From the NCBI RefSeq assembly GCF_002367995.1, contig NZ_AP018207.1:7240199-7304198 (forward strand): DNA of 64,000 nt, read 5' to 3'. The notes beneath the pieces are model-generated. The model saw nothing but the letters and a program-made list of their open reading frames with translations. It searched no databases and was not told the DNA's origin. This DNA is from Calothrix brevissima NIES-22. GTDB taxonomy: Bacteria; Cyanobacteriota; Cyanobacteriia; Cyanobacteriales; Nostocaceae. The position numbers and the translations under genes are program-made. Within the stretch, counting starts at the first letter, position 1. Every line of letters starts with the position of its first letter. Shown here in pieces: positions 1 to 64,000 of this stretch.

Positions 1-203
1 GCTAAACGCCCCAGTACTAATCCTAAGTTGCGGGCTTGACGGCGGTTTCTTGTGACTCGTTTGACAACTTTCTTAATTGACCTAGCAATCAGAAAGAAGA
101 TGACAAAGACAATTAATGCCAACACCATATTTGGAAGCAGTGCAATAAATCCATTGAGCATGTCTTGAATTTGCTTCCAAACTACGGATATTTCTGCATT
201 CAT
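1..203 (-). CDS. MscS-like mechanosensitive channel, N-terminal part (cut by window edge)
   Basis: Read on the minus strand from ATG at 203. The first 67 residues begin MNAEISVVWKQIQDML, continue with a long hydrophobic helix (ALIVFVIFFLIA) and then a strongly basic stretch (KKVVKRVTRNRRQ). A short amphipathic start, one membrane helix and a basic cytoplasmic edge are typical of the first helix of small MscS-family channels of the CmpX type, which open under membrane tension. The rest of the gene lies outside the window, so the pore helix and beta domain cannot be checked. It was found by reading the reverse strand. The family is inferred from the N-terminus only; another small membrane protein is possible. 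Confidence 0.55.
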   Translation of the reverse strand, partial: MNAEISVVWKQIQDMLNGFIALLPNMVLALIVFVIFFLIARSIKKVVKRVTRNRRQARNLGLVLGRL

Positions 204-498
204 GTTACTTACTATGACTGGTAAACTAAAGATGAAAATTCCAGCGTTGATGAGTGACACTGGTAGTAAATAGCCAAAAAGACTAGTACAAAGCCTACCA
301 GCAATAAAAGACTATTTATTGCTGGTGGACATCCACAAATTTCTTAATCAATGGATTTGCGATCTGCAAAATTGCACTGAAATTAGCGCATCTGTTGACG
401 CTTATCAACAATTTCTACTGGGGAATCATTGCTGGTAGCGGGAGTATCTACAGTTCTTTGGCGATCACCCACCATACATCTCATCGGCTCTCGAAGGA
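204..498. other. gap upstream of the peptidoglycan-binding gene
   Basis: This region separates the divergent MscS-like and peptidoglycan-binding genes. The frame of the downstream protein is open from 274 (after a tag at 271-273) to 498 without an ATG, so part may be an N-terminal extension from a GTG or TTG. No convincing promoter or RNA was seen. Confidence 0.4.
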
Positions 499-1074
499 GT
501 GCTACCTGTTAGTATGACACCAGCTAGAGGACAAACAAGCTCTACACTTACCAACATCATAGCTGATGGTAAACTCACTGAATACTCATCATCAACTGCA
601 CCTATACTTGTTCGTGGTACTGTCACACCAGCAGTCAGAGATGTACAAACCTTCCTGAAGCAGCAAGGGTTCTACAATGGATCGATTGATGGCATATATG
701 GGCCTAATACATATTCTGCCGTAGTCACATTTCAGCGATCACGTAATTTAACTGCTGATGGTCGAATTGGCCAAAATACTTGGGAGGCATTGCTGGATGC
801 CTATAATCGCAACACTCCTGTCAATTCTAATAACCTCAGCCAATACTCGCCAAACACTGCACCTATTCTGACAATTGGTAGCCAGGGTCAAGCTGTTAAG
901 GATATCCAAGCATTTTTGAAACAGCAAGGGTATTATACAGGTGCAGTTGATGGCATATATGGTTCTGCAACTGCTGCATCTGTAGAAGCATTCCAGCAAC
1001 GTGATGCCAATTTACAAAATGATGGCATTGTGGGTCGAAATACTTGGAGTACCATCCTAGATACTGTAAGTTAG
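499..1074 (+). CDS. peptidoglycan-binding protein with two PG_binding_1 domains
   Basis: A 191-aa protein with two copies of the PG_binding_1 fold, at about residues 35-100 and 120-190. Each has the pattern V(R/K)D(V/I)QxFLKQQGxY, then (S/A)(I/V)DGIYG, then a closing G(R/Q)NTW. Such modules bind cell-wall peptidoglycan and usually target secreted hydrolases or envelope proteins. No catalytic domain is visible, and no signal peptide with this start. The start is uncertain: GTG 499 has gaagga touching it, ATG 514 has the same purine run 14 nt upstream, and the frame stays open back to 274 with GTG 325 as a further option. The two domains resemble each other closely, suggesting an internal duplication. 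A hairpin at 1114-1136 follows. Confidence 0.8.
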   Translation: MLPVSMTPARGQTSSTLTNIIADGKLTEYSSSTAPILVRGTVTPAVRDVQTFLKQQGFYNGSIDGIYGPNTYSAVVTFQRSRNLTADGRIGQNTWEALLDAYNRNTPVNSNNLSQYSPNTAPILTIGSQGQAVKDIQAFLKQQGYYTGAVDGIYGSATAASVEAFQQRDANLQNDGIVGRNTWSTILDTVS

Positions 1075-1113
1075 TCTCAACAGTAGCGATCGCACTATTC
1101 TCATAACAATAAT

Positions 1114-1136
1114 ATGGCGGTCGCTGTTACCGCCAT
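1114..1136 (+). terminator. hairpin after the peptidoglycan-binding gene
   Basis: Inverted repeat ATGGCGGT / ACCGCCAT (8 bp) around a 7-nt loop, 40 nt after the stop codon. There is no T tract on the plus strand (an A-rich run follows), so it may act as a terminator for minus-strand transcription or as an mRNA-stabilising hairpin. Confidence 0.45.
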
Positions 1137-1145
1137 AACAAAAAA

Positions 1146-1192
1146 GACAGATTGTTTCATTGCCTTACGCACAGGCAATGAAACAATCTGTC
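1146..1192. repeat. perfect 20-bp inverted repeat
   Basis: Left arm 1146-1165 and right arm 1173-1191/1192 are exactly complementary over 20 bp, with the 7-nt loop TACGCAC. No T tract follows. The perfect match suggests recent origin or selection: a miniature mobile element, a recombination site or a strong hairpin. It lies at the edge of a decayed region. Confidence 0.75.
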
Positions 1193-1268
1193 CACAGTGC
1201 TGGAAGATAGACCTTTGACTTAGACTGAGCCTAAATATTTGGTTGGGTGTAAAATGGGTGTAAAGATT

Positions 1269-1354
1269 GTGAGCGAGCCTGAAAGCATTGAAAAATGAAG
1301 GTTAATGTCACCTTCCCAAGGTGAACGTCGTGGGTTCGAGTCCCATCGCCCGCT
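1269..1354 (+). pseudogene. tRNA-Gly(CCC)-like sequence: intact 3' half, degenerate 5' half
   Basis: From about 1307 the sequence is a normal tRNA 3' half: anticodon stem GTCACC, loop with anticodon CCC, GGTGA, T arm with TTCGAGT loop, and a 3' acceptor strand CGCCCGC plus T (CCA not encoded). The 5' half does not match. GTGAGCG at 1269-1275 can pair with 6 of 7 acceptor bases (one a wobble), but the D region is enlarged and lacks the conserved GG. This is either a decayed tRNA-Gly or the 3' tRNA copy left by an element that integrates in tRNA genes. Decayed coding sequence around it supports the second reading. Confidence 0.6.
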
Positions 1355-1489
1355 TTTGATTTAAATTCTTACATTCTAAGCTTTTCAAGGTTTTTAATTC
1401 TTGCCCATTCTCCTTTATCATCCCAATTATACCCTTTATCGGGTGCTTTTATTAGGTCATTAAAAGTCTTTTTGGGTGGAAAACTGGTG

Positions 1490-1760
1490 TAAGGGGTCAA
1501 TATAGCCTATCTGACACCAGGGGAAAGACGCACTTTCAACTATGGTGCTGGTTATCAACTTAATACGGTTGTTGAAACTGGGGAAACTAAAATCGAAGGT
1601 TGACGCTGATTTGCAGGGATGGAAAGACGCTGGATTGAGAACATGATGCGCTAACTATCCCTAACTATAGTCGAGAACGAAACCACAGGGGAAACGACTC
1701 AGTACATCTACGATGGCAATGGTAACAATATTAAACTTTGGCTGTATATATAGCCCTCTA
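1490..1760 (+). pseudogene. RHS/YD-repeat-like coding remnant
   Basis: Short open pieces in different frames resemble YD-repeat (RHS) proteins, most clearly near 1680-1740, where the translation includes ETTGETTQYIYDGNGN. An upstream piece near 1510-1600 reads TPGERRTFNYGAGYQ before a stop. No start codon or intact frame exists. RHS proteins are large surface or toxin-delivery polypeptides and their genes often leave such fragments. The assignment rests on the YDGNGN-type motif only. Confidence 0.35.
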
Positions 1761-2280
1761 AGTACGCAAGAGCCAGAAACTTTGCGATTTACTGAATTGG
1801 GATTTCTTATAGATTCTATAAGAGGTTTAAATGATATTTTTTAGCTTAATTCGATATTTTATGAATATCATGTTAAGATAATTCACATCTGTTTACTTAA
1901 GTAAAAATACGTACTCAATCCCACAAAATAGTTTATCTTTTTTAAAAGGGATCACAACAGAAGAGCTATTTCAGCGTGTAGTATTTAGTACTAAATTACT
2001 AAATAGAAATTTACTTTTGACTATACCTGTGCGAGCTATTGGATTATATTTTTTTCATCACTCTTAAGTAAATCCACTCAGACTAAATCATTTGTAAAAA
2101 TTCATCTTGCACAGATGCAGCAATGCTATCTCTTGTCTGCAACGGTGGGTTGTGTGTTCACAACTCATCTGCGATCGCTTGAGGCTGAGGAATAAAACCA
2201 AATTCTCAGAGGTTGTATCCTTTACCCGGATTTCTCACAAAGTTTTAAGAACGAAAAGCATTTTTTTGAATAGCAAATTC
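1761..2280. other. AT-rich non-coding region before the lipase gene
   Basis: About 0.5 kb without a credible gene. A 60-codon open frame at 2107-2289 has no recognisable features and ends just before the lipase start, so I treat it as leader sequence. The promoter of the lipase gene is expected here but no clear -35/-10 pair was identified. Confidence 0.5.
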
Positions 2281-2291
2281 AGGGGTTAATC

Positions 2292-4880
2292 ATGACTACT
2301 AATATTATTTTCGCTAACAATCTGGTAATCGATCGCACAATTCAACAGGAATGGTTGGATATTTTGGATGTAGTGCGAAACGATGCCTATTATTATCTCA
2401 GCAGTTTCCGAAATAATGCAGGGTATACAGAGAAGTTACAGACTGCTTTTGGTAATGATTTTGATGGGGAAGTAGCTAATCAATTATTTGATAGTTTTGC
2501 TCAAGGGAATTTTAGTGCTGTTCCTACTATCGAAATTGTGAATCGTAATGATATTAATGGTGCAAATGGTGCATTTTCTATCACTACAGGTAAGATTTAT
2601 TTAGCTGCTGATTTTATTAGTCAAAATTCTCAGAATCTTGATGCAATCGCGGCTGTATTGCTGGAAGAAACTGGGCATTTTGTTGATGCACAGATTAATA
2701 AAACTGATTCATTTGGGGATGAAGGTGATATTTTTGCGCGATTGGTACAAGGAAAGAGTTTAAGTGAACAAGAGTTAGCTGTTTTGCGGGCTGAGGATGA
2801 TACAGCTACAGTTGTGCTAGATGGTCAGGCGATTAAAATTGAGCAGAATATTAACACTATTACCTTCAATGCAAGCACTTTCCAATTCGATACACCTAGT
2901 TTTTCAATTGATCCGACCCAAAAAACTATCTTCTTAATTCATGGATGGAATTCAGATCCAGGTTCATTCGGAGTGAATAATGGGGGCTTATATGGGATAT
3001 TAGATTCTCAAGATACAAAAGCAAATATAATCGCAGTTAATTGGTCAAGTATCAGTAAAAATTTGTCTTATCCCACGGTTGTAGCACAGACAGATGATGT
3101 AGCCAGGGCTTTATCAGATATATTCAAAACTTTAAATATTGATCCAAATAATACTGAACTTATTGGACATAGTTTAGGCGCACACGTTTCAGGGATAGCT
3201 GGTAAAGAATATAACCGAACTACTGGGAAATTGTTAGATCGGATAATTGGTTTAGATGCCGCAGGGGTGGGTTATGGTGATCCTATATTAACTCCGCCAG
3301 ATATGCGTTTAGTCCAAGGCGATGCTAAGAAAGTAGTTGGTATTTATAGTAGTAATGCTTATCATTTGTATGGCGCTATCGTTGGGCTTTATTATGGCCC
3401 TATCTATGAGGGGACTGAGGCTTTGGGTTGGTATAATCAGTATGCTGACCTAAACATATATCTTTATACCAATAACTTTACAAGTGGAGGAAATGGTCCA
3501 GGGCAGCTATTAGGCTCTGGTCCTGGTAATTACAGTAATAATCACGCTTTTGCTAGAGATTTTTATCAAATGTTAGCGCGAGGTGATAAATACGGTTCTA
3601 CTACAGGATGGTATTGGGATGAATGGAGATTTACAAATCCGTTTAATTTTGATAGTCTATCGTCTGCTCAGGGTCAATATACAGTCAGTGTTGAGCATCC
3701 TTTTCGTTCTGGAAGGTCTATTATTGGCACTTCTGGAGATAATAGACTTCAAGTACCCACCAACAATGGTGATTACACACTCATAGGTCTTGATGGCAAT
3801 GACACGCTAATTGGAGGTGTTGGGGCTGATACTCTAGATGGTGGCTTAGGTGAAGATACTGGGGACTACTCAAGTGCAACACAAGGGATAAATGTCACAC
3901 TTGGAGGTTCAGGATTTGCTACTAATGATGGTTTCGGTAATCAAGACAGTTTGAGTGGAATTGACCATATTATTGGTAGCCAATTCAACGACACTATTGT
4001 TGGTGATAATTTTTGGGCTAATACGCTGCAAGGTGGTGCTGGTAATGATAGCCTGAATGGACTTGGTGGCAATGACACACTAATTGGTGGTGCTGGTGAT
4101 GACACACTAATCGGTGGTGCTGGTAATGACACCCTACTTGGTGGTGATGGTGAAGATACTGGGGACTACTCAAGTGCAACACAAGGAATAAATGTCACAC
4201 TTGGAGGTTCGGGATTTGCTACTAATGATGGCTTCGGTAATCAAGACAGTTTGAGCGGAATTGACCATATTATTGGTAGCCAATTCAACGACACTATTGT
4301 TGGTGATAATTTTTGGGCTAATACACTGCAAGGTGGTGCTGGTAATGATAGCCTGAATGGACTTGGTGGCAATGACACACTAATTGGTGGTGCTGGCAAT
4401 GACACTCTTTGGGGTCATGAAGGTAATGATTTACTCAATGGCGAACAAGGTAATGATTGGTTAACTGGTGAATGGGGTCGAGATATAGTCCGAGGTGGTG
4501 ATGGTGACGATGTAGTCTTAGGAGGTGCGGAAGCAAATGATGATTCGGCAAATGATACGCTATTTGGTGGTGCTGGTAATGATTTTCTCGATGGCGAACA
4601 AGGTAATGATGTGTTAACTGGTGATGCTGGTGCTGATAGATTTTCATTCAGAAATGCATACTACGGAAATGATACGATTACAGATTTCAATCGTTCGCAA
4701 GGAGATAGAATTGATATCCGCTTTGGCGCAACTTCCCTAAGCCAGTTTAATTACAACATCAGTAATGGTGCTTTGATGTTTGAGGTTAATGGTAATTTCG
4801 TTAATGGTGATCCCATTCAATTTGCTACTTTGCAAAACAATCCTAATTTCATTGTTGCCCAAGACATCATACTTGGATAA
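2292..4880 (+). CDS. secreted RTX lipase with Ca-binding nonapeptide repeats
   Basis: An 862-aa protein. Residues 1-190 form an N-terminal region with a zincin-like EETGHFVDA segment that I recall from other cyanobacterial RTX proteins. Residues about 210-440 are an alpha/beta hydrolase of the pancreatic-lipase type: the oxyanion strand IFLIHGWNSDPG and the nucleophile elbow GHSLGAH with Ser294. Residues about 490-800 carry GGxGxDxLxGGxGxD calcium-binding repeats, and the C-terminal module resembles the secretion region of type I-exported proteins. There is no N-terminal signal peptide, as expected for type I export. AGGGG at 2281-2285 gives a 6-nt spacing to the ATG. A 100-residue block is duplicated within the repeats (see the repeat entry). 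Substrate unknown. Confidence 0.85.
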   Translation: MTTNIIFANNLVIDRTIQQEWLDILDVVRNDAYYYLSSFRNNAGYTEKLQTAFGNDFDGEVANQLFDSFAQGNFSAVPTIEIVNRNDINGANGAFSITTGKIYLAADFISQNSQNLDAIAAVLLEETGHFVDAQINKTDSFGDEGDIFARLVQGKSLSEQELAVLRAEDDTATVVLDGQAIKIEQNINTITFNASTFQFDTPSFSIDPTQKTIFLIHGWNSDPGSFGVNNGGLYGILDSQDTKANIIAVNWSSISKNLSYPTVVAQTDDVARALSDIFKTLNIDPNNTELIGHSLGAHVSGIAGKEYNRTTGKLLDRIIGLDAAGVGYGDPILTPPDMRLVQGDAKKVVGIYSSNAYHLYGAIVGLYYGPIYEGTEALGWYNQYADLNIYLYTNNFTSGGNGPGQLLGSGPGNYSNNHAFARDFYQMLARGDKYGSTTGWYWDEWRFTNPFNFDSLSSAQGQYTVSVEHPFRSGRSIIGTSGDNRLQVPTNNGDYTLIGLDGNDTLIGGVGADTLDGGLGEDTGDYSSATQGINVTLGGSGFATNDGFGNQDSLSGIDHIIGSQFNDTIVGDNFWANTLQGGAGNDSLNGLGGNDTLIGGAGDDTLIGGAGNDTLLGGDGEDTGDYSSATQGINVTLGGSGFATNDGFGNQDSLSGIDHIIGSQFNDTIVGDNFWANTLQGGAGNDSLNGLGGNDTLIGGAGNDTLWGHEGNDLLNGEQGNDWLTGEWGRDIVRGGDGDDVVLGGAEANDDSANDTLFGGAGNDFLDGEQGNDVLTGDAGADRFSFRNAYYGNDTITDFNRSQGDRIDIRFGATSLSQFNYNISNGALMFEVNGNFVNGDPIQFATLQNNPNFIVAQDIILG
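3849..4400 (+). repeat. 300-bp tandem duplication inside the RTX lipase gene
   Basis: The segment starting near 3849 recurs at 4149 with only a few base differences over about 250 bp. Both copies encode GEDTGDYSSATQ, then a stretch ending NDSLNGLGGNDTLIGG. The offset is exactly 300 bp (100 codons), so the frame is kept. Confidence 0.9.
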
Positions 4881-4891
4881 GTGAATTTAAA

Positions 4892-4936
4892 GTTGAGTTG
4901 CACAGGTTAGCTGCCGCTTAATCTGTGCAACTCAGC
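4892..4936 (+). terminator. terminator-like hairpin after the lipase
   Basis: GAGTTGCACAG (4895-4905) pairs perfectly with CTGTGCAACTC (4923-4933), and a few outer pairs extend it. The loop is 17 nt. It lies 12 nt after the lipase stop. No T run follows, so it may be a processing or stability hairpin. Confidence 0.5.
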
Positions 4937-5203
4937 ATTAACGTATCCACATACAACATTCCGGGTAGCATCCAATCAAAAATCCCCAGCCTGTACTCAG
5001 TCCATCCGGTTTCAAGATATTGCCACGCCTAAGTTCCATCCAGAAACCAATCAAGGTCTGCCGAAGATGTGGGGCAAAACTTGGGATGAGGCGATCGAGC
5101 GACCACGGCGTATTTGAAGACTTGGGTGCTGCTCAATACTTGCTCAATACTATAGTTAGATAAATTTGAAGCATAATGTACTGAGAAATTAAAAAATATC
5201 AGT
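4937..5203. other. gap upstream of the 243-aa gene
   Basis: A short region with scraps of coding-like sequence (5030-5100 reads FHPETNQGLPKMWGKTWDEA in one frame, without start or family). A direct repeat, gctcaatact, occurs at about 5130-5151, and TATAGT near 5150 could be a -10 element for the operon at 5204; no good -35 was seen. Confidence 0.3.
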
Positions 5204-5935
5204 ATGAAACTAAACCAAGCGATCGCTGTTATTCAAACGATTAAAGAAGATTCGCGCAAGCGGCGGACAGAAATCTATCATCTGTTGCAAAAGCCAGAAT
5301 TGTTTGATGGATTGTCGAGGACGTATGAACCGTCGGAAGAAGAGGGGTTTGTTTATCCTGCTGAATCCAAGGTTTTGCAATTCAAAGCAGAGGATCTCTT
5401 AAAGCAGTACGAGCAAGCGGCTAAAGACCTATTTGATTTCGCTGCTACCCAAGACTTTGCCAATACTCAAGCAAAAGCTGACGTAGTCATCAATGGTACC
5501 GCCATCCTCAAAGATGTGCCTGTAACTTACCTGCTGTTCTTAGAAAAGCAAATCGAAGATATCAGAGCGCTAGTTGCTAAATTACCTATCCTGGACACAA
5601 GCGAGGAATGGCATTTAGATCAACAGCAAGACTGTTGGGCATCTTCCCCCAAAAGGACAACCAAAACCAAGCAGATATTAAAGCCAGTGGTGCTTTATGA
5701 AGCTACAGATAAACATCCGGCTCAAGTCAAAGAATCATCCGAGCAAGTGCCTGAGGGGATTTGGAAGAGTGTAAAATTCTCCGGTGCTTTATCGCGATCG
5801 CGGGTTAATCAGCTTAAAGAGCGCTTGGATACCCTGGAACGAGCAGTGATTTTTGCCAGAGAACAGGCCAATGCAATTGAAGTAGAGAAAAAATCTGTTT
5901 CAGATGCTATTTTTAGCTATTTATTTGCGCCATAA
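5204..5935 (+). CDS. conserved protein of unknown function, upstream of two tRNA-like RNAs (DUF7873-like)
   Basis: A 243-aa soluble protein with no signal peptide or membrane helix. Conserved-looking segments are GLSRTYEPSEEEGF (about residues 41-54), NTQAKADVVINGTAIL, DVPVTYLLFLEKQIEDI, a DKHPAQV segment near residue 178, and KSVKFSGALSRSRVNQL followed by a helical C-terminus ending SDAIFSYLFAP. From memory this matches a family also seen in actinobacteria and phages and labelled DUF7873; I could not search. No catalytic motif was recognised. The stop codon is only 6 nt before the first structured RNA, with no room for a separate promoter, and a strong terminator follows the second RNA, so protein and RNAs probably share one transcript. 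A role in binding or processing those RNAs is inference. Confidence 0.75.
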   Translation: MKLNQAIAVIQTIKEDSRKRRTEIYHLLQKPELFDGLSRTYEPSEEEGFVYPAESKVLQFKAEDLLKQYEQAAKDLFDFAATQDFANTQAKADVVINGTAILKDVPVTYLLFLEKQIEDIRALVAKLPILDTSEEWHLDQQQDCWASSPKRTTKTKQILKPVVLYEATDKHPAQVKESSEQVPEGIWKSVKFSGALSRSRVNQLKERLDTLERAVIFAREQANAIEVEKKSVSDAIFSYLFAP

Positions 5936-5940
5936 TTAAA

Positions 5941-6074
5941 TTGGAGTACAGACTGAAGTTAAAAAGATGGGGAGTTTGTAGGTTCAAATCCTACCCCTTG
6001 GACTATCCAAGGGTAGCCAAATTGGTATAGGCACCCCAGTTAATTTAATTATCAAGCTTAGATTATTACTCCAG
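5941..6074 (+). ncRNA. Y RNA-like RNA 1: circularly permuted tRNA module on an outer stem
   Basis: All elements of a tRNA are present, but in permuted order. Anticodon-stem 3' strand TGGGG (5968-5972), 5-nt variable loop, T stem GTAGG/CCTAC (5978-5982/5990-5994) with loop TTCAAAT, acceptor 3' strand CCCTTGG (5995-6001), 5-nt linker ACTAT, acceptor 5' strand CCAAGGG (6007-6013, perfect 7 bp), T8 and A9, D stem GCC/GGC with GG in its loop (6016-6032), A26, and anticodon-stem 5' strand CCCCA (6034-6038, 5 bp). Instead of an anticodon loop both ends continue into GTTAAA/TTTAAT (5958-5963/6044-6049) and a closing stem TGGAGTA/TACTCCA (5942-5948/6067-6073). Bacterial Y RNAs (YrlA) have such a tRNA-mimicking domain on a Ro60-binding stem. 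A permuted functional tRNA is less likely because no anticodon is evident. Confidence 0.8.
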
Positions 6075-6105
6075 CTTTCATGTGAGAAGCGTCTGCCAGT
6101 ATCAC

Positions 6106-6264
6106 TCGCTTTGGTCTATGCTGTTGCAACACGGGTTCAAATCCTGTTCTCGGCTTCTTGGAAAATCGCTCCACTTGGCTTTGTGCCAAGTCCGCGTTTT
6201 CTGCTTTATCGTGCCGAGATGGTCTAGTGGCAAGACTGCAAAGCTTTAATCTGAACCACTGCGA
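6106..6264 (+). ncRNA. Y RNA-like RNA 2: permuted tRNA module with a hairpin-capped acceptor stem
   Basis: A second permuted tRNA, unrelated in detail to the first. T stem ACGGG/CCTGT (6131-6135/6143-6147, one wobble) with loop TTCAAAT, acceptor 3' strand TCTCGGC (6148-6154), acceptor 5' strand GCCGAGA (6213-6219, perfect 7 bp), T8, D stem GTC/GAC (6222-6224/6234-6236) with GG in the loop, and an anticodon-stem equivalent TGCAAAGC (6237-6244) pairing with 6120-6128 with one bulged G. The 58 nt between the acceptor strands form a hairpin: GAAAA/TTTTC, CGC/GCG and ACTTGGC/GCCAAGT around TTTGT (6161-6201). Outer pairs TGGT/ACCA (6112-6115/6255-6258) and TCGC/GCGA (6106-6109/6261-6264) close the RNA. 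The exact ends are unknown. Confidence 0.72.
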
Positions 6265-6307
6265 TCGGAAATAAAAAGACTGTGTGGGACGTAAAAACAT
6301 CAACTGA

Positions 6308-6339
6308 CCCCGGAGCAAGGATATCGCTCTGGGGTTTTT
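6308..6339 (+). terminator. strong intrinsic terminator ending the protein-plus-RNA locus
   Basis: CCCCGGAGC (6308-6316) pairs with GCTCTGGGG (6326-6334) over 9 bp (one G-T) around a 9-nt loop, followed by TTTTT. It lies 44 nt after the closing stem of RNA 2 and is the first good terminator downstream of the gene at 5204. Confidence 0.85.
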
Positions 6340-6534
6340 AACTGACAACTCTCATGTATAATGAAAAATTAAAGTAAGTCAGTAATGGCAATAAGTAAAT
6401 GATTTACATCACTATTACCATTACGACAATCAGGTATTTCCAATTCAAAAAATATTCCATTCTTATTGCTGACATTCAACAGTCAACGACTTTAAGCGGA
6501 ATAATTGATTTTTTGGAGTTCCCTAAAATTTAAC

Positions 6535-7128
6535 CTAGTTGGAAGGCATCATTAAACGCTGAGGACTAGGAGGAGAAGAAAGGTTTAAGAAGGTGATTAG
6601 TTTCAGTGTGCGACGGCTAATTTTCCAACGCCCATTTTGTTGGATAACTTCATCTTCATAAGTACCATTAGCAACATCAATGCTAGTTTCAGAACGTTTG
6701 TGAGTCGCATGGAGATAGGAAGTCATTGTTGCCTTATTACCATTAACGTTAATGTTGACTGTACCTATCAAGTGTTGGGTAGCTACATAGCCATTTCCTT
6801 GGAATACAGCATTGACAAAATCTGCCCAAGCATTTGTGCCGATATATGTCTGAGTGTCGCCATTAGGAAAAACTGCTGTAATCGTTGCATTCGGTGTAAA
6901 GCAGTCAGTATAAATATTCTTTCCTCCTATGAGATCTCCTCTGCCAATTGCATCTGTTCCCAAAGCGTAGCAAACCGTCAATTTTTCAATATCTGATTGA
7001 GCATTAGGTTGCGACGCAAAAGCAAATTCAAATGTCCCTCCCAGTAGTACAAGTACAGTAGCAACTACTGCTATTAAGGTTGTCATACCCGGAAAACTCA
7101 TCAATCTCTGATATTTGTTTTTTTTCAT
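6535..7128 (-). CDS. exported NTF2/SnoaL-like protein
   Basis: A 197-aa protein. Residues 1-40 are a signal peptide or anchor: basic MKKNKYQR, hydrophobic LIAVVATVLVLLGG, then an AFA-S site near residue 38. The rest is an NTF2-like cone (SnoaL_4 type): an initial helix DIEKLTVCYALGTDAIGRGD, a TDCFTPNATI(TAVF) strand, WADFVNAVFQGNG, QHLIGTVNINVNGNKATM, and DEVIQQNGRWKISRRTLKL near the end. This fold holds small ligands or acts as isomerase or dehydratase; its substrate cannot be read from sequence. It is divergent from the kinase hybrid at 7271, and a shared regulatory region lies between them. Confidence 0.7.
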   Translation of the reverse strand: MKKNKYQRLMSFPGMTTLIAVVATVLVLLGGTFEFAFASQPNAQSDIEKLTVCYALGTDAIGRGDLIGGKNIYTDCFTPNATITAVFPNGDTQTYIGTNAWADFVNAVFQGNGYVATQHLIGTVNINVNGNKATMTSYLHATHKRSETSIDVANGTYEDEVIQQNGRWKISRRTLKLITFLNLSSPPSPQRLMMPSN

Positions 7129-7270
7129 TTAATTTGGCTACCCTACGTAAGTCATTACCAATTGTTCTACCTAGAATTGCGCATCTAAATATAGATGTCA
7201 ATGTTTTTACACCAATGCTAAATACTGTTGCATATTTGGGAATACTAAATGCGAAACTCGCAAATATACA

Positions 7271-10200
7271 ATGAGTATGGTTAGCACTCTAGTTAGTATT
7301 CCCGGATATCAAGTCAAAGAAATCATTTATGATGGTTCCAAGACTTTGGTATATCGAGCAATCCGAGAACAAGATTCCTTCAGAGTAGTCATCAAACTGC
7401 TGAAAAATTCTTATCCTAGCTTTAGCGAACTGGTACAATTTCGTAATCAATATACTATTGCTAAAAATCTTGACTTCCCAGGAATCATCCAAACCTATAG
7501 CTTAGAAACTTACCAAAATGGTTATATATTGGTGATGGAAGACTTTGGGGGAATTTCCCTCAAGGATTATTTTACTCATCATAATTTACATATAAAGCCT
7601 GTACAGGAATTCTTACCAATTGCTATATCTCTGTGCGATACCTTAGATTTTCTCTATCATCAGAAAATTATTCATAAAGATATTAAACCCGCCAATATTT
7701 TAATTAATCCCAATACAAAACAAGTTAAATTAATAGATTTTAGTATTGCTTCCTTACTACCCAGAGAAACAGAATCTCTAAAACATCCTCAAGTTTTGGA
7801 AGGAACAATATTCTATCTATCACCCGAACAAACGGGGAGAATGAATCGGGTAATTGACTATCGCACTGATTTTTATTCTTTAGGCGTAACTTTTTACGAA
7901 TTATTAACTGGTCAATTACCATTTCAATCAGCAGATCTGATGGAGTTGGTACATAGTCATATTGCTAAAATGCCTGTCGTATTAGGGAACAGGGAAGAGA
8001 TGCCGCCAGTACTGTCAGATATTGTGATGAAACTGATGGCGAAAAATGCGGAAGACCGTTATCAGAGTGCATTAGGATTAAAGCATGATTTAGAAAAATG
8101 TTTAGCACAAATTACAGAAACCGGGGAAATTCATGATTTTGAAATTGGTAAGCGGGATATTTGCGATCGCTTTCTCATCCCGGAAAAATTATATGGTAGA
8201 GAAAAGGAAGTTGAGCAGCTATTAGCAGCATTTGCTAGGGTTTCTCAAGGTGATAGCGAACTTATGTTAGTTGCGGGGTTTTCTGGTATTGGTAAAACTG
8301 TCGTAGTTAACGAAGTTCATAAACCCATTGTTAAACAACGGGGATATTTTATTAAAGGCAAATTTGACCAGTTTAATCGAAATATTCCTTTTTCAGCTTT
8401 TGTGCAAGCATTTCGGGATTTGATGTCGCAATTACTCGCTGAAAGTGATGCTCAAATCCAACAATGGAAAAGTAAAATTATTCAGGTATTAGGAAACGAT
8501 GGACAGGTAATTATTGATGTTATTCCCGAATTAGAAAGAATTATTGGTCAACAACCACCTGCAACAGAATTATCTGGGACTGCGGCTCAAAATAGATTTA
8601 ATTTATTATTCCAGAATTTTCTGCAACTATTTACCAGCAAAGAGCATCCTTTAGTCATATTTTTAGATGATTTACAATGGGCTGATTTTGCTTCATTGAA
8701 GTTAATTCAATTATTAATAGCAGAAACTAATCAAGGATATTTACTCTTAATTGGTGCATATCGAGATAATGAAGTCTCGCCAGCACATCCGTTGATTATG
8801 GCTTTAGATGGGATTAGCAACGCGGGTGCGATTGTAAATACACTCACCCTCCAACCTCTGAGTCAATTACACTTGAATCAACTCGTAGTTGAGACATTAA
8901 AGTGTGCAGAAAATTTAGCATTCCCTCTTTCGCAGTTGATTTATCGCAAAACTCAAGGTAATCCTTTTTTTGCTACACAATTTCTCAAGTCATTACATGA
9001 AGATGGATTAATTATTTTTAATTGGCGAGAGGGATGCTGGGAATGTGATATTGCTCAAATCAATCAGCAAACACTCACTTCAGATGTTGTTGAGTTTATG
9101 GTATTTCAATTACAAAAATTACCAGAATTGACTCAACAAGTATTAAAGCTTGCTGCTTGTATTGGCAACTCTTTTGATTTAAATACATTGGCGATTGTTT
9201 GCCAATTATCGGTAGTAGAAACGGCTGCATCTTTATGGAAAGCCTTGCAGTCAGATTTTATTTTGCCCCAAAGTGCAGTTTATAAGTTTTATCAAGATAC
9301 TGAAGAACAAACTCAACTGACAATTAGCGATAAGCACAGCTTAACGCCTTTGGCGTATCACCACACAGCTAAATATAAATTCTTACATGACCGCATTCAA
9401 CAAGCAGCTTATTCTCTGATTCTGGAAGTAAACAGACAAAAAACACATTTACAAATCGGGCGATTGCTTTTACAAAGTATTCCCACAGCCAAACAAGGAG
9501 AACAGATTTTTGATATTGTCAACCAGTTAAATATTGGTAGGGTATTAATTGACGATATCCAAGAACTAAATCAATTAGCGCAATTAAATTTGATTGCTGG
9601 AACAAAAGCTAAAGCTGCGACTGCTTATACTGCATCTGTGGAATATTCTTTGGTTGGGTTAGAATTACTTAACGAAGATAGCTGGGAAAAGCAATATCAA
9701 TTAACATTAGAATTACATACATTAGTTGCTGAAGCTGCTTACTTAAATGGTAATTTTGAGCAGATGCAACATTTTACAACAATTATTCTGCAAAATGCCA
9801 AAACATTATTAGATAAAGTTTCTATCTACGAAATTCAGATTACTGCTTGCATTATGCAAAGCAAACAAATAGAAGGAATCCAAATTGCCCGCTCAATTCT
9901 GCAACAATTAGGCATTACTTTTCCCGAACAACCAACACCCTTAGATATTCAACAAGGTTTACAGCAAGTTATTGACAATTTACAGGGTAAAGCCATTGCG
10001 GAATTAGTTCATTTACCGATAATGACAAAACCCGAAAACATCGCAGCAATGAAAATTTTAATGCGAGTGCTTCCTGCGGCTTTTCAAAGCGATCCGGTAA
10101 TGGTTCCCTTAATCACTTTTGCAATGGTTCAGTTATCGATTAAATACGGCAATACATCAGTTTCTGCCTATGGTTATAGTTTGTATGGATTGCTGCTTTG

Positions 10201-12727
10201 TGGAGCCTTCAATGAGATTAACGCTGGCTGTGAATTTGGTAAATTAGCTTTGGGCATATTAGCCAAATTTAATTCCTCAGAACTAAAAGCGAAGATATTA
10301 ACTGTGGTTAATGCCCACATAGCCCATTGGCAACAGCATATTAAGGACACATTAGCACCTGCGATTGAAGGTTATTCTACAGGGCTAGAAACAGGAGATC
10401 TAGAATATGCTGGTTATTGTGCTTATATTTATCCAGTTCATTCTTTTTGGTTAGGCAAAGAACTAGAAATTTTAGAGAAAGACTTTAGTATTTATGTTAA
10501 TTCTTTGAAAAAAATCAAGCAGCAAGTCGCTTTCTATTGGAGTTCAATTTATTACCAGACTGTGTTAAATCTCCAGGGTAAGTCTGGAAATTTATATAAG
10601 CTAGTTGGCACAGCATATGATGAAGAAACTATGTTAATTACGCATCAAAAAGCCAATGACTTGTATACAATTAATCACCTGTTTATTAATAAACTATTCA
10701 TCAGTTATTTATTTTATGATTATGACCAAGCATTAAACAATGCGGAAATGGCAGAACAGTCTCTAGGAGGAGTTACTGGGTTGGTTGTTGTGCCTCTGTT
10801 TTATTTTTACGATTCTTTGGTACGATTAGCTTTGTATTCTAGAGTTCCAGTTTCTGAACAACAAGCAATTTTAGAAAAAGTCCAAACTAATCAGGAAAAA
10901 ATGGAAGTTTGGGCTAATCATGCGCCGATGAACTATTTACATAAATTCAACCTAGTCAATGCAGAAAAATATCGAGTTTTAGAAAGAAAATATGAAGCTG
11001 GAGATTGGTACGATCGCGCTATTTTTCTTGCCAAAACTAACGGTTACACTCAAGAAGAAGCCTTAGCCAACGAACTAGCGGCTAAATTTTACCTTGATTG
11101 GGGAAAAGAAACTGTCGCCGCAGGATATATGCAACAAGCCTATTATTGTTATACCCGTTGGGGCAGTTTAGCCAAAACTGATGACTTAGAAACAAGCTAT
11201 CCCCAACTACTAAAACCCATCCTGCAACAAAGACGAATTAACCCCAATCCCTGGGAAACAATTTCCACTATTGTCTTTCGTAAAACATCTTCGTCTGCCC
11301 ATAGTTCCACGGCTAGTACCAGCAATATTTCTGAAATTCTAGATTTTACCAGTGTACTCAAAGCGGCTCAAACTATTTCTAGCAGTATCGAATTAGATGA
11401 ACTCCTCACCAGTCTCACCAAAATTATCTTAGAAAACTCCGGTGCTAAAAAATCTGTATTAATTCTTCCCCAAGAAGATACTTGGAAAATTCGAGCAATC
11501 ACTTCTATTAATTCTCAAGGTGCAATCCAAACAATCCTTGACTTACAATTACTAGATATCTGTCAAGATGTACCCATAAAAATCATCAATTATGTCAAAA
11601 ATACCCAATCATCTATTGTTATAGATAATTGTCAAATAGATATTCCTGGGCTAATTAGCGAATATATACTTACACATCAACCAAAAAGTATATTATGCAC
11701 GCCAATTATTAACCAAGGAAATTTAGTGGGTATTCTCTATCTAGAAAATCAAATCACAAGCGGAGTATTTACCCAAGAACGCTTGCAAGTCATTAATCTA
11801 CTTTCCTCCCAAGCAGCTATTTCTTTAGAAAATGCTCGACTTTATCAAAAAGTCCAACAAACACTAGAAGATTTACAACAAGTTCAATTACAAATTGTCC
11901 AAAGTGAAAAAATGTCAGCTTTGGGAAATTTAGTAGCAGGTGTAGCCCATGAAATGAATAATCCTCTCGGTTTTATTTCTGCTAGTCTTAAACAAGCTAA
12001 ACCTACAATTGCTGATATTAGCGAACATCTAAAATTATATCAGCAAACTCTACCTCATCCAACTGAAGAAATTATTGAGCACGCCGCAGAAATTGACCTA
12101 GATTACATCCAAGAAGACTTACCAAAGATGATTGATGCAATGGTTATGGCTTGCGATCGCCTGAAAAATATCAGCACTAGTCTTCGCACTTTTTCACGAG
12201 CAGACAAAGATTACAAAGTACCTTTTAATATTCATGAAGGTATCGATAGCACCATTTTAATTCTGAAACATCGTCTCAAAGCTAACGAACAACGTCCAGC
12301 TATTGAGGTAGTTATTGACTATGGTAATTTACCACGGGTTGAATGCTTTCCTGGACAATTAAATCAGGTATTTATGAATATTTTAGCCAATGCCATTGAT
12401 GCTTTAGAAGAAGCAAATAATGGTCGGAGTTTTGCAGAAATTCTAGCAAATCCCAACCAAATTAACATTAAAACTTCATTACAAGGGAAGCAAGTAAAGA
12501 TTTCTATTGCTGATAATGCTCAAGGGATGAGTGCAGAAGTAAAACAGCAGATATTCGACCATTTATTTACTACGAAAGCTGTAGGTAAAGGAACAGGATT
12601 AGGATTGGCGATCGCTCGGCAAATTGTAGTAGATAAACACGCTGGGTTACTAGAATGCAATTCCTCTTTAGGAAAAGGCACTGAGTTTATCATTCAAATA
12701 CCTATAGCGAGCCTAAATGAGTTGTAA
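7271..12727 (+). CDS. Ser/Thr kinase - AAA ATPase - GAF - histidine kinase hybrid
   Basis: An 1818-aa signalling protein. A protein kinase fills residues 1-275 (catalytic HKDIKPAN with Asp137; the DFG position is DFS at 156). A P-loop ATPase follows (GFSGIGKT, Lys342; DDLQWAD Walker B), then a long helical TPR-like region to about 1370, a GAF domain (about 1370-1520), a short coiled coil, a histidine-kinase phosphoacceptor box (VAGVAHEMNNPLGF, His1560) and an HATPase domain ending with GTGLGLAIA. Similar hybrids are common in filamentous cyanobacteria and resemble HstK-type proteins. They are soluble; input is probably sensed by the GAF or TPR region. No response regulator is adjacent. ATG 7277 is an alternative start; neither has a clear ribosome binding site. 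Confidence 0.92.
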   Translation: MSMVSTLVSIPGYQVKEIIYDGSKTLVYRAIREQDSFRVVIKLLKNSYPSFSELVQFRNQYTIAKNLDFPGIIQTYSLETYQNGYILVMEDFGGISLKDYFTHHNLHIKPVQEFLPIAISLCDTLDFLYHQKIIHKDIKPANILINPNTKQVKLIDFSIASLLPRETESLKHPQVLEGTIFYLSPEQTGRMNRVIDYRTDFYSLGVTFYELLTGQLPFQSADLMELVHSHIAKMPVVLGNREEMPPVLSDIVMKLMAKNAEDRYQSALGLKHDLEKCLAQITETGEIHDFEIGKRDICDRFLIPEKLYGREKEVEQLLAAFARVSQGDSELMLVAGFSGIGKTVVVNEVHKPIVKQRGYFIKGKFDQFNRNIPFSAFVQAFRDLMSQLLAESDAQIQQWKSKIIQVLGNDGQVIIDVIPELERIIGQQPPATELSGTAAQNRFNLLFQNFLQLFTSKEHPLVIFLDDLQWADFASLKLIQLLIAETNQGYLLLIGAYRDNEVSPAHPLIMALDGISNAGAIVNTLTLQPLSQLHLNQLVVETLKCAENLAFPLSQLIYRKTQGNPFFATQFLKSLHEDGLIIFNWREGCWECDIAQINQQTLTSDVVEFMVFQLQKLPELTQQVLKLAACIGNSFDLNTLAIVCQLSVVETAASLWKALQSDFILPQSAVYKFYQDTEEQTQLTISDKHSLTPLAYHHTAKYKFLHDRIQQAAYSLILEVNRQKTHLQIGRLLLQSIPTAKQGEQIFDIVNQLNIGRVLIDDIQELNQLAQLNLIAGTKAKAATAYTASVEYSLVGLELLNEDSWEKQYQLTLELHTLVAEAAYLNGNFEQMQHFTTIILQNAKTLLDKVSIYEIQITACIMQSKQIEGIQIARSILQQLGITFPEQPTPLDIQQGLQQVIDNLQGKAIAELVHLPIMTKPENIAAMKILMRVLPAAFQSDPVMVPLITFAMVQLSIKYGNTSVSAYGYSLYGLLLCGAFNEINAGCEFGKLALGILAKFNSSELKAKILTVVNAHIAHWQQHIKDTLAPAIEGYSTGLETGDLEYAGYCAYIYPVHSFWLGKELEILEKDFSIYVNSLKKIKQQVAFYWSSIYYQTVLNLQGKSGNLYKLVGTAYDEETMLITHQKANDLYTINHLFINKLFISYLFYDYDQALNNAEMAEQSLGGVTGLVVVPLFYFYDSLVRLALYSRVPVSEQQAILEKVQTNQEKMEVWANHAPMNYLHKFNLVNAEKYRVLERKYEAGDWYDRAIFLAKTNGYTQEEALANELAAKFYLDWGKETVAAGYMQQAYYCYTRWGSLAKTDDLETSYPQLLKPILQQRRINPNPWETISTIVFRKTSSSAHSSTASTSNISEILDFTSVLKAAQTISSSIELDELLTSLTKIILENSGAKKSVLILPQEDTWKIRAITSINSQGAIQTILDLQLLDICQDVPIKIINYVKNTQSSIVIDNCQIDIPGLISEYILTHQPKSILCTPIINQGNLVGILYLENQITSGVFTQERLQVINLLSSQAAISLENARLYQKVQQTLEDLQQVQLQIVQSEKMSALGNLVAGVAHEMNNPLGFISASLKQAKPTIADISEHLKLYQQTLPHPTEEIIEHAAEIDLDYIQEDLPKMIDAMVMACDRLKNISTSLRTFSRADKDYKVPFNIHEGIDSTILILKHRLKANEQRPAIEVVIDYGNLPRVECFPGQLNQVFMNILANAIDALEEANNGRSFAEILANPNQINIKTSLQGKQVKISIADNAQGMSAEVKQQIFDHLFTTKAVGKGTGLGLAIARQIVVDKHAGLLECNSSLGKGTEFIIQIPIASLNEL

Positions 12728-12842
12728 AATTTTTCGTTGAGGCAGGAAACAGCCTTGAAAATTGTGCGTTTCGCTATTGTGAAGTGGATATTTGAGTGGT
12801 TGATTCGACACACTAGCACCTCTAAAACTGAAATGCAATGTC

Positions 12843-14918
12843 TCAGTCTTGATAACAGCGTAAACGTTGCAGTAATTGTTCGCGTTCTGGTGATGGTGTG
12901 ACATTCTCAGCAATGGCGATCGCAGTTTTAGTATCTCCTGTACGCACTAGATTTAAAGCAATCCGCTCCCAAATACGAGAACGTTCTGCAATCGGTGGTA
13001 AGGAAGACTCTGAGCCATTGCGGAGGGTTTGGATGGGAATATTGAGGAGCGATCGCGCTTTTGTCAAATTACCTTGAGTCAGATTCAGTTCCACAACTCG
13101 TAAACCAAAGTCCAACTTTTCCCTAGGATTTCTCCCAGCATAACCAATGAAACGGGATGCTTCCTCTGGCTGACGATTGGCGATCGCTTGATTACCAGCT
13201 AAGGTAGCAAAATCTACTTGCTGAAGTAACTTTAATCTTTCTGCCAGTGTAAAATAAGTTGATGGCGTTGCGGCAAATTCGGAACTAATTGATAGCAATA
13301 ATTGTGCTTGCTGTGGCAATGCTGTTTCTGTTTGTATCAATGTGACAATTCGATTCAATAGTTGATCGGCTGGACGATTGGTGGAAATCAAAGCATTGGC
13401 GATCGCCGCATGAGTTGTGATGGCGGTGGGTAAAGCAGAAATGCTATTAGCTATTACTTGGCTACGACTGAATAATTGATCGGCAACAGCAACATTACCA
13501 CGGCGATGGAAAGCTTGAGCAAACCGCAGCAATCGCCGCACATCGGTTTTTTCCCCAGCAATTCTAGCTTCTGCATCCTGGGTTTGTCCGGCTTCAAGGG
13601 CGGCTATGGCAATATTATCTAGCCAGCGATCGCTTTCATCGAAATAGCCTGCATCTATCTGTACGATCATCGGACGTGGTACCATTTGCCGCGCAGTTGT
13701 AAACTGCTTATTAGCAATCAAATCTTGCAAAACAATTCCCAAGACATTCACCGCACGCAGTTCAGAAATCAGGGCTTTGAGTTCTGGGTGATAGCCGCGA
13801 GTTTGAGATAAATTTGACATCTCGCCATACCATTCATTATCGAAGCGTCCACCAAACTGATCGGCTATTTTAGCGGCTTTGGCATCAGCAACTAAACGGG
13901 CGATCGCAGATTTGCGGATTTCTGGCTGGTTAAATTTGCGACTTTCTGCGGCGATTGTTAACCAACTTCTAGCCCGGAAAGAATTAGGGCGTTTCATTAG
14001 GGAAACAATTTGCTGCGATCGCCCTAAATCTCCACTGGGGGCATAGTGTAGCACCAAAGTCATTAATTTAATTTCCCGTTGTTCCACATCTTTAATTGCT
14101 AGTGCTGCTTTGAGCAATGGATCTAGTAATTTCTTTGCTTTTACTGGGTCTCTAGCTTGAAAGTAGGTAGCAGCAATCTGAGTGACGGTAATATCAGGAT
14201 CGTAATCTTGCGGAGAAAGTTGCTTTAGCACCTCTAAAGCTTTTGTGGGTTGGTAATTTTGGAGATATAAATTAACTATTTGTGATAACGACTCACGTTG
14301 TGCGTAGGTATCTTTCAGATTTTTGATAGTTTGCTCAAACCCATAGTTGAGAGAAGATGCAGCTTCCGTCGGTTGGTCGAGAGCAATCCACCCTTCTGCA
14401 AGACGAATGTAAGCCGCAACTAAATCTTTAGGAGTATTGCGAATTCCTGATACCGACTCAGACGCAATCTGTAGCGTTTGTTTTCCTATGGTAAAGTGTC
14501 CAATTTTTCCATAGGCGATCGCAGATTCTGTCAAGATATGAGTTTTGCCTAAACTATACCCACTCGGTAAAGGTTTAGCTAAGACCACGATTTGATCGAG
14601 AATGGTAGGAAGTTTTGGATTATCCTTATATGTCAGTGATTGTACTTGAGTAGCAATTGCCTTGAGCGCAAAATCTAATGTCTGGATTGTAAAAGTTGTA
14701 TCTCCTCGCCGTTCAGCATTTTCTAGCTCTCTGATAATTACGGGGAGCCTATCAGTCGGGGACATTCCAGAAATTTCGTTCCAGCGTCGGGTACTTTCAC
14801 CAGTTAGCTCTACACGGCAAGCTTTAGAAATAGTTATCCTAGCATCTGCCGCATAAATGGGAACAGAGTAAATTAGTTGAGAAGCAATAATCAAAGCGAG
14901 CGATCGCGTTAGTATCAT
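12843..14918 (-). CDS. exported helical-repeat protein of unknown function
   Basis: A 691-aa protein starting with a signal peptide (MILTRSLALIIASQLIYSVP, then an AA-D type site near residue 25). The remainder is almost entirely alpha-helical with TPR-like pairs, for example GKTHILTESAIAYGKIG, AYIRLAEGWIALDQPTEAAS, and TGDTKTAIAIAENVTPSPER at the end. No catalytic motif was seen. Such proteins usually serve as periplasmic or lumenal scaffolds. It converges with the kinase hybrid, leaving about 115 bp between the stops. The family was not recognised. Confidence 0.65.
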   Translation of the reverse strand: MILTRSLALIIASQLIYSVPIYAADARITISKACRVELTGESTRRWNEISGMSPTDRLPVIIRELENAERRGDTTFTIQTLDFALKAIATQVQSLTYKDNPKLPTILDQIVVLAKPLPSGYSLGKTHILTESAIAYGKIGHFTIGKQTLQIASESVSGIRNTPKDLVAAYIRLAEGWIALDQPTEAASSLNYGFEQTIKNLKDTYAQRESLSQIVNLYLQNYQPTKALEVLKQLSPQDYDPDITVTQIAATYFQARDPVKAKKLLDPLLKAALAIKDVEQREIKLMTLVLHYAPSGDLGRSQQIVSLMKRPNSFRARSWLTIAAESRKFNQPEIRKSAIARLVADAKAAKIADQFGGRFDNEWYGEMSNLSQTRGYHPELKALISELRAVNVLGIVLQDLIANKQFTTARQMVPRPMIVQIDAGYFDESDRWLDNIAIAALEAGQTQDAEARIAGEKTDVRRLLRFAQAFHRRGNVAVADQLFSRSQVIANSISALPTAITTHAAIANALISTNRPADQLLNRIVTLIQTETALPQQAQLLLSISSEFAATPSTYFTLAERLKLLQQVDFATLAGNQAIANRQPEEASRFIGYAGRNPREKLDFGLRVVELNLTQGNLTKARSLLNIPIQTLRNGSESSLPPIAERSRIWERIALNLVRTGDTKTAIAIAENVTPSPEREQLLQRLRCYQD

Positions 14919-14983
14919 AAGTTTGAATCTATAAGAAAATTTTTATACCAATCCACATTCTGATACGTAATCAATATTTTGGT

Positions 14984-15203
14984 AGGGGCGGGGTTTCCCC
15001 CATTGGTGTCAACTTAACGTGAAACCCGCTTGGCGACAAGGTTATGCCCTCACCCCCAGCCCCTCTCCCTCAGGGAGAGGGGAGTAAGAGATTCAATTCC
15101 CCTTCTCCCTGAGGGAGAAGGGGTAAGGGTGAGGGTTTTTGTACAACACGCGCAGTATATAGCTTTTAGCTTAAGTTGACACGTATGGGTTTCCCCGCCC
15201 TTG
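14984..15203. mobile_element. MITE-like element with imperfect terminal inverted repeats
   Basis: GTGTCAACTTAA at 15006-15017 is mirrored exactly by TTAAGTTGACAC at 15171-15182. Outside them the similarity continues imperfectly: ggggcggggtttcccc on the left against the complement of gggtttccccgccc on the right. Between them lies a near-palindromic block of ccctcaccc, ctctccctcaggg and its complement (15046-15136). There is no ORF. The structure fits a non-autonomous transposable element. The rest of the 14919-15321 gap holds nothing recognisable. Confidence 0.65.
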
Positions 15204-15321
15204 TATTGCAGTTTGGTTTTAAGAGTCGTTTAAAAGTAAGTTGAACAATTTAATATTTGTAGTACGGGTATCTTGTCCGCACTAGTTGTTTTTACTTGAT
15301 GCCTGAGAAAGGATAATAAAC

Positions 15322-16497
15322 CTATTTTTTGCTCAGAATCTTGCCACTGAGATTAACAGTGTAAGTCAGTGATTTCTGAAAATTTGTCACCGTGACATTC
15401 CAACCGTCAAGGCGTTGCGTTGGTATGCAAGGTTCATTAGGTGCAGCCGTGGGACTGCGGAAACAAGAGAATCTTGGTGCAACTTGGGAAATGCTAAGAT
15501 TGGCAATGGGTTTTTTCAAGTCTGATTTGGCGGCGTTAAAGACTGTGCGAGCGATCGCAGTTGGTAACTCATCAGTGCGAGTAGGAAGTCCGGCGATCGC
15601 TTCGGTGCGAAGATAAACTTTATCATTGCTAATCCGGTATATTTGCCGTGCTTGGGACTTTCCCGCCACCGTTACCCGATAGCCCCGGATTGTTTGTTGA
15701 GCGCAGGATTCGGCTAAATTCCCCAATCCTAAACAGCTATCCGTAAAGGTTTGAGGCTCGATTTTAGTAATCAGAACAACTGAGGGTAAAATTTGCAAGT
15801 GTTTGCTGGCGATGCCCTTGATTTCGTTAACCACCGGAATCGGTAAACCGCTTTCCATCACAGGATTAGTACGTGCAATCAATTGTAAATCGTCGGCTGT
15901 TTCACCTCGAAATACCCAACTTTGGCGTTGGTGGGGAATGGTAATTTTCCAGCCTCGGCTAAGAAAGGGATCGCAAGGATTAGGGGCAGAAACATTTTCA
16001 CAACCGCTTGCCCAAGTTGCCTTTTCAGATGAAATATTAGCTAATAAAGGTTGTCCAGGATAGCCCCATTCTTTCGCCTGTTGAATCGCTGCTGTGATCA
16101 TTGCCGTTGGCGGAATTTCTTGAGCAGGTTTTCCTAGAGAATGGATGTTTTGCCCATTCTTTTGCATCAAGACTCTAAAGTTACCATTATCAGTGGTGAA
16201 ATAGACCAAATTTTTATGCTGATCGGCGATCGCAATTTTCCAGTAAGGTACAGGATTGTACATCCAGGTATCGCCCTTAGCAATTCGAGCAACTTCAACG
16301 ACTTTTGCAGTATTATCGAGTTTCTCTTTAGCGATCGCATCTTGAAGCACTTGTTGAGCGATCGTTTTTGTTTGTGGTGTAGTCAAAATTTGCGGATTAG
16401 CAACGCTAGATTGTAAGGGAATTAGGGAACTAGAAAAAAGCAGACATCCGATAATAGTTGATTTTACTAAAGCTTGGTGGGAAAAGTGTTGCAGCAT
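15322..16497 (-). CDS. exported protein of unknown function with repeated domain
   Basis: A 391-aa protein. I chose ATG 16497 because it begins a good signal peptide (MLQHFSHQALVKSTIIGC, hydrophobic core, SSVA site); the frame is open further upstream to 16671, but that part is repeat sequence. The mature part shows a three-fold pattern of AKEKLDNTAKVVEVARI, then Cys-containing GC(E)NVSAPNPCDPFLSRGW, SCLGLGNLAESC and FRSPTAAPNEPCIPTQRLDGW, each followed by a (K/R)(I/V)T(I/V)-type strand. Paired cysteines suggest disulfides in the periplasm. The three similar units look like an internal repeat. Function unknown. Confidence 0.65.
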   Translation of the reverse strand: MLQHFSHQALVKSTIIGCLLFSSSLIPLQSSVANPQILTTPQTKTIAQQVLQDAIAKEKLDNTAKVVEVARIAKGDTWMYNPVPYWKIAIADQHKNLVYFTTDNGNFRVLMQKNGQNIHSLGKPAQEIPPTAMITAAIQQAKEWGYPGQPLLANISSEKATWASGCENVSAPNPCDPFLSRGWKITIPHQRQSWVFRGETADDLQLIARTNPVMESGLPIPVVNEIKGIASKHLQILPSVVLITKIEPQTFTDSCLGLGNLAESCAQQTIRGYRVTVAGKSQARQIYRISNDKVYLRTEAIAGLPTRTDELPTAIARTVFNAAKSDLKKPIANLSISQVAPRFSCFRSPTAAPNEPCIPTQRLDGWNVTVTNFQKSLTYTVNLSGKILSKK

Positions 16498-16561
16498 AGA
16501 ATATTGATTGAAAAATAACAGTAAATCTTGCAGTCTCAAGTTAGCTAATAAATACTCAGAC

Positions 16562-16736
16562 TCAGGATTGAGTGACAGATTTGGAAACAAAATACATATT
16601 TCACATGTAGGTTGGGTTGAGGCTTTGCGAAACCCAACCAAACGACGGAAATGTTGGGTTTCGTTCCTCAACCTAACCTACAATTTTCTCAGGTTCAGGA
16701 TTGAGTGACAGATTTGGAAACAAAATACATATTTCA
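16562..16736. repeat. 42-bp direct repeat flanking a palindromic repeat element
   Basis: The same 42 bp beginning TCAGGATTGAGTGACAGATT occurs at 16562-16603 and 16695-16736. Between them is a hairpin-forming block, tgtaggttgggttgagg ... cctcaacctaacctaca (about 16605-16683), of a type I recall as dispersed in Nostocales genomes. The direct repeat is too long for a transposase target duplication and suggests a local duplication or slippage around the inserted element. Confidence 0.8.
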
Positions 16737-16958
16737 GTAGTTGCACTCATATTTGTATGATGCTTGACGCTTACTATCATTGTCAGCCGGAAGAAGTCCG
16801 GTTGTTTGAGCGCGTAAATTCCGGTTTTTTCCGGAAAAATCCTGGTAACTATTCCCCATTGCTAAGTAATAACGGTTTGTTCTGGTTATTTAAGTATTGG
16901 GAAGAATTATTGAGAAATCCTATGTTAGAAGATAAACATCGCTTTCTAATTTAGGGTT

Positions 16959-18248
16959 ATGAGCTTAGACGCTGGATTTCAATGGAATGCTGCTCAACAA
17001 CTCGTTGATCAGTTAATGCTACAGACTACGCAAAAGCATCTGAGTGATGTTGAAATCCAAGTTTTGCAGGGTGCATGGGAAGGTAAAACCTATGAAGCGA
17101 TCGCGGCTGAGTCTTATCTTACCGTGAAGTATGTTAGTGAAGTCGGCGGGCGGTTATGGCAATTGCTTTCAGAAGCACTCCAAGAAGAGGTGAAAAAAAC
17201 CAATTTTCGCCAAGCCCTTCAGCGACGATGGCAAACCCATCAGCCCCAATCTTACCAGGGAATTCAGCATCAACCATCTCGATGGGAATTTTGTTGTGCA
17301 GAGATTGATAAACCAGGGGCATTACTCCGTATTAAAGCACCAATTCAGTTTGGTAAAACCACACTTATGGCGCAAGTTCTCAAGTATGCTCAACAACAAG
17401 GATATCGGGCGATCGCTATCAATTTGCGGGATGCGGTTGTTGATGATTTTGGCAGTTTAGATAGTTTCTTACAGTGGTTTATTGCTAGTGTTACTTATGC
17501 GCTGAATTTAACGGTTGATATCGAAACTCATTGGCGCAAAAGTTTAGGCAATAGCAAAATCAAATGTAGAACTTATTTACAAAAATATCTCTTAACTGAT
17601 GATATCCCTTTAGTCATTGCCTTAGATGAAGTAGATCGCCTATTTACTCATCAATTAATTGCTGGTGAATTTCTCGGAATGTTGAGAACTTGGCATGAAG
17701 ATGCTAAAACCAAATTGCTTTGGACTCAGTTACGTCTGATAGTTCTACACACTGAAGTTTACACCCAAATTGACATTAACCAATCACCATTTAACGCAGG
17801 TACAGAAATTCAACTAACAGAACTAAATGCCACAGAAATCCTCACTTTACTAAATCAGTATCAATTGCACTGGAGTCAGCAAGAGATAAAAAAATTAACT
17901 GCAATTGTTGGCGGACATCCTTACCTTGTCACCTTGACTTTACAATTTCTGGCTCAAAACCCAACTTCCCTTGAGCAATTGCTCAATACCGCAGCAACTC
18001 CCAATAGTATCTACCGCAGCCATCTAGAAAGACAATGGCATAAGCTACAAACGCATTCTCATTTACTTGCACCATTGAAAGCGATCGCCTCAGATGATGC
18101 TGCTATTCCCATTCAACCACACTTCCATCTCGATGATGTGGTGAAACTGTATGACTTAGGATTAATCCAGCTACAGCAACACCAAATATCTATACGCTAC
18201 GAACTTTACCGTCAATATTTTCGTGAACGTTTGGGAATTCAAACATGA
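16959..18248 (+). CDS. HTH plus AAA-like ATPase (vMAP-type conflict-system protein)
   Basis: A 429-aa protein. Residues 1-95 are a helix-turn-helix-like region (LSDVEIQVLQGAWEGKTYEA, then IAAESYLTVKYVSEVGGRLW), resembling the N-terminal domain of vWA-MoxR-associated proteins. From about residue 110 there is an AAA-like (AAA_35) ATPase: LLRIKAPIQFGKTTLMAQV is the P loop and LVIALDEVDRLF the Walker B. The C-terminal part has a winged-helix look (GGHPYLVTLTLQFLAQ; LYDLGLIQLQQHQISIRYELYRQYF). It overlaps the next gene by 4 nt (ATGA), so the two are cotranslated. A role as sensor/NTPase switch in regulation or defence is inferred from the family. A 65-codon frame at 16757-16954 just upstream is probably leader. 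Confidence 0.75.
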   Translation: MSLDAGFQWNAAQQLVDQLMLQTTQKHLSDVEIQVLQGAWEGKTYEAIAAESYLTVKYVSEVGGRLWQLLSEALQEEVKKTNFRQALQRRWQTHQPQSYQGIQHQPSRWEFCCAEIDKPGALLRIKAPIQFGKTTLMAQVLKYAQQQGYRAIAINLRDAVVDDFGSLDSFLQWFIASVTYALNLTVDIETHWRKSLGNSKIKCRTYLQKYLLTDDIPLVIALDEVDRLFTHQLIAGEFLGMLRTWHEDAKTKLLWTQLRLIVLHTEVYTQIDINQSPFNAGTEIQLTELNATEILTLLNQYQLHWSQQEIKKLTAIVGGHPYLVTLTLQFLAQNPTSLEQLLNTAATPNSIYRSHLERQWHKLQTHSHLLAPLKAIASDDAAIPIQPHFHLDDVVKLYDLGLIQLQQHQISIRYELYRQYFRERLGIQT

Positions 18249-21200
18249 ACAATTACAACCATTATCAAGTCGGTGGTAGTTTACGAGAAGGTACTGAAAT
18301 TTACGTTCATCGTCAAGCCGATAGTGATTTATATACAGGACTAAAAGCGGGAATATTTTGCTATGTTCTCAACTCTAGACAAATGGGAAAATCGAGTTTA
18401 CGAGTGCGTACAATGTCGCGCTTACAGTCAGAAGGATTTGTTTGTATTGCCTTTGAAATGCGCGAACTCTGCGTTTATCAAGTGAGTGCAGATGAATTCT
18501 ATGGGGGATTTGTCAGCCATTTTGCTAGTGAACTCAATATTGAAATTGATTTGGAATCTTGGTGGTCTCAAAATACTTTGCTGCATCCATTTTTGCGGTT
18601 GAGTAAATTTGTGGAAGAAGTTTTACTAGCAAATATCTCTCAGCAAATTATCGTTTTTGTAGATGAAATTGACAGTATCCTCAATCTAGAATTTAAGGAT
18701 GATTTTTTTGCTTTTGTAAGATCCTGCTACAACAAACGCGCTGATAAACCCCAATTTCAAAGGTTAACCTTTGCCCTATTTGGTGTGGCTACACCCACTG
18801 ATTTAATCGCCGATAATAAATTTACACCACTAAATGTAGATAGTCGCGCCATCGAACTTACAGGTTTTCAATTGTCTGAAGCTAAACCTCTGGAACAAGG
18901 CTTAATTGAGGTGGCTGCAAATCCTACCAAGGTGATGGCAGAAATTTTAACTTGGACTGGTGGACAACCATTTTTAACTCAATGGTTATGTCAACTAATT
19001 AATACAGCTAATACTTTTATTGCATCGGGATGGGAAACTTCAGCAGTAGAAGCGATTGTGCGATCGCAAATGATTGAACATTGGCTAGCAAATGATAGAC
19101 AGCAGCATTTTCAAACAATTCGCGATCGCATTCTCCACAATAAATCTTTGGCTTGTTGGTCATTAGGACTTTATCAGCAATTGCTCAATCAAGGCGAACT
19201 TTCGGCTGAAGATAGCTGGGAGTTGATGCAGTTGTGTCTTTCTGGTTTGGTTGTCAAACGTCAAGGCAAATTGAGTATCTATAACCGCATCTACGCCACC
19301 GTGTTTGATTATACTTGGACAGAACAAGCTTTGCGTGCTATTCGTCCCTATGGTGCAGAACTCGCCGCTTGGGAAATTTCTCAAGATGCTCAATATTTAC
19401 TGCAAAATGAAGCCTTGCAGTGGGCGTTAGTTTGGGCAAAAGGATTAAGTTTGAGTCATAGTGATTATCAATTTTTATCCGCCAGCCAAGCCCAAGAATT
19501 AGCGATCGCCCAATCCAAAACCCAAACAGCAATACAACAAGAAACTCAAGCAATTGAGCGATTAAAAACCGTCCAACATCAAACCAAAAAACGATTGCGA
19601 ATTGGGGCGATCGCGCTTTCTGCGGCTGTAATTAGCACCATCGGCACGTTTTTTTACTTCCAGCAATCAGAACAAAAACTTAGAACCAATGCAGATATCT
19701 TAAATCTAGAACGAGAAGGAAGCCGAATTTTGCAAGTGCGTGCAGATGGCAATCAACTGAAGGATTTGCTAGGGGCGATGAAATCAGCGCAAAGGCTTAA
19801 ACAATTGACCAAACAGCATTCTTTTAAACATTTACCCACCCACACGCCTTTATTTGCCCTACAAGCTGTTCTGTCCACGATTAATGAGCAAAATCGTTGG
19901 CATTTAGAAAGCCCGGCGGTAGCGATCGCCTTTAGCCGTGATGGACAAAAACTAGCAACTGGAGGAGAAGACGGGGCGATAACTCTTTGGACAATACAGG
20001 GAAAGAAAATTCAGACGATTAAAACTCACAAAACTAAAACTCTCCAGGGCTTCCCAATTTCCATTTCTTCTTTGAGTTTTAGTCCCGATGGTCAGTATAT
20101 TTTATCTGCTGACTCCGACTATGAAATCCAGGTTTGGCATCTCAAAACAGGTACTCTTGTCAATAAGCTAAAACTCGATCAAGAAACTCTTAGTGATGTC
20201 CAATTCACAAATGACAACAATATTGTGATAGTCAACGCCTTTGGCAAAGTTGCAGTCTTGAATTTGCAATGGAAATTACTTTACACCAGGCAGATAGCTC
20301 CACCTCAACAGGGTATTGACCTTACTATTAGTTTAGAAGGCGATGCGATTGTGTTTATCAATGCCCAAGGAAAACCGGAAGTTAGAGATATTAAAACTGG
20401 TGCGTTGATCAAAACCTATCCTAACATTACCCATAATTTAGGGAATAACCTTTGGCACAGTTTCCGCCAAAAAGATGGTACTTACATTTCTGCCAATCTC
20501 AACACCCTTAAATTATGGCATCCAGACGGAACTTTACAAGCAGAAATCAAAACTCATCAATTGCTGGTTTCTGGTTTTAGTTCTAGCTTTGATGGTTCTA
20601 TCATCGCCACGAGTCACCCAGATGGGATGCTAAAACTCTGGAAAATCCATCCTCAAAAAATCTCCACTCCATTGACACCACCAATACAAACTCCCCGTGT
20701 AGTTATGGGAAATCAACAACGCATCAACCGCATACAAATACCAGGCGAGAAACTAAAAATTGCTGGGGCAAAATCTGATGCCCAAAATAGAATTATGGAT
20801 GCAACTCTGAGTCCTGATGGACAGACAATTGCTGCCACAAAATTCAATGGAGAAATGACATTATATCAGGCAGATGGCAGCGAACTCAGAACAATACAAA
20901 CTAATCTCCCGGAAAGTGTGATTAAATTTAGTCCCGATGGTTCGCGTTTAGTTCTGTTATCAATTCGTCAGCAAAAAATACAATTCAGGTTAGCAAATGG
21001 GGATTTAATTCAAGAGATGGATGCGGCTCATTATAAGCCAGGAATCGAATTTAGTCCTGATGGCAAAGAATTGGCACTTGCTGGTAATCAACCCGATAAA
21101 ATCCAACTTTGGAGTAGGGAAGGTAAATTTTTAAAGACTATCAAAGATGCCGATTCGCTCTACTTTAGCCCCAAAAATCAAACCTATATCACAGTAACTT

Positions 21201-21826
21201 CTGGTAATACCCCCACACGCACCTTGCGCCTGTGGAGAAGAGACGGAAAACTGCTCAAAACCCTATCAGGACAACCAAATGAAATCACAGCAATGGGATT
21301 TTCTCCCAGTGGACAGTTTATAGTTGGCGATCGCTTTGGTAAACTGGTAGTCTGGTCGGCTGAGGGTAATCTCATCCAAACCCTCAATCATGGCGCAGCG
21401 ATTATTGATATCGCTCACCGTAACGATGGACAGCAGTTGGCGACAGTGGGAATTGATCAAAATATCAAACTTTGGCGTTCTGATGGTACGCTCATTCGCA
21501 CACTTGAAACCAATCAAATCGGTCGCTTTCAATTTAGCCCAGACGGGCAATTGTTAATTGCTAAGACTATTGATAGCACAATCCATGTCTGGCAAGCCGA
21601 CGGCACACCGATTACTCGCATCCCTATGGGTGGTGCCTTTAATACATTCCTCAATTTTACCCCAGATGGCAACCGTTTGATTTCTAGTAGTGGGTCAATG
21701 CTCTATTCTTGGAACCTGAATCTTGACGATCTCCTCACCCAAGGTTGCAATTGGCTGGGCGACTATTTCCAAAACCATCCCCAGGAGTTGCAGCAACTTC
21801 CATCTTGTCGTCACTTACCAAATTAG
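18245..21826 (+). CDS. AAA-like ATPase fused to a membrane helix and WD40 propeller
   Basis: A 1193-aa protein. Residues 1-380 form an AAA_35-like ATPase with P loop NSRQMGKSSL and Walker B IIVFVDEIDSIL. A coiled segment (QTAIQQETQAIERLKT) leads to a single membrane helix near 448-470 (IGAIALSAAVISTIGTFFYF). Residues about 540-1180 are WD40 repeats, with recurring FSPDGQ and (L/I)KLW units, enough for more than one propeller. This STAND-like layout (sensor propeller, NTPase switch) is common in multicellular bacteria. It is translationally coupled to the HTH-AAA gene before it. The ligand of the propeller is unknown. Confidence 0.85.
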   Translation: MNNYNHYQVGGSLREGTEIYVHRQADSDLYTGLKAGIFCYVLNSRQMGKSSLRVRTMSRLQSEGFVCIAFEMRELCVYQVSADEFYGGFVSHFASELNIEIDLESWWSQNTLLHPFLRLSKFVEEVLLANISQQIIVFVDEIDSILNLEFKDDFFAFVRSCYNKRADKPQFQRLTFALFGVATPTDLIADNKFTPLNVDSRAIELTGFQLSEAKPLEQGLIEVAANPTKVMAEILTWTGGQPFLTQWLCQLINTANTFIASGWETSAVEAIVRSQMIEHWLANDRQQHFQTIRDRILHNKSLACWSLGLYQQLLNQGELSAEDSWELMQLCLSGLVVKRQGKLSIYNRIYATVFDYTWTEQALRAIRPYGAELAAWEISQDAQYLLQNEALQWALVWAKGLSLSHSDYQFLSASQAQELAIAQSKTQTAIQQETQAIERLKTVQHQTKKRLRIGAIALSAAVISTIGTFFYFQQSEQKLRTNADILNLEREGSRILQVRADGNQLKDLLGAMKSAQRLKQLTKQHSFKHLPTHTPLFALQAVLSTINEQNRWHLESPAVAIAFSRDGQKLATGGEDGAITLWTIQGKKIQTIKTHKTKTLQGFPISISSLSFSPDGQYILSADSDYEIQVWHLKTGTLVNKLKLDQETLSDVQFTNDNNIVIVNAFGKVAVLNLQWKLLYTRQIAPPQQGIDLTISLEGDAIVFINAQGKPEVRDIKTGALIKTYPNITHNLGNNLWHSFRQKDGTYISANLNTLKLWHPDGTLQAEIKTHQLLVSGFSSSFDGSIIATSHPDGMLKLWKIHPQKISTPLTPPIQTPRVVMGNQQRINRIQIPGEKLKIAGAKSDAQNRIMDATLSPDGQTIAATKFNGEMTLYQADGSELRTIQTNLPESVIKFSPDGSRLVLLSIRQQKIQFRLANGDLIQEMDAAHYKPGIEFSPDGKELALAGNQPDKIQLWSREGKFLKTIKDADSLYFSPKNQTYITVTSGNTPTRTLRLWRRDGKLLKTLSGQPNEITAMGFSPSGQFIVGDRFGKLVVWSAEGNLIQTLNHGAAIIDIAHRNDGQQLATVGIDQNIKLWRSDGTLIRTLETNQIGRFQFSPDGQLLIAKTIDSTIHVWQADGTPITRIPMGGAFNTFLNFTPDGNRLISSSGSMLYSWNLNLDDLLTQGCNWLGDYFQNHPQELQQLPSCRHLPN

Positions 21827-21862
21827 ATGAGCTTACCCTGCTATAACCATTTACTATCTTCC

Positions 21863-23482
21863 CTAACTTCCACCCATAGAATTGGAATTGATCCCTAATG
21901 CTTTTCTTAATAAAATTTGGTCTTCTAACTTAGCTTGAAACCGCCCGTTTTCAATATCCCGAATCCAACTCTGACTTTTACCTGTTAATTGAGCCAAATC
22001 TCTTTGACTTAAACCTAGTTTTTTTCTCGCCTCAAGAATATATTCGGTAGAAAGAACTATTTGCTGTTTTATCTGAGTCTTACTCTTAGTAGTTCGCGAT
22101 TTTTTCGGTTTTGATTTGCTCAATTGTTTTTTCCAATCTGAAGGCATTTCAAAATCTAAAATCCGCGCATTCATTAATCTAGTCCACTTACCACGCGGTG
22201 CTGCATCAGTTAATCGTGTACTATTACTACCATCATCAATCCAAAATTCTAATGCTGCTTCTGCATCTTCGGGAATATTTACTAATTTCGCCCATAAAGG
22301 TTGAATTTCTTCAGGGTAAGTAACGGGATCGAATATTGGTTTGAGTCCAAAATGATGAAGTACTTCTAAATCGCTTTCAAATATTCTTAATAAACGTTGG
22401 CGCTGTTCTGGTTGCAAGGCTACATGGCTTAATTTTCCCTCACCGTAAGCTATTCTCATTAAGGTAGGAATGGTTACGCGCTGTTCTTTACCCATTTTGG
22501 TTTTAAATAATAACCACAGCATCATCCTGGCTGCACCTTCATGCTGTTGCCAAATACTCATAACTGTATTCAGTAAAACTTTGGGTAAAGTACCATATTG
22601 ATAAAAAGCTTTCCTTTCTTTACAAGCTTGGCGATTTAAAAAATACTGCGCCCAATCCCCAGCTTTAATTTTAAAAGTTAATCCTACCAGATGTTTACAT
22701 CCTAAATCATCTTCTTGGAAATGGTGTTGAATTGCTAATAAATGCCAGACTCGACTGTTTTCTAATTTCACTTCCTGAATTTTACCTTTTGCAGGTAAAT
22801 TAATTGAAGCTATCAGTTGACAAGGTTGCTGTACTAATTCTTTAATTAAAGCCAGTTTGGTAGATTTATTTAAATCTTTGCGCTTATCTAGCCCTAAATA
22901 ATCTTCAATTTGTTTGTCATTAATGATAAATTCTTCTGCCCAAGGCTGCTCTAAATTAGTCGCATAAGCAGCATAGATTAAGTGCAAACAAGCAGATCTC
23001 AGATCGAATTTCTCAATTGCAGAAACAGCTTCTGCACCTTTAAGCGCTACTGCTGCGGTAGAATCAACACTATCTGTCACCCGAAACGCGATCGCACCTT
23101 TACCGCCATTAATTTGTCGTTGATAATATAACTCTCCTTCTGCATCCATATCCCACACAAGAGATTGGCGTTGCGCTAAAACGTTGCACAATTCCCAAAT
23201 TACAATCGCTGAAGCAAAAGGATGGCTGTTTGCGTTAGTAAACAGCTTCGGACTCGCAACAGTGTTGGCGTCAACCTTGCATCTGCCCTTTTTCGCCTGA
23301 TAAGGTATAGGTGAATCAACAGGACAGGAAAACACACACTGTGGTGTCATATAACCTTCGCAGTCATTACACACAGTTGGGTCAATCCAGTAATCACCAT
23401 CTATCACTTGGATAGCGCCTTGAGGACAATGAGGAAGGCAATTATCGCACTGAATACAGCGCTTAGTAATGGCGTAGGGCAT
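21863..23482 (-). CDS. patB: PatB/CnfR-type regulator: ferredoxin domain plus HTH
   Basis: A 539-aa protein. The N-terminus is a 2x[4Fe-4S] ferredoxin module: C9, C12, C15, C19 and C38, C41, C49, C53 (CxxCxxCxxxCP and CxxC...CxxxCP). The middle, about 300 residues, has no motif I know. Residues about 475-530 are an XRE-type HTH (ILEARKKLGLSQRDLAQLTG followed by QSWIRDIENG). This arrangement and length fit PatB of Anabaena and CnfR of Leptolyngbya, which activate nitrogenase genes under low oxygen; the iron-sulfur clusters are thought to sense oxygen or redox state. Its neighbour is a coxBAC operon, the same order I recall around patB and cox2 in Anabaena PCC 7120. It converges with the WD40 gene; only 36 bp separate the stops. 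Confidence 0.88.
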   Translation of the reverse strand: MPYAITKRCIQCDNCLPHCPQGAIQVIDGDYWIDPTVCNDCEGYMTPQCVFSCPVDSPIPYQAKKGRCKVDANTVASPKLFTNANSHPFASAIVIWELCNVLAQRQSLVWDMDAEGELYYQRQINGGKGAIAFRVTDSVDSTAAVALKGAEAVSAIEKFDLRSACLHLIYAAYATNLEQPWAEEFIINDKQIEDYLGLDKRKDLNKSTKLALIKELVQQPCQLIASINLPAKGKIQEVKLENSRVWHLLAIQHHFQEDDLGCKHLVGLTFKIKAGDWAQYFLNRQACKERKAFYQYGTLPKVLLNTVMSIWQQHEGAARMMLWLLFKTKMGKEQRVTIPTLMRIAYGEGKLSHVALQPEQRQRLLRIFESDLEVLHHFGLKPIFDPVTYPEEIQPLWAKLVNIPEDAEAALEFWIDDGSNSTRLTDAAPRGKWTRLMNARILDFEMPSDWKKQLSKSKPKKSRTTKSKTQIKQQIVLSTEYILEARKKLGLSQRDLAQLTGKSQSWIRDIENGRFQAKLEDQILLRKALGINSNSMGGS

Positions 23483-25205
23483 GGTTTTGTCAGAGTTGTT
23501 TTTAGATGGAAATACTAAATAAAGCTGTAAATATCTCCTAATTACAGCTTGTTTTGATTACTCTTGCTGGCAAAGATGCCGAATTTACTAGAACTTTGTT
23601 AATAAGCGATCGCTAAAAATTTCTATTAATTAAAACTGATTGCGCAGGATTCAATAATTCTGGGAATATCCGCATTCCTCCAGCTTCACATTAGTAACTT
23701 TTTTAACCAAAAACTCATGGGATTTTTGTTCGTCTTGAACCATTATATGAATCTTCATATTTCCCAAAAAATTATTATCTAGATTCGCTAACTCTAAACT
23801 TTAGTTAGCAATTTTAACATGACTATAACAAAATTACCCCTTATGCTTATGGGATTTGAGTAACGGCACAAAATCTAATTAACTGCTATAAAAACATGAG
23901 TTTTTTAAGAATTAAACCAAAGCGGCAAAATTCCAGCTTGACAAGAGTTTATCAACCATAAAATCAGGAAATCTTGACCAAACAAGGCAAAAGTAAAAAG
24001 TTAAAAGGTAAAAGAAAGAAAAAGAATAATGCTCACAGAGCAACTAAATTCATTTATGGAACGAAATAGAAACATTTATTTCTCGCGCTATGCGTCTCGA
24101 AATAATAATTCCTTGGGAGCATTCCAAATGTGCAAAAACGCCCTCACCCTATAAGGGTGGGGCTAGAAATACGAAGCCTGCCTACCCTTCGGGAACGTCT
24201 TCGACGAACGCAGGCTATCAAACTTTTAGCAAAAGAAGGCAGGCTTTGTTGTTATAGCAATACCCTAGAAGGGTATTGCGTCAAAATTGGGATGCTCCCA
24301 AGTCCTTATTAAATCCCCTAAATTTATTTATGGGGATTATCTTTTTACTTTTTACTTCTTAAATTATATTCGCGAGATAAATCTAGCTAGTAGCCGTAAT
24401 AATAGACGCTGTTTATCTCGTCAATTTTTTAAATAATTTGATTCATGAAGATGTGTTAATAAAATTAAGCTTCGCTGATGAATCAATGAGATGGATTTCC
24501 TCAAATAACTTAACAAATAGCTGCCAAAATTACCTCAGTAGACCTGGGTATGGCTGAGAAAAACCCTAGTACCTATAACTGTCAGTAAATATTCTTAACA
24601 TTAGAGAAATACTAGTACCCCAACAGAAAAATACTTTGAAGCTCTTATGGTGCAAGGATTTACACAGTTGAGTACATTCTTAATTATCCGCGATGAAGAA
24701 ATCAAGTAGCTGATATAACACTTCTGATATACAGGTCGAATAGGAGTGTCCTTAGTATTCTCTAGCAGTTCCCTTTTGATATATGAACCAATAAATACAG
24801 AAAAAGCATCAGGAGGATTGGGCGAAGACCTATTGGCGATAGTTGAAAATGCTCTCAATAGTTAAGAAAATCTAAAATATCTAGGTATTCTCAACTATTA
24901 AGAAATCCTAAAAAATACTGCCGAACTGAGGGGATTTTACCCATATAATCTTTTTTCGTGATATATACACAAAATATAGGTAACAAAATATAAGTAACAA
25001 AGGAAGAAAGATTTTTATTCCTTGGTTGTGAGATTGTCTCGGTATTGGCTGACTTTACTTTTTCATCTTCATATCCCAATTGCTCAGAAGCAGGTTAAAG
25101 CAGATTTTCATATATCAAAGAGATTCGCTGTAATTTGTCAGAATTATTGACATTTACACATTGAATTAACCGGATTGAAAATGCAGTACCTATATCGCCG
25201 CATTC
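23483..25205. other. 1.7-kb intergenic region between patB and the cox cluster
   Basis: No credible gene. It contains a 9-bp hairpin AAGCTGTAA/TTACAGCTT (23522-23530/23542-23550) in the presumed patB leader, a MITE-like element at 24113-24301, and a 9-bp inverted repeat CGAGATAAA/TTTATCTCG (24372-24380/24411-24419). Short open frames at 24601-24858 and 24891-25079 on the minus strand show no family features. Promoters of two divergent, probably nitrogen- or oxygen-controlled units should lie here, but I found no clear NtcA (GTA-N8-TAC) site. Confidence 0.5.
24113..24301. mobile_element. MITE-like element, copy 1
   Basis: The ends are inverted repeats: TTGGGAGCATTCCAA on the left, and the complement of TTGGGATGCTCCCAA on the right. 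Inside are a gaagcctgcc/ggcaggctt inverted pair and an aataccctagaagggtatt hairpin. The same architecture recurs at 41894-42056. There is no ORF of its own; the 60-codon frame across it is incidental. Confidence 0.7.
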
Positions 25206-25583
25206 ATGAGAATATGCGGTTTTACCGTGATGCCTATGCAACCGAAGACATTAAAAATTATCACAGTAATTTTATTAACCTTAGTAGTGCTTTCTCCAGC
25301 TTTAGTAGCCATAATAGTAGTTTGGCAAGAACATCTAAATTTTCTGGCAAGACAAAATTTATTGTTGGGCATAAAAGAAAGCCAGGAATTAATTAATTAT
25401 GGAATAAATCCCCGAATTTATGGATTATTATGGGCGATCATTTTAGCTCCTATAGGTTTTTGTTTAGGAGTTAATTTCCATAATAGCTATGTTGCTTATC
25501 GGGCGGCGATGAGACAAAGAAAAATCAAAATGTTGCAAAGAATGTGGCAGCAGAATCCTTATCCAGAGGAAATTATTTTATGA
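25206..25583 (+). CDS. small membrane protein upstream of coxB
   Basis: A 125-aa protein (or 117/115 aa if translation starts at the in-frame ATGs at 25230 or 25236; none has a good ribosome binding site). Two hydrophobic helices are clear, LKIITVILLTLVVLSPALVAIIVVW and IYGLLWAIILAPIGFCLGV, followed by a basic tail (AAMRQRKIKMLQRMWQ). It overlaps the coxB start by 4 nt (ATGA), so it is translationally coupled to the oxidase. The position equals that of a small hypothetical gene before the Anabaena cox2 genes. An assembly or accessory role for the oxidase is inference. Confidence 0.65.
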   Translation: MRICGFTVMPMQPKTLKIITVILLTLVVLSPALVAIIVVWQEHLNFLARQNLLLGIKESQELINYGINPRIYGLLWAIILAPIGFCLGVNFHNSYVAYRAAMRQRKIKMLQRMWQQNPYPEEIIL

Positions 25584-26389
25584 AACAAATACCCGTTGGC
25601 ATCGTAACTTTAATCGCAGGTATTTTAATTACTCTCATTAGCTTGTGGGTAGGACAAAATAATCATCTACTTCCAGAACAAGCTTCTTTGCAAGCGCCTT
25701 TAGTAGATAATTTTTTTAACGTGATGGTAGCCATTGGGACTGCTTTATTTTTAGTAGTACAAGGAGCGATACTCATTGCTGTAATTAAGTTTCGCCGCCG
25801 TCGTGGCGATAACAGCGATGGCGAACCCATTGAAGGTAGTTTTCCTTTAGAAATTTTGTGGACTATCATTCCCGGAATCATCGTTATTGGCTTAGGAATC
25901 TACAGTGTTGATGTTTACACAGAAATGGGCGGGATGGATGCCATAGCCCATCACGGGATGAGTCACGAATCGATGATGACAGAAGCAAAATCTAACCCGA
26001 TTGGTATTGGTTCCACACCTGTAAACGAAGGAAAACCACCAGCTTTAGTAGTCAACGTCACGGGAATGCAATATGCTTGGCTGTTCAACTATCCCGATAA
26101 AAATGTTGATACTGGCGAATTGCACGTTCCTGTAGATCAAGATGTATTACTAAACATCTCTGCAAATGATGTGATTCACTCATTTTGGGTACCCCAGTTT
26201 CGCTTGAAACAAGATGCAATTCCCGGACAAGCCACACAGTTACGCTTCACCGCCACAAAAACCGGAACCTACCCCATAGTTTGCGCCGAACTTTGTGGTG
26301 GCTATCACGGTAGTATGCGTAGTTCCGTAGTTGTCCACACCCCCGAAGAATACGATCGCTGGTTAGCAGAAAATCAAGTTAGTCAGTAG
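25580..26389 (+). CDS. coxB: cytochrome c oxidase subunit II
   Basis: A 269-aa protein. The start at ATG 25580 has AGAGGA at 25566-25571 upstream and overlaps the previous stop. Two membrane helices (VTLIAGILITLISLWVG; VMVAIGTALFLVVQGAILIAVI) precede an external cupredoxin domain. The CuA ligands are present: C235, C239, H243 and M246 (CAELCGGYHGSM), plus the earlier IHSFWVPQF strand. Subunit II takes electrons from plastocyanin or cytochrome c and passes them to subunit I. A His/Met-rich insert (GGMDAIAHHGMSHESMM) precedes the domain and may handle copper. It is the first of the coxBAC genes, probably the heterocyst-type cox2 set judging by its patB neighbour. Confidence 0.95.
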   Translation: MKQIPVGIVTLIAGILITLISLWVGQNNHLLPEQASLQAPLVDNFFNVMVAIGTALFLVVQGAILIAVIKFRRRRGDNSDGEPIEGSFPLEILWTIIPGIIVIGLGIYSVDVYTEMGGMDAIAHHGMSHESMMTEAKSNPIGIGSTPVNEGKPPALVVNVTGMQYAWLFNYPDKNVDTGELHVPVDQDVLLNISANDVIHSFWVPQFRLKQDAIPGQATQLRFTATKTGTYPIVCAELCGGYHGSMRSSVVVHTPEEYDRWLAENQVSQ

Positions 26390-26390
26390 T

Positions 26391-26525
26391 CAGTAGTCAT
26401 TTGTCCTCCTTGTCTTCCTTGTCCCCCTTGTCCTCCTTGTCCCCCTTGTCCTCCTTGTCCCCCTTGTCCTCCTTGTCTTCCTTGTCCCCCTTGTCCTCCT
26501 TCCCTAGCCCCTAGCCCCTAGCCCC
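26391..26525. repeat. nonamer tandem repeats between coxB and coxA
   Basis: About a dozen units of TTGTCNNCC (period 9) in a row, then a triplicated ccctag heptamer. The same units, often on the other strand as ggacaaggn, recur in gaps near 34325, 35930, 41461, 47430, 49165, 50920 and 60085. Confidence 0.85.
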
Positions 26526-26532
26526 TGTTTCT

Positions 26533-28185
26533 ATGACACAATTACAAAATTCGCAAACTACAGCAGTCGTTACCGCCCACGAATTACCCCATAGTTGGAA
26601 ATGGTACGACTACTTTACGTTTAATATCGACCACAAAGTCATTGGCATTCAATATCTGGTAACAGCTTTTATCTTTTACCTGATTGGGGGATTGATGGCT
26701 ATGGCTATTCGCATCGAATTAAATACGCCAGATGCAGATTTTCTCGACCCCAATCTTTATAACGCCTTCATGACGAATCACGGCACATTGATGATTTTTA
26801 TGTGGATTGTACCAGCCGCCATTGGTGGATTTGGTAACTTTCTGATTCCGTTGATGGTGGGGGCGCGAGATATGGCGTTTCCGAAATTAAATGCGATCGC
26901 TTTTTGGTTGAATCCGCCAGCCGGTGCATTACTTTTAGGTAGTTTCTTTTTTGGTGGTTCCCAAAGCGGCTGGACTGCTTACCCACCATTGAGTTTAATC
27001 ACCGCTAATACTGCCCAAACAATGTGGATTTTAGCGATCGTTTTGGTGGGAACTTCCTCAATTTTGGGGGCGTTAAACTTTGTCGTCACCATCTTGAAAA
27101 TGAAAGTACCCAGTATGCAATGGACGCAAATGCCATTATTTTGCTGGGCAATTTTAGCAACTTCCGTTTTAGCCCTGCTGTCTACCCCAGTGCTAGCGGC
27201 GGGATTGGTGCTGTTATTATTTGATATTAACTTTGGTACTTCTTTCTTTAAGCCAGACGCAGGCGGAAACGTGGTGCTGTATCAGCATTTATTCTGGTTT
27301 TATTCCCATCCTGCCGTATATTTAATGATTTTGCCCATCTTCGGCATCATGTCCGAGGTGATTCCCGTTCACGCCCGCAAACCGATATTTGGCTATAAAG
27401 CGATCGCTTATTCTAGCTTGGCAATTTGCATTATCGGTTTATTCGTATGGGTACACCACATGTTTACCAGTGGTACGCCTCCTTGGATGCGGATGTTCTT
27501 CACCATCTCTACCCTAATTGTCGCCGTTCCCACAGGCGTGAAAATTTTTGGCTGGGTAGCAACCCTGTGGGGTGGTAAAATTCGCTTCACCAGCGCCATG
27601 CTATTTGCCATTGGCTTGTTATCCATGTTCGTTGTTGGTGGATTGGGTGGTGTAACTTTAGGCACAGCACCTTTTGATATCCACGTTCACGATACTTATT
27701 ATGTAGTCGGTCATTTTCATTACGTCTTATTTGGCGGTTCTGTATTTGGTATCTATGCGGGAATTTATCATTGGTTTCCCAAAATTACCGGCAGAATGAT
27801 GAATGAAACCTGGGGAAGAGTTCACTTCGCCCTCACTTTTGTGGGTACTCACCTCACCTTCCTACCCATGCACCAGTTGGGATTACAAGGAATGCCCCGC
27901 AGAGTCGCCATGTATGACCCGCAATTTGCCGGAATCAATCATATTTGTACCATTGGCGCGATGATTCTCGGCATATCTGTATTACCCTTCTTCTTCAACG
28001 CCATTTGGAGTTGGATGTATGGTACCAAAGCCACAGATAATCCTTGGGAGGCGCTGACTTTAGAATGGACAACCGCTTCCCCACCAGCAATTGAAAATTG
28101 GGAAGTATTACCTGTAGTCACTCATGGCCCCTATGATTACGGGCGCAATGTTGAAGTTGCCGAAACAGCCCAAACCGCAGCCTAA
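26533..28185 (+). CDS. coxA: cytochrome c oxidase subunit I
   Basis: A 550-aa heme-copper oxidase catalytic subunit with twelve predicted membrane helices. Signature pieces are TNHGTLMIFMWIVPA (early heme a ligand region), the CuB site WFYSHPAVYLMILP, the paired VHHMFTSG histidines, and DTYYVVGHFHYVLFGG with the heme a and a3 ligands. The SHPAVY sequence keeps the Glu-lacking or Tyr-type proton channel question open; the tyrosine of the His-Tyr crosslink is at HPAVY. The enzyme reduces oxygen to water; in heterocysts it would help lower oxygen for nitrogenase. It is separated from coxB only by a repeat block, so they are probably one operon. Confidence 0.96.
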   Translation: MTQLQNSQTTAVVTAHELPHSWKWYDYFTFNIDHKVIGIQYLVTAFIFYLIGGLMAMAIRIELNTPDADFLDPNLYNAFMTNHGTLMIFMWIVPAAIGGFGNFLIPLMVGARDMAFPKLNAIAFWLNPPAGALLLGSFFFGGSQSGWTAYPPLSLITANTAQTMWILAIVLVGTSSILGALNFVVTILKMKVPSMQWTQMPLFCWAILATSVLALLSTPVLAAGLVLLLFDINFGTSFFKPDAGGNVVLYQHLFWFYSHPAVYLMILPIFGIMSEVIPVHARKPIFGYKAIAYSSLAICIIGLFVWVHHMFTSGTPPWMRMFFTISTLIVAVPTGVKIFGWVATLWGGKIRFTSAMLFAIGLLSMFVVGGLGGVTLGTAPFDIHVHDTYYVVGHFHYVLFGGSVFGIYAGIYHWFPKITGRMMNETWGRVHFALTFVGTHLTFLPMHQLGLQGMPRRVAMYDPQFAGINHICTIGAMILGISVLPFFFNAIWSWMYGTKATDNPWEALTLEWTTASPPAIENWEVLPVVTHGPYDYGRNVEVAETAQTAA

Positions 28186-28200
28186 ATTTAAACAGTCTTT

Positions 28201-28256
28201 GCGGTACATCAATATATTTTAGAGGGCATGGCATTGCCATGCCCCTACCATCTGTC
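28201..28256 (+). repeat. dispersed GGGCATGGCA palindromic repeat, copy 1
   Basis: Contains GGGCATGGCATTGCCATGCCC-type palindrome (split here as GGGCATGGCA / TGCCATGCCC) preceded by acatcaatatatt. Related copies occur at 29148-29219, 38428-38500 and, inverted, 60971-61036. Confidence 0.8.
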
Positions 28257-28448
28257 CTATTCTTTTTTCAAAGTAACCTCTTAACTCTGCGTTCTCTGTG
28301 TCTCTGTGGTTTTATTATTTAACCGCAGAGAACGTAGAGAAGCCAGTGCGTTGCGCGGGTTCCCCGCGTTGTAGCAACTGGCGTGACACAGAGAGAAAAA
28401 AATTATTGAGACTACACCGTCCAATTATTTATCTAGAAATTGGAATTT

Positions 28449-29060
28449 ATGCAGGATTCAACTTTGAACGCCCCAGAAATAGCCTTGACTTCAGCCGCTT
28501 CTCACGAACACCATCCAGACTTGCGGGTGTTTGGGCTGCTGACGTTTCTGGTTTCCGAGTCTTTAATGTTCGCTGGTTTTTTCGCCACTTACTTAATTTT
28601 ACGTGGTGGCGCTGAAGTCTGGCCGCCAGAAGGTACAGAAGTAGAATTACTCGTACCCACGATTAACACCATCATCCTAGTTTCTAGCAGCTTTGTCATT
28701 CATTTGGGCGATACAGCGATTAAAAAGAACAATATCGCCGGAATGCGCTTGTGGTATGGAATTACGGCGCTAATGGGAGCCATTTTCTTAGGCGGTCAAG
28801 TATATGAGTATTTAACACTGGGATATGGCTTAACTACCAACGTGTTTGCCAACTGCTTTTACTTGATGACCGGATTTCATGGTTTACACGTATTTATTGG
28901 GTTATTGTTAATACTTGGCGTGCTGTGGCGATCGCGCCGTCTCGGTCATTACTCTGCAACTAAACATACTGGTATTGAAATGGCGGAAATCTACTGGCAT
29001 TTTGTAGATATCATCTGGATTATTCTATTTTCGCTGCTGTATCTCCTAACTTTGTTCTAG
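28449..29060 (+). CDS. coxC: cytochrome c oxidase subunit III
   Basis: A 203-aa protein from ATG 28449 (a TTG three codons earlier is also open). Five membrane helices are visible, with FGLLTFLVSESLMFAGFFATY as the first, then FANCFYLMTGFHGLHVFIGL and a final IYWHFVDIIWIILFSLLYLL. The conserved segments GFHGLHV and WHFVD(I/V)IW are typical of subunit III. This subunit stabilises subunit I and is not itself redox-active. It lies about 260 bp after coxA, with repeat DNA between, and is followed by a strong terminator, so the cox operon ends here. Confidence 0.95.
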   Translation: MQDSTLNAPEIALTSAASHEHHPDLRVFGLLTFLVSESLMFAGFFATYLILRGGAEVWPPEGTEVELLVPTINTIILVSSSFVIHLGDTAIKKNNIAGMRLWYGITALMGAIFLGGQVYEYLTLGYGLTTNVFANCFYLMTGFHGLHVFIGLLLILGVLWRSRRLGHYSATKHTGIEMAEIYWHFVDIIWIILFSLLYLLTLF

Positions 29061-29091
29061 ATTGCCGCTAAATGTGAAAATAATTAGCTTT

Positions 29092-29126
29092 AAAGGGTAT
29101 TTCTGTACATTCAGAAATACCCTTTT
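29092..29126 (+). terminator. intrinsic terminator of the cox operon
   Basis: AAAGGGTATTTCTG (29092-29105) pairs perfectly with CAGAAATACCCTTT (29112-29125) around TACATT, and the 3' arm runs into a T5 tract. It starts 32 nt after the coxC stop. Confidence 0.9.
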
Positions 29127-29147
29127 TGAATTTATGTATCCCACTTC

Positions 29148-29219
29148 ATACCAATTTAAATAGCTTTTGCGGCACATCAATATATTCTAGAGGCAATGCC
29201 ATGCCCCTACTATCTGTCA
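29148..29219 (+). repeat. dispersed palindromic repeat, copy 2
   Basis: Starts ataccaatttaaa, then tttgcggcacatcaatatatt and a shortened GGCAATGCCATGCCCC core. It is the same family as the copies at 28201, 38428 and 60971 (inverted). Confidence 0.75.
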
Positions 29220-29301
29220 GATTCTTTTTTAACCTTCCTTGCGGGAAGTCCCCAGGTGGAGTCTTCGGAACCTGGGGATGAAAGCAAGGGCAGGTGAAGC
29301 G

Positions 29302-29460
29302 TCAGAAACCTCGGACGTAGCACAGCGAAGTCCGTAGGTAGTTCATTTTGCTGGTTATTTTCTGACTCAAGCGGTGATGATCGATCATGGCATGTATTGT
29401 GTCATCAAGCAGAGCGATCGCTCTTTCGCGACGAGACTGGGAAATTAAATTCTGACTCAT
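29302..29460 (-). CDS. possible small protein (52 aa) divergent from tetR
   Basis: An ATG at 29460 on the minus strand is preceded by GGAG at a 9-nt spacing. The product starts MSQNLISQSRRERAIALLDD and its C-terminal quarter runs into repeat-like DNA (29230-29340), so it may be truncated. Positioned head-to-head with tetR, it would share the same control region. No family recognised; a chance frame is possible. Confidence 0.35.
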   Translation of the reverse strand: MSQNLISQSRRERAIALLDDTIHAMIDHHRLSQKITSKMNYLRTSLCYVRGF

Positions 29461-29530
29461 GGAAAGATTCTCCATTAAGAACTAGGTTAAAATACGAGTA
29501 AAGCTCACTTTTAAGATATGACAATTGCTC

Positions 29531-29569
29531 ATATTGTGTCAAGATAAATGTGAGTAATCCTCATTTATT
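29531..29569 (+). promoter_or_regulatory. operator-like sequence upstream of tetR
   Basis: AAATGTGAGTAATCCTC followed by ATTTATT (29546-29569) matches 23 of 24 bases before the P450 gene (32441-32464), and the preceding TGT.TCAA is shared as well. GCTCATATT (29527-29535) and AAATGTGAG form an imperfect inverted pair. The best reading is a TetR binding site controlling both genes; the position just before the tetR ribosome binding site suggests autorepression. Confidence 0.6.
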
Positions 29570-29591
29570 CCCTCAAGCCAGGGAGGTAACG

Positions 29592-30251
29592 ATGACCAAC
29601 GAAAGCCCATCAACCGCAGGCGGAATGCGCCGCAAACCACGCCAAGCGCGCAGTCAGGAGCGAGTTAACCGTATTATTGATGTAGCAGAAGAACTGTTTA
29701 TTTCTCAGGGCTATAACGCAACCACAACTAATGCGATCGCGGCTGGTGCAAAGATACCCATCGGCTCACTATACCAATTTTTTCCCGACAAGACAGCGAT
29801 TATGCAGGCTTTGGCCTTGCGCTATGAGGAACGTCTGCATCAAAAATTGGCAATACTCAATAATCCCGATCTGGTAAAATTGCCCTTATCTGTCCTGGTT
29901 GACCAGTTAATTGACATTACCGAGCAGCATTTCTCAGAGAATCCCGGCTACTACGCGATTTTCATGGAAGTTCAGGGTGCTTTACCAGAAATACAAGCAG
30001 TCGGAGACACTGCTGATGCTGAACTGATTCGAGATCTTGTAACCTTACTCGCCCAAAGGGAAGCAGGGTTAGAGACAGCAGACTACGAAGCGATCGCCTT
30101 TGTGCTAGTTAAAGCGATCGGTACCTTAATGTGGCTTTCCCTCAGTCAGGAGCAAGCATTTCGGCAGCGACTAGTAGCAGAAACGAAACGGTTTGCTTTA
30201 AACTATCTACAAAGTTATTTCCCATCGGATTCAGTTCCAGCTAACAAATAA
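29592..30251 (+). CDS. TetR-family transcriptional regulator
   Basis: A 219-aa protein. I chose ATG 29592 because GGGAGGT lies 5 nt upstream; the frame also runs back to a GTG at 29550, but that stretch is the operator-like sequence. Residues about 15-65 form the TetR HTH: SQERVNRIIDVAEELFISQG, then TTNAIAAGAKIPIGSLYQFF, then DKTAIMQAL. The C-terminal ligand-binding half is helical (TetR_C type). A shared sequence before this gene and before the P450 suggests it represses both, probably in response to a small hydrophobic ligand. Its 3' end overlaps the convergent membrane protein gene by 37 bp. Confidence 0.9.
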   Translation: MTNESPSTAGGMRRKPRQARSQERVNRIIDVAEELFISQGYNATTTNAIAAGAKIPIGSLYQFFPDKTAIMQALALRYEERLHQKLAILNNPDLVKLPLSVLVDQLIDITEQHFSENPGYYAIFMEVQGALPEIQAVGDTADAELIRDLVTLLAQREAGLETADYEAIAFVLVKAIGTLMWLSLSQEQAFRQRLVAETKRFALNYLQSYFPSDSVPANK

Positions 30252-30883
30252 CGTTCCAACGGAGAATAGGCAAAGAACAGCAACAGCCAAAAATAGTCCC
30301 ATAACTCTTGGTTAAGATATGCTACGCCAATGGAAATCAAGGCACATATCGGTTCAATTAAAGCTTTGATTTTCATGGAGCGAATTGTCGCCGCATCTAA
30401 ATCGCTATCTACTAATTTGCGATCGCCTGTCGCATACCACCAACTGATCCAAGAAACAAAGCCGATTGCAGCAATATTCAAACTAAACCAAACTTTTACC
30501 AGAAAATTATCTGGAAATGTCATAACTAAATCATTAGATAAAGGCACTAAAAATAAGACCATTAAATAGCCTACAGAAATCCACAGATGGGTTTCATCTG
30601 TTATTCGCAAATACTTTAATTGTCGGGAATGGGAAATCCAATAGGTTGCAACTAAAACAAAGGTGATAGCATAAGTTAATAAAGGTTTTAACTGACTAAA
30701 CAAAAATGCATTAATATCACCATCAGTCATGGCTTTAACATCTTCTGGTAAGTCAAATGCAATCACCATTAAAGCCATTGCAAAAGCAAAAATAGAATCA
30801 CTCAACCGCGCCAAAGAAGAAATATTTTCCGAATAATTTTTACTGCTTTGAATAAACTTATCTTGCTCTATTAATTCCTTCAT
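30215..30883 (-). CDS. TMEM175-like (DUF1211) channel protein
   Basis: A 222-aa protein with six hydrophobic helices. The first carries RLSDSIFAFAMALMVIAFDL, the RxxDxxFA signature of the TMEM175/DUF1211 family, some of which are potassium or proton channels. Later helices are LLTYAITFVLVATYWISH, VGYLMVLFLVPLSNDLV and YFWLLLFFAYSPL. It lies 100 bp after the P450 gene on the same strand, but a perfect palindrome (30917-30949) separates them. Overlaps tetR tail-to-tail. The ion specificity cannot be told from sequence. Confidence 0.8.
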   Translation of the reverse strand: MKELIEQDKFIQSSKNYSENISSLARLSDSIFAFAMALMVIAFDLPEDVKAMTDGDINAFLFSQLKPLLTYAITFVLVATYWISHSRQLKYLRITDETHLWISVGYLMVLFLVPLSNDLVMTFPDNFLVKVWFSLNIAAIGFVSWISWWYATGDRKLVDSDLDAATIRSMKIKALIEPICALISIGVAYLNQELWDYFWLLLFFAYSPLERYLLAGTESDGK

Positions 30884-30916
30884 AATTTCATCTCCTGCAC
30901 AACATTAGAGTCAAAT

Positions 30917-30949
30917 AGATCCCCGACTTCTTCAAGAAGTCGGGGATCT
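30917..30949. repeat. 33-bp perfect palindrome, copy 1
   Basis: AGATCCCCGACTTCTT, a central C, and the reverse complement. Nearly the same sequence lies at 41376-41408. Here it sits between the P450 and TMEM175-like genes and could act as a terminator or a mobile palindromic repeat. Confidence 0.85.
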
Positions 30950-30984
30950 GACCGCAACCAACTTCTGATATCTGGAAGTACATT

Positions 30985-32355
30985 CTATGCAGCTGCTTTC
31001 AAGACAAATTGAATACCATGTCTAGCGCGGAGGGTAATAGATATCTGAAGTTCGATGTTTTGCTCGCTCACAAGATCCAGTTGAAATTTTTGAGCGATCG
31101 TTGCTAGTAATAATACTGCTTCCATCAGGGCGAAACTCTTACCAATACAAACACGCGGCCCATCACCAAAGGGGAAATACACGCCACGAGGTAATTGTTT
31201 TTCCATATCATTAGCCCACCGTTCAGGCTGAAACAATTCTGGTTGGGAAAAATAACGCCCATCGCGGTGCATAGCCCATTGACTAATAAGGAAGTTTGTT
31301 CCTTTGGGAATAAAATAGCCACCAATTTCACAATCTTGGGTTGCTTCCCGTGAAATTTCGGTAACAGGAGGATACAGCCGCATAGATTCTTTAATCACCC
31401 AATTGGTGTAAGTTAACTGGGGTAAATCAGCTAGAGTGGGTGTGCGTCCGTTCAACACTGTTTTCAGTTCTGCACTGAGTTTTTCGCGGACATCAGGATT
31501 TTGCGCCAATTGCATGAATGTCCAAGACAGGGCGTTAGCGGTGGTTTCATGTCCTGCCAAAATTAATGTTACGGCTTCATCTCGCAATTGTTTATCAGTC
31601 ATGCGGCTACCATCATCCGCATCTTCGACTTGCATCAGCATTCCCAATAAATCTTTGCCTGTTGTCCCACTGGCGCGACGCTGTTTAATGATGGCATAGA
31701 TTGTTTCATCAAATAAGGCGATCGCTTTTTGATAACGTTGTTCCATCTCCTCAGCACTCATTTCTTGGGTATTTTGTTTTATGTCTCCAATTTCCGACAG
31801 CGCAGACATGACATCTTTAGCTGCTTGATATTCAAACCAGTTCATTGTTTCATCCAGCGCATTACCAACACTACCTGCGGCTGTATCCTGTAAATTCTGA
31901 TCAAATAGGGTTTTCATGACGATGTTGAGGGTGAGGCGCATCATGGCTGCTTGTATATCTTTCACCTCCCCATCTTGCCAAGTTTTTAACATTTGCTCGG
32001 CATAATCCACCATCACCGCACCATAGCTGTTAATCTGCTGTTGGTGAAAAACGGGTTGGGCTAGTCGTCGTTGTCGCAACCAAAAATCACCTTCACTGAC
32101 TAACAAGCCATTACCTAGCACTTCATGTATTAGTTGCAGGTCTTTTGTTTTGACAAACAAGAGTCTGTCTTTTAACACTTCAGTAATATAGTCGGGATTG
32201 GTTAACAGACAAAACCATTGATCATCAAATTTCAGAGGAACGATACCTTCATACTCTTGGGTGCAGCGTTGCATAAATCCCAGGTGATCGCAGCTGTATT
32301 CTTCTAATGCGGTTACAGGATTGGGATGGGGTAGGGTCTGTAAATTTTTGCTCAT
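30985..32355 (-). CDS. cytochrome P450
   Basis: A 456-aa soluble P450. ATG 32355 was chosen because GGAG lies 9 nt upstream; the frame is open to 32424. Motifs in order: I-helix AGHETTANALSW (oxygen activation), ExxR in KESMRLYPP, PERW region (FQPERWANDM), and the heme loop FPFGDGPRVCIGKSFALME with the cysteine ligand. The family resembles CYP110/CYP120-like bacterial enzymes that hydroxylate fatty acids, alkanes or terpenes; the substrate is not known. The 5' region carries an operator-like sequence shared with tetR and a 9-bp perfect inverted repeat, so the gene is likely TetR-controlled. Confidence 0.94.
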   Translation of the reverse strand: MSKNLQTLPHPNPVTALEEYSCDHLGFMQRCTQEYEGIVPLKFDDQWFCLLTNPDYITEVLKDRLLFVKTKDLQLIHEVLGNGLLVSEGDFWLRQRRLAQPVFHQQQINSYGAVMVDYAEQMLKTWQDGEVKDIQAAMMRLTLNIVMKTLFDQNLQDTAAGSVGNALDETMNWFEYQAAKDVMSALSEIGDIKQNTQEMSAEEMEQRYQKAIALFDETIYAIIKQRRASGTTGKDLLGMLMQVEDADDGSRMTDKQLRDEAVTLILAGHETTANALSWTFMQLAQNPDVREKLSAELKTVLNGRTPTLADLPQLTYTNWVIKESMRLYPPVTEISREATQDCEIGGYFIPKGTNFLISQWAMHRDGRYFSQPELFQPERWANDMEKQLPRGVYFPFGDGPRVCIGKSFALMEAVLLLATIAQKFQLDLVSEQNIELQISITLRARHGIQFVLKAAA

Positions 32356-32396
32356 TGTCAGAGACTCCATTTTCGTTGCGGGTTTATGTGAGCTTC

Positions 32397-32464
32397 GCTC
32401 ATATTTCGATAATATGAGCATCATTCATGTTTGTCAACAAAAATGTGAGTAATCCTCGTTTATT
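32397..32464 (-). promoter_or_regulatory. P450 control region: palindrome plus tetR-shared motif
   Basis: GCTCATATT / AATATGAGC (32397-32405/32411-32419, spacer TCGAT) is a perfect inverted repeat. Then AAATGTGAGTAATCCTC plus GTTTATT (32441-32464) matches the sequence before tetR. Both lie upstream of the chosen P450 start and contain TGAG half-sites. The reading as TetR operators is inferred. Confidence 0.6.
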
Positions 32465-33461
32465 GATTTTTGCTATGGAGGTCAGACCAATTTAAATAGC
32501 GATCGCTATAATCTAGAGATATCCTCAGTCTGTACCAAAGTATCTATTGATCGTGATTAACAGGGTGTGTTGTTGAACAACTTCAAATTCTATGCGTACA
32601 ATCTCGCTTATATAGTTAATGTATAAGTACTAAGTACTACATCCGACCTTCTGTAATAGCCATCAAAAGCTTGAGCTAAAACAGACTGCGCTTGAAGGCT
32701 AGACTCTATAAGAATCAAGCGTCAGGAATTGAAGAATATTTTCAGGACTGGCGGATAGCTAGTATTTTTATTTTTATCGTGTTTAAATATCGGGAACTAC
32801 TTGTTCTCTATTGTCGTAATTAATAATTATCCTCTGGAAAATGCATATTTGATTGTGGAGATAAACTTGGCTTGGTTACAGCATAGAGTTAAACTTGCGC
32901 TGAACATAACGCTAATTTTATCAAAAATCCCACTGCATTTATAAATGACACCTAGCAGTAATCTTTTTCTTTACCCAACCCTTGATTAATTACCTTCAAG
33001 CAGCTGTGTTGGCTTAAAGTACAAGCAGTGATGCTCGTCTTAGGTTACTATTACTTTTTAGTAGAAAGCGCTCAATTTGTCTCTATGGATACAATGAATA
33101 TGATATTCTATTCAGCTTCATCAATACTTCAGAGAATTTACTTCTCTGAAATAAGCTGTTCTTCGAGATGAAAATTTGCAAATGATTAAGCGAATCTTAG
33201 CATAATTATTTCTAATTACACCGAAAAATTATGCTCGTCATAGCATTCCATCCTCCAAGCATTTTTGTCACCAAAGGACTATATACTAGACTAGAATTTA
33301 AGCGATTTGAGATTTTTGTTAATTGTGATACCGTAGACTATTAATTTTTAGAGGAAATACTAGCTAAAAAACAGTTCTTAATGTTTAGTAAAAATTAGAT
33401 CAAGTATCATCAAAAAACCGAAAACTTCATGTGGTGTGACAATCAAGAGAGGAGTGAAAAC
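32465..33461. other. 1-kb intergenic region, no gene seen
   Basis: AT-rich sequence between the divergent P450 and hopanoid genes. It holds a partial dispersed repeat (accaatttaaatagcgatcgc near 32486-32515) and no open frame of note. The promoter of the hopanoid genes should be toward the right end. No RNA or repeat array was recognised. Confidence 0.5.
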
Positions 33462-34292
33462 ATGGATTTACGTAGAGATGCACTGCAAATCCTGAAAGAA
33501 ACTAGTCGAACTTTTTACATTCCAATTAGCATTTTACCGTCAGGGTTACAAGAGGCAGTTGCATCAGCATACTTGTGTATGCGCGCTATTGATGAAATTG
33601 AAGATCATCCAGAACTGGATAACCCAACTAAAGCACAGTTGTTGCGCACAATTAGCTTGACATTACAAGCAGGGGTTGATGGTTTTGCCGTTGATGCTTT
33701 TTCCTCAGGATTTAATGGTTATGAAAATACTTTACCAGAAGTTACCCTTGGCATTAGGGAATGGTCAATTTTAGCACCGGAAGCGATCGCCCCGCGAATT
33801 TGGGATGCCACTGCTGCAATGGCAGACAGAATGGCATATTGGGCAGAAACCAACTGGAAAATCACCACAGAATCAGATTTAGATCGTTATACATTTGGGG
33901 TTGCAGGCGCGGTGGGGTTGTTATTGTCTGATTTATGGGCTTGGCATGATGGTACCCAAACAAACCGTACCCAAGCCATCGGCTTTGGCAGAGGTTTACA
34001 AGCAGTGAATATTTTACGTAACCACACTGAAGACCTAAAACGGGGTGTAGAATTTTATCCTGAAGGCTGGACTGCTGCCAACATGCACGAATATGCAAGG
34101 CGCAACCTAGCCTTAGCAGACGCTTACACTCAAAGTCTAGGTGCGGGGCCAGCCTTAGACTTTTGCCAAATTCCCCTCACCTTGGCACATGGAACCCTAG
34201 ACGCCCTAGCCAACGGCAAAGAAAAACTCAGCCGCAACGATGTTTTGGCATTACTGAAGCAATTTATTGATGTGAACATTAAAGCTAGTTAG
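33462..34292 (+). CDS. squalene/phytoene synthase-like protein (hopanoid cluster)
   Basis: A 276-aa member of the SQS/PSY family, from ATG 33462 with AGAGGAG upstream. The first aspartate-rich motif is DEIED (about residues 44-48). The second, usually NxxRDxxED, reads NILRNHTEDLKRG, so the first Asp is replaced by Asn; I recall this variant in some bacterial homologues, so it may define a subgroup rather than inactivate the enzyme. These enzymes couple two prenyl diphosphates head to head. The next two genes are hpnJ and hpnK, so hopanoid or related triterpenoid synthesis is the likely pathway. No squalene-hopene cyclase is in the window. Confidence 0.85.
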   Translation: MDLRRDALQILKETSRTFYIPISILPSGLQEAVASAYLCMRAIDEIEDHPELDNPTKAQLLRTISLTLQAGVDGFAVDAFSSGFNGYENTLPEVTLGIREWSILAPEAIAPRIWDATAAMADRMAYWAETNWKITTESDLDRYTFGVAGAVGLLLSDLWAWHDGTQTNRTQAIGFGRGLQAVNILRNHTEDLKRGVEFYPEGWTAANMHEYARRNLALADAYTQSLGAGPALDFCQIPLTLAHGTLDALANGKEKLSRNDVLALLKQFIDVNIKAS

Positions 34293-34324
34293 TTTGAAAA
34301 GGCAGAGGGTAGAGGGATGAGGCA

Positions 34325-34452
34325 GGGAAGGGGGACAAGGGGGACAAGGAGGACAAGGAAGAAAATGACCAATCCCAATGCCCCATGCCCAATGCCCAAT
34401 GCCCAATGCCCAATGCCCAATGCCCCATGCCCAATGCCCAATTATTATTGAC
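34325..34452. repeat. nonamer and heptamer tandem repeats
   Basis: GGGACAAGG-type units (34329-34360) followed by about nine AATGCCC heptamers (34376-34440). The heptamers are open in the hpnJ frame, which adds 30 spurious codons before its true start. Confidence 0.85.
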
Positions 34453-34474
34453 TATTGACCAAGGAGCGCTATCA

Positions 34475-35920
34475 ATGAAGAAAACTTTGTTCCTCAGTCC
34501 TCCTTCCTTTGATGGATTTGACGGTGGTGCAGGTTCTAGATATCAAGCCAAGCGGGAAATTACTTCTTTTTGGTATCCTACATGGCTAGCCCAACCTGCG
34601 GCACTGGTACCAGGGAGTAAGCTGGTGGATGCGCCGCCACATGGACAAACTGTCGAAGATGTGCTGAAAATTGCTAGGGATTACGAATTGGTAATTATGC
34701 ACACCAGTACACCATCATTGGCTAATGATGTGAAATGTGCAGAAGCGATTAGAGCTACAAATCCAGACGTAAAGATAGGCTTTGTCGGTGCCCATGTGGC
34801 AGTATTACCAGAGGAAACACTGCGGGATCACCCAGTCATTGACTTTGTATGTCGTAACGAATTTGACTACACCTGTAAGGAATTAGCCGAAGGTGTAGCT
34901 TGGGAAGATATTAAAGGTTTGAGCTATCGTGACCAGTTTTCTAACGTGCGTCACAATGAAGAGCGCCCCTTAATTCACGATTGGGATGCTATGCCCAGCG
35001 TGTTGCCTACCTATGCCCGCGATTTAGATATTAATAAATACTTCATCGGCTACCTGCTGCATCCCTACATTTCCTTTTATACCGGGCGCGGTTGTCCGGC
35101 GAAATGTACCTTTTGCCTGTGGCCGCAAACCATAGGCGGACATTTATATCGCCATAAAAGCCCGGAAGTTGTCGGGCGGGAGATGGAAGAAGCCAAAGCC
35201 ATCTTCGGTGACAAAGTGCGGGAGTATATGTTTGACGATGATACCTTTACCATCGACAAACATCGCGCGATCGCAATTAGCGAACACATGAAGCGTCTCA
35301 AACTCACCTGGAGTTGTAACGCCCGCGCTAACCTAGACTATGACACCCTCAAAACCCTGCGCGACAACGGCTTACGCCTGCTACTTGTCGGTTTTGAATC
35401 TGGTAACCAAGATATTCTTAACCGAATTAAAAAAGGCATCAAGCTAGAAGTGGCGCGAGAATTCATGAAAAACTGCCACAAACTCGGTATCACCGTTCAC
35501 GGTACTTTTATTATTGGTCTACCAATTGAAACTCAAGAAACCGTAGAAGAGACAATTCGCTTCGCCTGCGAACTCAGTCCCCATACAATTCAAGTTTCCA
35601 TTGCTGCACCATACCCCGGCACAGAACTTTACGAACAAGCCAAAGCTAATGGCTGGTTTACCAATCAATCCCTAGTAGCAAACTCTGGTATTCAAACCTC
35701 AACCCTGCAATATCCCACCCTTTCCAGCGAGGAAATTGAGGATGCAGTTGAGCGCATGTACCGAAAATTCTACTTCCGTCCCAAAGCCATCATCCCCATT
35801 GTCAAAGAAATGCTCACAGACCGGCAAATGATGGTACGCCGTCTACGCGAAGGCGGAGAGTTCTTCACCTACCTCAAAGAACGCCGCAATCAGCAAACTG
35901 CTGCACACGCAGGGAATTAG
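34475..35920 (+). CDS. hpnJ: radical SAM protein HpnJ (hopanoid associated)
   Basis: A 481-aa protein from ATG 34475 (AAGGAG at 34461-34466). An N-terminal B12-binding-like domain (about residues 1-170; YELVIMHTSTPSLANDVKCA) is followed by a radical SAM core with C207, C211, C214 (GRGCPAKCTFC), the YMFDDDTF segment and FESGNQDILNRIKKG. HpnJ is known to build the cyclitol ether head group of bacteriohopanepolyols. The length and the neighbouring hpnK agree with this. It probably sits in one operon with the prenyl synthase-like gene before it. Confidence 0.92.
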   Translation: MKKTLFLSPPSFDGFDGGAGSRYQAKREITSFWYPTWLAQPAALVPGSKLVDAPPHGQTVEDVLKIARDYELVIMHTSTPSLANDVKCAEAIRATNPDVKIGFVGAHVAVLPEETLRDHPVIDFVCRNEFDYTCKELAEGVAWEDIKGLSYRDQFSNVRHNEERPLIHDWDAMPSVLPTYARDLDINKYFIGYLLHPYISFYTGRGCPAKCTFCLWPQTIGGHLYRHKSPEVVGREMEEAKAIFGDKVREYMFDDDTFTIDKHRAIAISEHMKRLKLTWSCNARANLDYDTLKTLRDNGLRLLLVGFESGNQDILNRIKKGIKLEVAREFMKNCHKLGITVHGTFIIGLPIETQETVEETIRFACELSPHTIQVSIAAPYPGTELYEQAKANGWFTNQSLVANSGIQTSTLQYPTLSSEEIEDAVERMYRKFYFRPKAIIPIVKEMLTDRQMMVRRLREGGEFFTYLKERRNQQTAAHAGN

Positions 35921-36010
35921 GCACAGGGGACAAGGGGGACAAGGGAGACAAGGGGGACAAGGGAGACAATTGTACAGACAAGGGTTCATCGCGTCTCTAA
36001 CCAATGACAA

Positions 36011-36877
36011 ATGACCAATATCAAACCCCGCTTTGCCATAATTAATGGTGATGACTTTGGCTTTTCTGCTGGAGTCAATCAGGCAATTATCCAAGCTCAC
36101 GAACAAGGTGTGCTAACTAGTACCAGTTTAATGGTAACAGGAGATGCTGCCGCAGATGCGATCGCCTGGGCACGCGATCGCCCCAGTTTGGCAGTTGGTC
36201 TGCATTTGGTATTAGTTTGCGGTCGTTCTGTCCTGCCTCCCTCCCAAATTCCCCATTTAGTAGACTCAGTCGGCAATTTTTCTGATAGTCCTCTGGTAGC
36301 TGGCTTACGTTATCAATTTCACCCAGATGCCCGTGAGGAATTACGCCAAGAAATCCGCGCCCAGTTGGAAAAATTTCGCCAATCTGGGCTGCCCCTTTCT
36401 CATGTTGATGGGCATTTACATTTACATGTACATCCTGTAATATTACGGATATTAGTAGAATTAGCTCCTGAATTTAACATCCAAGTCATCCGTCTGCCAT
36501 CGGAAGAATTGCAAATGAGCCTCAAAGTTGACCGGAGTGCTTTACTAACTAAATTAGTTTGGTCAGGAGTATTTGGCAGACTGCGCAGTTATGGCGAAAG
36601 CTTACTCACCGCACATGGTATAAAGTTTGCACAGCGAGTATACGGTTTGCTGCAAACTGGCAATATGAGCGAACAATACTTACTTGGTCTTATACCCCAA
36701 ATTCAAGCAGACTTAGTAGAAATTTATTCCCATCCCGCCGTAGTTAAATCAGGAGAACCGCTTAATGGATTACCCGGTGCAGGTGAAATAGAACTTGCTG
36801 CTTTATTAAGCGAACAAGTCCGTCAGGTTTTAAGTGTAAATGGATTTGAATTAACTAATTATCACCAGCTTGAATAG
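36011..36877 (+). CDS. hpnK: YdjC/ChbG-family deacetylase HpnK
   Basis: A 288-aa protein of the YdjC carbohydrate deacetylase fold. It has the metal-binding INGDDFGFS near the start, GLHLVL, and the DGHLHLHVHP histidine cluster in the middle; a further conserved SHPAV is near residue 240. HpnK is thought to remove an acetyl group from hopanoid head-group precursors. It is 90 bp after hpnJ, separated only by ggacaag repeats. The start is ATG 36011, with no strong ribosome binding site (tgacaaatg repeats). Confidence 0.9.
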   Translation: MTNIKPRFAIINGDDFGFSAGVNQAIIQAHEQGVLTSTSLMVTGDAAADAIAWARDRPSLAVGLHLVLVCGRSVLPPSQIPHLVDSVGNFSDSPLVAGLRYQFHPDAREELRQEIRAQLEKFRQSGLPLSHVDGHLHLHVHPVILRILVELAPEFNIQVIRLPSEELQMSLKVDRSALLTKLVWSGVFGRLRSYGESLLTAHGIKFAQRVYGLLQTGNMSEQYLLGLIPQIQADLVEIYSHPAVVKSGEPLNGLPGAGEIELAALLSEQVRQVLSVNGFELTNYHQLE

Positions 36878-36891
36878 TCAACCGTCAACCG

Positions 36892-37266
36892 TCAACCGTC
36901 AACCGTCAATGCGTATTTTTTCAAATCCTCCAAATTACAAACTTCCAACGCTCTTGCGTGGGTGGCTTCCAATACAACTGGGGGAGCAAAACCCGCTTCT
37001 AGGGCTTCTTGCCAACGAGCTGCACATAAACACCAGCGATCGCCTTCTCTCAATCCAGGAAAATTATACTCAGGGACAGCTGTACTTAAATCATTTCCTC
37101 GCGATTTGGTAAATTGCAGGAATTCTGCTGTCATTTGCGCACATACAACATGCATACCAAAATCTTGACCACCTGTGTTGCAGAATCCATCACGATAATA
37201 ACCAGTCATCGGAGCAGTACAGCAACTCTCCAAAGTAGTACCAAGTACGTTTTTAGCTTCTGCCAT
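36892..37266 (-). CDS. DUF2237 family protein
   Basis: A 124-aa protein (from ATG 37266; a GTG two codons earlier is also open). It carries the family features of DUF2237: NVLGTTLESC, PMTGYYRDGFCNTG, DFGMHVVCAQMTAEFL, then GDRWCLCAARWQEAL and the closing LEATHARALEVCNLEDLKKYA. Several conserved cysteines suggest metal or redox chemistry, but the function is not known. It converges with hpnK; CAACCGT heptamers (36878-36908) lie between and reach its stop. Confidence 0.85.
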   Translation of the reverse strand: MAEAKNVLGTTLESCCTAPMTGYYRDGFCNTGGQDFGMHVVCAQMTAEFLQFTKSRGNDLSTAVPEYNFPGLREGDRWCLCAARWQEALEAGFAPPVVLEATHARALEVCNLEDLKKYALTVDG

Positions 37267-37692
37267 AAACACCTTACCTTAAGTTCACCCGTATTGTTGT
37301 ACGGCTAATAACTAGAGTGAACTTTATCATTTTTCTCGAAGTTTCAGAGTAGTTTACACATTATATCTCTAACAAAATTGCTAATTTTCGCGTTCTTCTT
37401 TGCAACTTTGTGACAACATTCACCACAACGGGGACAATCCTGCAACGCGCTATCTTTTGTTTGTGTGAGCTTTTCAGACTATTATTCAACAACGCCACAA
37501 TATTTATCTAATAATTCTCTTGAAATTAGAAAAAGTGAACAGTTTTCTTATGAAGATTTCTTGACAACCAATCTAAGTTTTTTATCTGGCGAAATTGTCC
37601 GCTAAAAAATTACTAATGTCATACCGATTAATTCCGTAATTCCACCGTAGCAGAAAGCTCTAATGCCCGTGTAATCTGGAGCGCAACGTCTT

Positions 37693-38001
37693 TTGATAAG
37701 CTCAGTAGTTGTGAAATCTATTCTTCAGACTTATTTAGAACAAGAAATCTGGATATTAATAAGAGATAAGTGGTATTTCGCCACAGTAATCGGAGTTTGG
37801 GATGATTTGTTATGGTTTAAACACAGAACTTATAACAAAGAAACAGAAGAGGATACTCTGTGGGAAATGATTGTCAAAATCAGTGAAGTAATTGCCATTG
37901 ATAAAGTCAAGTCTGTTGTCAGTAGAAAACCAGACGTATTTATTTCACGGCTACAAGAAAGTGAGACAAGTACAGGTCATCACCCAGAGCAAGAAAATTA
38001 A
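37693..38001 (+). CDS. hypothetical protein (102 aa)
   Basis: No family recognised. The product, with W-rich beta-like segments (EQEIWILIRDKWYFATVIGV, DDLLWFKHRT) and a hydrophilic tail, looks like a small beta-barrel such as an Sm- or SH3-like fold, but this is a guess. The start is either TTG 37693 (GGAG about 12 nt upstream) or GTG 37711. The gap 37267-37692 upstream shows no other feature. Confidence 0.5.
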   Translation: MISSVVVKSILQTYLEQEIWILIRDKWYFATVIGVWDDLLWFKHRTYNKETEEDTLWEMIVKISEVIAIDKVKSVVSRKPDVFISRLQESETSTGHHPEQEN

Positions 38002-38140
38002 CTAACTTCATCAAAATATTGGCTTCTTGCACGATAAATGAACACCAGCGAGCGTCTCGCTCGCACTACAAATTGATTGGGTATTTAAAAAATTGGATGT
38101 CCCTTGTATCCATAGTTAACATTGGATATTCGTTAATGAG

Positions 38141-38392
38141 TATCAAAGACTGATTAATCAGTATTAAAGACTCATTCACGAGTATCAAAGACTGGTTAAT
38201 GAGTATCAAAGACTGGTTAATGAGGATAAAAGACTCATTCACGAGTATTAAAGACTCATTAATCAGTATCTAAGACTGGTTAATGAGGATAAAAGACTCA
38301 TTCACGAGTATTAAAGACTCATTAATCAGTATCAAAGACTCATTCACGAGTATCAAAGACTGGTTAATGAGGATAAAAGACTCATTCACGAG
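38141..38392 (+). repeat. 12-unit tandem array of a 21-bp repeat
   Basis: Twelve consecutive 21-bp units from 38141 to 38392. Each has the form (T/G)AT(C/T/A)(A/T)AAGACT followed by (GG/CA/GA)TT(A/C)A(T/C)(G/C)AG. In one frame most units read as seven codons, YQRLVNE, DKRLIHE or YQRLINQ, a heptad pattern; CAA-to-TAA changes break the frame in some units. Unit types alternate in blocks, so the array grew by higher-order duplication. There is no start codon in this frame. Confidence 0.9.
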
Positions 38393-38427
38393 TATGTGAA
38401 TAGCAATTCAATATGAAGATGCATATA

Positions 38428-38500
38428 ATACCAATTTAAATAGTGTTTGCGGCACATCAATATATTCTAGAGGGCATGGCAGTGCCAGTGCCCCTACAAT
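38428..38500 (+). repeat. dispersed palindromic repeat, copy 3
   Basis: ataccaatttaaa, gtttgcggcacatcaatatatt and a GGGCATGGCA core, lying directly after the 21-bp array and before the 3' end of uvrB. Confidence 0.75.
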
Positions 38501-38550
38501 CAACGATATAATCTGTACTTCACCAACTAGCAATCGGCTGTAACTAATTA

Positions 38551-40548
38551 CTAACGTCCGAGCATTTTATCCCGCAGATGCTTGATGCGATCGCGCAAAT
38601 TTGCAGCTTCTTCAAATTCTAGTTTTTTTGCTGCTTCTTTCATCTGCGCTTCGAGTTTGACAATTAAGTCGGGAATGTCTTCTAGGGGTAGTTCATCGAT
38701 ATGTTCGTCTACAACTTTTAAGTCTGTTGCATTTAACCGTCGCGAAACTTCTAAAAAGGACAAAATCGCATTACTGGATTTTTTGACAATTGGTTGCGGC
38801 GTAATTCCATGCATTTTGTTATACGCCGTTTGAATTCCTCGCCTTCTATCGGTTTCTTCAATGGCTTTAATCATGCTATCTGTGAGATTATCAGCATACA
38901 TGATTGCTTGCCCTTTGACATGGCGGGCGGCTCTACCAATGGTTTGAATTAAAGAACGTTCGGCGCGTAAAAAGCCTTCTTTATCTGCATCCATAATTGC
39001 GACTAAAGAAACTTCTGGTAAATCCAAACCTTCTCGCAGTAAGTTAACTCCTACTAATACATCAAATTTCCCTGCACGCAAATCTTGCAAAATTTCAATT
39101 CGTTCAATGGAGTTAATTTCCGAGTGCAAATAGCGCACGCGAATACCGTTATCTTCTAGATATTCGGTTAAATCTTCCGCCATCCGCTTAGTTAATGTGG
39201 TGACTAAAACTCTTTCTTGGCGGTCTACTCTGTCTTTGATTTCTCCTAATAAATCATCAATTTGTCCTTCAGTGGGACGGACAAATATTTCTGGATCGAT
39301 GACACCTGTGGGGCGAATTACTTGCTCGACTATATGATTTTCGGAAATTTCTAATTCCCAATTTCCCGGTGTAGCGGAAACGAAAATACACTGATTAACT
39401 TTTTCCCAAAATTCATCAGCTTTTAAGGGACGATTATCAGCCGCGCTAGGAAGTCTAAAGCCATGTTCAATTAAAACTTTCTTCCTAGCTTGGTCACCAT
39501 TATACATGCCGCGAATTTGCGGTACTGTTACATGAGATTCATCAATCACTAATAGCCAATCTTTAGGAAAATAATCAATTAAACATTCTGGTGGTTCTCC
39601 AGCTTGTCTCCCAGCCAGGTGGCGCGAATAGTTTTCGACGCCGTTACAATAGCCAACTTCGCGTAACATTTCTAAATCGTATCTTGTACGCTGATCTATG
39701 CGTTGCGCTTCTAATAATTTCCCGGCTGCTTCTAAGTCGGCTTTTTGTTGTTTTAATTCGGCTGCAATATCATCACAAGCAATTTCTAAGCGTTCTTCTG
39801 GGGTAACAAAGTGACGCGCCGGGTAGATATTTACAGCTTGCAAACTGTTAATAATTTCCCCAGTTACAGGATCGATATAACGAATAGCGTCAATTTCATC
39901 GCCAAAAAATTCAACGCGAATAATTCTATCTTCGTAAGCAGGGCCAATTTCTAAAACATCACCGCGAACGCGAAACTTTCCCCGACCCATTTCTAAGTCG
40001 TTGCGGCTATACTGCACAGATGCTAAGTCTCGTAAAATTTGGCGTTGGTTGACTTCCATGCCAATTTTTAAGGGAATTGCAGCTTTGAGGTATTCTGCGG
40101 GAATCCCCAAGCCATAGATACAGCTAATGGAAGCAACGACGATGACATCACGACGTTCAAAAAGCGATCGCGTCGCTGAATGTCGCAGCATATCTATTTC
40201 ATCATTAATCGAAGCTGTCTTCTCAATATAAGTATCCGTAACCGGAATATACGCTTCTGGCTGATAATAGTCGTAATAACTCACGAAATATTCAACGGCG
40301 TTATGGGGAAAGAATTCCCGCAACTCATTGCAAAGCTGTGCAGCCAAGGTTTTATTATGCGCTAGTACCAAAGTTGGTTTACCAACCTTCTCAATTACCG
40401 CAGCTACTGAAAATGTCTTACCGGTTCCCGTAGCACCAAGCAAAGTTTGGTAGCGGTTTCCAGCTTGGATACTACTTACTAGTTGTGCGATCGCGTTTGG
40501 TTGATCGCCTGTCGGACTAAAGGGAGCTTGCAGACTAAATTCTGTCAT
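38551..40548 (-). CDS. uvrB: excinuclease ABC subunit B
   Basis: A 665-aa protein, normal length for UvrB. It has the Walker A loop [14 protein letters not shown] near residue 40, the beta-hairpin region [20 protein letters not shown], helicase motifs ([37 protein letters not shown]) and a C-terminal UVR domain ([21 protein letters not shown]) that binds UvrC. UvrB verifies damage and loads UvrC in nucleotide excision repair. It is divergent from the GxRPI-repeat gene. Confidence 0.98.
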
Positions 40549-40805
40549 ACAGTTGTGCCAGAAATACCCTCTCCCATAGTAACGATCTCGCCGCCCACTC
40601 GTAGCAGCATATCCGTGCAGCTTATCATTAGCAATAGCAATCTTTATTTATAAAATTTTACTGATTGCATTTACTTATGTGTACATTTTGAAGATAATTA
40701 TACATGTCTCAGGTTTTTTAAGGTTAAACTCTCACTATATACAAAAAAATTCACGCCAGTTTAATTATTGTAAAAACCAGTTAACAAATCGGAGGGATTT
40801 AAGTT

Positions 40806-41276
40806 ATGAGCATTAATAGCACTGGCAAAGCTGTCAGTCCACGACAAAAGCGTGCCAAGCTCAAAGGAGAAAGTACAGTGGAAGTAGAAAATAATCAGGG
40901 TAATAGCTTGAATACAGATAAAGTAGAAGCAGGTAAAGAACAACCAGTGCAACAAGATGCTCAAGGAACACTTGCAATCTCTGGAATCCGTCCCATAGGT
41001 AGCAGCGATTTACAAGTTGCAGAAACCGTCTCTATTGCAGGTGTACGTCCGATTAGCGCTGGTGGATTACAAGTAGTTGAGACATATAACGTTATGGGAA
41101 TTCGTCCCATAGGTGCCAATACAATCCAAGTGGTTGATAGTATTAACCTCTCTGGTATTCGTCCCATTGCCTCCAGCTCTCTGGTAATTTCTGAAAGCTA
41201 TTCAGTGTTCGGGAACCGTCCAATGGCATCTAATGAGATTGATGATTCTGATGGTTTGATGGGTTTTCTCGATTAA
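40806..41276 (+). CDS. GxRPI-repeat protein of unknown function
   Basis: A 156-aa protein. ATG 40806 has GGAGG about 10 nt upstream. Residues 1-55 are polar and disordered-looking (SPRQKRAKLKGE, QPVQQDA). From about residue 58 come five copies of a 19-residue unit with G(I/V)RPI at its start and (L/I)QV or LVI in the middle (GIRPIGSSDLQVAETVSIA is one copy; the last is GNRPM). The acidic tail is DDSDGLMGFLD. No signal peptide or membrane helix. The regular strand-turn pattern suggests a small beta-solenoid or a scaffold. I do not know its function. A terminator at 41305 ends the transcript. Confidence 0.7.
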   Translation: MSINSTGKAVSPRQKRAKLKGESTVEVENNQGNSLNTDKVEAGKEQPVQQDAQGTLAISGIRPIGSSDLQVAETVSIAGVRPISAGGLQVVETYNVMGIRPIGANTIQVVDSINLSGIRPIASSSLVISESYSVFGNRPMASNEIDDSDGLMGFLD

Positions 41277-41304
41277 ACACAAAAATATTTTCCTCAATTT
41301 ATCA

Positions 41305-41338
41305 ACCCGGTTCTCGACAGAATCGGGTCTATTTTTTT
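41305..41338 (+). terminator. intrinsic terminator of the GxRPI gene
   Basis: ACCCGGTTCT (41305-41314) pairs with AGAATCGGGT (41319-41328) over 10 bp (one G-T), loop CGAC, then CTATTTTTTT. Confidence 0.88.
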
Positions 41339-41375
41339 GTATTTAATAATCACTAATTTACTCAAATCTCCACTC

Positions 41376-41408
41376 AGATCCCCGACTTCTTTAAGAAGTC
41401 GGGGATCT
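41376..41408. repeat. 33-bp palindrome, copy 2
   Basis: The same palindrome as at 30917-30949, differing by one central base. In the gap 41277-41657, which otherwise holds only a short nonamer repeat near 41461. Confidence 0.85.
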
Positions 41409-41657
41409 AGCAACTCATAATTTTTAATATAGCAATCCTCAATTATTCATAAATACCTATCTTCCTTGTCCTCCTTGTCCTTTTGTTCGCATCTCAAATA
41501 TATATCTTCTCTGTCTATTAGCATAGATAACTAATATATCTTGTGACAGAAGGCTAATAGGAAAACTTTAAGCTACTTTGTAGGAGTAATAACAAAAGGT
41601 TTCGCAGTTGTTCTTGAACTTTGAAACCCCATGAATTATTAAAACTAGGAGTAGAAT

Positions 41658-41840
41658 ATGAGCATAGAAGATCGGGCAAAAGCTGTAGGTAAAAATATTG
41701 AAGGTAAAGCTCAAGAAGCTTTAGGAAAAGTCACCGGCGATCCAGAAGATAAAGCTGAAGGCAAAGCAAAACAAGCTGAAAGCGAAGTGCGTCACGGTAT
41801 TGAAGATGTGAAAGATAACATCAAGAAAAAAATTGACTAG
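41658..41840 (+). CDS. CsbD-family stress protein
   Basis: A 60-aa, highly charged protein: MSIEDRAKAVGKNIEGKAQE, then ALGKVTGDPEDKAEGKAKQA. Length, KAEGKAKQ repeats and the GKVTGDPE motif fit the CsbD family of small, disordered general-stress proteins. Their molecular role is unknown. AGGAG lies about 8 nt before the ATG. An 11-bp hairpin follows at 41865. Confidence 0.88.
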   Translation: MSIEDRAKAVGKNIEGKAQEALGKVTGDPEDKAEGKAKQAESEVRHGIEDVKDNIKKKID

Positions 41841-41864
41841 CACTAAGTCAACATATTAGTAATT

Positions 41865-41889
41865 GTATGGTGGGCATTGCCTACCATAC
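41865..41889 (+). terminator. hairpin after the CsbD gene
   Basis: GTATGGTGGGC pairs with GCCTACCATAC (11 bp, one G-T) around ATT, 24 nt after the stop. No T tract follows. Confidence 0.6.
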
Positions 41890-41893
41890 TTGC

Positions 41894-42056
41894 AGGGTGC
41901 ATCCCAGTTTTTAAAACGCCCGCAGGCTGGAAGCCTGGGGCTATAAAGACGAAGCCTGCCTCCGCAGGCTATAAGTTTTTGAAGCCTGCGGAGGCAGGCT
42001 TTGTTTGTGTAGCAATACCCTTCTAGGGTATTGATTAAAAAATTGGGATGCTCCCT
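41894..42056. mobile_element. MITE-like element, copy 2
   Basis: Ends are AGGGTGCATCCCAGTTTTT and the complement of AATTGGGATGCTCCCT. Inside is a perfect 19-bp hairpin (41952-41970/41983-42001) of AAGCCTGCCTCCGCAGGCT and its complement, plus AATACCC/GGGTATT. It resembles the element at 24113-24301. No coding capacity. Confidence 0.75.
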
Positions 42057-42141
42057 ACTTGCATAAATAAAACAATAAATTTAAATAGCATAAATACACC
42101 AGCTATTTAATGATTATTCCCTGTTTTTTAGGAGGTGAAAC

Positions 42142-42582
42142 ATGATTCTGCTTCAGCAGAGTCGGAAAATCTTGATGGCTGGCATCTTGATTTTAGTCTT
42201 AACAATTACCACTGCCTGTGGTGGTAGTAATGTAGCACAAGTTGACCGCCCAACCAACGCCCCAGCCATTGGTCGCGATGTTACCTATACGCAATTAGAA
42301 AGAGGTAATACCTCTTCAGGACAAAATTTTGGCAACTGGGTTGTACAAACATCTAAAGGCTTAGTTAAAGACGCCTATGTACGCGATAACAATAAATTAG
42401 GCGTGGTTATTTCCCAACAAGTACGTCCGAATGAAGTGCGACCTTTAGCTAAATCTTTAGTAGAAGGATTTCGGAAGAATTTCCCCAATCAAGATTTAAC
42501 AGTTTTGGTTTATGCTCCCGATAAAAAGCTGATTTTAACTGCTAAATACGACACTCAAAGTAGCCAAGTTCAGTACAGCTAA
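42142..42582 (+). CDS. lipoprotein of unknown function
   Basis: A 146-aa protein with an excellent ribosome binding site (GGAGGTG at 42131-42137). The signal sequence MILLQQSRKILMAGILILVL ends in the lipobox TTAC, with Cys26 as the expected lipidated residue, followed by GGS. The mature part has no known family; it contains GLVKDAYVRDNNKLGVVISQ and LTVLVYAPDKKLILTAKYD, suggesting a small alpha/beta domain. It is 80 bp before the next gene on the same strand and may form an operon with it. Confidence 0.65.
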   Translation: MILLQQSRKILMAGILILVLTITTACGGSNVAQVDRPTNAPAIGRDVTYTQLERGNTSSGQNFGNWVVQTSKGLVKDAYVRDNNKLGVVISQQVRPNEVRPLAKSLVEGFRKNFPNQDLTVLVYAPDKKLILTAKYDTQSSQVQYS

Positions 42583-42663
42583 TTGCTGATTTACGGAGAA
42601 AATTCCCACAATTCCCAGAATATCAGGTAATAGCAACAATAACCTGAAAAGGAGAGAACCAAA

Positions 42664-43185
42664 GTGACAAGCAGCGAACAATACAAGCGCGAAATCATGC
42701 GAGATTTGGCGCAGGGAAATGTCGAATCTTTAAATGATGTAAACACAGATTCTGGTAACGAATACGAAAACTTTGACGATTTTGCTCAACGCACCACAAC
42801 AGATCAGCGTCGTCAATTATTCGGTCGTTCTTTACATCCTGACAGAATTCCCCCCAGCCAAATGGAGCCGGAATTACAAAATGCGATCGCGCAAATCAAA
42901 CCCAACGAACGAGATGATGTCGCACGCGCCTTTTTCAAAAACCTCAAGGAAAGAGGACTAGATGAGCGCCATCTAGAACAACAACTAAGTCTTTCTACTC
43001 ATCACGCTAGCCGGATGAGTGCTGATGATGTCAGCAAACTAGCATCCTTTGTCTATCACAATCATCCAGATATTTTCCGTGAAGTGTTAGCTGAACAACC
43101 AGCTATTATTAAGTTCCTCAGCAATCCAGTAGTTGCTGGTATTGTTGGTATCGCCGCAGCTAAGTGGTTAGGTAGACACAAGTAA
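42664..43185 (+). CDS. hypothetical protein (173 aa)
   Basis: Starts at GTG 42664, with AAAGGAGAG about 8 nt upstream. The product is soluble and helical, with DERHLEQQLSLSTHHASRMS and DDVSKLASFVYHNHPDIFRE, then a hydrophobic C-terminal helix (PVVAGIVGIAAAKWLG) that may insert in a membrane. I did not recognise a family. It is followed by a clear terminator and shares orientation and spacing with the CsbD and lipoprotein genes, suggesting a small stress-related cluster. Confidence 0.6.
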   Translation: MTSSEQYKREIMRDLAQGNVESLNDVNTDSGNEYENFDDFAQRTTTDQRRQLFGRSLHPDRIPPSQMEPELQNAIAQIKPNERDDVARAFFKNLKERGLDERHLEQQLSLSTHHASRMSADDVSKLASFVYHNHPDIFREVLAEQPAIIKFLSNPVVAGIVGIAAAKWLGRHK

Positions 43186-43222
43186 ATTTTCTATTTTCAA
43201 CATCAACACATACTGACAACGA

Positions 43223-43247
43223 GGTGGGTAATACCCACCCTTTTTTT
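43223..43247 (+). terminator. intrinsic terminator
   Basis: GGTGGGT/ACCCACC (7 bp) around AAT, followed by C and seven T. It ends the 42664 gene transcript. The rest of the gap 43248-43797 contains no gene. Confidence 0.85.
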
Positions 43248-43797
43248 GGCTTTACGTAAGTTTACGTGAAAAATTTACCACACTTTACTACTGTGATAGA
43301 AAATTTCTGGATAAATTACCTTAAGTTTAAGTAAATTTTATATTCACTGGCGTTCGTTAACCCTCTCTTAACCTATACTTATCCAGCTTTGTAATATTTT
43401 TGGCGAAAAAATTGCCTTAAAGTTTTCATAAACTTCGAGATAAGTAGTTGATTTTACTGATTATTTTATATTAAAAAATACTGATTACTGGTGAATTGTA
43501 GAAGTCTGGTTTGACTATTTTCAAAGTACATACATATCGAATAGCCTTTTTTAGAGGCTGTTGGAAAAGTACTTGAATGTGATTTTAGGCTATTGATTCC
43601 CTCTACCAATAGGGTGCAAAAAAATTAAATTCTCCTGCATACAAGGAGATAAACAACAAACATTTGGCTAACGACAATCAGATGTGGATTTCATCCTCAT
43701 CAAGTCGCTAGCTCATCGATAAATAGTGCAAAAGTTTTTGTTGTAGAGCTAATTGGTACCCAAAAGTACATTTAGCAGCCAACTTGATAATTTCGTG

Positions 43798-44634
43798 ATG
43801 AGCAAAAGTGTAATGACTAAATTTAAAATCAGAAAAAAATTGTGGAAAGTTGCAACAATAACTATTCTCGGTTGTGCCACTTTCCAAGTAGCAAATTCAG
43901 CACAAGCTGCAACTTTAGATCTTAGCTCACCCACCAGTAAAGGCGTTCTACCTACAGAAATTACTTCAGTAGGTGGAGTAGTTTTGGATCTTGTTGGTCA
44001 GAATAATACAAGGGTAACTAGCCAATTGGGAGCCAGTCAATTATTCAGAGGTTATTATCATACTGGTAATCCCAAGGCATATCGAGGTAATCCTGGTACT
44101 ATTGGTATCGACAACAATTTTACCTCATCAATTATCGACAAACTTGGGGGAGGAATTAAAGAACTGGCTGTTCGTTTCACCCTTTTTGATGGTGACTCAG
44201 GTCCAAAAGAAAAAGATCCGGATACACAAAATGCACTGCTATTAAACAACATTGATTTTGGTTATTTTGGTCAAGTTAGTACTAAACAAACTGATGCTTC
44301 AGGAAATGTAAATCCTGGCGATCCAGGCGGTATTGGTTTCCGGAATAATAAATTGGATACAGGCTGGTTCTATGTTACTAATACATCAACTCTGAGTAAC
44401 TTTTATACTAGCCTTTTGAATAACCAAAAAGTTGTTTATCAACTGCGTGATACCGACCCTTACGACAACTTTTACGACTTTAAACAGGGAATTGATTCTA
44501 CTTTTATTAAAGTTACCTCAGCGCAATCTGTCCCAGAACCTATGACTATTTTTGGTACATTGACAGCTGGTGCTTTTGGTGTGACATTGCGTCGCAAACA
44601 AAAGCAGCAACAAAAAACCACAACTAATACATAG
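43798..44634 (+). CDS. PEP-CTERM sorting-domain protein
   Basis: A 278-aa exported protein. The N-terminus has a basic region, a hydrophobic segment (WKVATITILGCATFQVA) and an AQA-A cleavage site. The C-terminus is the sorting signal: SVPEPMTIFGTLTAGAFGVT, then RRKQK. PEP-CTERM proteins are cleaved by an exosortase and released to the surface or matrix. The middle is rich in Gly/Asn with short strands, as in many such proteins, and has no other domain. The start is uncertain: ATG 43798 or 43813 are the choices; a TTG at 43753 gives a longer frame. Confidence 0.85.
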   Translation: MSKSVMTKFKIRKKLWKVATITILGCATFQVANSAQAATLDLSSPTSKGVLPTEITSVGGVVLDLVGQNNTRVTSQLGASQLFRGYYHTGNPKAYRGNPGTIGIDNNFTSSIIDKLGGGIKELAVRFTLFDGDSGPKEKDPDTQNALLLNNIDFGYFGQVSTKQTDASGNVNPGDPGGIGFRNNKLDTGWFYVTNTSTLSNFYTSLLNNQKVVYQLRDTDPYDNFYDFKQGIDSTFIKVTSAQSVPEPMTIFGTLTAGAFGVTLRRKQKQQQKTTTNT

Positions 44635-44754
44635 TTGTATTTACATTACCTATGTATTCACATACAGCAGATTGCAAGTTGGTGAGTACAGATAATCGTT
44701 GATTGTAGGTGTATGCTACCTGCATACCTCATTTACCTGAAATAGGCTGTATGT

Positions 44755-44822
44755 GATGGGTGGCGGAATATTAAGTATAAGATTTTAAATTTTGTGCTGA
44801 ATATTCCCGCCCATCTTTTTTT
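44755..44822 (+). terminator. terminator-like hairpin after the PEP-CTERM gene
   Basis: GATGGGTGGCGGAATATT pairs imperfectly with AATATTCCCGCCCATC around a long loop and is followed by T7. The gap 44635-45371 holds no other clear feature. Confidence 0.7.
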
Positions 44823-45371
44823 AGTAGCAAGTAATTTACGTATAAAATAATACAGACAACCTTGTATTGTTCAAGTTTATCCAGATTTTATATAAATTTA
44901 TCGAAAATTTATCCAAATTTATCCGTAAAATCTCTTGTTTGTGTGTTGTAACTCTTATGTCAGGCGGATTGAGCATGTATATCCAGTAGATTGATCGCTA
45001 CCAATAAAATTAAAGATTGTATTAATATTCCGCAAAATTCTTGATTAGAAATAGGGAATTACGTAAGAATAATTACAGGTCAGCTAGCATACATACTTAT
45101 AATAATTACCACAACCAAGATAAAACAAAGATGAAGTACTTCACTAGGTGTTATCAATGGCTGTATCCTCAAGAAACAGAATTATAGTATCAGGGCTTTG
45201 AGGCGGTAAAACGTTGATTGGTGATTAAAGACTGTCATTAGCTTTTATAGTTTTTACTCTAGGGCTTTTTACGCTAGAGCGATCGCAGTGCTGATTTTGG
45301 TGTCATACTACCTGTTCCTGCTTTTGTAGTAGGGATGAACTAATTTATGATGTTGCGGAGTTTTAAAGGTG

Positions 45372-45590
45372 ATGGCTCTGTGGAAACAACTGCGAATTAT
45401 GTTTTTGGCTCTAACTTTAGGTAGTGTCCTCTTCGTTTTAGTGAAGATTTTTTTGACAAAACCAGTTACTAAGCCAAAACCAGAACAGTCTCAACGCGAA
45501 TCTCGGAATGTTGCGTTGTGTAAAGACCACCTATGCATAGCTTCAAACTCTCAGACAGACAATAATGCTTTTCCTCCTAGCTACAGCTAG
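45372..45590 (+). CDS. small membrane protein (72 aa), uncertain
   Basis: Starts ATG 45372 (AAAGG just upstream). One hydrophobic helix, LRIMFLALTLGSVLFVLVKI, then a polar tail with two cysteines (ALCKDHLC). The stop lies inside an 8-bp hairpin, CTCCTAGC/GCTAGGAG (45574-45593). No family recognised; a chance frame is possible but the hydrophobic N-terminus argues for a real gene. Confidence 0.45.
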   Translation: MALWKQLRIMFLALTLGSVLFVLVKIFLTKPVTKPKPEQSQRESRNVALCKDHLCIASNSQTDNNAFPPSYS

Positions 45591-45750
45591 GAGCATCAAG
45601 AGGTAAGAACTACTCAATGGTTACCAAAAAAAATGGTATATTGCTAATTTTGATGACGCAAATGTGTTATTGAAATTAATATCGGCAAAACCTGCTTAAA
45701 AAACCTGAGTTTTTCCTCTTTTCAGAGTTTTATTTTACTACATTAGGAAC

Positions 45751-46476
45751 ATGACAAAATCAAGTAATGATAAATTCATTCCCGCTTTAGTACAAGAGTT
45801 ACAGGAGTTTGCTTTTAGCCAAACAGGCTCAACCAAGATTTTGCGAATGCTAGGTTACAGCTTACTTTTATTAGCCTTGTTCGATGTTGTTGAGATGTTG
45901 GTTCCACCGAGTTTTATGAATCCTGTTTGGGAGTTTCAAACTTTCGGTTCACTCGTTGAACGAGTACCCGTACCTTTAATTGGTTTCGCACTGGTATTTT
46001 ATGGAGAAATGTATTCCCGCAGCAAATGGGAATTTCTCACACTGAAACTTTTTTCTTGGTTAACTTTATTATTAGCGGTAATATTTCTCTTACTAATACC
46101 TTTGGGAATTGGTAATACAGTTCGTCTGAGCAAACAAAGTGCAGTGCAAATTACCACTGCTTCCCAACAGCAATTACTCCAAGCAACACAGGTAGAACAG
46201 CAACTAAATCAAGCAACACCAGAACAAATAGGTGAGTTTTTAAAGTCACAAGGACGTTCATTAGACGGTAAAAGTCCTCAGGAAGTAAAATCTCAAATAT
46301 TGTCAGATGTTTCTAAGGCGAAAGCTCAAATTAAGAATCAAGCAGACAAGACTCAATCCTCTCAACGTCTAAATTTATTCAAGAATTCTGTTAAATGGAA
46401 TTTAGGAGCTTTAGTGTCAGCAGCTTTATTTTTTAGCTTCTGGAAAGCAACTAATTGGGCAAGAATGGGTAGATGA
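45751..46476 (+). CDS. HpsJ-like membrane protein
   Basis: A 241-aa protein with three membrane helices in the first half (LGYSLLLLALFDVVEMLV, VPLIGFALVFYGEMY, LFSWLTLLLAVIFLLLIPLGIG), a long polar helix (QATQVEQQLNQATPEQIGEF), and a C-terminal hydrophobic segment (LGALVSAALFFSFW). This pattern, and the FDVVEMLVPPSFMNPVWEFQ segment, matches what I recall as the HpsJ family, linked to hormogonium polysaccharide secretion in Nostoc. No other hps genes are nearby, so the role here is less certain. Confidence 0.72.
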   Translation: MTKSSNDKFIPALVQELQEFAFSQTGSTKILRMLGYSLLLLALFDVVEMLVPPSFMNPVWEFQTFGSLVERVPVPLIGFALVFYGEMYSRSKWEFLTLKLFSWLTLLLAVIFLLLIPLGIGNTVRLSKQSAVQITTASQQQLLQATQVEQQLNQATPEQIGEFLKSQGRSLDGKSPQEVKSQILSDVSKAKAQIKNQADKTQSSQRLNLFKNSVKWNLGALVSAALFFSFWKATNWARMGR

Positions 46477-46552
46477 TTTAGGAATTCATTTTGATTTTTA
46501 ATTTATTCAAAAATCAAATAGGACTTTGATAGGAATTGGCTGAGTTTAAAAA

Positions 46553-46583
46553 ATAGGGTAGGCATGATTATGCGCTACCCTAT
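46553..46583. terminator. hairpin between convergent genes
   Basis: ATAGGGTAG-GCAT pairs with ATGC-(G)-CTACCCTAT (13 bp, one bulge) around GATT, placed between the convergent HpsJ-like and rpe genes. It may end both transcripts. Confidence 0.7.
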
Positions 46584-46628
46584 CAGTGTTTTTATGGTCT
46601 AGTTCAACTCAGTTTAATTCCCACAGAA

Positions 46629-47336
46629 TTAAACTTTAGCTAATTCTGGAGATGGACGCTTGCTGTTACGAATAGCTGTAATTGCTTCAGCATAATCTGG
46701 AGCGTTAAATACAGCTGATCCAGCAACGATCGCATTAGCGCCAGCTTCTAAAACTTGCCAAGTATTATTAGCTTTGAGTCCGCCGTCTACTTCAATCCAA
46801 GGATCGAGTCCGCGTTCGTCACACATTTGACGCAGCTGACGAATTTTGGGTACGACGCCAGGAATAAAACTTTGACCGCCAAAACCAGGGTTGACGCTCA
46901 TAATGAGGATTAAATCGCAGAGTTCCAATACATACTCAATAAATTCCAAAGGTGTGGAAGGATTGAGTACAACGCCTGCTTTTTTACCGAGTTCTTTGAT
47001 TTGTCCAAGAGTGCGGTGTAAGTGGGGTGAAGCATTATGTTCAGCATGTACGGAGATAATATCAGCACCTGCTTTAGCGAAACCCTCTACATACTTTTCT
47101 GGTTCCACAATCATTAAGTGGACATCTAATGGCTTTGTGGTCACCGGACGAATCGCCTCCACCACTAGAGGGCCTATCGTAATATTAGGTACAAAACGAC
47201 CGTCCATTACATCAACGTGAATCCAATCTGCTCCAGCTGCATCTACAGCGCGAATTTCGTCTCCCAGACGACTAAAATCGGCTGATAGGATAGATGGAGA
47301 GATAACAATGGGCTTTTGAGATAGGTTTTGGGTCAT
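46629..47336 (-). CDS. rpe: ribulose-phosphate 3-epimerase
   Basis: A 235-aa TIM-barrel enzyme. ATG 47336 fits the family start ([20 protein letters not shown]); the frame is open 15 codons further. Motifs: [15 protein letters not shown] with catalytic Asp and metal-binding residues, the LDVHLMI histidine, [17 protein letters not shown] and WIEVDGGL near the end. It interconverts ribulose- and xylulose-5-phosphate in the Calvin and oxidative pentose phosphate pathways. Confidence 0.97.
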
Positions 47337-47424
47337 GGCTAGTGGGTTTTGAAGCATCCTCGTCTGTAAGCATTGTAACAAAATATTTAGCGATCGCTCA
47401 TAAATTTGATCCCAGGTTTATGGG

Positions 47425-47563
47425 CAGGGAGCAGGGAGCAGGGAGGACAAGGAAGACAAGGAGGACAAAGGAGACAAGGAGGAAAAATGACTATTGACAA
47501 CTGACAACTGACAACTGACAACTAACTATTGACTATTGACTATTGACTATTGACTATTGACAA
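47425..47563. repeat. mixed tandem repeats upstream of the S8 protease
   Basis: GCAGGGA heptamers, GGACAAGGN nonamers, ACTGACA heptamers (47490-47520) and CTATTGA heptamers (47524-47555). Typical cyanobacterial short tandem repeats filling the promoter region. Confidence 0.85.
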
Positions 47564-49159
47564 ATGACTAAAAAACTAACTTGGCTATTTTGGGGACTGG
47601 GTGCGGCTTGCTTGAGTGCGCCAGTACTAGCTTCTGTATTACAAAGTTCTTTGGGAACTAATGGTATTGATGCTTTAAGGCTACACCAACCTCCTTATAA
47701 TTTACGCGGTCGAAAAATTGCTATTGGTCAAGTGGAAATTGGCCGTCCGGGAATGTTTGGCTGGGATAAAGCAGTATCGAAAAATCGTGCTGTATCCATA
47801 GCTGCGGTTTTCTTACGCAATGGCCCAGCTAAATCCAATAGTGGTGTTGACCCTCATGCTTATAATGTAGCTGGTGTGATGGTGAGTAAAGACAAAGCTT
47901 GGCCGGGGGTAGCGCCAGAAGCACGACTGTATTCTTCGGCTGTTGGCTCGACTAAGAATATGGGTCAACCAGAAGAATGTTTATCGGCACAACATATTGC
48001 TTTACAAAATGGTGGTGATGTTCGCGCCATAAATTTTAGCTTTGGCGAACCACTCAACCGCGATCCGCGCCCAGAAGCTATTTTAGATGGCAATGCTTTA
48101 CTGACTTTGTGTATTGACTGGTCAAGTCGCGTGCATGATGTTGTGTATGCGATCGCAGGCAACCAGGGTAAAGGCGGTATTCCTATTCCTACAGATAATT
48201 TTAATGCAATTAACGTGGCTTTTTCATCCCGCCGCGAAGGGATTTTTAATAAAGTAGATGTTTCTAATCTGGCGGGTGCTTACCAAGGGGTTAGCGGTAG
48301 ATTGGCGGGGAAAGAATTTAATATTGGCGGGCGACGGGCTATTGGTTTAGTGGCACCTGGTAGTAATATTGTCATGTTCAATCCCGATGGCAAAGTTAAT
48401 CAAGTTACAGGTACAAGCTTTGCCGCACCCCATGTTACAGCCACCGTGGCGTTGTTACAGGAATTTGGCGATCGCCAGTTGCGGACAAAACAACCTAACT
48501 GGAGTATCAATTCTCGCAATCATCAAGTAATGAAAGCTGTATTACTTAATTCCGCAGACAAGGTTAAAGATAGCGGCGATGGCTTGCGCTTAGGAATGAC
48601 TAGGACGCTGATTGATAAACAAAATCAAGACTGGCTAGCTTCTGAGGCTTATCTAGATGACAAAATTCCCTTAGATTCCCAAATGGGAGCAGGTCATTTA
48701 AATGCATTTAGAGCTTATCAACAATTTAGCGCAGGTCAATGGCTACCGACTAATCCCGTACCTGCGATGGGTTGGGATTACCACACAGTAAATACCCTTG
48801 CCCCTGTAGAATATGTGCTAGCACAACCCTTAAAACAAGGCAGTTTTGTGGCGATGACTTTGACTTGGGATAGGTTGGTAGAACTCAACGATCGCAATAA
48901 AAATGACCTTTATGATATTGGCGATAATTTTCGCGATCGCGGTTTAAATAACCTCGACCTGTATTTAGTCAAAACTGATGCCCAAAATACAGATGGTGGT
49001 ACAGTTTGCTCATCTATCAGCCAAATTGATAGCGTAGAACACATTTTCTGCCCGATTCCTGCTGATGGAAATTACAAAATTCGTGTCCAGATGCGCCAAC
49101 AAGTTAATGAACCCAATCAAGCCTATGGGTTAGCTTGGTGGACTGTACCTAAGAAGTAG
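47564..49159 (+). CDS. exported S8 (subtilisin-like) protease homologue
   Basis: A 531-aa protein with a signal peptide (MTKKLTWLFWGLGAACLSAP). The subtilisin core runs from about residue 50 to 400. Seen: the His region PHAYNVAGVMVS (usual HGTxVAG), the oxyanion region YAIAGNQGKGG, and the nucleophile GTSFAAPHVTATVALL. The Asp strand, usually DTG, reads IAIGQVEIGRPG, so the catalytic Asp is not evident. The C-terminal part (410-531) is beta-rich, with an EF-like NDRNKNDLYDIGDNF that may bind calcium. A serpin gene follows on the same strand. Active protease or degenerate: open. Confidence 0.82.
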   Translation: MTKKLTWLFWGLGAACLSAPVLASVLQSSLGTNGIDALRLHQPPYNLRGRKIAIGQVEIGRPGMFGWDKAVSKNRAVSIAAVFLRNGPAKSNSGVDPHAYNVAGVMVSKDKAWPGVAPEARLYSSAVGSTKNMGQPEECLSAQHIALQNGGDVRAINFSFGEPLNRDPRPEAILDGNALLTLCIDWSSRVHDVVYAIAGNQGKGGIPIPTDNFNAINVAFSSRREGIFNKVDVSNLAGAYQGVSGRLAGKEFNIGGRRAIGLVAPGSNIVMFNPDGKVNQVTGTSFAAPHVTATVALLQEFGDRQLRTKQPNWSINSRNHQVMKAVLLNSADKVKDSGDGLRLGMTRTLIDKQNQDWLASEAYLDDKIPLDSQMGAGHLNAFRAYQQFSAGQWLPTNPVPAMGWDYHTVNTLAPVEYVLAQPLKQGSFVAMTLTWDRLVELNDRNKNDLYDIGDNFRDRGLNNLDLYLVKTDAQNTDGGTVCSSISQIDSVEHIFCPIPADGNYKIRVQMRQQVNEPNQAYGLAWWTVPKK

Positions 49160-49426
49160 GCAGAAGGGGGTAGGGGGGACAAGGGGGACAAGGAAGACAA
49201 GGGGGACAAATGACAATTGACTATTGACTAATGACAAATGACAAATGACCAATGACCAAATAGTAACTGAAATAACTTTTCTACAATTCTGGAAATTATT
49301 TACTGTTACCAAAACTGTAACCACCAAATTCTGCTGGTTTTGAAATGCCATAGTTAACAATTAATAGGTCACGAGCGTCCTACTTGAAAGACGACTAAAT
49401 AAATATATGGCGAGTGAGGTGGCAGA
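49160..49426. other. gap between protease and serpin
   Basis: Ggacaagg nonamers and tgacaaa/tgaccaa heptamers to about 49260, then 160 bp without a recognised feature. A GAGGTGG (49418-49424) is the serpin ribosome binding site. Confidence 0.6.
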
Positions 49427-50755
49427 ATGAATCGGCAGAAATTTAGTGGTATGAAAGATACTTTCTTACAACGACGTTACGGGGTGAGATTAGGAAGACG
49501 TTACGTGCTAACGGCAGCTAGTGTTGTCCTTTTGGGTGTATTGGGCTGTTCTCAGGTTAATGGTGATAAGAGTGCCTTGGCTCAATCTCCTTTGCCTAAT
49601 TCCGAATCTATCCTGCCAAAAAAAACAGCAACTACTGATACAAAATTAGTCAAAGCCAATAATAAATTTGGCTTTAAATTATTTTCAGAAGTTCTGAAAA
49701 ATGAAAGTAGCGACAAGAACATTTTTCTTTCTCCTTCAAGTGTGGCGATCGCTCTAGCCATGACTTATAACGGAGCCAGTGGATCTACTCAAGAAGCAAT
49801 GGCGAAAACCCTGGAATTACAGGGAATGAATTTAGCAGAAATTAATTCAGCTTACGCAGACTTAAAACAGCTATTAGAAAATCCTAATAGCGATGTCAGA
49901 TTGAATATTGCTAACTCACTATGGGCGAATAAAAATGCTAAATTTCAATCAGATTTCATTCAGAAAAACAAGGATTACTATAAAGCCCAGGTAACCAACT
50001 TAGATTTTCAAGATGCGTCAGCACCAAATATTATCAATAATTGGGTTAAAGATAATACCCAAGGCAAAATCAACAAAATAGTTGATAATATCGATCCAAA
50101 TCAGATGTTGTTTCTGATTAATGCGATATATTTTAAAGGTAAATGGAGCAATGAATTTGATAAAAGTCAGACTGCTACATTGCCATTTAACCTAGCATCT
50201 GGTCAACAAAAAAATCATCCGATGATGTCGCAAGATGGCGACTATAGATATCAAGAAAACGAGCAATTTCAGGCAGTAAGTTTACCTTATGGTAAAGACG
50301 GTAAATTCAGCCTATATATCTTTTTACCTAAACAAAATTCCAGCCTCAAATCTTTTTATCAAAACCTAAATGCTGAGAACTGGGAACAATGGATGACTCA
50401 GTTTCGCAAGCGGGAAGGCTCGATTCGCTTACCCCGGTTTAAAACCGACTATGAAGTTACCCTCAACGATGCACTGAAAGCTTTAGGTATGGGAGAGGCT
50501 TTTAGCGACAAAGCAAATTTCTCAGGCATCGGTAAAAACCTCACCATTAGCCAGGTAAAGCATAAAACCTTTGTAGAAGTGAATGAAGAAGGAACTGAAG
50601 CCGCCGCATCAACTTCAGTCTCCATTGTGGCAACATCTGCCGTACAAAAGCCTGAACCATTCAAAATGATTGTTGACCGTCCCTTCTTTTGCGCTATCCG
50701 GGATAATCAAACAGGTAGCGTTTTATTTATGGGTTCAATTATGGAACCGCAATAG
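49427..50755 (+). CDS. serpin (serine protease inhibitor), exported
   Basis: A 442-aa protein with an N-terminal lipobox-like LLGVLGCSQ near residue 40. It has full serpin length after that: NIFLSPSSVAIALAMTYNGA, then LINAIYFKGKW, then MIVDRPFFCAIRDNQTGSVL and FMGSI near the end. The hinge of the reactive loop is EEGTEAAAS, the small-residue pattern of inhibitory serpins; counting 17 residues puts P1-P1' near Thr-Ser, only a guess. It probably inhibits proteases at the cell surface. The S8-type gene just upstream is a possible partner. Confidence 0.93.
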   Translation: MNRQKFSGMKDTFLQRRYGVRLGRRYVLTAASVVLLGVLGCSQVNGDKSALAQSPLPNSESILPKKTATTDTKLVKANNKFGFKLFSEVLKNESSDKNIFLSPSSVAIALAMTYNGASGSTQEAMAKTLELQGMNLAEINSAYADLKQLLENPNSDVRLNIANSLWANKNAKFQSDFIQKNKDYYKAQVTNLDFQDASAPNIINNWVKDNTQGKINKIVDNIDPNQMLFLINAIYFKGKWSNEFDKSQTATLPFNLASGQQKNHPMMSQDGDYRYQENEQFQAVSLPYGKDGKFSLYIFLPKQNSSLKSFYQNLNAENWEQWMTQFRKREGSIRLPRFKTDYEVTLNDALKALGMGEAFSDKANFSGIGKNLTISQVKHKTFVEVNEEGTEAAASTSVSIVATSAVQKPEPFKMIVDRPFFCAIRDNQTGSVLFMGSIMEPQ

Positions 50756-50757
50756 GA

Positions 50758-51000
50758 TTTGGGCATGGGGCATTGGGCATGGGGCATTGGGCATTGAAAC
50801 AATTTTGGATTTTGGATTTTAGATTTTAGATTGAAATCCAAAAGACGCTTGCGGACTCGCTCTAAGCGAAGCTATGCCGAAGGCTTTACGCTGCGCTATC
50901 GCAAATCTAAAATCTAAAATTCCTTGTCTCCCTTGTCTCCCTTGTCTTCCTTGTCTCCCTTGTCCTCCTTGTCCTCCTTGTCCCCCAACCCATTGCCCAG
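50758..51000. repeat. tandem repeats between serpin and the transporter gene
   Basis: GGGCATT/GGGCATG heptamers (50760-50797), TTTTGGA/TTTTAGA heptamers (50805-50830), a palindromic block (agatttt ... aaaatct) and CCTTGTC(T/C)(C/T)C nonamers (50920-50990). Confidence 0.8.
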
Positions 51001-51001
51001 C

Positions 51002-52180
51002 TTAGGGTGATGTAGCTTCTGATACGCTCAGGGGATTATTCGCTTCAACTGTTGGAGTGACTTCTGGTGTAACGGGTGTAGTAATTTCCCCAGAATTGGC
51101 ATACTCATGAGGATCGCTGCTCAGTGATTTTGGACGGATAACACTGATAGCGGTTTTAATCACTACAGCCGTGGGTACTGCCACAATTACACCCAGAAGT
51201 CCGCCAATTCTCGCCCCTGTGAGTACAGAAATTACTACCAAAGCTGGGTTTAAACCTGTAAAGCTCCCTAAAATCCGGGGGGCGATTAAATTTTCGAGAA
51301 TTTGCTGAACGATAACTGCGGCCATTAAAACTCTTGCGCCCATCCAGAAATCTTGTAGGGATACCAATAAGGTAGTCAAGGCGATGCCTACAGAACCCCC
51401 AAAGGGGACGAGAGCCATGATACCAATGGTTAAGCCAAATAATAGACCAAATGGCACTTTTAGCCACAAAAATGCGGGAATTAGGGCTGATGCCATGCAG
51501 GTAGATAAAATTAGCTGGGTGATAAAGAAATTTTGAAAGCTGAGGCGTACTGTTTGGGAGAAAGGCTCGCGCACTTTTGTAGGTAGCCATTCTACCAAAC
51601 TTTGCCAGAGTTCACCGCCATGTTGTAATAGATAGAAAGTCAAAATCATCGTTAAGACAAAATCTAGCAAGCTAGTGACTGTAACTACCGCTAGATTGAG
51701 AACTTTGCCAGCAATCGCTTGTAATTGTCCCTTAACGCGATCGTTAATTTGCGCGACTAGGGCATCAAGATTAATTGGTAAGCCGAAAACCTCTGCTTTT
51801 TCGTTTAACATCATTAACTGGGAACGTCCAGAGTCGATTAACTCCGGGATGCGTGCCACTAGTTGCTGCGCTTGGGTGAGGGCTAGGGGAAACAGAGTTA
51901 CACCCAAGGCTAATAAAATTGACAAAGCCAAAAGAAATACTAAGATAGCAACCGGCTCTCGCTTTAGCCCATGATGCTCCATCCAGCTAACGGGATAATT
52001 GAGCAGAAATGCTAATACCGAGGCTCCGACTAAAATAACTATTAAGGAATGGAAATAATTAAAAATTGAGGAAATAGCCCAACCATTTAACACTACCAAC
52101 GGAATGAATAACGCGATCGCTCCGATCCGCGCTATGGGTGTTAGTGTGTCCCACCAGTCTAGTAGCTTGCGTGTCTGCAT
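51002..52180 (-). CDS. AI-2E (PerM) family transporter
   Basis: A 392-aa membrane protein with about seven to eight helices: IGAIALFIPLVVLNGW, SLIVILVGASVLAFLLN, PVAILVFLLALSILLALGV, a central loop (AQQLVARIPELIDSGRSQLM), and the conserved FGLLFGLTIGIMALVPFGGSVG and GARIGGLLGVIVAVPTAVVI. These fit the AI-2E/PerM superfamily; substrates vary and include quorum-signal and ion export. The final 45 residues are a polar Pro/Thr-rich tail. No neighbour suggests the substrate. Confidence 0.88.
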   Translation of the reverse strand: MQTRKLLDWWDTLTPIARIGAIALFIPLVVLNGWAISSIFNYFHSLIVILVGASVLAFLLNYPVSWMEHHGLKREPVAILVFLLALSILLALGVTLFPLALTQAQQLVARIPELIDSGRSQLMMLNEKAEVFGLPINLDALVAQINDRVKGQLQAIAGKVLNLAVVTVTSLLDFVLTMILTFYLLQHGGELWQSLVEWLPTKVREPFSQTVRLSFQNFFITQLILSTCMASALIPAFLWLKVPFGLLFGLTIGIMALVPFGGSVGIALTTLLVSLQDFWMGARVLMAAVIVQQILENLIAPRILGSFTGLNPALVVISVLTGARIGGLLGVIVAVPTAVVIKTAISVIRPKSLSSDPHEYANSGEITTPVTPEVTPTVEANNPLSVSEATSP

Positions 52181-52288
52181 CTTTAGCCGATTACAGGATA
52201 AAACTAAATAAAATCTTTCTTTACAGCTTATTATCTCTAACTAAATCACTTTTATTCATCCTCCTAGTTTAGGATTAGAATCAACCAA

Positions 52289-52942
52289 ATGGAAAATTTT
52301 CCACTAAATCATAATTCACCTGCATCTGATTCTGAGGATTGGGGACAAGGAGAGAAGTCTGATCGGAGGAAACCTCCGATGGCTTCGCCAACGTCTTCGA
52401 CGAACAGAACTTCGGAGGAACAAAGGGAAGGGGGACAAGGGAGACAAGGGAGACAAAGGAAAGGGAGACAAGAAGAAAATATGAACGATCAATTCCCAAT
52501 GCCCAATGACGCCACTTGCTTTAAGCCGGGAAACCCGTCCAACGCAGTGGCTCCCCCATGCCCCATGCCCCATGCCCCATGCCCCATGCCCGATTTCGAC
52601 TCTACTACCCCAAAAACCCAGCTACTTATATATTTAATTCCCGTGGTTGGCGTTTTCCCCTCTTTGTGGACTCTTTACCGTCGGCAGGGAAACCGGGAAC
52701 AAATAGCTACTAGTCGGCTGTCTATTACTTTGGCATTTACCTGGTTTCTGGCATACCTCTTATTAGCAACCGGGGCTGAAACTTCAGAATTTTTGGGTTT
52801 ACGCCTATTAATCCTCAATAGCTTTCTAACTTCCGGTTATTTTTTGGTGAGTCTCTGGTTGATGTTGCGCGTCATTCAAAGAAAGTCTCGCAGATTACCG
52901 GGCTTTAGTCGATTGGCTGAACGAGTCTTGGGCAAGTATTGA
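52289..52942 (+). CDS. membrane protein with repeat-derived N-terminal part
   Basis: A 217-aa open frame. Residues 112-200 form a conserved-looking membrane domain (TQLLIYLIPVVGVFPSLWTL; LSITLAFTWFLAYLLLATG; LLILNSFLTSGYFLVSLW) with a basic C-terminus. Residues about 46-107 are encoded by the same short repeats seen in gaps here: GGQGRQGRQRKGRQ from ggacaagg units, PMPHAPCPMP from catgccc heptamers. Either repeats have expanded inside the gene or translation starts later, at ATG 52586 (119 aa). The domain has no function known to me. Confidence 0.6.
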   Translation: MENFPLNHNSPASDSEDWGQGEKSDRRKPPMASPTSSTNRTSEEQREGGQGRQGRQRKGRQEENMNDQFPMPNDATCFKPGNPSNAVAPPCPMPHAPCPMPDFDSTTPKTQLLIYLIPVVGVFPSLWTLYRRQGNREQIATSRLSITLAFTWFLAYLLLATGAETSEFLGLRLLILNSFLTSGYFLVSLWLMLRVIQRKSRRLPGFSRLAERVLGKY

Positions 52943-52947
52943 TAGTT

Positions 52948-52986
52948 TTAAGTAATAATTAAGTCAGTACTTTTACTTAATTTTTT
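52948..52986 (+). terminator. terminator-like hairpin
   Basis: TTAAGTAA/TTACTTAA with a 17-nt loop and T6, ending 44 nt after the membrane protein stop. AT-rich stem, so moderate strength. Confidence 0.55.
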
Positions 52987-53221
52987 CGCAAATTAAAGAT
53001 TATATCATTAAGGATCTGGTCAAATTCCTTTATTGTTGTCATACTGCAATAACACATCATCATAATTTGTCGAAAAAAATAAAAAAGACTGCTATAAGTG
53101 TTGTGGTTAACACAGCAATCAACAAGTTAGCACTAATAATTAAGAATTAGCTAATATGGTTTGATTTGTCTGAATATTTATTAGTCTGCCAATGTACCGA
53201 ATTTGATCAGTAAGTGTGAGG

Positions 53222-54655
53222 ATGTCTGTGACCATTCAAAGAACTTCAGCAGAAGAAAACCAGTCAGGAAACGTTGCTAAAAACAGCAATAGAAAGATAC
53301 CAAACTCTAAAACTGGGCGTTGGTTGTGGTTTTGGGTAGGGATGAGCGGAATTGCAATGGTTTCAGCCACAGCCGGGGCGCTGTTGGCCGTTTCTTTGAC
53401 GAGTACGCCTTTACAACAAGCCCAACTAAGCCCCCAAGAAGAAGCTGTCTTCGATGGCGATCGCATTTCTGGAAGTGGGTTTAAGTTTTCCCAGTTAACT
53501 CGTCCTGTGAATATCTTATTGATGGGGATGAGTGTACTGCCACCAGATGTCGACAATCCTCCAGCCGAAACTAAAAATCTCGGCTACCAAGCCCAAGTAA
53601 ACTCCTTTGATGGTCTTTCGGATGTCATGCTCTTGATCAAATTTGATCCAGAGACTAAAAAAATTATCATGCTTTCTGTTCCCAGAGATACCCGAACGGA
53701 AATTGAAGGGCTGGGCATCAAAAAAATCAATTATGCCAATGTTAAAGGAGGGCCTGCCTTAACTGCCAAAACTGTGAGTAATCTCTTAGATGGGGTAGCA
53801 ATCGATCGCTATGTTCGGATTAACGTTCTGGGAGTTGCTAAATTAATTGATGCTTTAGGTGGAGTCACAGTCTACGTCCCTAAAGATATGAAGTATCAAG
53901 ATGAATCCCAGCATTTATATATCAATTTGAAGGCAGGTAAACAACATCTTAATGGCGATCAGGCGTTGCAATTATTACGCTTTCGCCATGATGCTTTAGG
54001 AGATATTGGGCGGATTCAGCGACAACAAATGGTGCTGCGAGCTTTGATGGATCAATCACTCAACCCAGCGACTGTAGCACAATTACCGAAAGTGCTGGAT
54101 GTGGTTAAAGAACACATTGATACTAACTTGACTGTTGAAGAATTAGTCGCGTTAGTGGGTTTTGGTGTGCGCACCAATCGCTCAAATATGCAGATGTTAA
54201 TGGTACCCGGTCGCTTTAGCGAAAAAAATGAATATGATGCTAGCTATTGGTTACCAAATAAACAGGGTATTGCCAAGTTAATGGCGCAAAACTTTGGTGT
54301 AGAATCACAACAAGCGCAAGAACAGCAAACAACTGAACCAGGTTCTTTACGTGTAGCGATTCAAGATAGCACGGGTAGCGATTACAATACCTTGCGTCCT
54401 TTAATTAGAACTTTGGAAAAAGCGGGATATCGCAATGTCTATGTATCTAAGCCTTTGAGCCAAGAACCTCTAGATGTCAGTAAATTTGTGGCACAACAAG
54501 GTGATGGTAATAGCGCCGCCTCAATTCGCGATTTGTTAGGATTTGGCGAAGTCAGCGTAGAAAGTACTGGCAATATCGCTTCTGATGTTAGCATCCAAAT
54601 AGGTAAGGATTGGTTACAACAAAAAGCGCTACTAGAAAAATCTGGTCAGCCTTGA
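53222..54655 (+). CDS. LytR-CpsA-Psr (LCP) family protein
   Basis: A 477-aa protein (ATG 53222 chosen; GTG 53216 also open). A cytoplasmic basic region precedes one membrane helix (FWVGMSGIAMVSATAGALLAV). The LCP catalytic domain, about residues 95-285, has NILLMGMSV, SDVMLLIKFDPETK, MLSVPRDTRTEI with the conserved Arg pair, KINYANVKGGP, and LLRFRHDALGDIGRIQRQQ. A LytR_C domain (about 345-440) follows. LCP enzymes transfer polysaccharides from lipid carriers to the cell wall or another acceptor in the periplasm. It stands alone. Confidence 0.95.
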   Translation: MSVTIQRTSAEENQSGNVAKNSNRKIPNSKTGRWLWFWVGMSGIAMVSATAGALLAVSLTSTPLQQAQLSPQEEAVFDGDRISGSGFKFSQLTRPVNILLMGMSVLPPDVDNPPAETKNLGYQAQVNSFDGLSDVMLLIKFDPETKKIIMLSVPRDTRTEIEGLGIKKINYANVKGGPALTAKTVSNLLDGVAIDRYVRINVLGVAKLIDALGGVTVYVPKDMKYQDESQHLYINLKAGKQHLNGDQALQLLRFRHDALGDIGRIQRQQMVLRALMDQSLNPATVAQLPKVLDVVKEHIDTNLTVEELVALVGFGVRTNRSNMQMLMVPGRFSEKNEYDASYWLPNKQGIAKLMAQNFGVESQQAQEQQTTEPGSLRVAIQDSTGSDYNTLRPLIRTLEKAGYRNVYVSKPLSQEPLDVSKFVAQQGDGNSAASIRDLLGFGEVSVESTGNIASDVSIQIGKDWLQQKALLEKSGQP

Positions 54656-54827
54656 GTAGGACTATAAGGTCTAATTATGAATTAGCGATCGCTCTTTAAC
54701 GATCGAGTTGCTCTACTTAAATTAACATTGATTTTTGTTAAGCTCAGATTAAACTTCAGCAAAATGCAAACAGAGGATTTTGATTTTTAGGTTTTACCAT
54801 ACTTAATATTTGTATCCTCAAATAAAC

Positions 54828-54854
54828 AGGCGTGGGTCAGAACCTCACGCCTTT
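54828..54854. terminator. terminator between the LCP gene and a small minus-strand gene
   Basis: AGGCGTGGGT pairs with ACC(T)CACGCCT (10 bp, one bulged T) with a CAGA loop and a short T run. Both converging genes could use it. Confidence 0.7.
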
Positions 54855-54894
54855 AGTTTATTAATATTAAAATTGTCATCTCAGGCTCATCTCG

Positions 54895-55047
54895 TTACCA
54901 ATAGTCTGCCATGCCTTTCTTGTAAGGATCGCCCGTAAACGGTTGAACACCAATTTCTGGATAAGCATCATCATTAGGGCCAAATATCCGCATTGCGGCT
55001 TCAGAAATAAACTGAGTAATGCTAGCAATGATTCTAGTAATAGACAT
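54895..55047 (-). CDS. small conserved-looking protein (50 aa)
   Basis: Found by reading the minus strand: ATG 55047 with GGAG nine nt upstream, stop at 54895. The product starts MSITRIIASITQFISEAAMR, continues IFGPNDDAYPEIGVQPFTGD and ends PYKKGMADYW. The FGPNDDAYP and GVQPF(x)G(D/E)P segments look conserved; I recall similar very short proteins in other cyanobacteria but not a function. It has an amphipathic N-terminal helix and a compact turn-rich end. The terminator at 54828-54854 follows. Confidence 0.65.
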   Translation of the reverse strand: MSITRIIASITQFISEAAMRIFGPNDDAYPEIGVQPFTGDPYKKGMADYW

Positions 55048-55434
55048 AATGTGAGACTCCTGTTTTCCGAGTCGCTTTCTTTGGTTATGTCTATACTTTA
55101 ATTCTGATATTCTGCCTTTGCTTAAATTCTCAATATATCAACAATCTCTGCAATTCTTGTTCAGATATGTTTGCAATACTTTAGCTTATTTGCTGTTGCT
55201 ACTTATGTAATTAATTCTAATTGTAAATTAGCTTTTTATCTCAGCCTTTACATAGCAAGATGCTGCTAATTTTTGCCGAAGAGCTATCTTTACATTTCAT
55301 TATACTTCCAAAGGATAACTTTCGATATATTGCGCAAAAACTATTAATAAATATGAATTTAATGACGAAAATTAAATTAATTAGCGGCTAAAGCTTCGGT
55401 TTTGTGTAGATAAATTGAAGACATGCTCTAAGGC
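55048..55434. other. gap between the small gene and pncB
   Basis: AT-rich, with no gene. It should contain the promoter of the small minus-strand gene (left) while the pncB control site is at 55435-55467. Confidence 0.5.
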
Positions 55435-55467
55435 TTGACAAGATTTATGGTAGATTTTACCATAAAT
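55435..55467 (+). promoter_or_regulatory. pncB promoter with overlapping 10-bp perfect palindrome
   Basis: TTGACA (55435-55440), 17 bp, then TACCAT (55458-55463) form a plausible sigma-70-type promoter. The inverted repeat ATTTATGGTA (55443-55452) / TACCATAAAT (55458-55467), spacer GATTT, covers the spacer and -10. A repressor bound there would block RNA polymerase. The likely candidate is the Nudix-like regulator encoded in this operon (57473-58219). Confidence 0.7.
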
Positions 55468-55498
55468 ATCACAAGCATTCTTGTAAGGACGCTCCGGT

Positions 55499-56908
55499 AT
55501 GACGACTTTCCCGGACTTGGAAAGATATACAAACAATCAACAACAGCCAGAACTGAATGTAGCTGCGGTTGATTACAGCCTGCTGACTGATCTTTATCAA
55601 CTAACAATGGCGGCTTGTTATGTAGGTGAAGGCGTGGAACACAAACCAGCCAGCTTCGAGTTATTTGTGCGGCGGTTACCAGAGGGGTTTGGCTATTTAA
55701 TTGCGATGGGGTTAGCCCAAGCTTTGGAATATTTACAAAAATTACGTTTTAGCGAATCTCAGATTGCGGCTTTGCAAAGAACGGGGATTTTTGCTCATGC
55801 AAGCGATCGCTTTTGGGCGTTGTTAGCTGATGGCTGTTTTACTGGCGATGTTTGGGCGGTACCGGAAGGAACAGCTATCTTTGCTAATCAGCCGATATTA
55901 CGGATTGAAGCGCCCCTTTGGCAAGCACAGTTAGTAGAAACCTATCTCTTAAATACAATTAATTATCAAACTTTAATTGCCACCAGAGCCGCCAGACTCA
56001 GGGATGTAGCGGGAAAACAAGCCACTCTTTTAGAATTTGGTACCAGACGGGCATTTAGCCCCCAAGGCTCACTGTGGGCGGCGCGGGCGGCTTTAGCTGG
56101 CGGGTTGGATGCGACTTCTAATGTGTTAGCGGCGCTACAACTCGATCAACAACCAAGTGGTACGATGGCTCACGCCTTGGTGATGGCACTGTCAGCAATG
56201 GCAGGAACTGAAGAACAAGCTTTTACAGCCTTTCATCGGTATTTTCCGGGTGCGCCCTTGTTAATTGATACTTACGATACCATCGCGGCGGCGGAACAAT
56301 TAGCAGCAAAAGTCAATTCCGGAGAGATGCATTTGACGGGAGTCAGGTTAGATTCGGGAGATTTATTGAGTTTGTCCAAAGCAGTGCGATCGCTCCTGCC
56401 GGATGTGACAATTTTTGCTAGCGGCGACTTGGATGAGTGGGAAATTGCTCGCTTACAAGCCGAAGGTGCGCAAATTGATGGCTATGGCTTGGGTACAAAG
56501 CTAGTTACGGGTGCGCCTGTGAATGGTGTTTACAAACTTGTAGAAATTGATGGTATCCCAGTCATGAAAGAATCCCGTGACAAAGCTACCTATCCCGGAC
56601 GCAAGCAAATATTTCGCTCCTTTGCTGGAGGGAAAATTCAACTCGATAGATTAGGATTAGCGGCGGAAAGTCCTGCAGGGGAAGAAGCGCTGCTGCAATT
56701 GGTAATGAAAGCCGGGAAGCAACTACAACCAATTGAATCTATAGAAAGAATTCGCCAGCGAACTGCGGCATCGGTTGCCAGTTTACCAGAGGAAACAAGG
56801 CAATTAAAGCATCCTGTATCAGTGAATGTAAAAATTTCTGCCGAGTTGCAGGAGTTGACACAGAAGACGAAAAAACAAACCGCGAAGAACGCGAAGGAAG
56901 CAAAGTAG
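55499..56908 (+). CDS. pncB: nicotinate phosphoribosyltransferase
   Basis: A 469-aa enzyme of NAD salvage that makes nicotinate mononucleotide from nicotinate and PRPP. Seen: DYSLLTDLYQLTMAACYV at the start, FELFVRRLPEGFGYLIAMG, the LEFGTRRAFSPQGS motif (with the phosphorylated-His environment of the family near GTMAHALVMAL), LIDTYDTI, and GVRLDSGDL with the ASGDLDEW phosphate loop. A polar Lys/Thr-rich tail, TQKTKKQTAKNAKEAK, is probably disordered. It is first in a four-gene NAD operon; one nucleotide separates it from nadD. Confidence 0.95.
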   Translation: MTTFPDLERYTNNQQQPELNVAAVDYSLLTDLYQLTMAACYVGEGVEHKPASFELFVRRLPEGFGYLIAMGLAQALEYLQKLRFSESQIAALQRTGIFAHASDRFWALLADGCFTGDVWAVPEGTAIFANQPILRIEAPLWQAQLVETYLLNTINYQTLIATRAARLRDVAGKQATLLEFGTRRAFSPQGSLWAARAALAGGLDATSNVLAALQLDQQPSGTMAHALVMALSAMAGTEEQAFTAFHRYFPGAPLLIDTYDTIAAAEQLAAKVNSGEMHLTGVRLDSGDLLSLSKAVRSLLPDVTIFASGDLDEWEIARLQAEGAQIDGYGLGTKLVTGAPVNGVYKLVEIDGIPVMKESRDKATYPGRKQIFRSFAGGKIQLDRLGLAAESPAGEEALLQLVMKAGKQLQPIESIERIRQRTAASVASLPEETRQLKHPVSVNVKISAELQELTQKTKKQTAKNAKEAK

Positions 56909-56909
56909 G

Positions 56910-57512
56910 ATGCAGAGAATTGCTTTGTTTGGAACTAGTGCCGATCCGCCAACTGCGGGACATCAGGCGATTTTGAGTTGGTTGTCGGAACGTTACGATC
57001 GCGTGGCGGTTTGGGCGGCGGATAATCCGTTTAAATCTCATCAAACCGCATTATTGCATCGGGCGGCGATGTTACGCTTGTTGATTGCGGATATTGCCAC
57101 ATCACGCCACAATATTGGTTTGGAACAAGAGTTAAGTAGCTATCGCACCCTAGAAACTTTGGAAAAAGCTAAAGTTCGTTGGGGAGAAGATACCGACTAT
57201 ACCTTGGTAATTGGTTCTGACTTGCTCAATCAACTACCCCGTTGGTATCAAGTTGAAGATTTGTTGCGGCAAGTGCAATTATTAGTAGTGCCGCGACCGG
57301 GATATGCGATAGATGAGTCTAGTTTAGAGGGAGTGCAAAAGCTAGGCGGGAAAATTGCGATCGCCAGCTTAACTGGACTAGATATTTCTTCCACAGCTTA
57401 CCGCGAACATGGAGATTCCCATGCCCTCACCCCCCCTGTAGTCGCCTATATTAATCGAGAGCATTTGTACAAATGCCAGGACGAAACCACAAAAAGTTTC
57501 CAACTCCGGTAA
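56910..57512 (+). CDS. nadD: nicotinate-nucleotide adenylyltransferase
   Basis: A 200-aa nucleotidyltransferase: the ATP-binding ALFGTSADPPTAGHQAIL at the start (variant of GGxFDPxHxGH) and the C-terminal ISSTAYR. It makes nicotinate adenine dinucleotide, the product after PncB and before NadE. Its end overlaps the Nudix-like regulator by 40 nt. Confidence 0.93.
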   Translation: MQRIALFGTSADPPTAGHQAILSWLSERYDRVAVWAADNPFKSHQTALLHRAAMLRLLIADIATSRHNIGLEQELSSYRTLETLEKAKVRWGEDTDYTLVIGSDLLNQLPRWYQVEDLLRQVQLLVVPRPGYAIDESSLEGVQKLGGKIAIASLTGLDISSTAYREHGDSHALTPPVVAYINREHLYKCQDETTKSFQLR

Positions 57513-58219
57513 ATCAACAACCTTTGGCTGATTTCAAGGTTGGCGTTGATAATGTAATTTTTTCTGTAGATACTGCCCAAAATCGACTGCTCGTGCTGTT
57601 GATTATGCGTCAGCAAGAGCCATTTTTAAATCGTTGGAGTCTTCCTGGTACCTTGGTGCGTCAAGGAGAATCTTTAGAAGATGCAGCCTATAGGATTATG
57701 GCTGAAAAAATTAGAGTGAATAATCTCTATTTAGAACAGTTATATACCTTTGGCGGCCCCGAGCGCGACCCCAGAGAAGCTAACGATAGTTACAATGTGC
57801 GTTATCTATCGGTAAGTTATTTTGCCCTGGTGCGGTTTGAAGAAGCAGAATTAATTGCTGATGGCGTCACGGGAATAGCTTGGTATCCAGTTAAACAATT
57901 ACCCCAATTAGCTTTTGATCACGATCAAATTTTGGCTTACGGACACAGACGTTTGCGCAATAAATTGGAGTATAGCCCCGTGGCGTTTGAAGTATTACCA
58001 GAAATGTTTACATTAAATGATTTATATCAGTTATACACCACAGTGTTAGGCGAAAACTTCTCCGATTATTCTAATTTTCGTTCTCGTCTACTCAAATTAG
58101 GTTTTTTATGCGATACCGGAATTAAAGTATCCCGTGGTGCAGGTCGTCCCGCTAGTTTATATAAGTTTGACGCCGAAGCTTTTGCGCCATTTAAAGATAA
58201 GCCCTTGGTATTTATTTAA
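57473..58219 (+). CDS. NrtR-like regulator: degenerate Nudix domain plus winged helix
   Basis: A 248-aa protein. Residues about 20-160 are a Nudix fold, but the Nudix box is GTLVRQGESLEDAAYRIMAE, where the REUxEE core is replaced by RIMAEK, so hydrolysis is unlikely. Residues about 165-248 form a winged helix (FTLNDLYQLYTTVLGENFSD, then RSRLLKLGFLCD and GRPASLYKF). This matches NrtR, which represses NAD synthesis genes and senses ADP-ribose. It starts inside nadD, 40 nt before its stop, so it is tightly coupled. The palindrome at 55443-55467 is the likely site. Confidence 0.85.
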   Translation: MPGRNHKKFPTPVNQQPLADFKVGVDNVIFSVDTAQNRLLVLLIMRQQEPFLNRWSLPGTLVRQGESLEDAAYRIMAEKIRVNNLYLEQLYTFGGPERDPREANDSYNVRYLSVSYFALVRFEEAELIADGVTGIAWYPVKQLPQLAFDHDQILAYGHRRLRNKLEYSPVAFEVLPEMFTLNDLYQLYTTVLGENFSDYSNFRSRLLKLGFLCDTGIKVSRGAGRPASLYKFDAEAFAPFKDKPLVFI

Positions 58220-58221
58220 TT

Positions 58222-58348
58222 GCAGAGTCAAGAGTCAAGAGTCAAGAGTCAATAGTCAATAGTCCAAAGTCAATAGACAACTGACAACTGACAACTGACA
58301 ACTGACAACTGACAACTGACAACTGACAACTGACAACTGACCACTGAC
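58222..58348. repeat. heptamer tandem repeats before nadE
   Basis: AGAGTCA units (58226-58250) then ACTGACA units repeated about ten times (58268-58345), and ACTGACC variants. They fill the space between the Nudix-like gene and nadE. Confidence 0.9.
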
Positions 58349-58359
58349 CACTGACTAAA

Positions 58360-60069
58360 ATGAAAATAGCGATCGCTCAACTCAATCCGAAAATTGGTGA
58401 TTTAACCGCAAATGCGCAACAAATTCTCCAAGCTGCACAAAAAGCTGTAGCCTCTGGTGCGCGGTTATTATTAACGCCAGAATTGTCTTTGTGTGGCTAT
58501 CCGCCTAGAGATTTATTGTTAAATCCTAGTTTTGTCGCCGCTATGGGTAATACCCTAAAAAAATTGGCGCGAGATTTACCGCCGAATTTAGCTGTTTTGG
58601 TGGGAACCGTAGACGAAAATCTCAAAGTCCATACTACAGGCGGTAAACCTTTATTTAATAGTATCGCTTTGTTAATTGGCGGACAGGTAAAGCAAATTTT
58701 CTACAAGCGGCTATTACCTACTTATGATGTCTTTGATGAAAACCGCTATTTTGAACCAGGTTTACAAGCCAACTATTTCACCTTAGATGATCTGCATATT
58801 GGCGTGACTGTTTGCGAAGACTTATGGAATGATGAGGAATTTTGGGGTAAACGCACTTATGCAGTTAACCCGATCGCGGATTTAGCAATTTTAGGTGTAG
58901 ATTTAATTGTGAATTTGTCCGCTTCTCCTTACAGTGTCGGTAAGCAACAGTTTAGAGAATTGATGCTCAAGCATAGTGCGGTGCGGTTTCAGCAACCAAT
59001 GATTTATGCTAACCAAGTCGGCGGTAATGATGACTTGATATTTGATGGTTGCAGCTTTGCTTTGAGTCGTCAAGGTGAAATTGTCTCCCGCGCCCGTGGC
59101 TTTGACACTGATTTGCTCGTGGTGGAATTTGATGAAAAACAACGAGATTTTAAGCCAGGGAAAGTTGCGCCTATACAAGAGTCGTCAGATGCAGAAATTT
59201 GGCAAGCTTTGGTTTTAGGCGTTAAAGACTATTCCAGGAAGTGTGGTTTCTCGAAAGTTGTACTCGGTTTAAGCGGGGGAATTGACTCTTCCTTAGTCGC
59301 CGCGATCGCAGTTGCTGCACTAGGTAAAGAAAATGTCTTCGGTGTACTGATGCCATCTCCCTACAGTTCCGAGCATTCTATTAGCGATGCCTTAGATTTA
59401 GGGGAAAAATTAGGTATAAAAACGACCATTTTACCCATTGCCGAACCGATGCAAACCTTTGATAACTCCTTAGCAGAGTTATTTGCAGGGACGGAATTTG
59501 GGATTGCCGAAGAAAATCTGCAATCGCGGATTCGAGGTAACTTATTAATGGCGATCGCCAATAAATTTGGTTATCTTCTGTTATCCACTGGTAATAAATC
59601 GGAAATGGCGGTAGGTTACTGTACTTTATATGGTGACATGAATGGCGGGTTAGCGGTTATAGCCGACGTTCCCAAAACCCGTGTATATTCAATTTGCCAT
59701 TGGTTAAATCGTCAGGGCGAAATCATTCCCCAAAATGTTCTCACCAAAGCACCCAGCGCCGAACTCAAACCGGGACAAGTCGATCAAGATTCGCTCCCAC
59801 CTTACGAAATTTTAGATGATATTTTAGAACGGCTGATTCACAAACACGAAGCCGCCGCCGAAATTGTCAGCGCCGGACACGATCCAGTGATTGTAGATCG
59901 GATCATTCAAATGCTAGCCCGTGCCGAATTTAAACGCCGCCAAGCACCTCCCGGCTTAAAAATTACCGATCGCGCCTTTGGTACTGGTTGGCGAATGCCC
60001 ATTGCTAGTAGCTGGGCGGCGTTAAAAAATACTCCTCAAGTTCAAACCAAACCTATCCCGACAGTGTAG
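58360..60069 (+). CDS. nadE: glutamine-dependent NAD+ synthase
   Basis: A 569-aa enzyme. Residues 1-260 are a nitrilase-type glutaminase with the Glu, Lys, Cys triad: Glu in LLTPELSLCGYPP, Lys in IFYKRLLPTYD and Cys in GVTVCEDLW. Residues about 290-550 form the NAD synthase domain with the PP-loop LGLSGGIDSSLVAAI and LLSTGNKSEMAVGY. It amidates nicotinate adenine dinucleotide to NAD with ammonia channelled from glutamine. It completes the pathway encoded by this operon. Confidence 0.97.
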   Translation: MKIAIAQLNPKIGDLTANAQQILQAAQKAVASGARLLLTPELSLCGYPPRDLLLNPSFVAAMGNTLKKLARDLPPNLAVLVGTVDENLKVHTTGGKPLFNSIALLIGGQVKQIFYKRLLPTYDVFDENRYFEPGLQANYFTLDDLHIGVTVCEDLWNDEEFWGKRTYAVNPIADLAILGVDLIVNLSASPYSVGKQQFRELMLKHSAVRFQQPMIYANQVGGNDDLIFDGCSFALSRQGEIVSRARGFDTDLLVVEFDEKQRDFKPGKVAPIQESSDAEIWQALVLGVKDYSRKCGFSKVVLGLSGGIDSSLVAAIAVAALGKENVFGVLMPSPYSSEHSISDALDLGEKLGIKTTILPIAEPMQTFDNSLAELFAGTEFGIAEENLQSRIRGNLLMAIANKFGYLLLSTGNKSEMAVGYCTLYGDMNGGLAVIADVPKTRVYSICHWLNRQGEIIPQNVLTKAPSAELKPGQVDQDSLPPYEILDDILERLIHKHEAAAEIVSAGHDPVIVDRIIQMLARAEFKRRQAPPGLKITDRAFGTGWRMPIASSWAALKNTPQVQTKPIPTV

Positions 60070-60395
60070 CAATCAAAGGGAGATAAGGGAGACAAGGAGG
60101 ACAAGGAGGACAAGGGGGATAGGTCTAACAGGTTGCTGTAGTAGCCAAACATAATATAGATGGTAATGTGAGAATTCAGTAAAAAATTGTTTTTGGTAGC
60201 CAATAAAACTCTGACAAAACTCAAAATGTCAGATAATAAGAAACCACAGATTAATGCAGATAAAAATTAATACCCCATGCCCTATGCCCTATGCCCAATA
60301 TCCAATGCCCCATTTTCAACTAAGACATGCTATAAACATCAGAACACTCTTAAATAAATAAGAGACTATAGAATCAGGAAAAGATTGTCAAACCA

Positions 60396-60662
60396 GTGAG
60401 TCAACCAGACCCGATCTTAGCAAAAATCCTAGCGGGGACTGCTGATACAGCAATTCCTTTCGCTCAACTCTGGCAACTGTTAAACAGACTAGGCTTTGAT
60501 GAGCAAATTCGTGGCGGACATTATATTCTTACCAAAAAAGGTATTGCAGAAATATTAAATCTCCAACACAAAAACGGAAAAGCTAAAGCCTATCAAGTGA
60601 AACTAGTGCGCTCAGTCATTCTTAAGTACCAGATAGGAATTAAACATGAAATTTCGGTATGA
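60396..60662 (+). CDS. hicA: HicA-family mRNA interferase toxin
   Basis: An 88-aa protein with a GTG start. It has RGGHYILTKKG with the conserved His and a C-terminal KAYQVKLVRSVILK(Y) strand-helix unit; this is the dsRBD-like HicA fold that cleaves mRNA. Its N-terminus is longer than usual (LAKILAGTADTAIPFAQLWQ). The stop overlaps the start of the HicB gene by 17 nt. Upstream, 60070-60395, are only short repeats. Confidence 0.88.
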   Translation: MSQPDPILAKILAGTADTAIPFAQLWQLLNRLGFDEQIRGGHYILTKKGIAEILNLQHKNGKAKAYQVKLVRSVILKYQIGIKHEISV

Positions 60663-60864
60663 AATAATTCTTTACTGGAGCGAAGAAGACCAAGCATTTA
60701 TCGCCGAAGTTCCAGACTTACCCGGTTGCATTGCTGATGGGGAAACCTATCAAGAAGCACTGCAATATGTAGAAGTCATCATGAAGGAATGGGTGGAAAT
60801 TGCCCAAAGATTAAAGCGACCAATTCCCGAACCGAAACAACGTCCGGTAACTGCCTATAATTAG
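60646..60864 (+). CDS. hicB: HicB-family antitoxin
   Basis: A 72-aa protein: a single HicB beta-alpha-beta domain (RYEIILYWSEEDQAFIAEVP, DLPGCIADGETYQEAL) with a short tail but no DNA-binding domain of its own visible (VEIAQRLKRPIPEPKQ end). It neutralises HicA. Overlap of 17 nt keeps the two in balance. Confidence 0.9.
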   Translation: MKFRYEIILYWSEEDQAFIAEVPDLPGCIADGETYQEALQYVEVIMKEWVEIAQRLKRPIPEPKQRPVTAYN

Positions 60865-60970
60865 CCAAAATGGCGTCAATAATTAAAGGTTTGTATTGTT
60901 CGCGCAGCGTCTCGTAGAGAGGAATTTAGTCTTCAAATCAGGATTAAATTCCTCATATTAATTAAACAAA

Positions 60971-61036
60971 AGAATGGGATAGATTGTAGGGGCATGGCAA
61001 TGCCATGCCCTCTAGAATATATTGAGCCGCTACAGA
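60971..61036 (-). repeat. dispersed palindromic repeat, copy 4 (inverted)
   Basis: GGGGCATGGCAATGCCATGC and the following CCTCTAGAATATATTGAG are the reverse of the copies at 28201-28256 and 38428. The rest of 60865-61242 has no gene. Confidence 0.8.
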
Positions 61037-61242
61037 TACAATATCGCAGTGAAAACCGCACGGACATTAATAGGGAACAAAATTCATGAATTGATTTGAG
61101 ATTTTGAATTTATACCAAAATTTAAAATCTCAAATTTGCAGAAGGAACATTAATAGGGAAGAAAACAAACTATAGTCTAATTTTAAGAAGGGGGCGGGTT
61201 TACCCCACCCTAACTGCAAAAGAGCATTGAAAACTAGATTAA

Positions 61243-62154
61243 TTAGACAAGAAAGTTACTAGCATTTAAGCGAGAGGCGTTGACGTTTTCTAACACAACA
61301 AGTTTATCAAAGCCGCCTGCTTTAGTTTTACCATCCATGTCTAATTTGACAATAGTATCGCTACCAACTTGCTGGAATTGGAGGAAATCAGCGAATTTAT
61401 TTTGGCTTTGGTAAGCTGAACTCGCCATAATTTGACGCAAGTCAATCTTATCTTCAGCGACGTTAAAGTCTGTGATGGTATCGCCTTTTTCTCCTAAGCT
61501 TTTATAAGCGAAGGTATCTAGTCCCGCACCACCTGTGAGTTTATCTATACCTAAACCACCAATTAGGCGATCGTTACCACCACCACCATTGATGATATCG
61601 TTACCTTTACCGCCCCAAATCCTATCATTACCAGAACTACCAGTTAGGACATCGTTACCGTTTCCACCTCTAATTTCCCTCGCAAATACATTATTGGTTG
61701 GGGGTGTATTGATTGGGGGTGTGGGTGGAGTACCGGAATTAGATCCAGAATTGGGAATGTTAGTGGTGGGATCGAGATCGTCACTACCAAAGTTTTGTAC
61801 CCAATATCTTTTATCCTCCCCTACACCGAGTTGAGTGTACCTGGGATTGAGGATATTAGCGCGATGTCCGGGACTATCCATCCAGGCTTTGACGACTGCT
61901 TCGGGTGTTTGTTGGCCGAAAGCGATATTTTCTCCCATTGTTTGAGCTTGAAAGCCAACTGCTTTCATTCTGTCCCAAGGTGTGGAACCATCGGGGCCTA
62001 TGTGATTAAAGTAATTTTTAGCAGACATCAACTCTGCATATTTGTCAGCTGCATAGTTGAGTTCTCTATTGGCTTTGAATGGTGAAAGACCGTTCTCAAT
62101 TCGGATATCGTTGGTTAGTTTGAGAACTTGTTCTTCAAAGGTCAATGTAGCCAT
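61243..62154 (-). CDS. CAP-domain protein with RTX repeats
   Basis: A 303-aa protein. ATG 62154 has GAGGA about 10 nt upstream; the frame is open to 62199. Residues about 1-135 form a CAP/SCP domain: KYAELMSAKNYFNHIGPDG, MGENIAFGQQ, and WMDSPGHRANILNPRYTQLG, with conserved His and Glu. Residues about 170-225 are RTX calcium repeats (GGNGNDVLTGSSGNDR, GGKGNDIINGGGGNDR), and the end is a type I secretion-like module (AYKSLGEKGDTITDFN). Function of CAP proteins in bacteria is unclear. Confidence 0.88.
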   Translation of the reverse strand: MATLTFEEQVLKLTNDIRIENGLSPFKANRELNYAADKYAELMSAKNYFNHIGPDGSTPWDRMKAVGFQAQTMGENIAFGQQTPEAVVKAWMDSPGHRANILNPRYTQLGVGEDKRYWVQNFGSDDLDPTTNIPNSGSNSGTPPTPPINTPPTNNVFAREIRGGNGNDVLTGSSGNDRIWGGKGNDIINGGGGNDRLIGGLGIDKLTGGAGLDTFAYKSLGEKGDTITDFNVAEDKIDLRQIMASSAYQSQNKFADFLQFQQVGSDTIVKLDMDGKTKAGGFDKLVVLENVNASRLNASNFLV

Positions 62155-63002
62155 CTCAAAAATCCTCATAACGATTTGTTCGCATGAACTCCACAGCAAA
62201 ACGCATTCTGCTGCAACTTTTGGTAGAGCAAACCTGAGGAGGTGTCAATTAGGTGTCAATTCAGGTCGTGAGAGTATTGTGAAAATCTTGGATCAGAAAC
62301 TTCAAAGTTACTGATGGGAGGGTTGTTTTTCTGTTGCGACTTCCATAATTCGAGGTCTGTGGGTAGATTTGAGCGCTAGTGATTTAATTCAGACCCGTAG
62401 GGTAAATGGAAAATGATGTAAGCAGTAATACATCCGTCGCTTTCCCTCAGCATAAAAGACACTTGAGCGCGATCGCTCCTTGCCTTGTGCCGGACGATAA
62501 ACTGTCACATTAAGTATAAAGAAAATTTTATACTTGAAAATTTAATCTGTATTGATGGCTGAAATATTGATTTTTCCTAGAAAAAATATATCTTCACGAA
62601 AAGGCAGAGGGCAGAAGGCAGAGGGCAGAAGAAAAGAGGTTTTAGTTACGTTATATACTTTGGGTTATTTGCACTGTTCTACTTAGTTTTGAAACTACAA
62701 CATTCTCGGTATGTAAAGTGTATTAGTTTACTAAAAATTTAATAAAATTTCAGTGTCGTTAATATAACCTTGTCAAAAATTACTCTGATAACGATATATA
62801 ATGTGAAGTTTTAGCTAAGGTGTCTACAATCAAGGTAAAAATTTCATCAAGAATTTTGCAAAAAGTTCCGGATGTCATCAAAATTTCTTGCACAGAGAAA
62901 GAAGATACTAGTTAAATATTGGTATCTTTCAATACTCTCAGGCGAGAGATGATACAGATTTCTGCCCCAAATTTAGAGTGCTGAACGTGCTAGTCAGGAA
63001 TT
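62155..63002. other. 850-bp intergenic region
   Basis: No gene. An AGGTGTCAATT direct repeat occurs at about 62240-62262, and ggcagagggcag repeats near 62602-62632. The promoter of the downstream exporter unit should be here. Confidence 0.45.
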
Positions 63003-63755
63003 ATGACGACACAAAAATTACAACTGGGTAACGAAAATCTCCAGACAGAACAATTGCTGTCTTTGTTAAATCGTTATCAACTGTTACCACAGGTATTACG
63101 TGCCAAAGTGATAGACGAAGCGATCGCATCTTTTTCTTGTACTGAAGCAGAATCTCAAGAAGCGATCGCCAATTTTCGGGAATATCACCAACTTACTTCA
63201 CCAGAGAAAGAACAAGCATGGTTGCAAAAAAACCTTGTAACTCCACCAATTATGAGGGAGTTGGCGATTCGTCCCCGATTAATCCAAAAATTCCAACTTG
63301 CAATCTGGGGTAACAAACTGGAGTCTTATTTCTTGCAGCGTAAAGCAGATTTAGACCGGGTAACATATTCCATGATTCGTACTCAAGATGAAGGTCTAGC
63401 CCAAGAGTTATATTTTCGGATTGTTGAGGGAGAACATCCTTTTGCAACTATAGCTCAACAATATTCTCAAGGCTCGGAAGCCCAAACCGGGGGCTTAATT
63501 GGGCCAGTTCCCCTATCGCAACCGCACCCAACAATTCAGCAAATTCTTTCTGTCAGTCAACCCGGTCAAATCTGGAAACCTCATCTGATAGCGGATTGGT
63601 ATGTGATTATTCGTCTAGAACAATTCATACCAATCGAGTTCAATGAAAATACGCAGCAATATCTACTAAACGAACTGTTTGAAGCTTGGATCGAAGAAGA
63701 AATTAAAACTCGTCTAGAATCTGCTAACTATTGTGTGGAGTATCTTTTGGCATGA
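63003..63755 (+). CDS. parvulin-type peptidylprolyl isomerase
   Basis: A 250-aa protein. Residues about 120-215 contain the rotamase core: MIRTQDEGLAQELYFRIVEG, FATIAQQYSQGSEAQTGGLI, and GPVPLSQPHPTIQQILSVSQ. The N-terminal part is helical (TEQLLSLLNRYQLLPQVLRA), similar to chaperone regions of SurA-like proteins. No signal peptide is visible. The stop overlaps the start of the next gene (ATGA), pointing to a coupled export or folding function. Confidence 0.85.
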   Translation: MTTQKLQLGNENLQTEQLLSLLNRYQLLPQVLRAKVIDEAIASFSCTEAESQEAIANFREYHQLTSPEKEQAWLQKNLVTPPIMRELAIRPRLIQKFQLAIWGNKLESYFLQRKADLDRVTYSMIRTQDEGLAQELYFRIVEGEHPFATIAQQYSQGSEAQTGGLIGPVPLSQPHPTIQQILSVSQPGQIWKPHLIADWYVIIRLEQFIPIEFNENTQQYLLNELFEAWIEEEIKTRLESANYCVEYLLA

Positions 63756-64000
63756 CGCCAATTATCACCCAGACCGAAATTGTTGAATTTCTCAGCGTAA
63801 CTCCCCCATTTAATATAATGGGATTTGATACCGTAAAAACCCTGGCCGATCGCTGTCAATTGTTGCAATATCGCCCCGGACAATGGATGCTGGTAAAAGA
63901 CAGAATGCCAGCTCAAGTCATGGTGATTTATCAAGGACAAGCGCGGGTATTGGCTGAGGAGCGGTGGACTAACTCGCAAGTTAGTTTAACAGTTCTCGAA
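63752..64000 (+). CDS. probable cyclic nucleotide-binding-like N-terminus of an exporter (cut)
   Basis: The frame from ATG 63752 to the window end gives MTPIITQTEIVEFLSVTPPF and then LADRCQLLQYRPGQWMLVKD, ending LTVLE. The RPGQ(W/F)(M)-type strand resembles a cyclic nucleotide-binding fold, which in cyanobacteria often precedes a peptidase-containing type I export ABC transporter (HlyB-like). The family is inferred from this start and the coupled isomerase gene; the transporter part lies outside. Confidence 0.45.
   Translation, partial: MTPIITQTEIVEFLSVTPPFNIMGFDTVKTLADRCQLLQYRPGQWMLVKDRMPAQVMVIYQGQARVLAEERWTNSQVSLTVLE

What the first reader, a model, noticed from the sequence alone, without database searches (positions are those of the whole stretch)
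5204..6339. A gene of unknown function followed by two permuted tRNA-like RNAs and one terminator
Two neighbouring stretches each hold complete tRNA parts in circularly permuted order, with perfect 7-bp acceptor stems, TTCAAAT T loops, T8 and GG-containing D loops. They follow a protein gene (243 aa) by 6 nt, with one strong terminator after the pair and no space for a separate promoter. The architecture equals that of bacterial Y RNAs (YrlA), where a tRNA mimic hangs on a Ro60-binding stem. But no Ro60/TROVE gene is present, and the protein partner is a family of unknown function. This may be a new Y RNA system, or an RNA-guided or tRNA-mimic element using this protein.
Basis: partly seen in the sequence, partly recalled or inferred. 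Interest (0 to 1): 0.95.

Follow-up and report, generated by a model that had tools for sequence, protein, structure and literature searches.

The report
Protein paired with twin tRNA-mimic RNA
A cyanobacterial gene for a protein of unknown function sits beside an RNA with two back-to-front tRNA look-alikes, and the same pair recurs in bacteria and many phages, pointing to an undescribed RNA-protein machine that imitates tRNA.

Summary
Behind a DUF7873 gene (5204-5935) lies a structured RNA (about 5942-6336) with two circularly permuted tRNA-like modules and a long 3' hairpin. The pairing is general: 91 of 93 non-redundant DUF7873 loci (75 viral, 18 bacterial) have at least one permuted module. 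Of 10 genomes (388 searched) with full-length RNA matches of 58 bits or more, 9 have DUF7873 beside it. 40 of 43 predicted pairs show two-sided changes. Put back in normal order, 134 of 138 modules are called tRNA; 2 as they stand, 65 with mismatched halves. Gene and RNA form a 1.2-kb cassette. It is not a Y RNA system: YrlA scores 26-28 bits (cut-off 69), the protein shows no Ro60-like match, and two relatives have the pair without a Ro60 gene. C74 (118 of 138), partly encoded CCA (51 of 138) and an HNH gene inside one acceptor loop suggest tRNA-style end maturation, unproven. I propose a DUF7873 ribonucleoprotein that presents two tRNA mimics to tRNA-handling enzymes as decoy or adaptor; transcription, binding and function are inferred. 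Ten paper searches found no description.

The parts
5156..6344 (+). Discrete cassette: DUF7873 gene plus RNA
   Evidence: Only block of window 1-13000 found by blastn in the 6.7-kb loci of two Nostoc relatives that carry the gene (5156-6344, 77% identity; 5174-6341, 70%); in four relatives without DUF7873 the downstream flank is 94-95% identical from 6374-6378 on; the upstream flank found no match there, so no clean empty site was seen
5204..5935 (+). DUF7873 protein, 243 aa
   Evidence: Pfam PF25283, E 4e-98; AlphaFold2 mean pLDDT 90; no PDB fold match at E<=0.001
5942..6336 (+). Twin permuted tRNA-like RNA (whole); transcription not shown
   Evidence: Fold z -3.07; covariance model R1 hits at 6107-6265 (45.2 bits) and 5932-6084 (37.6 bits)
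5942..5948 (+). Enclosing helix P1, 5' strand
   Evidence: Pairs with 6067-6073 in the free fold; not established across loci
5953..5962 (+). Tandem hexamer motif YUNARN-YUNA
   Evidence: Tandem copies in this strand in 59 of 69 loci, 4.1% of shuffles
5968..5972 (+). Module 1, anticodon-stem 3' strand
   Evidence: Pairs with 6034-6038; matched v mismatched loci 11.5 v 8.5
5978..6001 (+). Module 1, tRNA 3' half: T-arm and acceptor 3' strand
6002..6006 (+). Module 1 acceptor loop ACTAT
   Evidence: N73-C74-Y75 tendency across loci
6007..6032 (+). Module 1, tRNA 5' half: acceptor 5' strand, T8, D-arm
   Evidence: D-arm closest to tRNA-Leu in 56.8 of 69 loci, ties split
6034..6038 (+). Module 1, anticodon-stem 5' strand
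6067..6073 (+). Enclosing helix P1, 3' strand
   Evidence: Free fold
6124..6127 (+). Module 2, anticodon-stem 3' strand
   Evidence: Pairs with 6238-6241; 12.2 v 8.5
6131..6154 (+). Module 2, tRNA 3' half: T-arm and acceptor 3' strand
6155..6212 (+). Module 2 acceptor loop, 58 nt with an inner hairpin
6213..6236 (+). Module 2, tRNA 5' half: acceptor 5' strand, T8, D-arm
6245..6254 (+). Hexamer motif copy after module 2 D-arm
   Evidence: this region: 22 of 69 loci, 4.4% of shuffles
6306..6336 (+). 3' hairpin, 11 bp, loop AAGGATATC; also the likely terminator
   Evidence: Hairpin with GGAUA/GGGUA-type loop in 44 of 68 loci, 68 of 1360 shuffles

Best explanation
The cassette encodes a two-part ribonucleoprotein: the DUF7873 protein and an RNA that displays two permuted tRNA-like modules. 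SHOWN by sequence comparison: a conserved RNA structure is encoded; its halves fit each other as tRNA halves; gene and RNA occur and move together; no other gene recurs widely in the flanks held. INFERRED: (0) the RNA is made as such; (1) DUF7873 binds it, probably at the tandem YUNARN hexamers, the AUCGACC/CUUAAAYG internal loop or the GGAUA-loop hairpin; (2) the acceptor loops are opened by tRNA end-processing (RNase P on the 5' side, RNase Z or exonucleases and CCA addition on the 3' side), so each module becomes a two-piece tRNA-like end held together by base pairs, as in permuted two-piece tmRNA; (3) the paired mimics engage tRNA-handling proteins (maturation, modification or charging enzymes, or tRNA-attacking nucleases) and divert or tether them. 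In phages, where 39 of 87 loci lie next to ordinary tRNA genes, the likeliest benefit is protection of, or control over, the tRNA pool during infection; bacteria carry the cassette as a patchy, apparently mobile trait.
For: Association: 69 of 93 loci have two or more descriptor modules, 20 one; R1 finds the module in 22 of the 24 loci with fewer than two. Reverse: 10 of 388 genomes have full-length R1 matches of 58 bits or more (cut set after seeing the list); 9 hold DUF7873 beside them and in the tenth (G380) the strand before module 1 is, by eye, replaced by another gene. Cassette limits coincide with gene plus RNA. Covariation: 26 of 28 predicted pairs in module 2 and 14 of 15 in module 1 show two-sided changes. 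tRNA fit: 134 of 138 un-permuted modules called tRNA (in at least one of 35 length variants), mismatched halves 65 of 138 by the same rule, native 2 of 138. End signature: C74 in 118 of 138, CCA in 51 of 138; in viral loci CCA in 43 of 112 modules against 18 of 228 ordinary tRNAs. Loop permissiveness: L058 has a 186-aa HNH gene inside the module-1 acceptor loop with 7/7 acceptor pairs kept. Separate transcription: in L055 the RNA lies on the opposite strand. tRNA context: 39 of 87 viral loci, near-duplicates included.
Against: No binding, expression or processing data. CCA is encoded in only 51 of 138 modules, and loops of 2-5 nt occur (2 nt in L014, 5 nt here), which are hard to cut. Two loci with a DUF7873 gene lack the RNA in the sequence held (L036, L059). 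Some copies have lost or degraded module 1 (L083, L047). Permuted modules also occur without DUF7873 (G380; L124, 55 bits; L128, 46 bits, not followed). No defence-library match for DUF7873, and 48 of 87 viral loci have no ordinary tRNA in the flanks held. P1 fails the matched/mismatched test, and for the anticodon stems and the outer helix 10-18% of mismatched pairs reach the matched median.
Confidence: 0.5

Rival explanations
1. A charged, translation-linked RNA like two-piece tmRNA: after end-processing and CCA addition module 1 (Leu-like D-arm, A73) and perhaps module 2 (U73) are aminoacylated and enter elongation factor or ribosome, with DUF7873 in a role like SmpB.
For: Discriminator base differs between modules (A73 in 52 of 69 first modules, U73 in 50 of 69 second modules) and C74 and Y75 are common (118 and 125 of 138); module 1 D-arm is closest to tRNA-Leu in 56.8 of 69; permuted tmRNAs work in two pieces (PMC3978253, passages).
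Against: No anticodon loop; no tag reading frame was searched for; acceptor sequences are very variable (46 and 58 distinct of 69); no Rfam tmRNA match on the RNA. That bacterial LeuRS largely ignores the anticodon, and SmpB's role, are recalled, not from a call.
Confidence: 0.2
2. A cis-acting 3' UTR element: the RNA structures stabilise, process or regulate the DUF7873 mRNA and have no function in trans.
For: In most loci the RNA follows the stop codon closely: median 97 nt from stop to first T-loop in 69 loci, 6 nt to the fold here.
Against: In L055 it lies on the other strand, convergent; in L028 an RRXRR-HNH gene, and in L053 about 700 nt, separate it from DUF7873; two full tRNA folds with co-adapted halves are more than a cis signal needs.
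Confidence: 0.13
3. A bacterial Y RNA system proper: the RNA is a double YrlA that binds Ro60 (TROVE) protein, with DUF7873 an accessory.
For: Same permuted topology; weak YrlA matches of 26.5-28.3 bits; the host genome has TROVE matches elsewhere, and the control genome Deinobacterium chartae has both families.
Against: Below the family cut-off of 69 bits; DUF7873 and TROVE occur independently: of 58 relatives 20 have TROVE, 7 have DUF7873 sequence (one broken), 4 both, and G028 and G034 have the cassette without TROVE.
Confidence: 0.08
4. Permuted precursors of two working tRNAs, rejoined at the anticodon loop as in algae and archaea.
For: Gene order 3' half, spacer, 5' half as in permuted tRNA genes (PMC3978253, passages).
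Against: In module 2 the anticodon-side strands run into conserved helices and an internal loop rather than a 7-nt loop. No bulge-helix-bulge motif or splicing endonuclease was sought.
Confidence: 0.05
5. Decayed or tandem ordinary tRNA genes that look permuted by chance.
For: R1 gives cross-hits up to about 53 bits near ordinary tRNA genes.
Against: ARAGORN finds no ordinary tRNA in the window; own halves fit far better than mismatched halves; two or more modules in 69 of 93 loci against 3 of 4650 shuffles; compensatory changes.
Confidence: 0.01

Closest known systems
YrlA / bacterial Y RNA with Ro60 (Rsr)
   Same: Circularly permuted tRNA-like module (T-arm, acceptor, D-arm) on a stem, beside the gene of a protein partner; phage copies are reported (PMC7765460, passages)
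   Different: Two modules, not one; DUF7873 not Ro60; frequent N-C-Y/CCA at the acceptor loop; tandem hexamers; GGAUA-loop hairpin; Rfam score far below cut-off
Permuted two-piece tmRNA with SmpB
   Same: Permuted tRNA-like domain with a spacer at the acceptor end; dedicated protein partner (SmpB recalled)
   Different: Two tRNA-like folds with D-stems; no Rfam tmRNA match; unrelated protein family; a tag reading frame was not searched for
Circularly permuted tRNA genes of algae and archaea
   Same: 3' half before 5' half with a short intervening sequence (1-74 bp in the review)
   Different: In module 2 the outer strands form further conserved helices instead of an anticodon loop; halves embedded in a larger conserved RNA with a linked protein gene
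Phage and cyanobacterial tRNA arrays
   Same: 39 of 87 viral loci have ordinary tRNA genes nearby
   Different: The modules are not recognised as tRNA genes (2 of 138 by ARAGORN) and nearly always lie with DUF7873

Membership tests
Bacterial Y RNA (YrlA, RF02553) | Covariance-model score at the family cut-off | tested here: not met
   26.6 bits in the window, 28.3 and 26.5 in L031; cut-off 69; no YrlA gathering match in 17 loci
Bacterial Y RNA (YrlA, RF02553) | Permuted tRNA-like module in the order T-arm, acceptor, D-arm | tested here: met
   Two or more per locus in 69 of 93; YrlA alignment covers it
Bacterial Y RNA (YrlA, RF02553) | Ro60 (TROVE) protein as partner | tested here: not met
   Linked gene is DUF7873, with no PDB fold match at E<=0.001; G028 and G034 carry the cassette without TROVE
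Bacterial Y RNA (YrlA, RF02553) | Physical binding to Ro60 or PNPase | not testable with these tools
   Needs pull-down
tmRNA (RF00023) | Covariance-model match | tested here: not met
   No match in the window nor on the RNA in 17 loci (the one tmRNA hit, in L026, is elsewhere)
tmRNA (RF00023) | Tag-peptide reading frame | not tested
   No systematic search made
tmRNA (RF00023) | Aminoacylation and two-piece processing | not testable with these tools
   Only indirect: N-C-Y ends, HNH gene in an acceptor loop
Permuted tRNA genes | Joined product with a 7-nt anticodon loop | tested here: inconclusive
   In module 2 the outer strands form conserved helices and loops instead; RNA products unknown
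DUF7873 (PF25283) | Profile match above cut-off over full length | tested here: met
   328.4 bits, cut-off 27, residues 2-241 of 243
Known anti-phage defence systems (PADLOC) | Match to a library model | tested here: not met
   None at E<=0.1

The most novel reading that the evidence does not exclude
DUF7873 and its RNA form a new class of tRNA-mimic ribonucleoprotein, spread across cyanobacteria, actinobacteria and phages of several phyla, in which one RNA is matured by the tRNA end-processing machinery into two split tRNA-like heads (one Leu-like with A73, one with U73) that are CCA-ended and possibly aminoacylated, and which acts on translation or on the tRNA pool during phage infection.
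Probability: 0.25. Interest if true: 0.96.

Novelty: categorically new. Interest (0 to 1): 0.88.

Why it matters
A widespread protein family without known function (373 relatives in viral contigs) gains a near-constant RNA partner, and a large structured RNA with two split tRNA folds is added to the few natural permuted tRNA mimics. It gives a direct, testable handle on how phages may manipulate host tRNA biology, and a natural system for tRNA end-processing enzymes acting on permuted substrates.

Tried and rejected
Y RNA membership: rejected on YrlA score and on occurrence without TROVE. Defence-library membership: none. PHROGs and NCBIfam: no match. Fold: no PDB match at E<=0.001; in the viral library the top hits are weak (A0A514TZW7, E 0.0021, TM 0.21; Vibrio phage Vp_R1 protein, E 0.019, TM 0.40/0.53). 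PDB sequences: profile search gave only two chains (DYNA_1b7, DA7_2) at E 0.02 over 41 residues; single-sequence search nothing below E 0.7. Recurrent neighbour genes (frames of 70 aa or more, at most about 3 kb each side): four clusters of 73, 62, 35 and 17 loci which, judged by the position of the one example printed for each, are other frames of the DUF7873 gene; then only groups of 5 or 4 loci. One shared neighbour that looked to me like a VWA protein had no VWA match in Pfam.

Own error found and corrected: loci from the genome search are not re-oriented, so I first read the wrong strand for L005, L014, L015, L019 and L022 and thought the RNA absent; searches corrected this (and for L005).

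Known flaws in the counts. The 69 module pairs were picked by spacing; at least two (L027, L043) are mis-assigned, and L098's first module (92-nt loop, 6/7) is doubtful. The descriptor demands at least 6 of 7 acceptor and 4 of 5 T-stem pairs, so the 822 and 824 of 828 paired cells are biased; the mismatch test and the alignments are fairer. R1 was built from 29 of these loci; none of the 24 loci that had fewer than two descriptor modules is among them. R1 hits at about 55 bits or below also occur elsewhere; L004, L012, L022, L028, L030, L066 and L083 lie in that range (26.4-53.8 bits) and rest on position beside DUF7873. The 58-bit cut for genomes was set after seeing the list; G205 follows at 55.3 bits without DUF7873. 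That search scores 7 candidates a genome with strict filters; the two other DUF7873 genomes are G270 (42.3 bits, adjacent) and the window's own (45.2 bits). RNAalifold found no P1 and no anticodon stems. Dropped before the count of 93: 11 near-duplicates and one contig ending at the gene (L102), repeats of the same locus (L001, L008, L009, L013), and a broken DUF7873 gene without RNA (L010/L011). An earlier, unpruned run had 62 module hits in 1580 shuffles and 22 upstream of 79 loci. Fetched: 8 of 73 phage records (no Rhizobium, one of 29 Vibrio), 3 of 4 plasmid records, 80 of 373 viral contigs. The bacterial flanks searched for tRNAs are shorter than the viral ones, and the 87 viral loci include near-duplicates.

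Isotype tally: the list held each of 325 tRNAs twice; proportions are unaffected. Module 2 gave no clear isotype (Arg and Lys 10.8 each of 69).

Full report
WHAT IS THERE. The window comes from a Nostoc-like cyanobacterium (the two named relatives of the gene found are Nostoc sp. 106C and Nostoc carneum; host genome 9.26 Mb). ORF 5204-5935 is a full-length DUF7873 protein. Six bases after its stop codon begins a structured RNA that ends in an 11-bp hairpin at 6306-6336. It contains two stretches in which a tRNA 3' half (T-arm, acceptor 3' strand) precedes a tRNA 5' half (acceptor 5' strand, U8, D-arm), each with 7 of 7 acceptor pairs. ARAGORN, and Rfam at its cut-offs, find nothing in the window, as expected for permuted order.

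IT IS CONSERVED. I collected DUF7873 loci from cyanobacterial genomes, viral contigs, phages and plasmid records. The family is found in 73 of 50,697 phage records (Vibrio, Gordonia, Rhizobium, Klebsiella, Serratia, Arthrobacter, Pseudanabaena, Rhodococcus, Microcoleus), 4 of 72,556 plasmid records and 373 viral-contig stretches; I fetched 8, 3 and 80 of these. After removal of duplicates, 93 loci with readable downstream sequence remained (75 viral, 18 bacterial of which 3 from plasmid records). A descriptor for permuted modules found two or more in 69, one in 20 and none in 4; 4650 dinucleotide shuffles gave two or more in 3 and one in 123; 650 bases upstream of the gene gave two or more in 3 and one in 9 of 92. 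A covariance model built from 29 of the 69 (R1) found the module in 22 of the other 24 loci, leaving L036 and L059 without it in the sequence held. So 91 of 93 loci have at least one module.

THE LINK HOLDS BOTH WAYS. In 388 genomes of the class, 11 have DUF7873. R1 gives full-length matches of 58 bits or more in 10 genomes (cut set after seeing the list); nine have DUF7873 in the same locus. The tenth, G380, keeps both modules, but by eye the strand before module 1 is replaced by another gene: a relic. Weaker R1 hits are many (310 of 388 genomes at E<=0.01, some spanning the whole model). Of ten such loci checked (L124-L133), nine hold 1 to 26 ordinary tRNA genes; L128 holds none and was not followed. 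One of them, L124 (55.3 bits), holds a true permuted module (7/7 acceptor) without DUF7873. A broken DUF7873 gene (L010/L011) has no RNA. Within the genus the cassette is patchy (3 of 8 genomes), and its limits are sharp: window 5156-6344 is the only block shared with the 6.7-kb loci of two other carriers, and four relatives without the gene share the downstream flank at 94-95% from 6374-6378 on; the upstream flank found no match in them. Gene and RNA appear to move as one unit.

STRUCTURE BY COVARIATION. Consensus folding of 29 module-2 sequences, with no structure given, yields T-stem, acceptor, D-stem, an inner helix and an outer helix, with two-sided changes at 26 of 28 pairs; 40 module-1 sequences give T-stem, acceptor and D-stem, 14 of 15 pairs. 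Anticodon stems and the outer helix of module 2 pair better within a locus than between loci (11.5 v 8.5, 12.2 v 8.5, 19.1 v 15.9; 10-18% of mismatched pairs reach the matched median); P1 around module 1 does not pass this test (15.9 v 14.7), though it forms in the window fold. Between outer and inner helix of module 2 lies a conserved internal loop, AUCGACC / CUUAAAYG (alignment, read by eye; the four cyanobacterial rows differ on the 3' side). The halves are co-adapted as tRNA: put back in normal order with a generic loop, 134 of 138 are called tRNA in at least one of 35 length variants; with the partner half of another locus, by the same rule, 65 of 138; as they stand 2 of 138.

FURTHER CONSERVED PARTS. 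The 5' strand before module 1 carries tandem hexamers YUNARN in 59 of 69 loci (4.1% of shuffles), three in tandem in 26 of 69 (no shuffle); copies are rarer between the modules (25 of 69, shuffles 6.7%) and after module 2 (22 of 69, shuffles 4.4%), and at background in a control stretch (4 of 69, shuffles 6.4%). The 3' hairpin has a GGAUA/GGGUA-type loop in 44 of 68 loci (68 of 1360 shuffles). These are candidate protein sites; that is inference.

A TRANS-ACTING RNA. In L055 the RNA is on the strand opposite to DUF7873, so it cannot be merely a 3' UTR there. Module 1 has a Leu-like D-arm (56.8 of 69 best matches, ties split; Leu is 16% of the 325 ordinary tRNAs compared).

THE PROTEIN. AlphaFold2 gives a confident model (mean pLDDT 90, pTM 0.65) of helices and long strands. 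No solved structure and no viral model matches at E<=0.001. It is not Ro60-like by sequence or fold in these searches.

HOW IT MIGHT WORK. The most economical reading is a DUF7873 ribonucleoprotein displaying two tRNA mimics. 39 of 87 viral loci have ordinary tRNA genes in the flanks held, against 2 of 18 bacterial ones with shorter flanks. For YrlA, a competitive-inhibitor role against an anticodon nuclease has been suggested (PMC7790460, passages), and jumbo phages are known to carry tRNAs and repair enzymes against host tRNA attack (PMC7824862, passages). A decoy or adaptor role in tRNA-centred conflict is therefore my preferred function, held at moderate confidence; a charged tmRNA-like role is the boldest alternative.

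NOVELTY. DUF7873 occurs in no paper of the library; searches on permuted tRNA, Y RNA, YrlA, tRNA-like RNA and phage (listings, with passages read only) returned nothing that I recognised as describing it. Rfam has no family that matches it at cut-off. Preprints and most subscription papers were not searchable.

Noticed in passing
G000:C1:5310977-5312703 (own genome): TROVE (Ro60) gene appears interrupted here: two frames of 316 and 295 aa with matches about 1 kb apart, whereas the relatives listed with matches have one frame of 534-605 aa.
   Followed up: no
L026 1063-1591: Gordonia phage Phendrix carries a tmRNA match (Rfam 89 bits, cut-off 47) inside its tRNA cluster, close to DUF7873.
   Followed up: no
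L124 1540-1605 (genome G205): A permuted tRNA-like module with 7/7 acceptor pairs near a cyanobacterial tRNA group, without DUF7873.
   Followed up: partly
L128 (genome G229): A 46-bit partial R1 match in a locus without DUF7873 and without ordinary tRNA genes.
   Followed up: no
L083 after 3738; L047 after 908: By eye, copies in which module 1 has lost its tRNA-like core or is degenerate, while module 2 and the hexamer strand remain.
   Followed up: no
L122 (genome G380): Orphan RNA without DUF7873; the strand before module 1 seems replaced by another gene.
   Followed up: partly
window 2292-4880 and 7271-12727: Neighbours: an 862-aa protein that looks like a lipase with Ca-binding repeats, and an 1818-aa protein kinase / sensor fusion (named by eye, no domain search).
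   Followed up: no
L051, L052, L067, L083 downstream: Four viral loci share a neighbouring protein of unknown type; Pfam shows only a sub-threshold match for the copy tested.
   Followed up: partly
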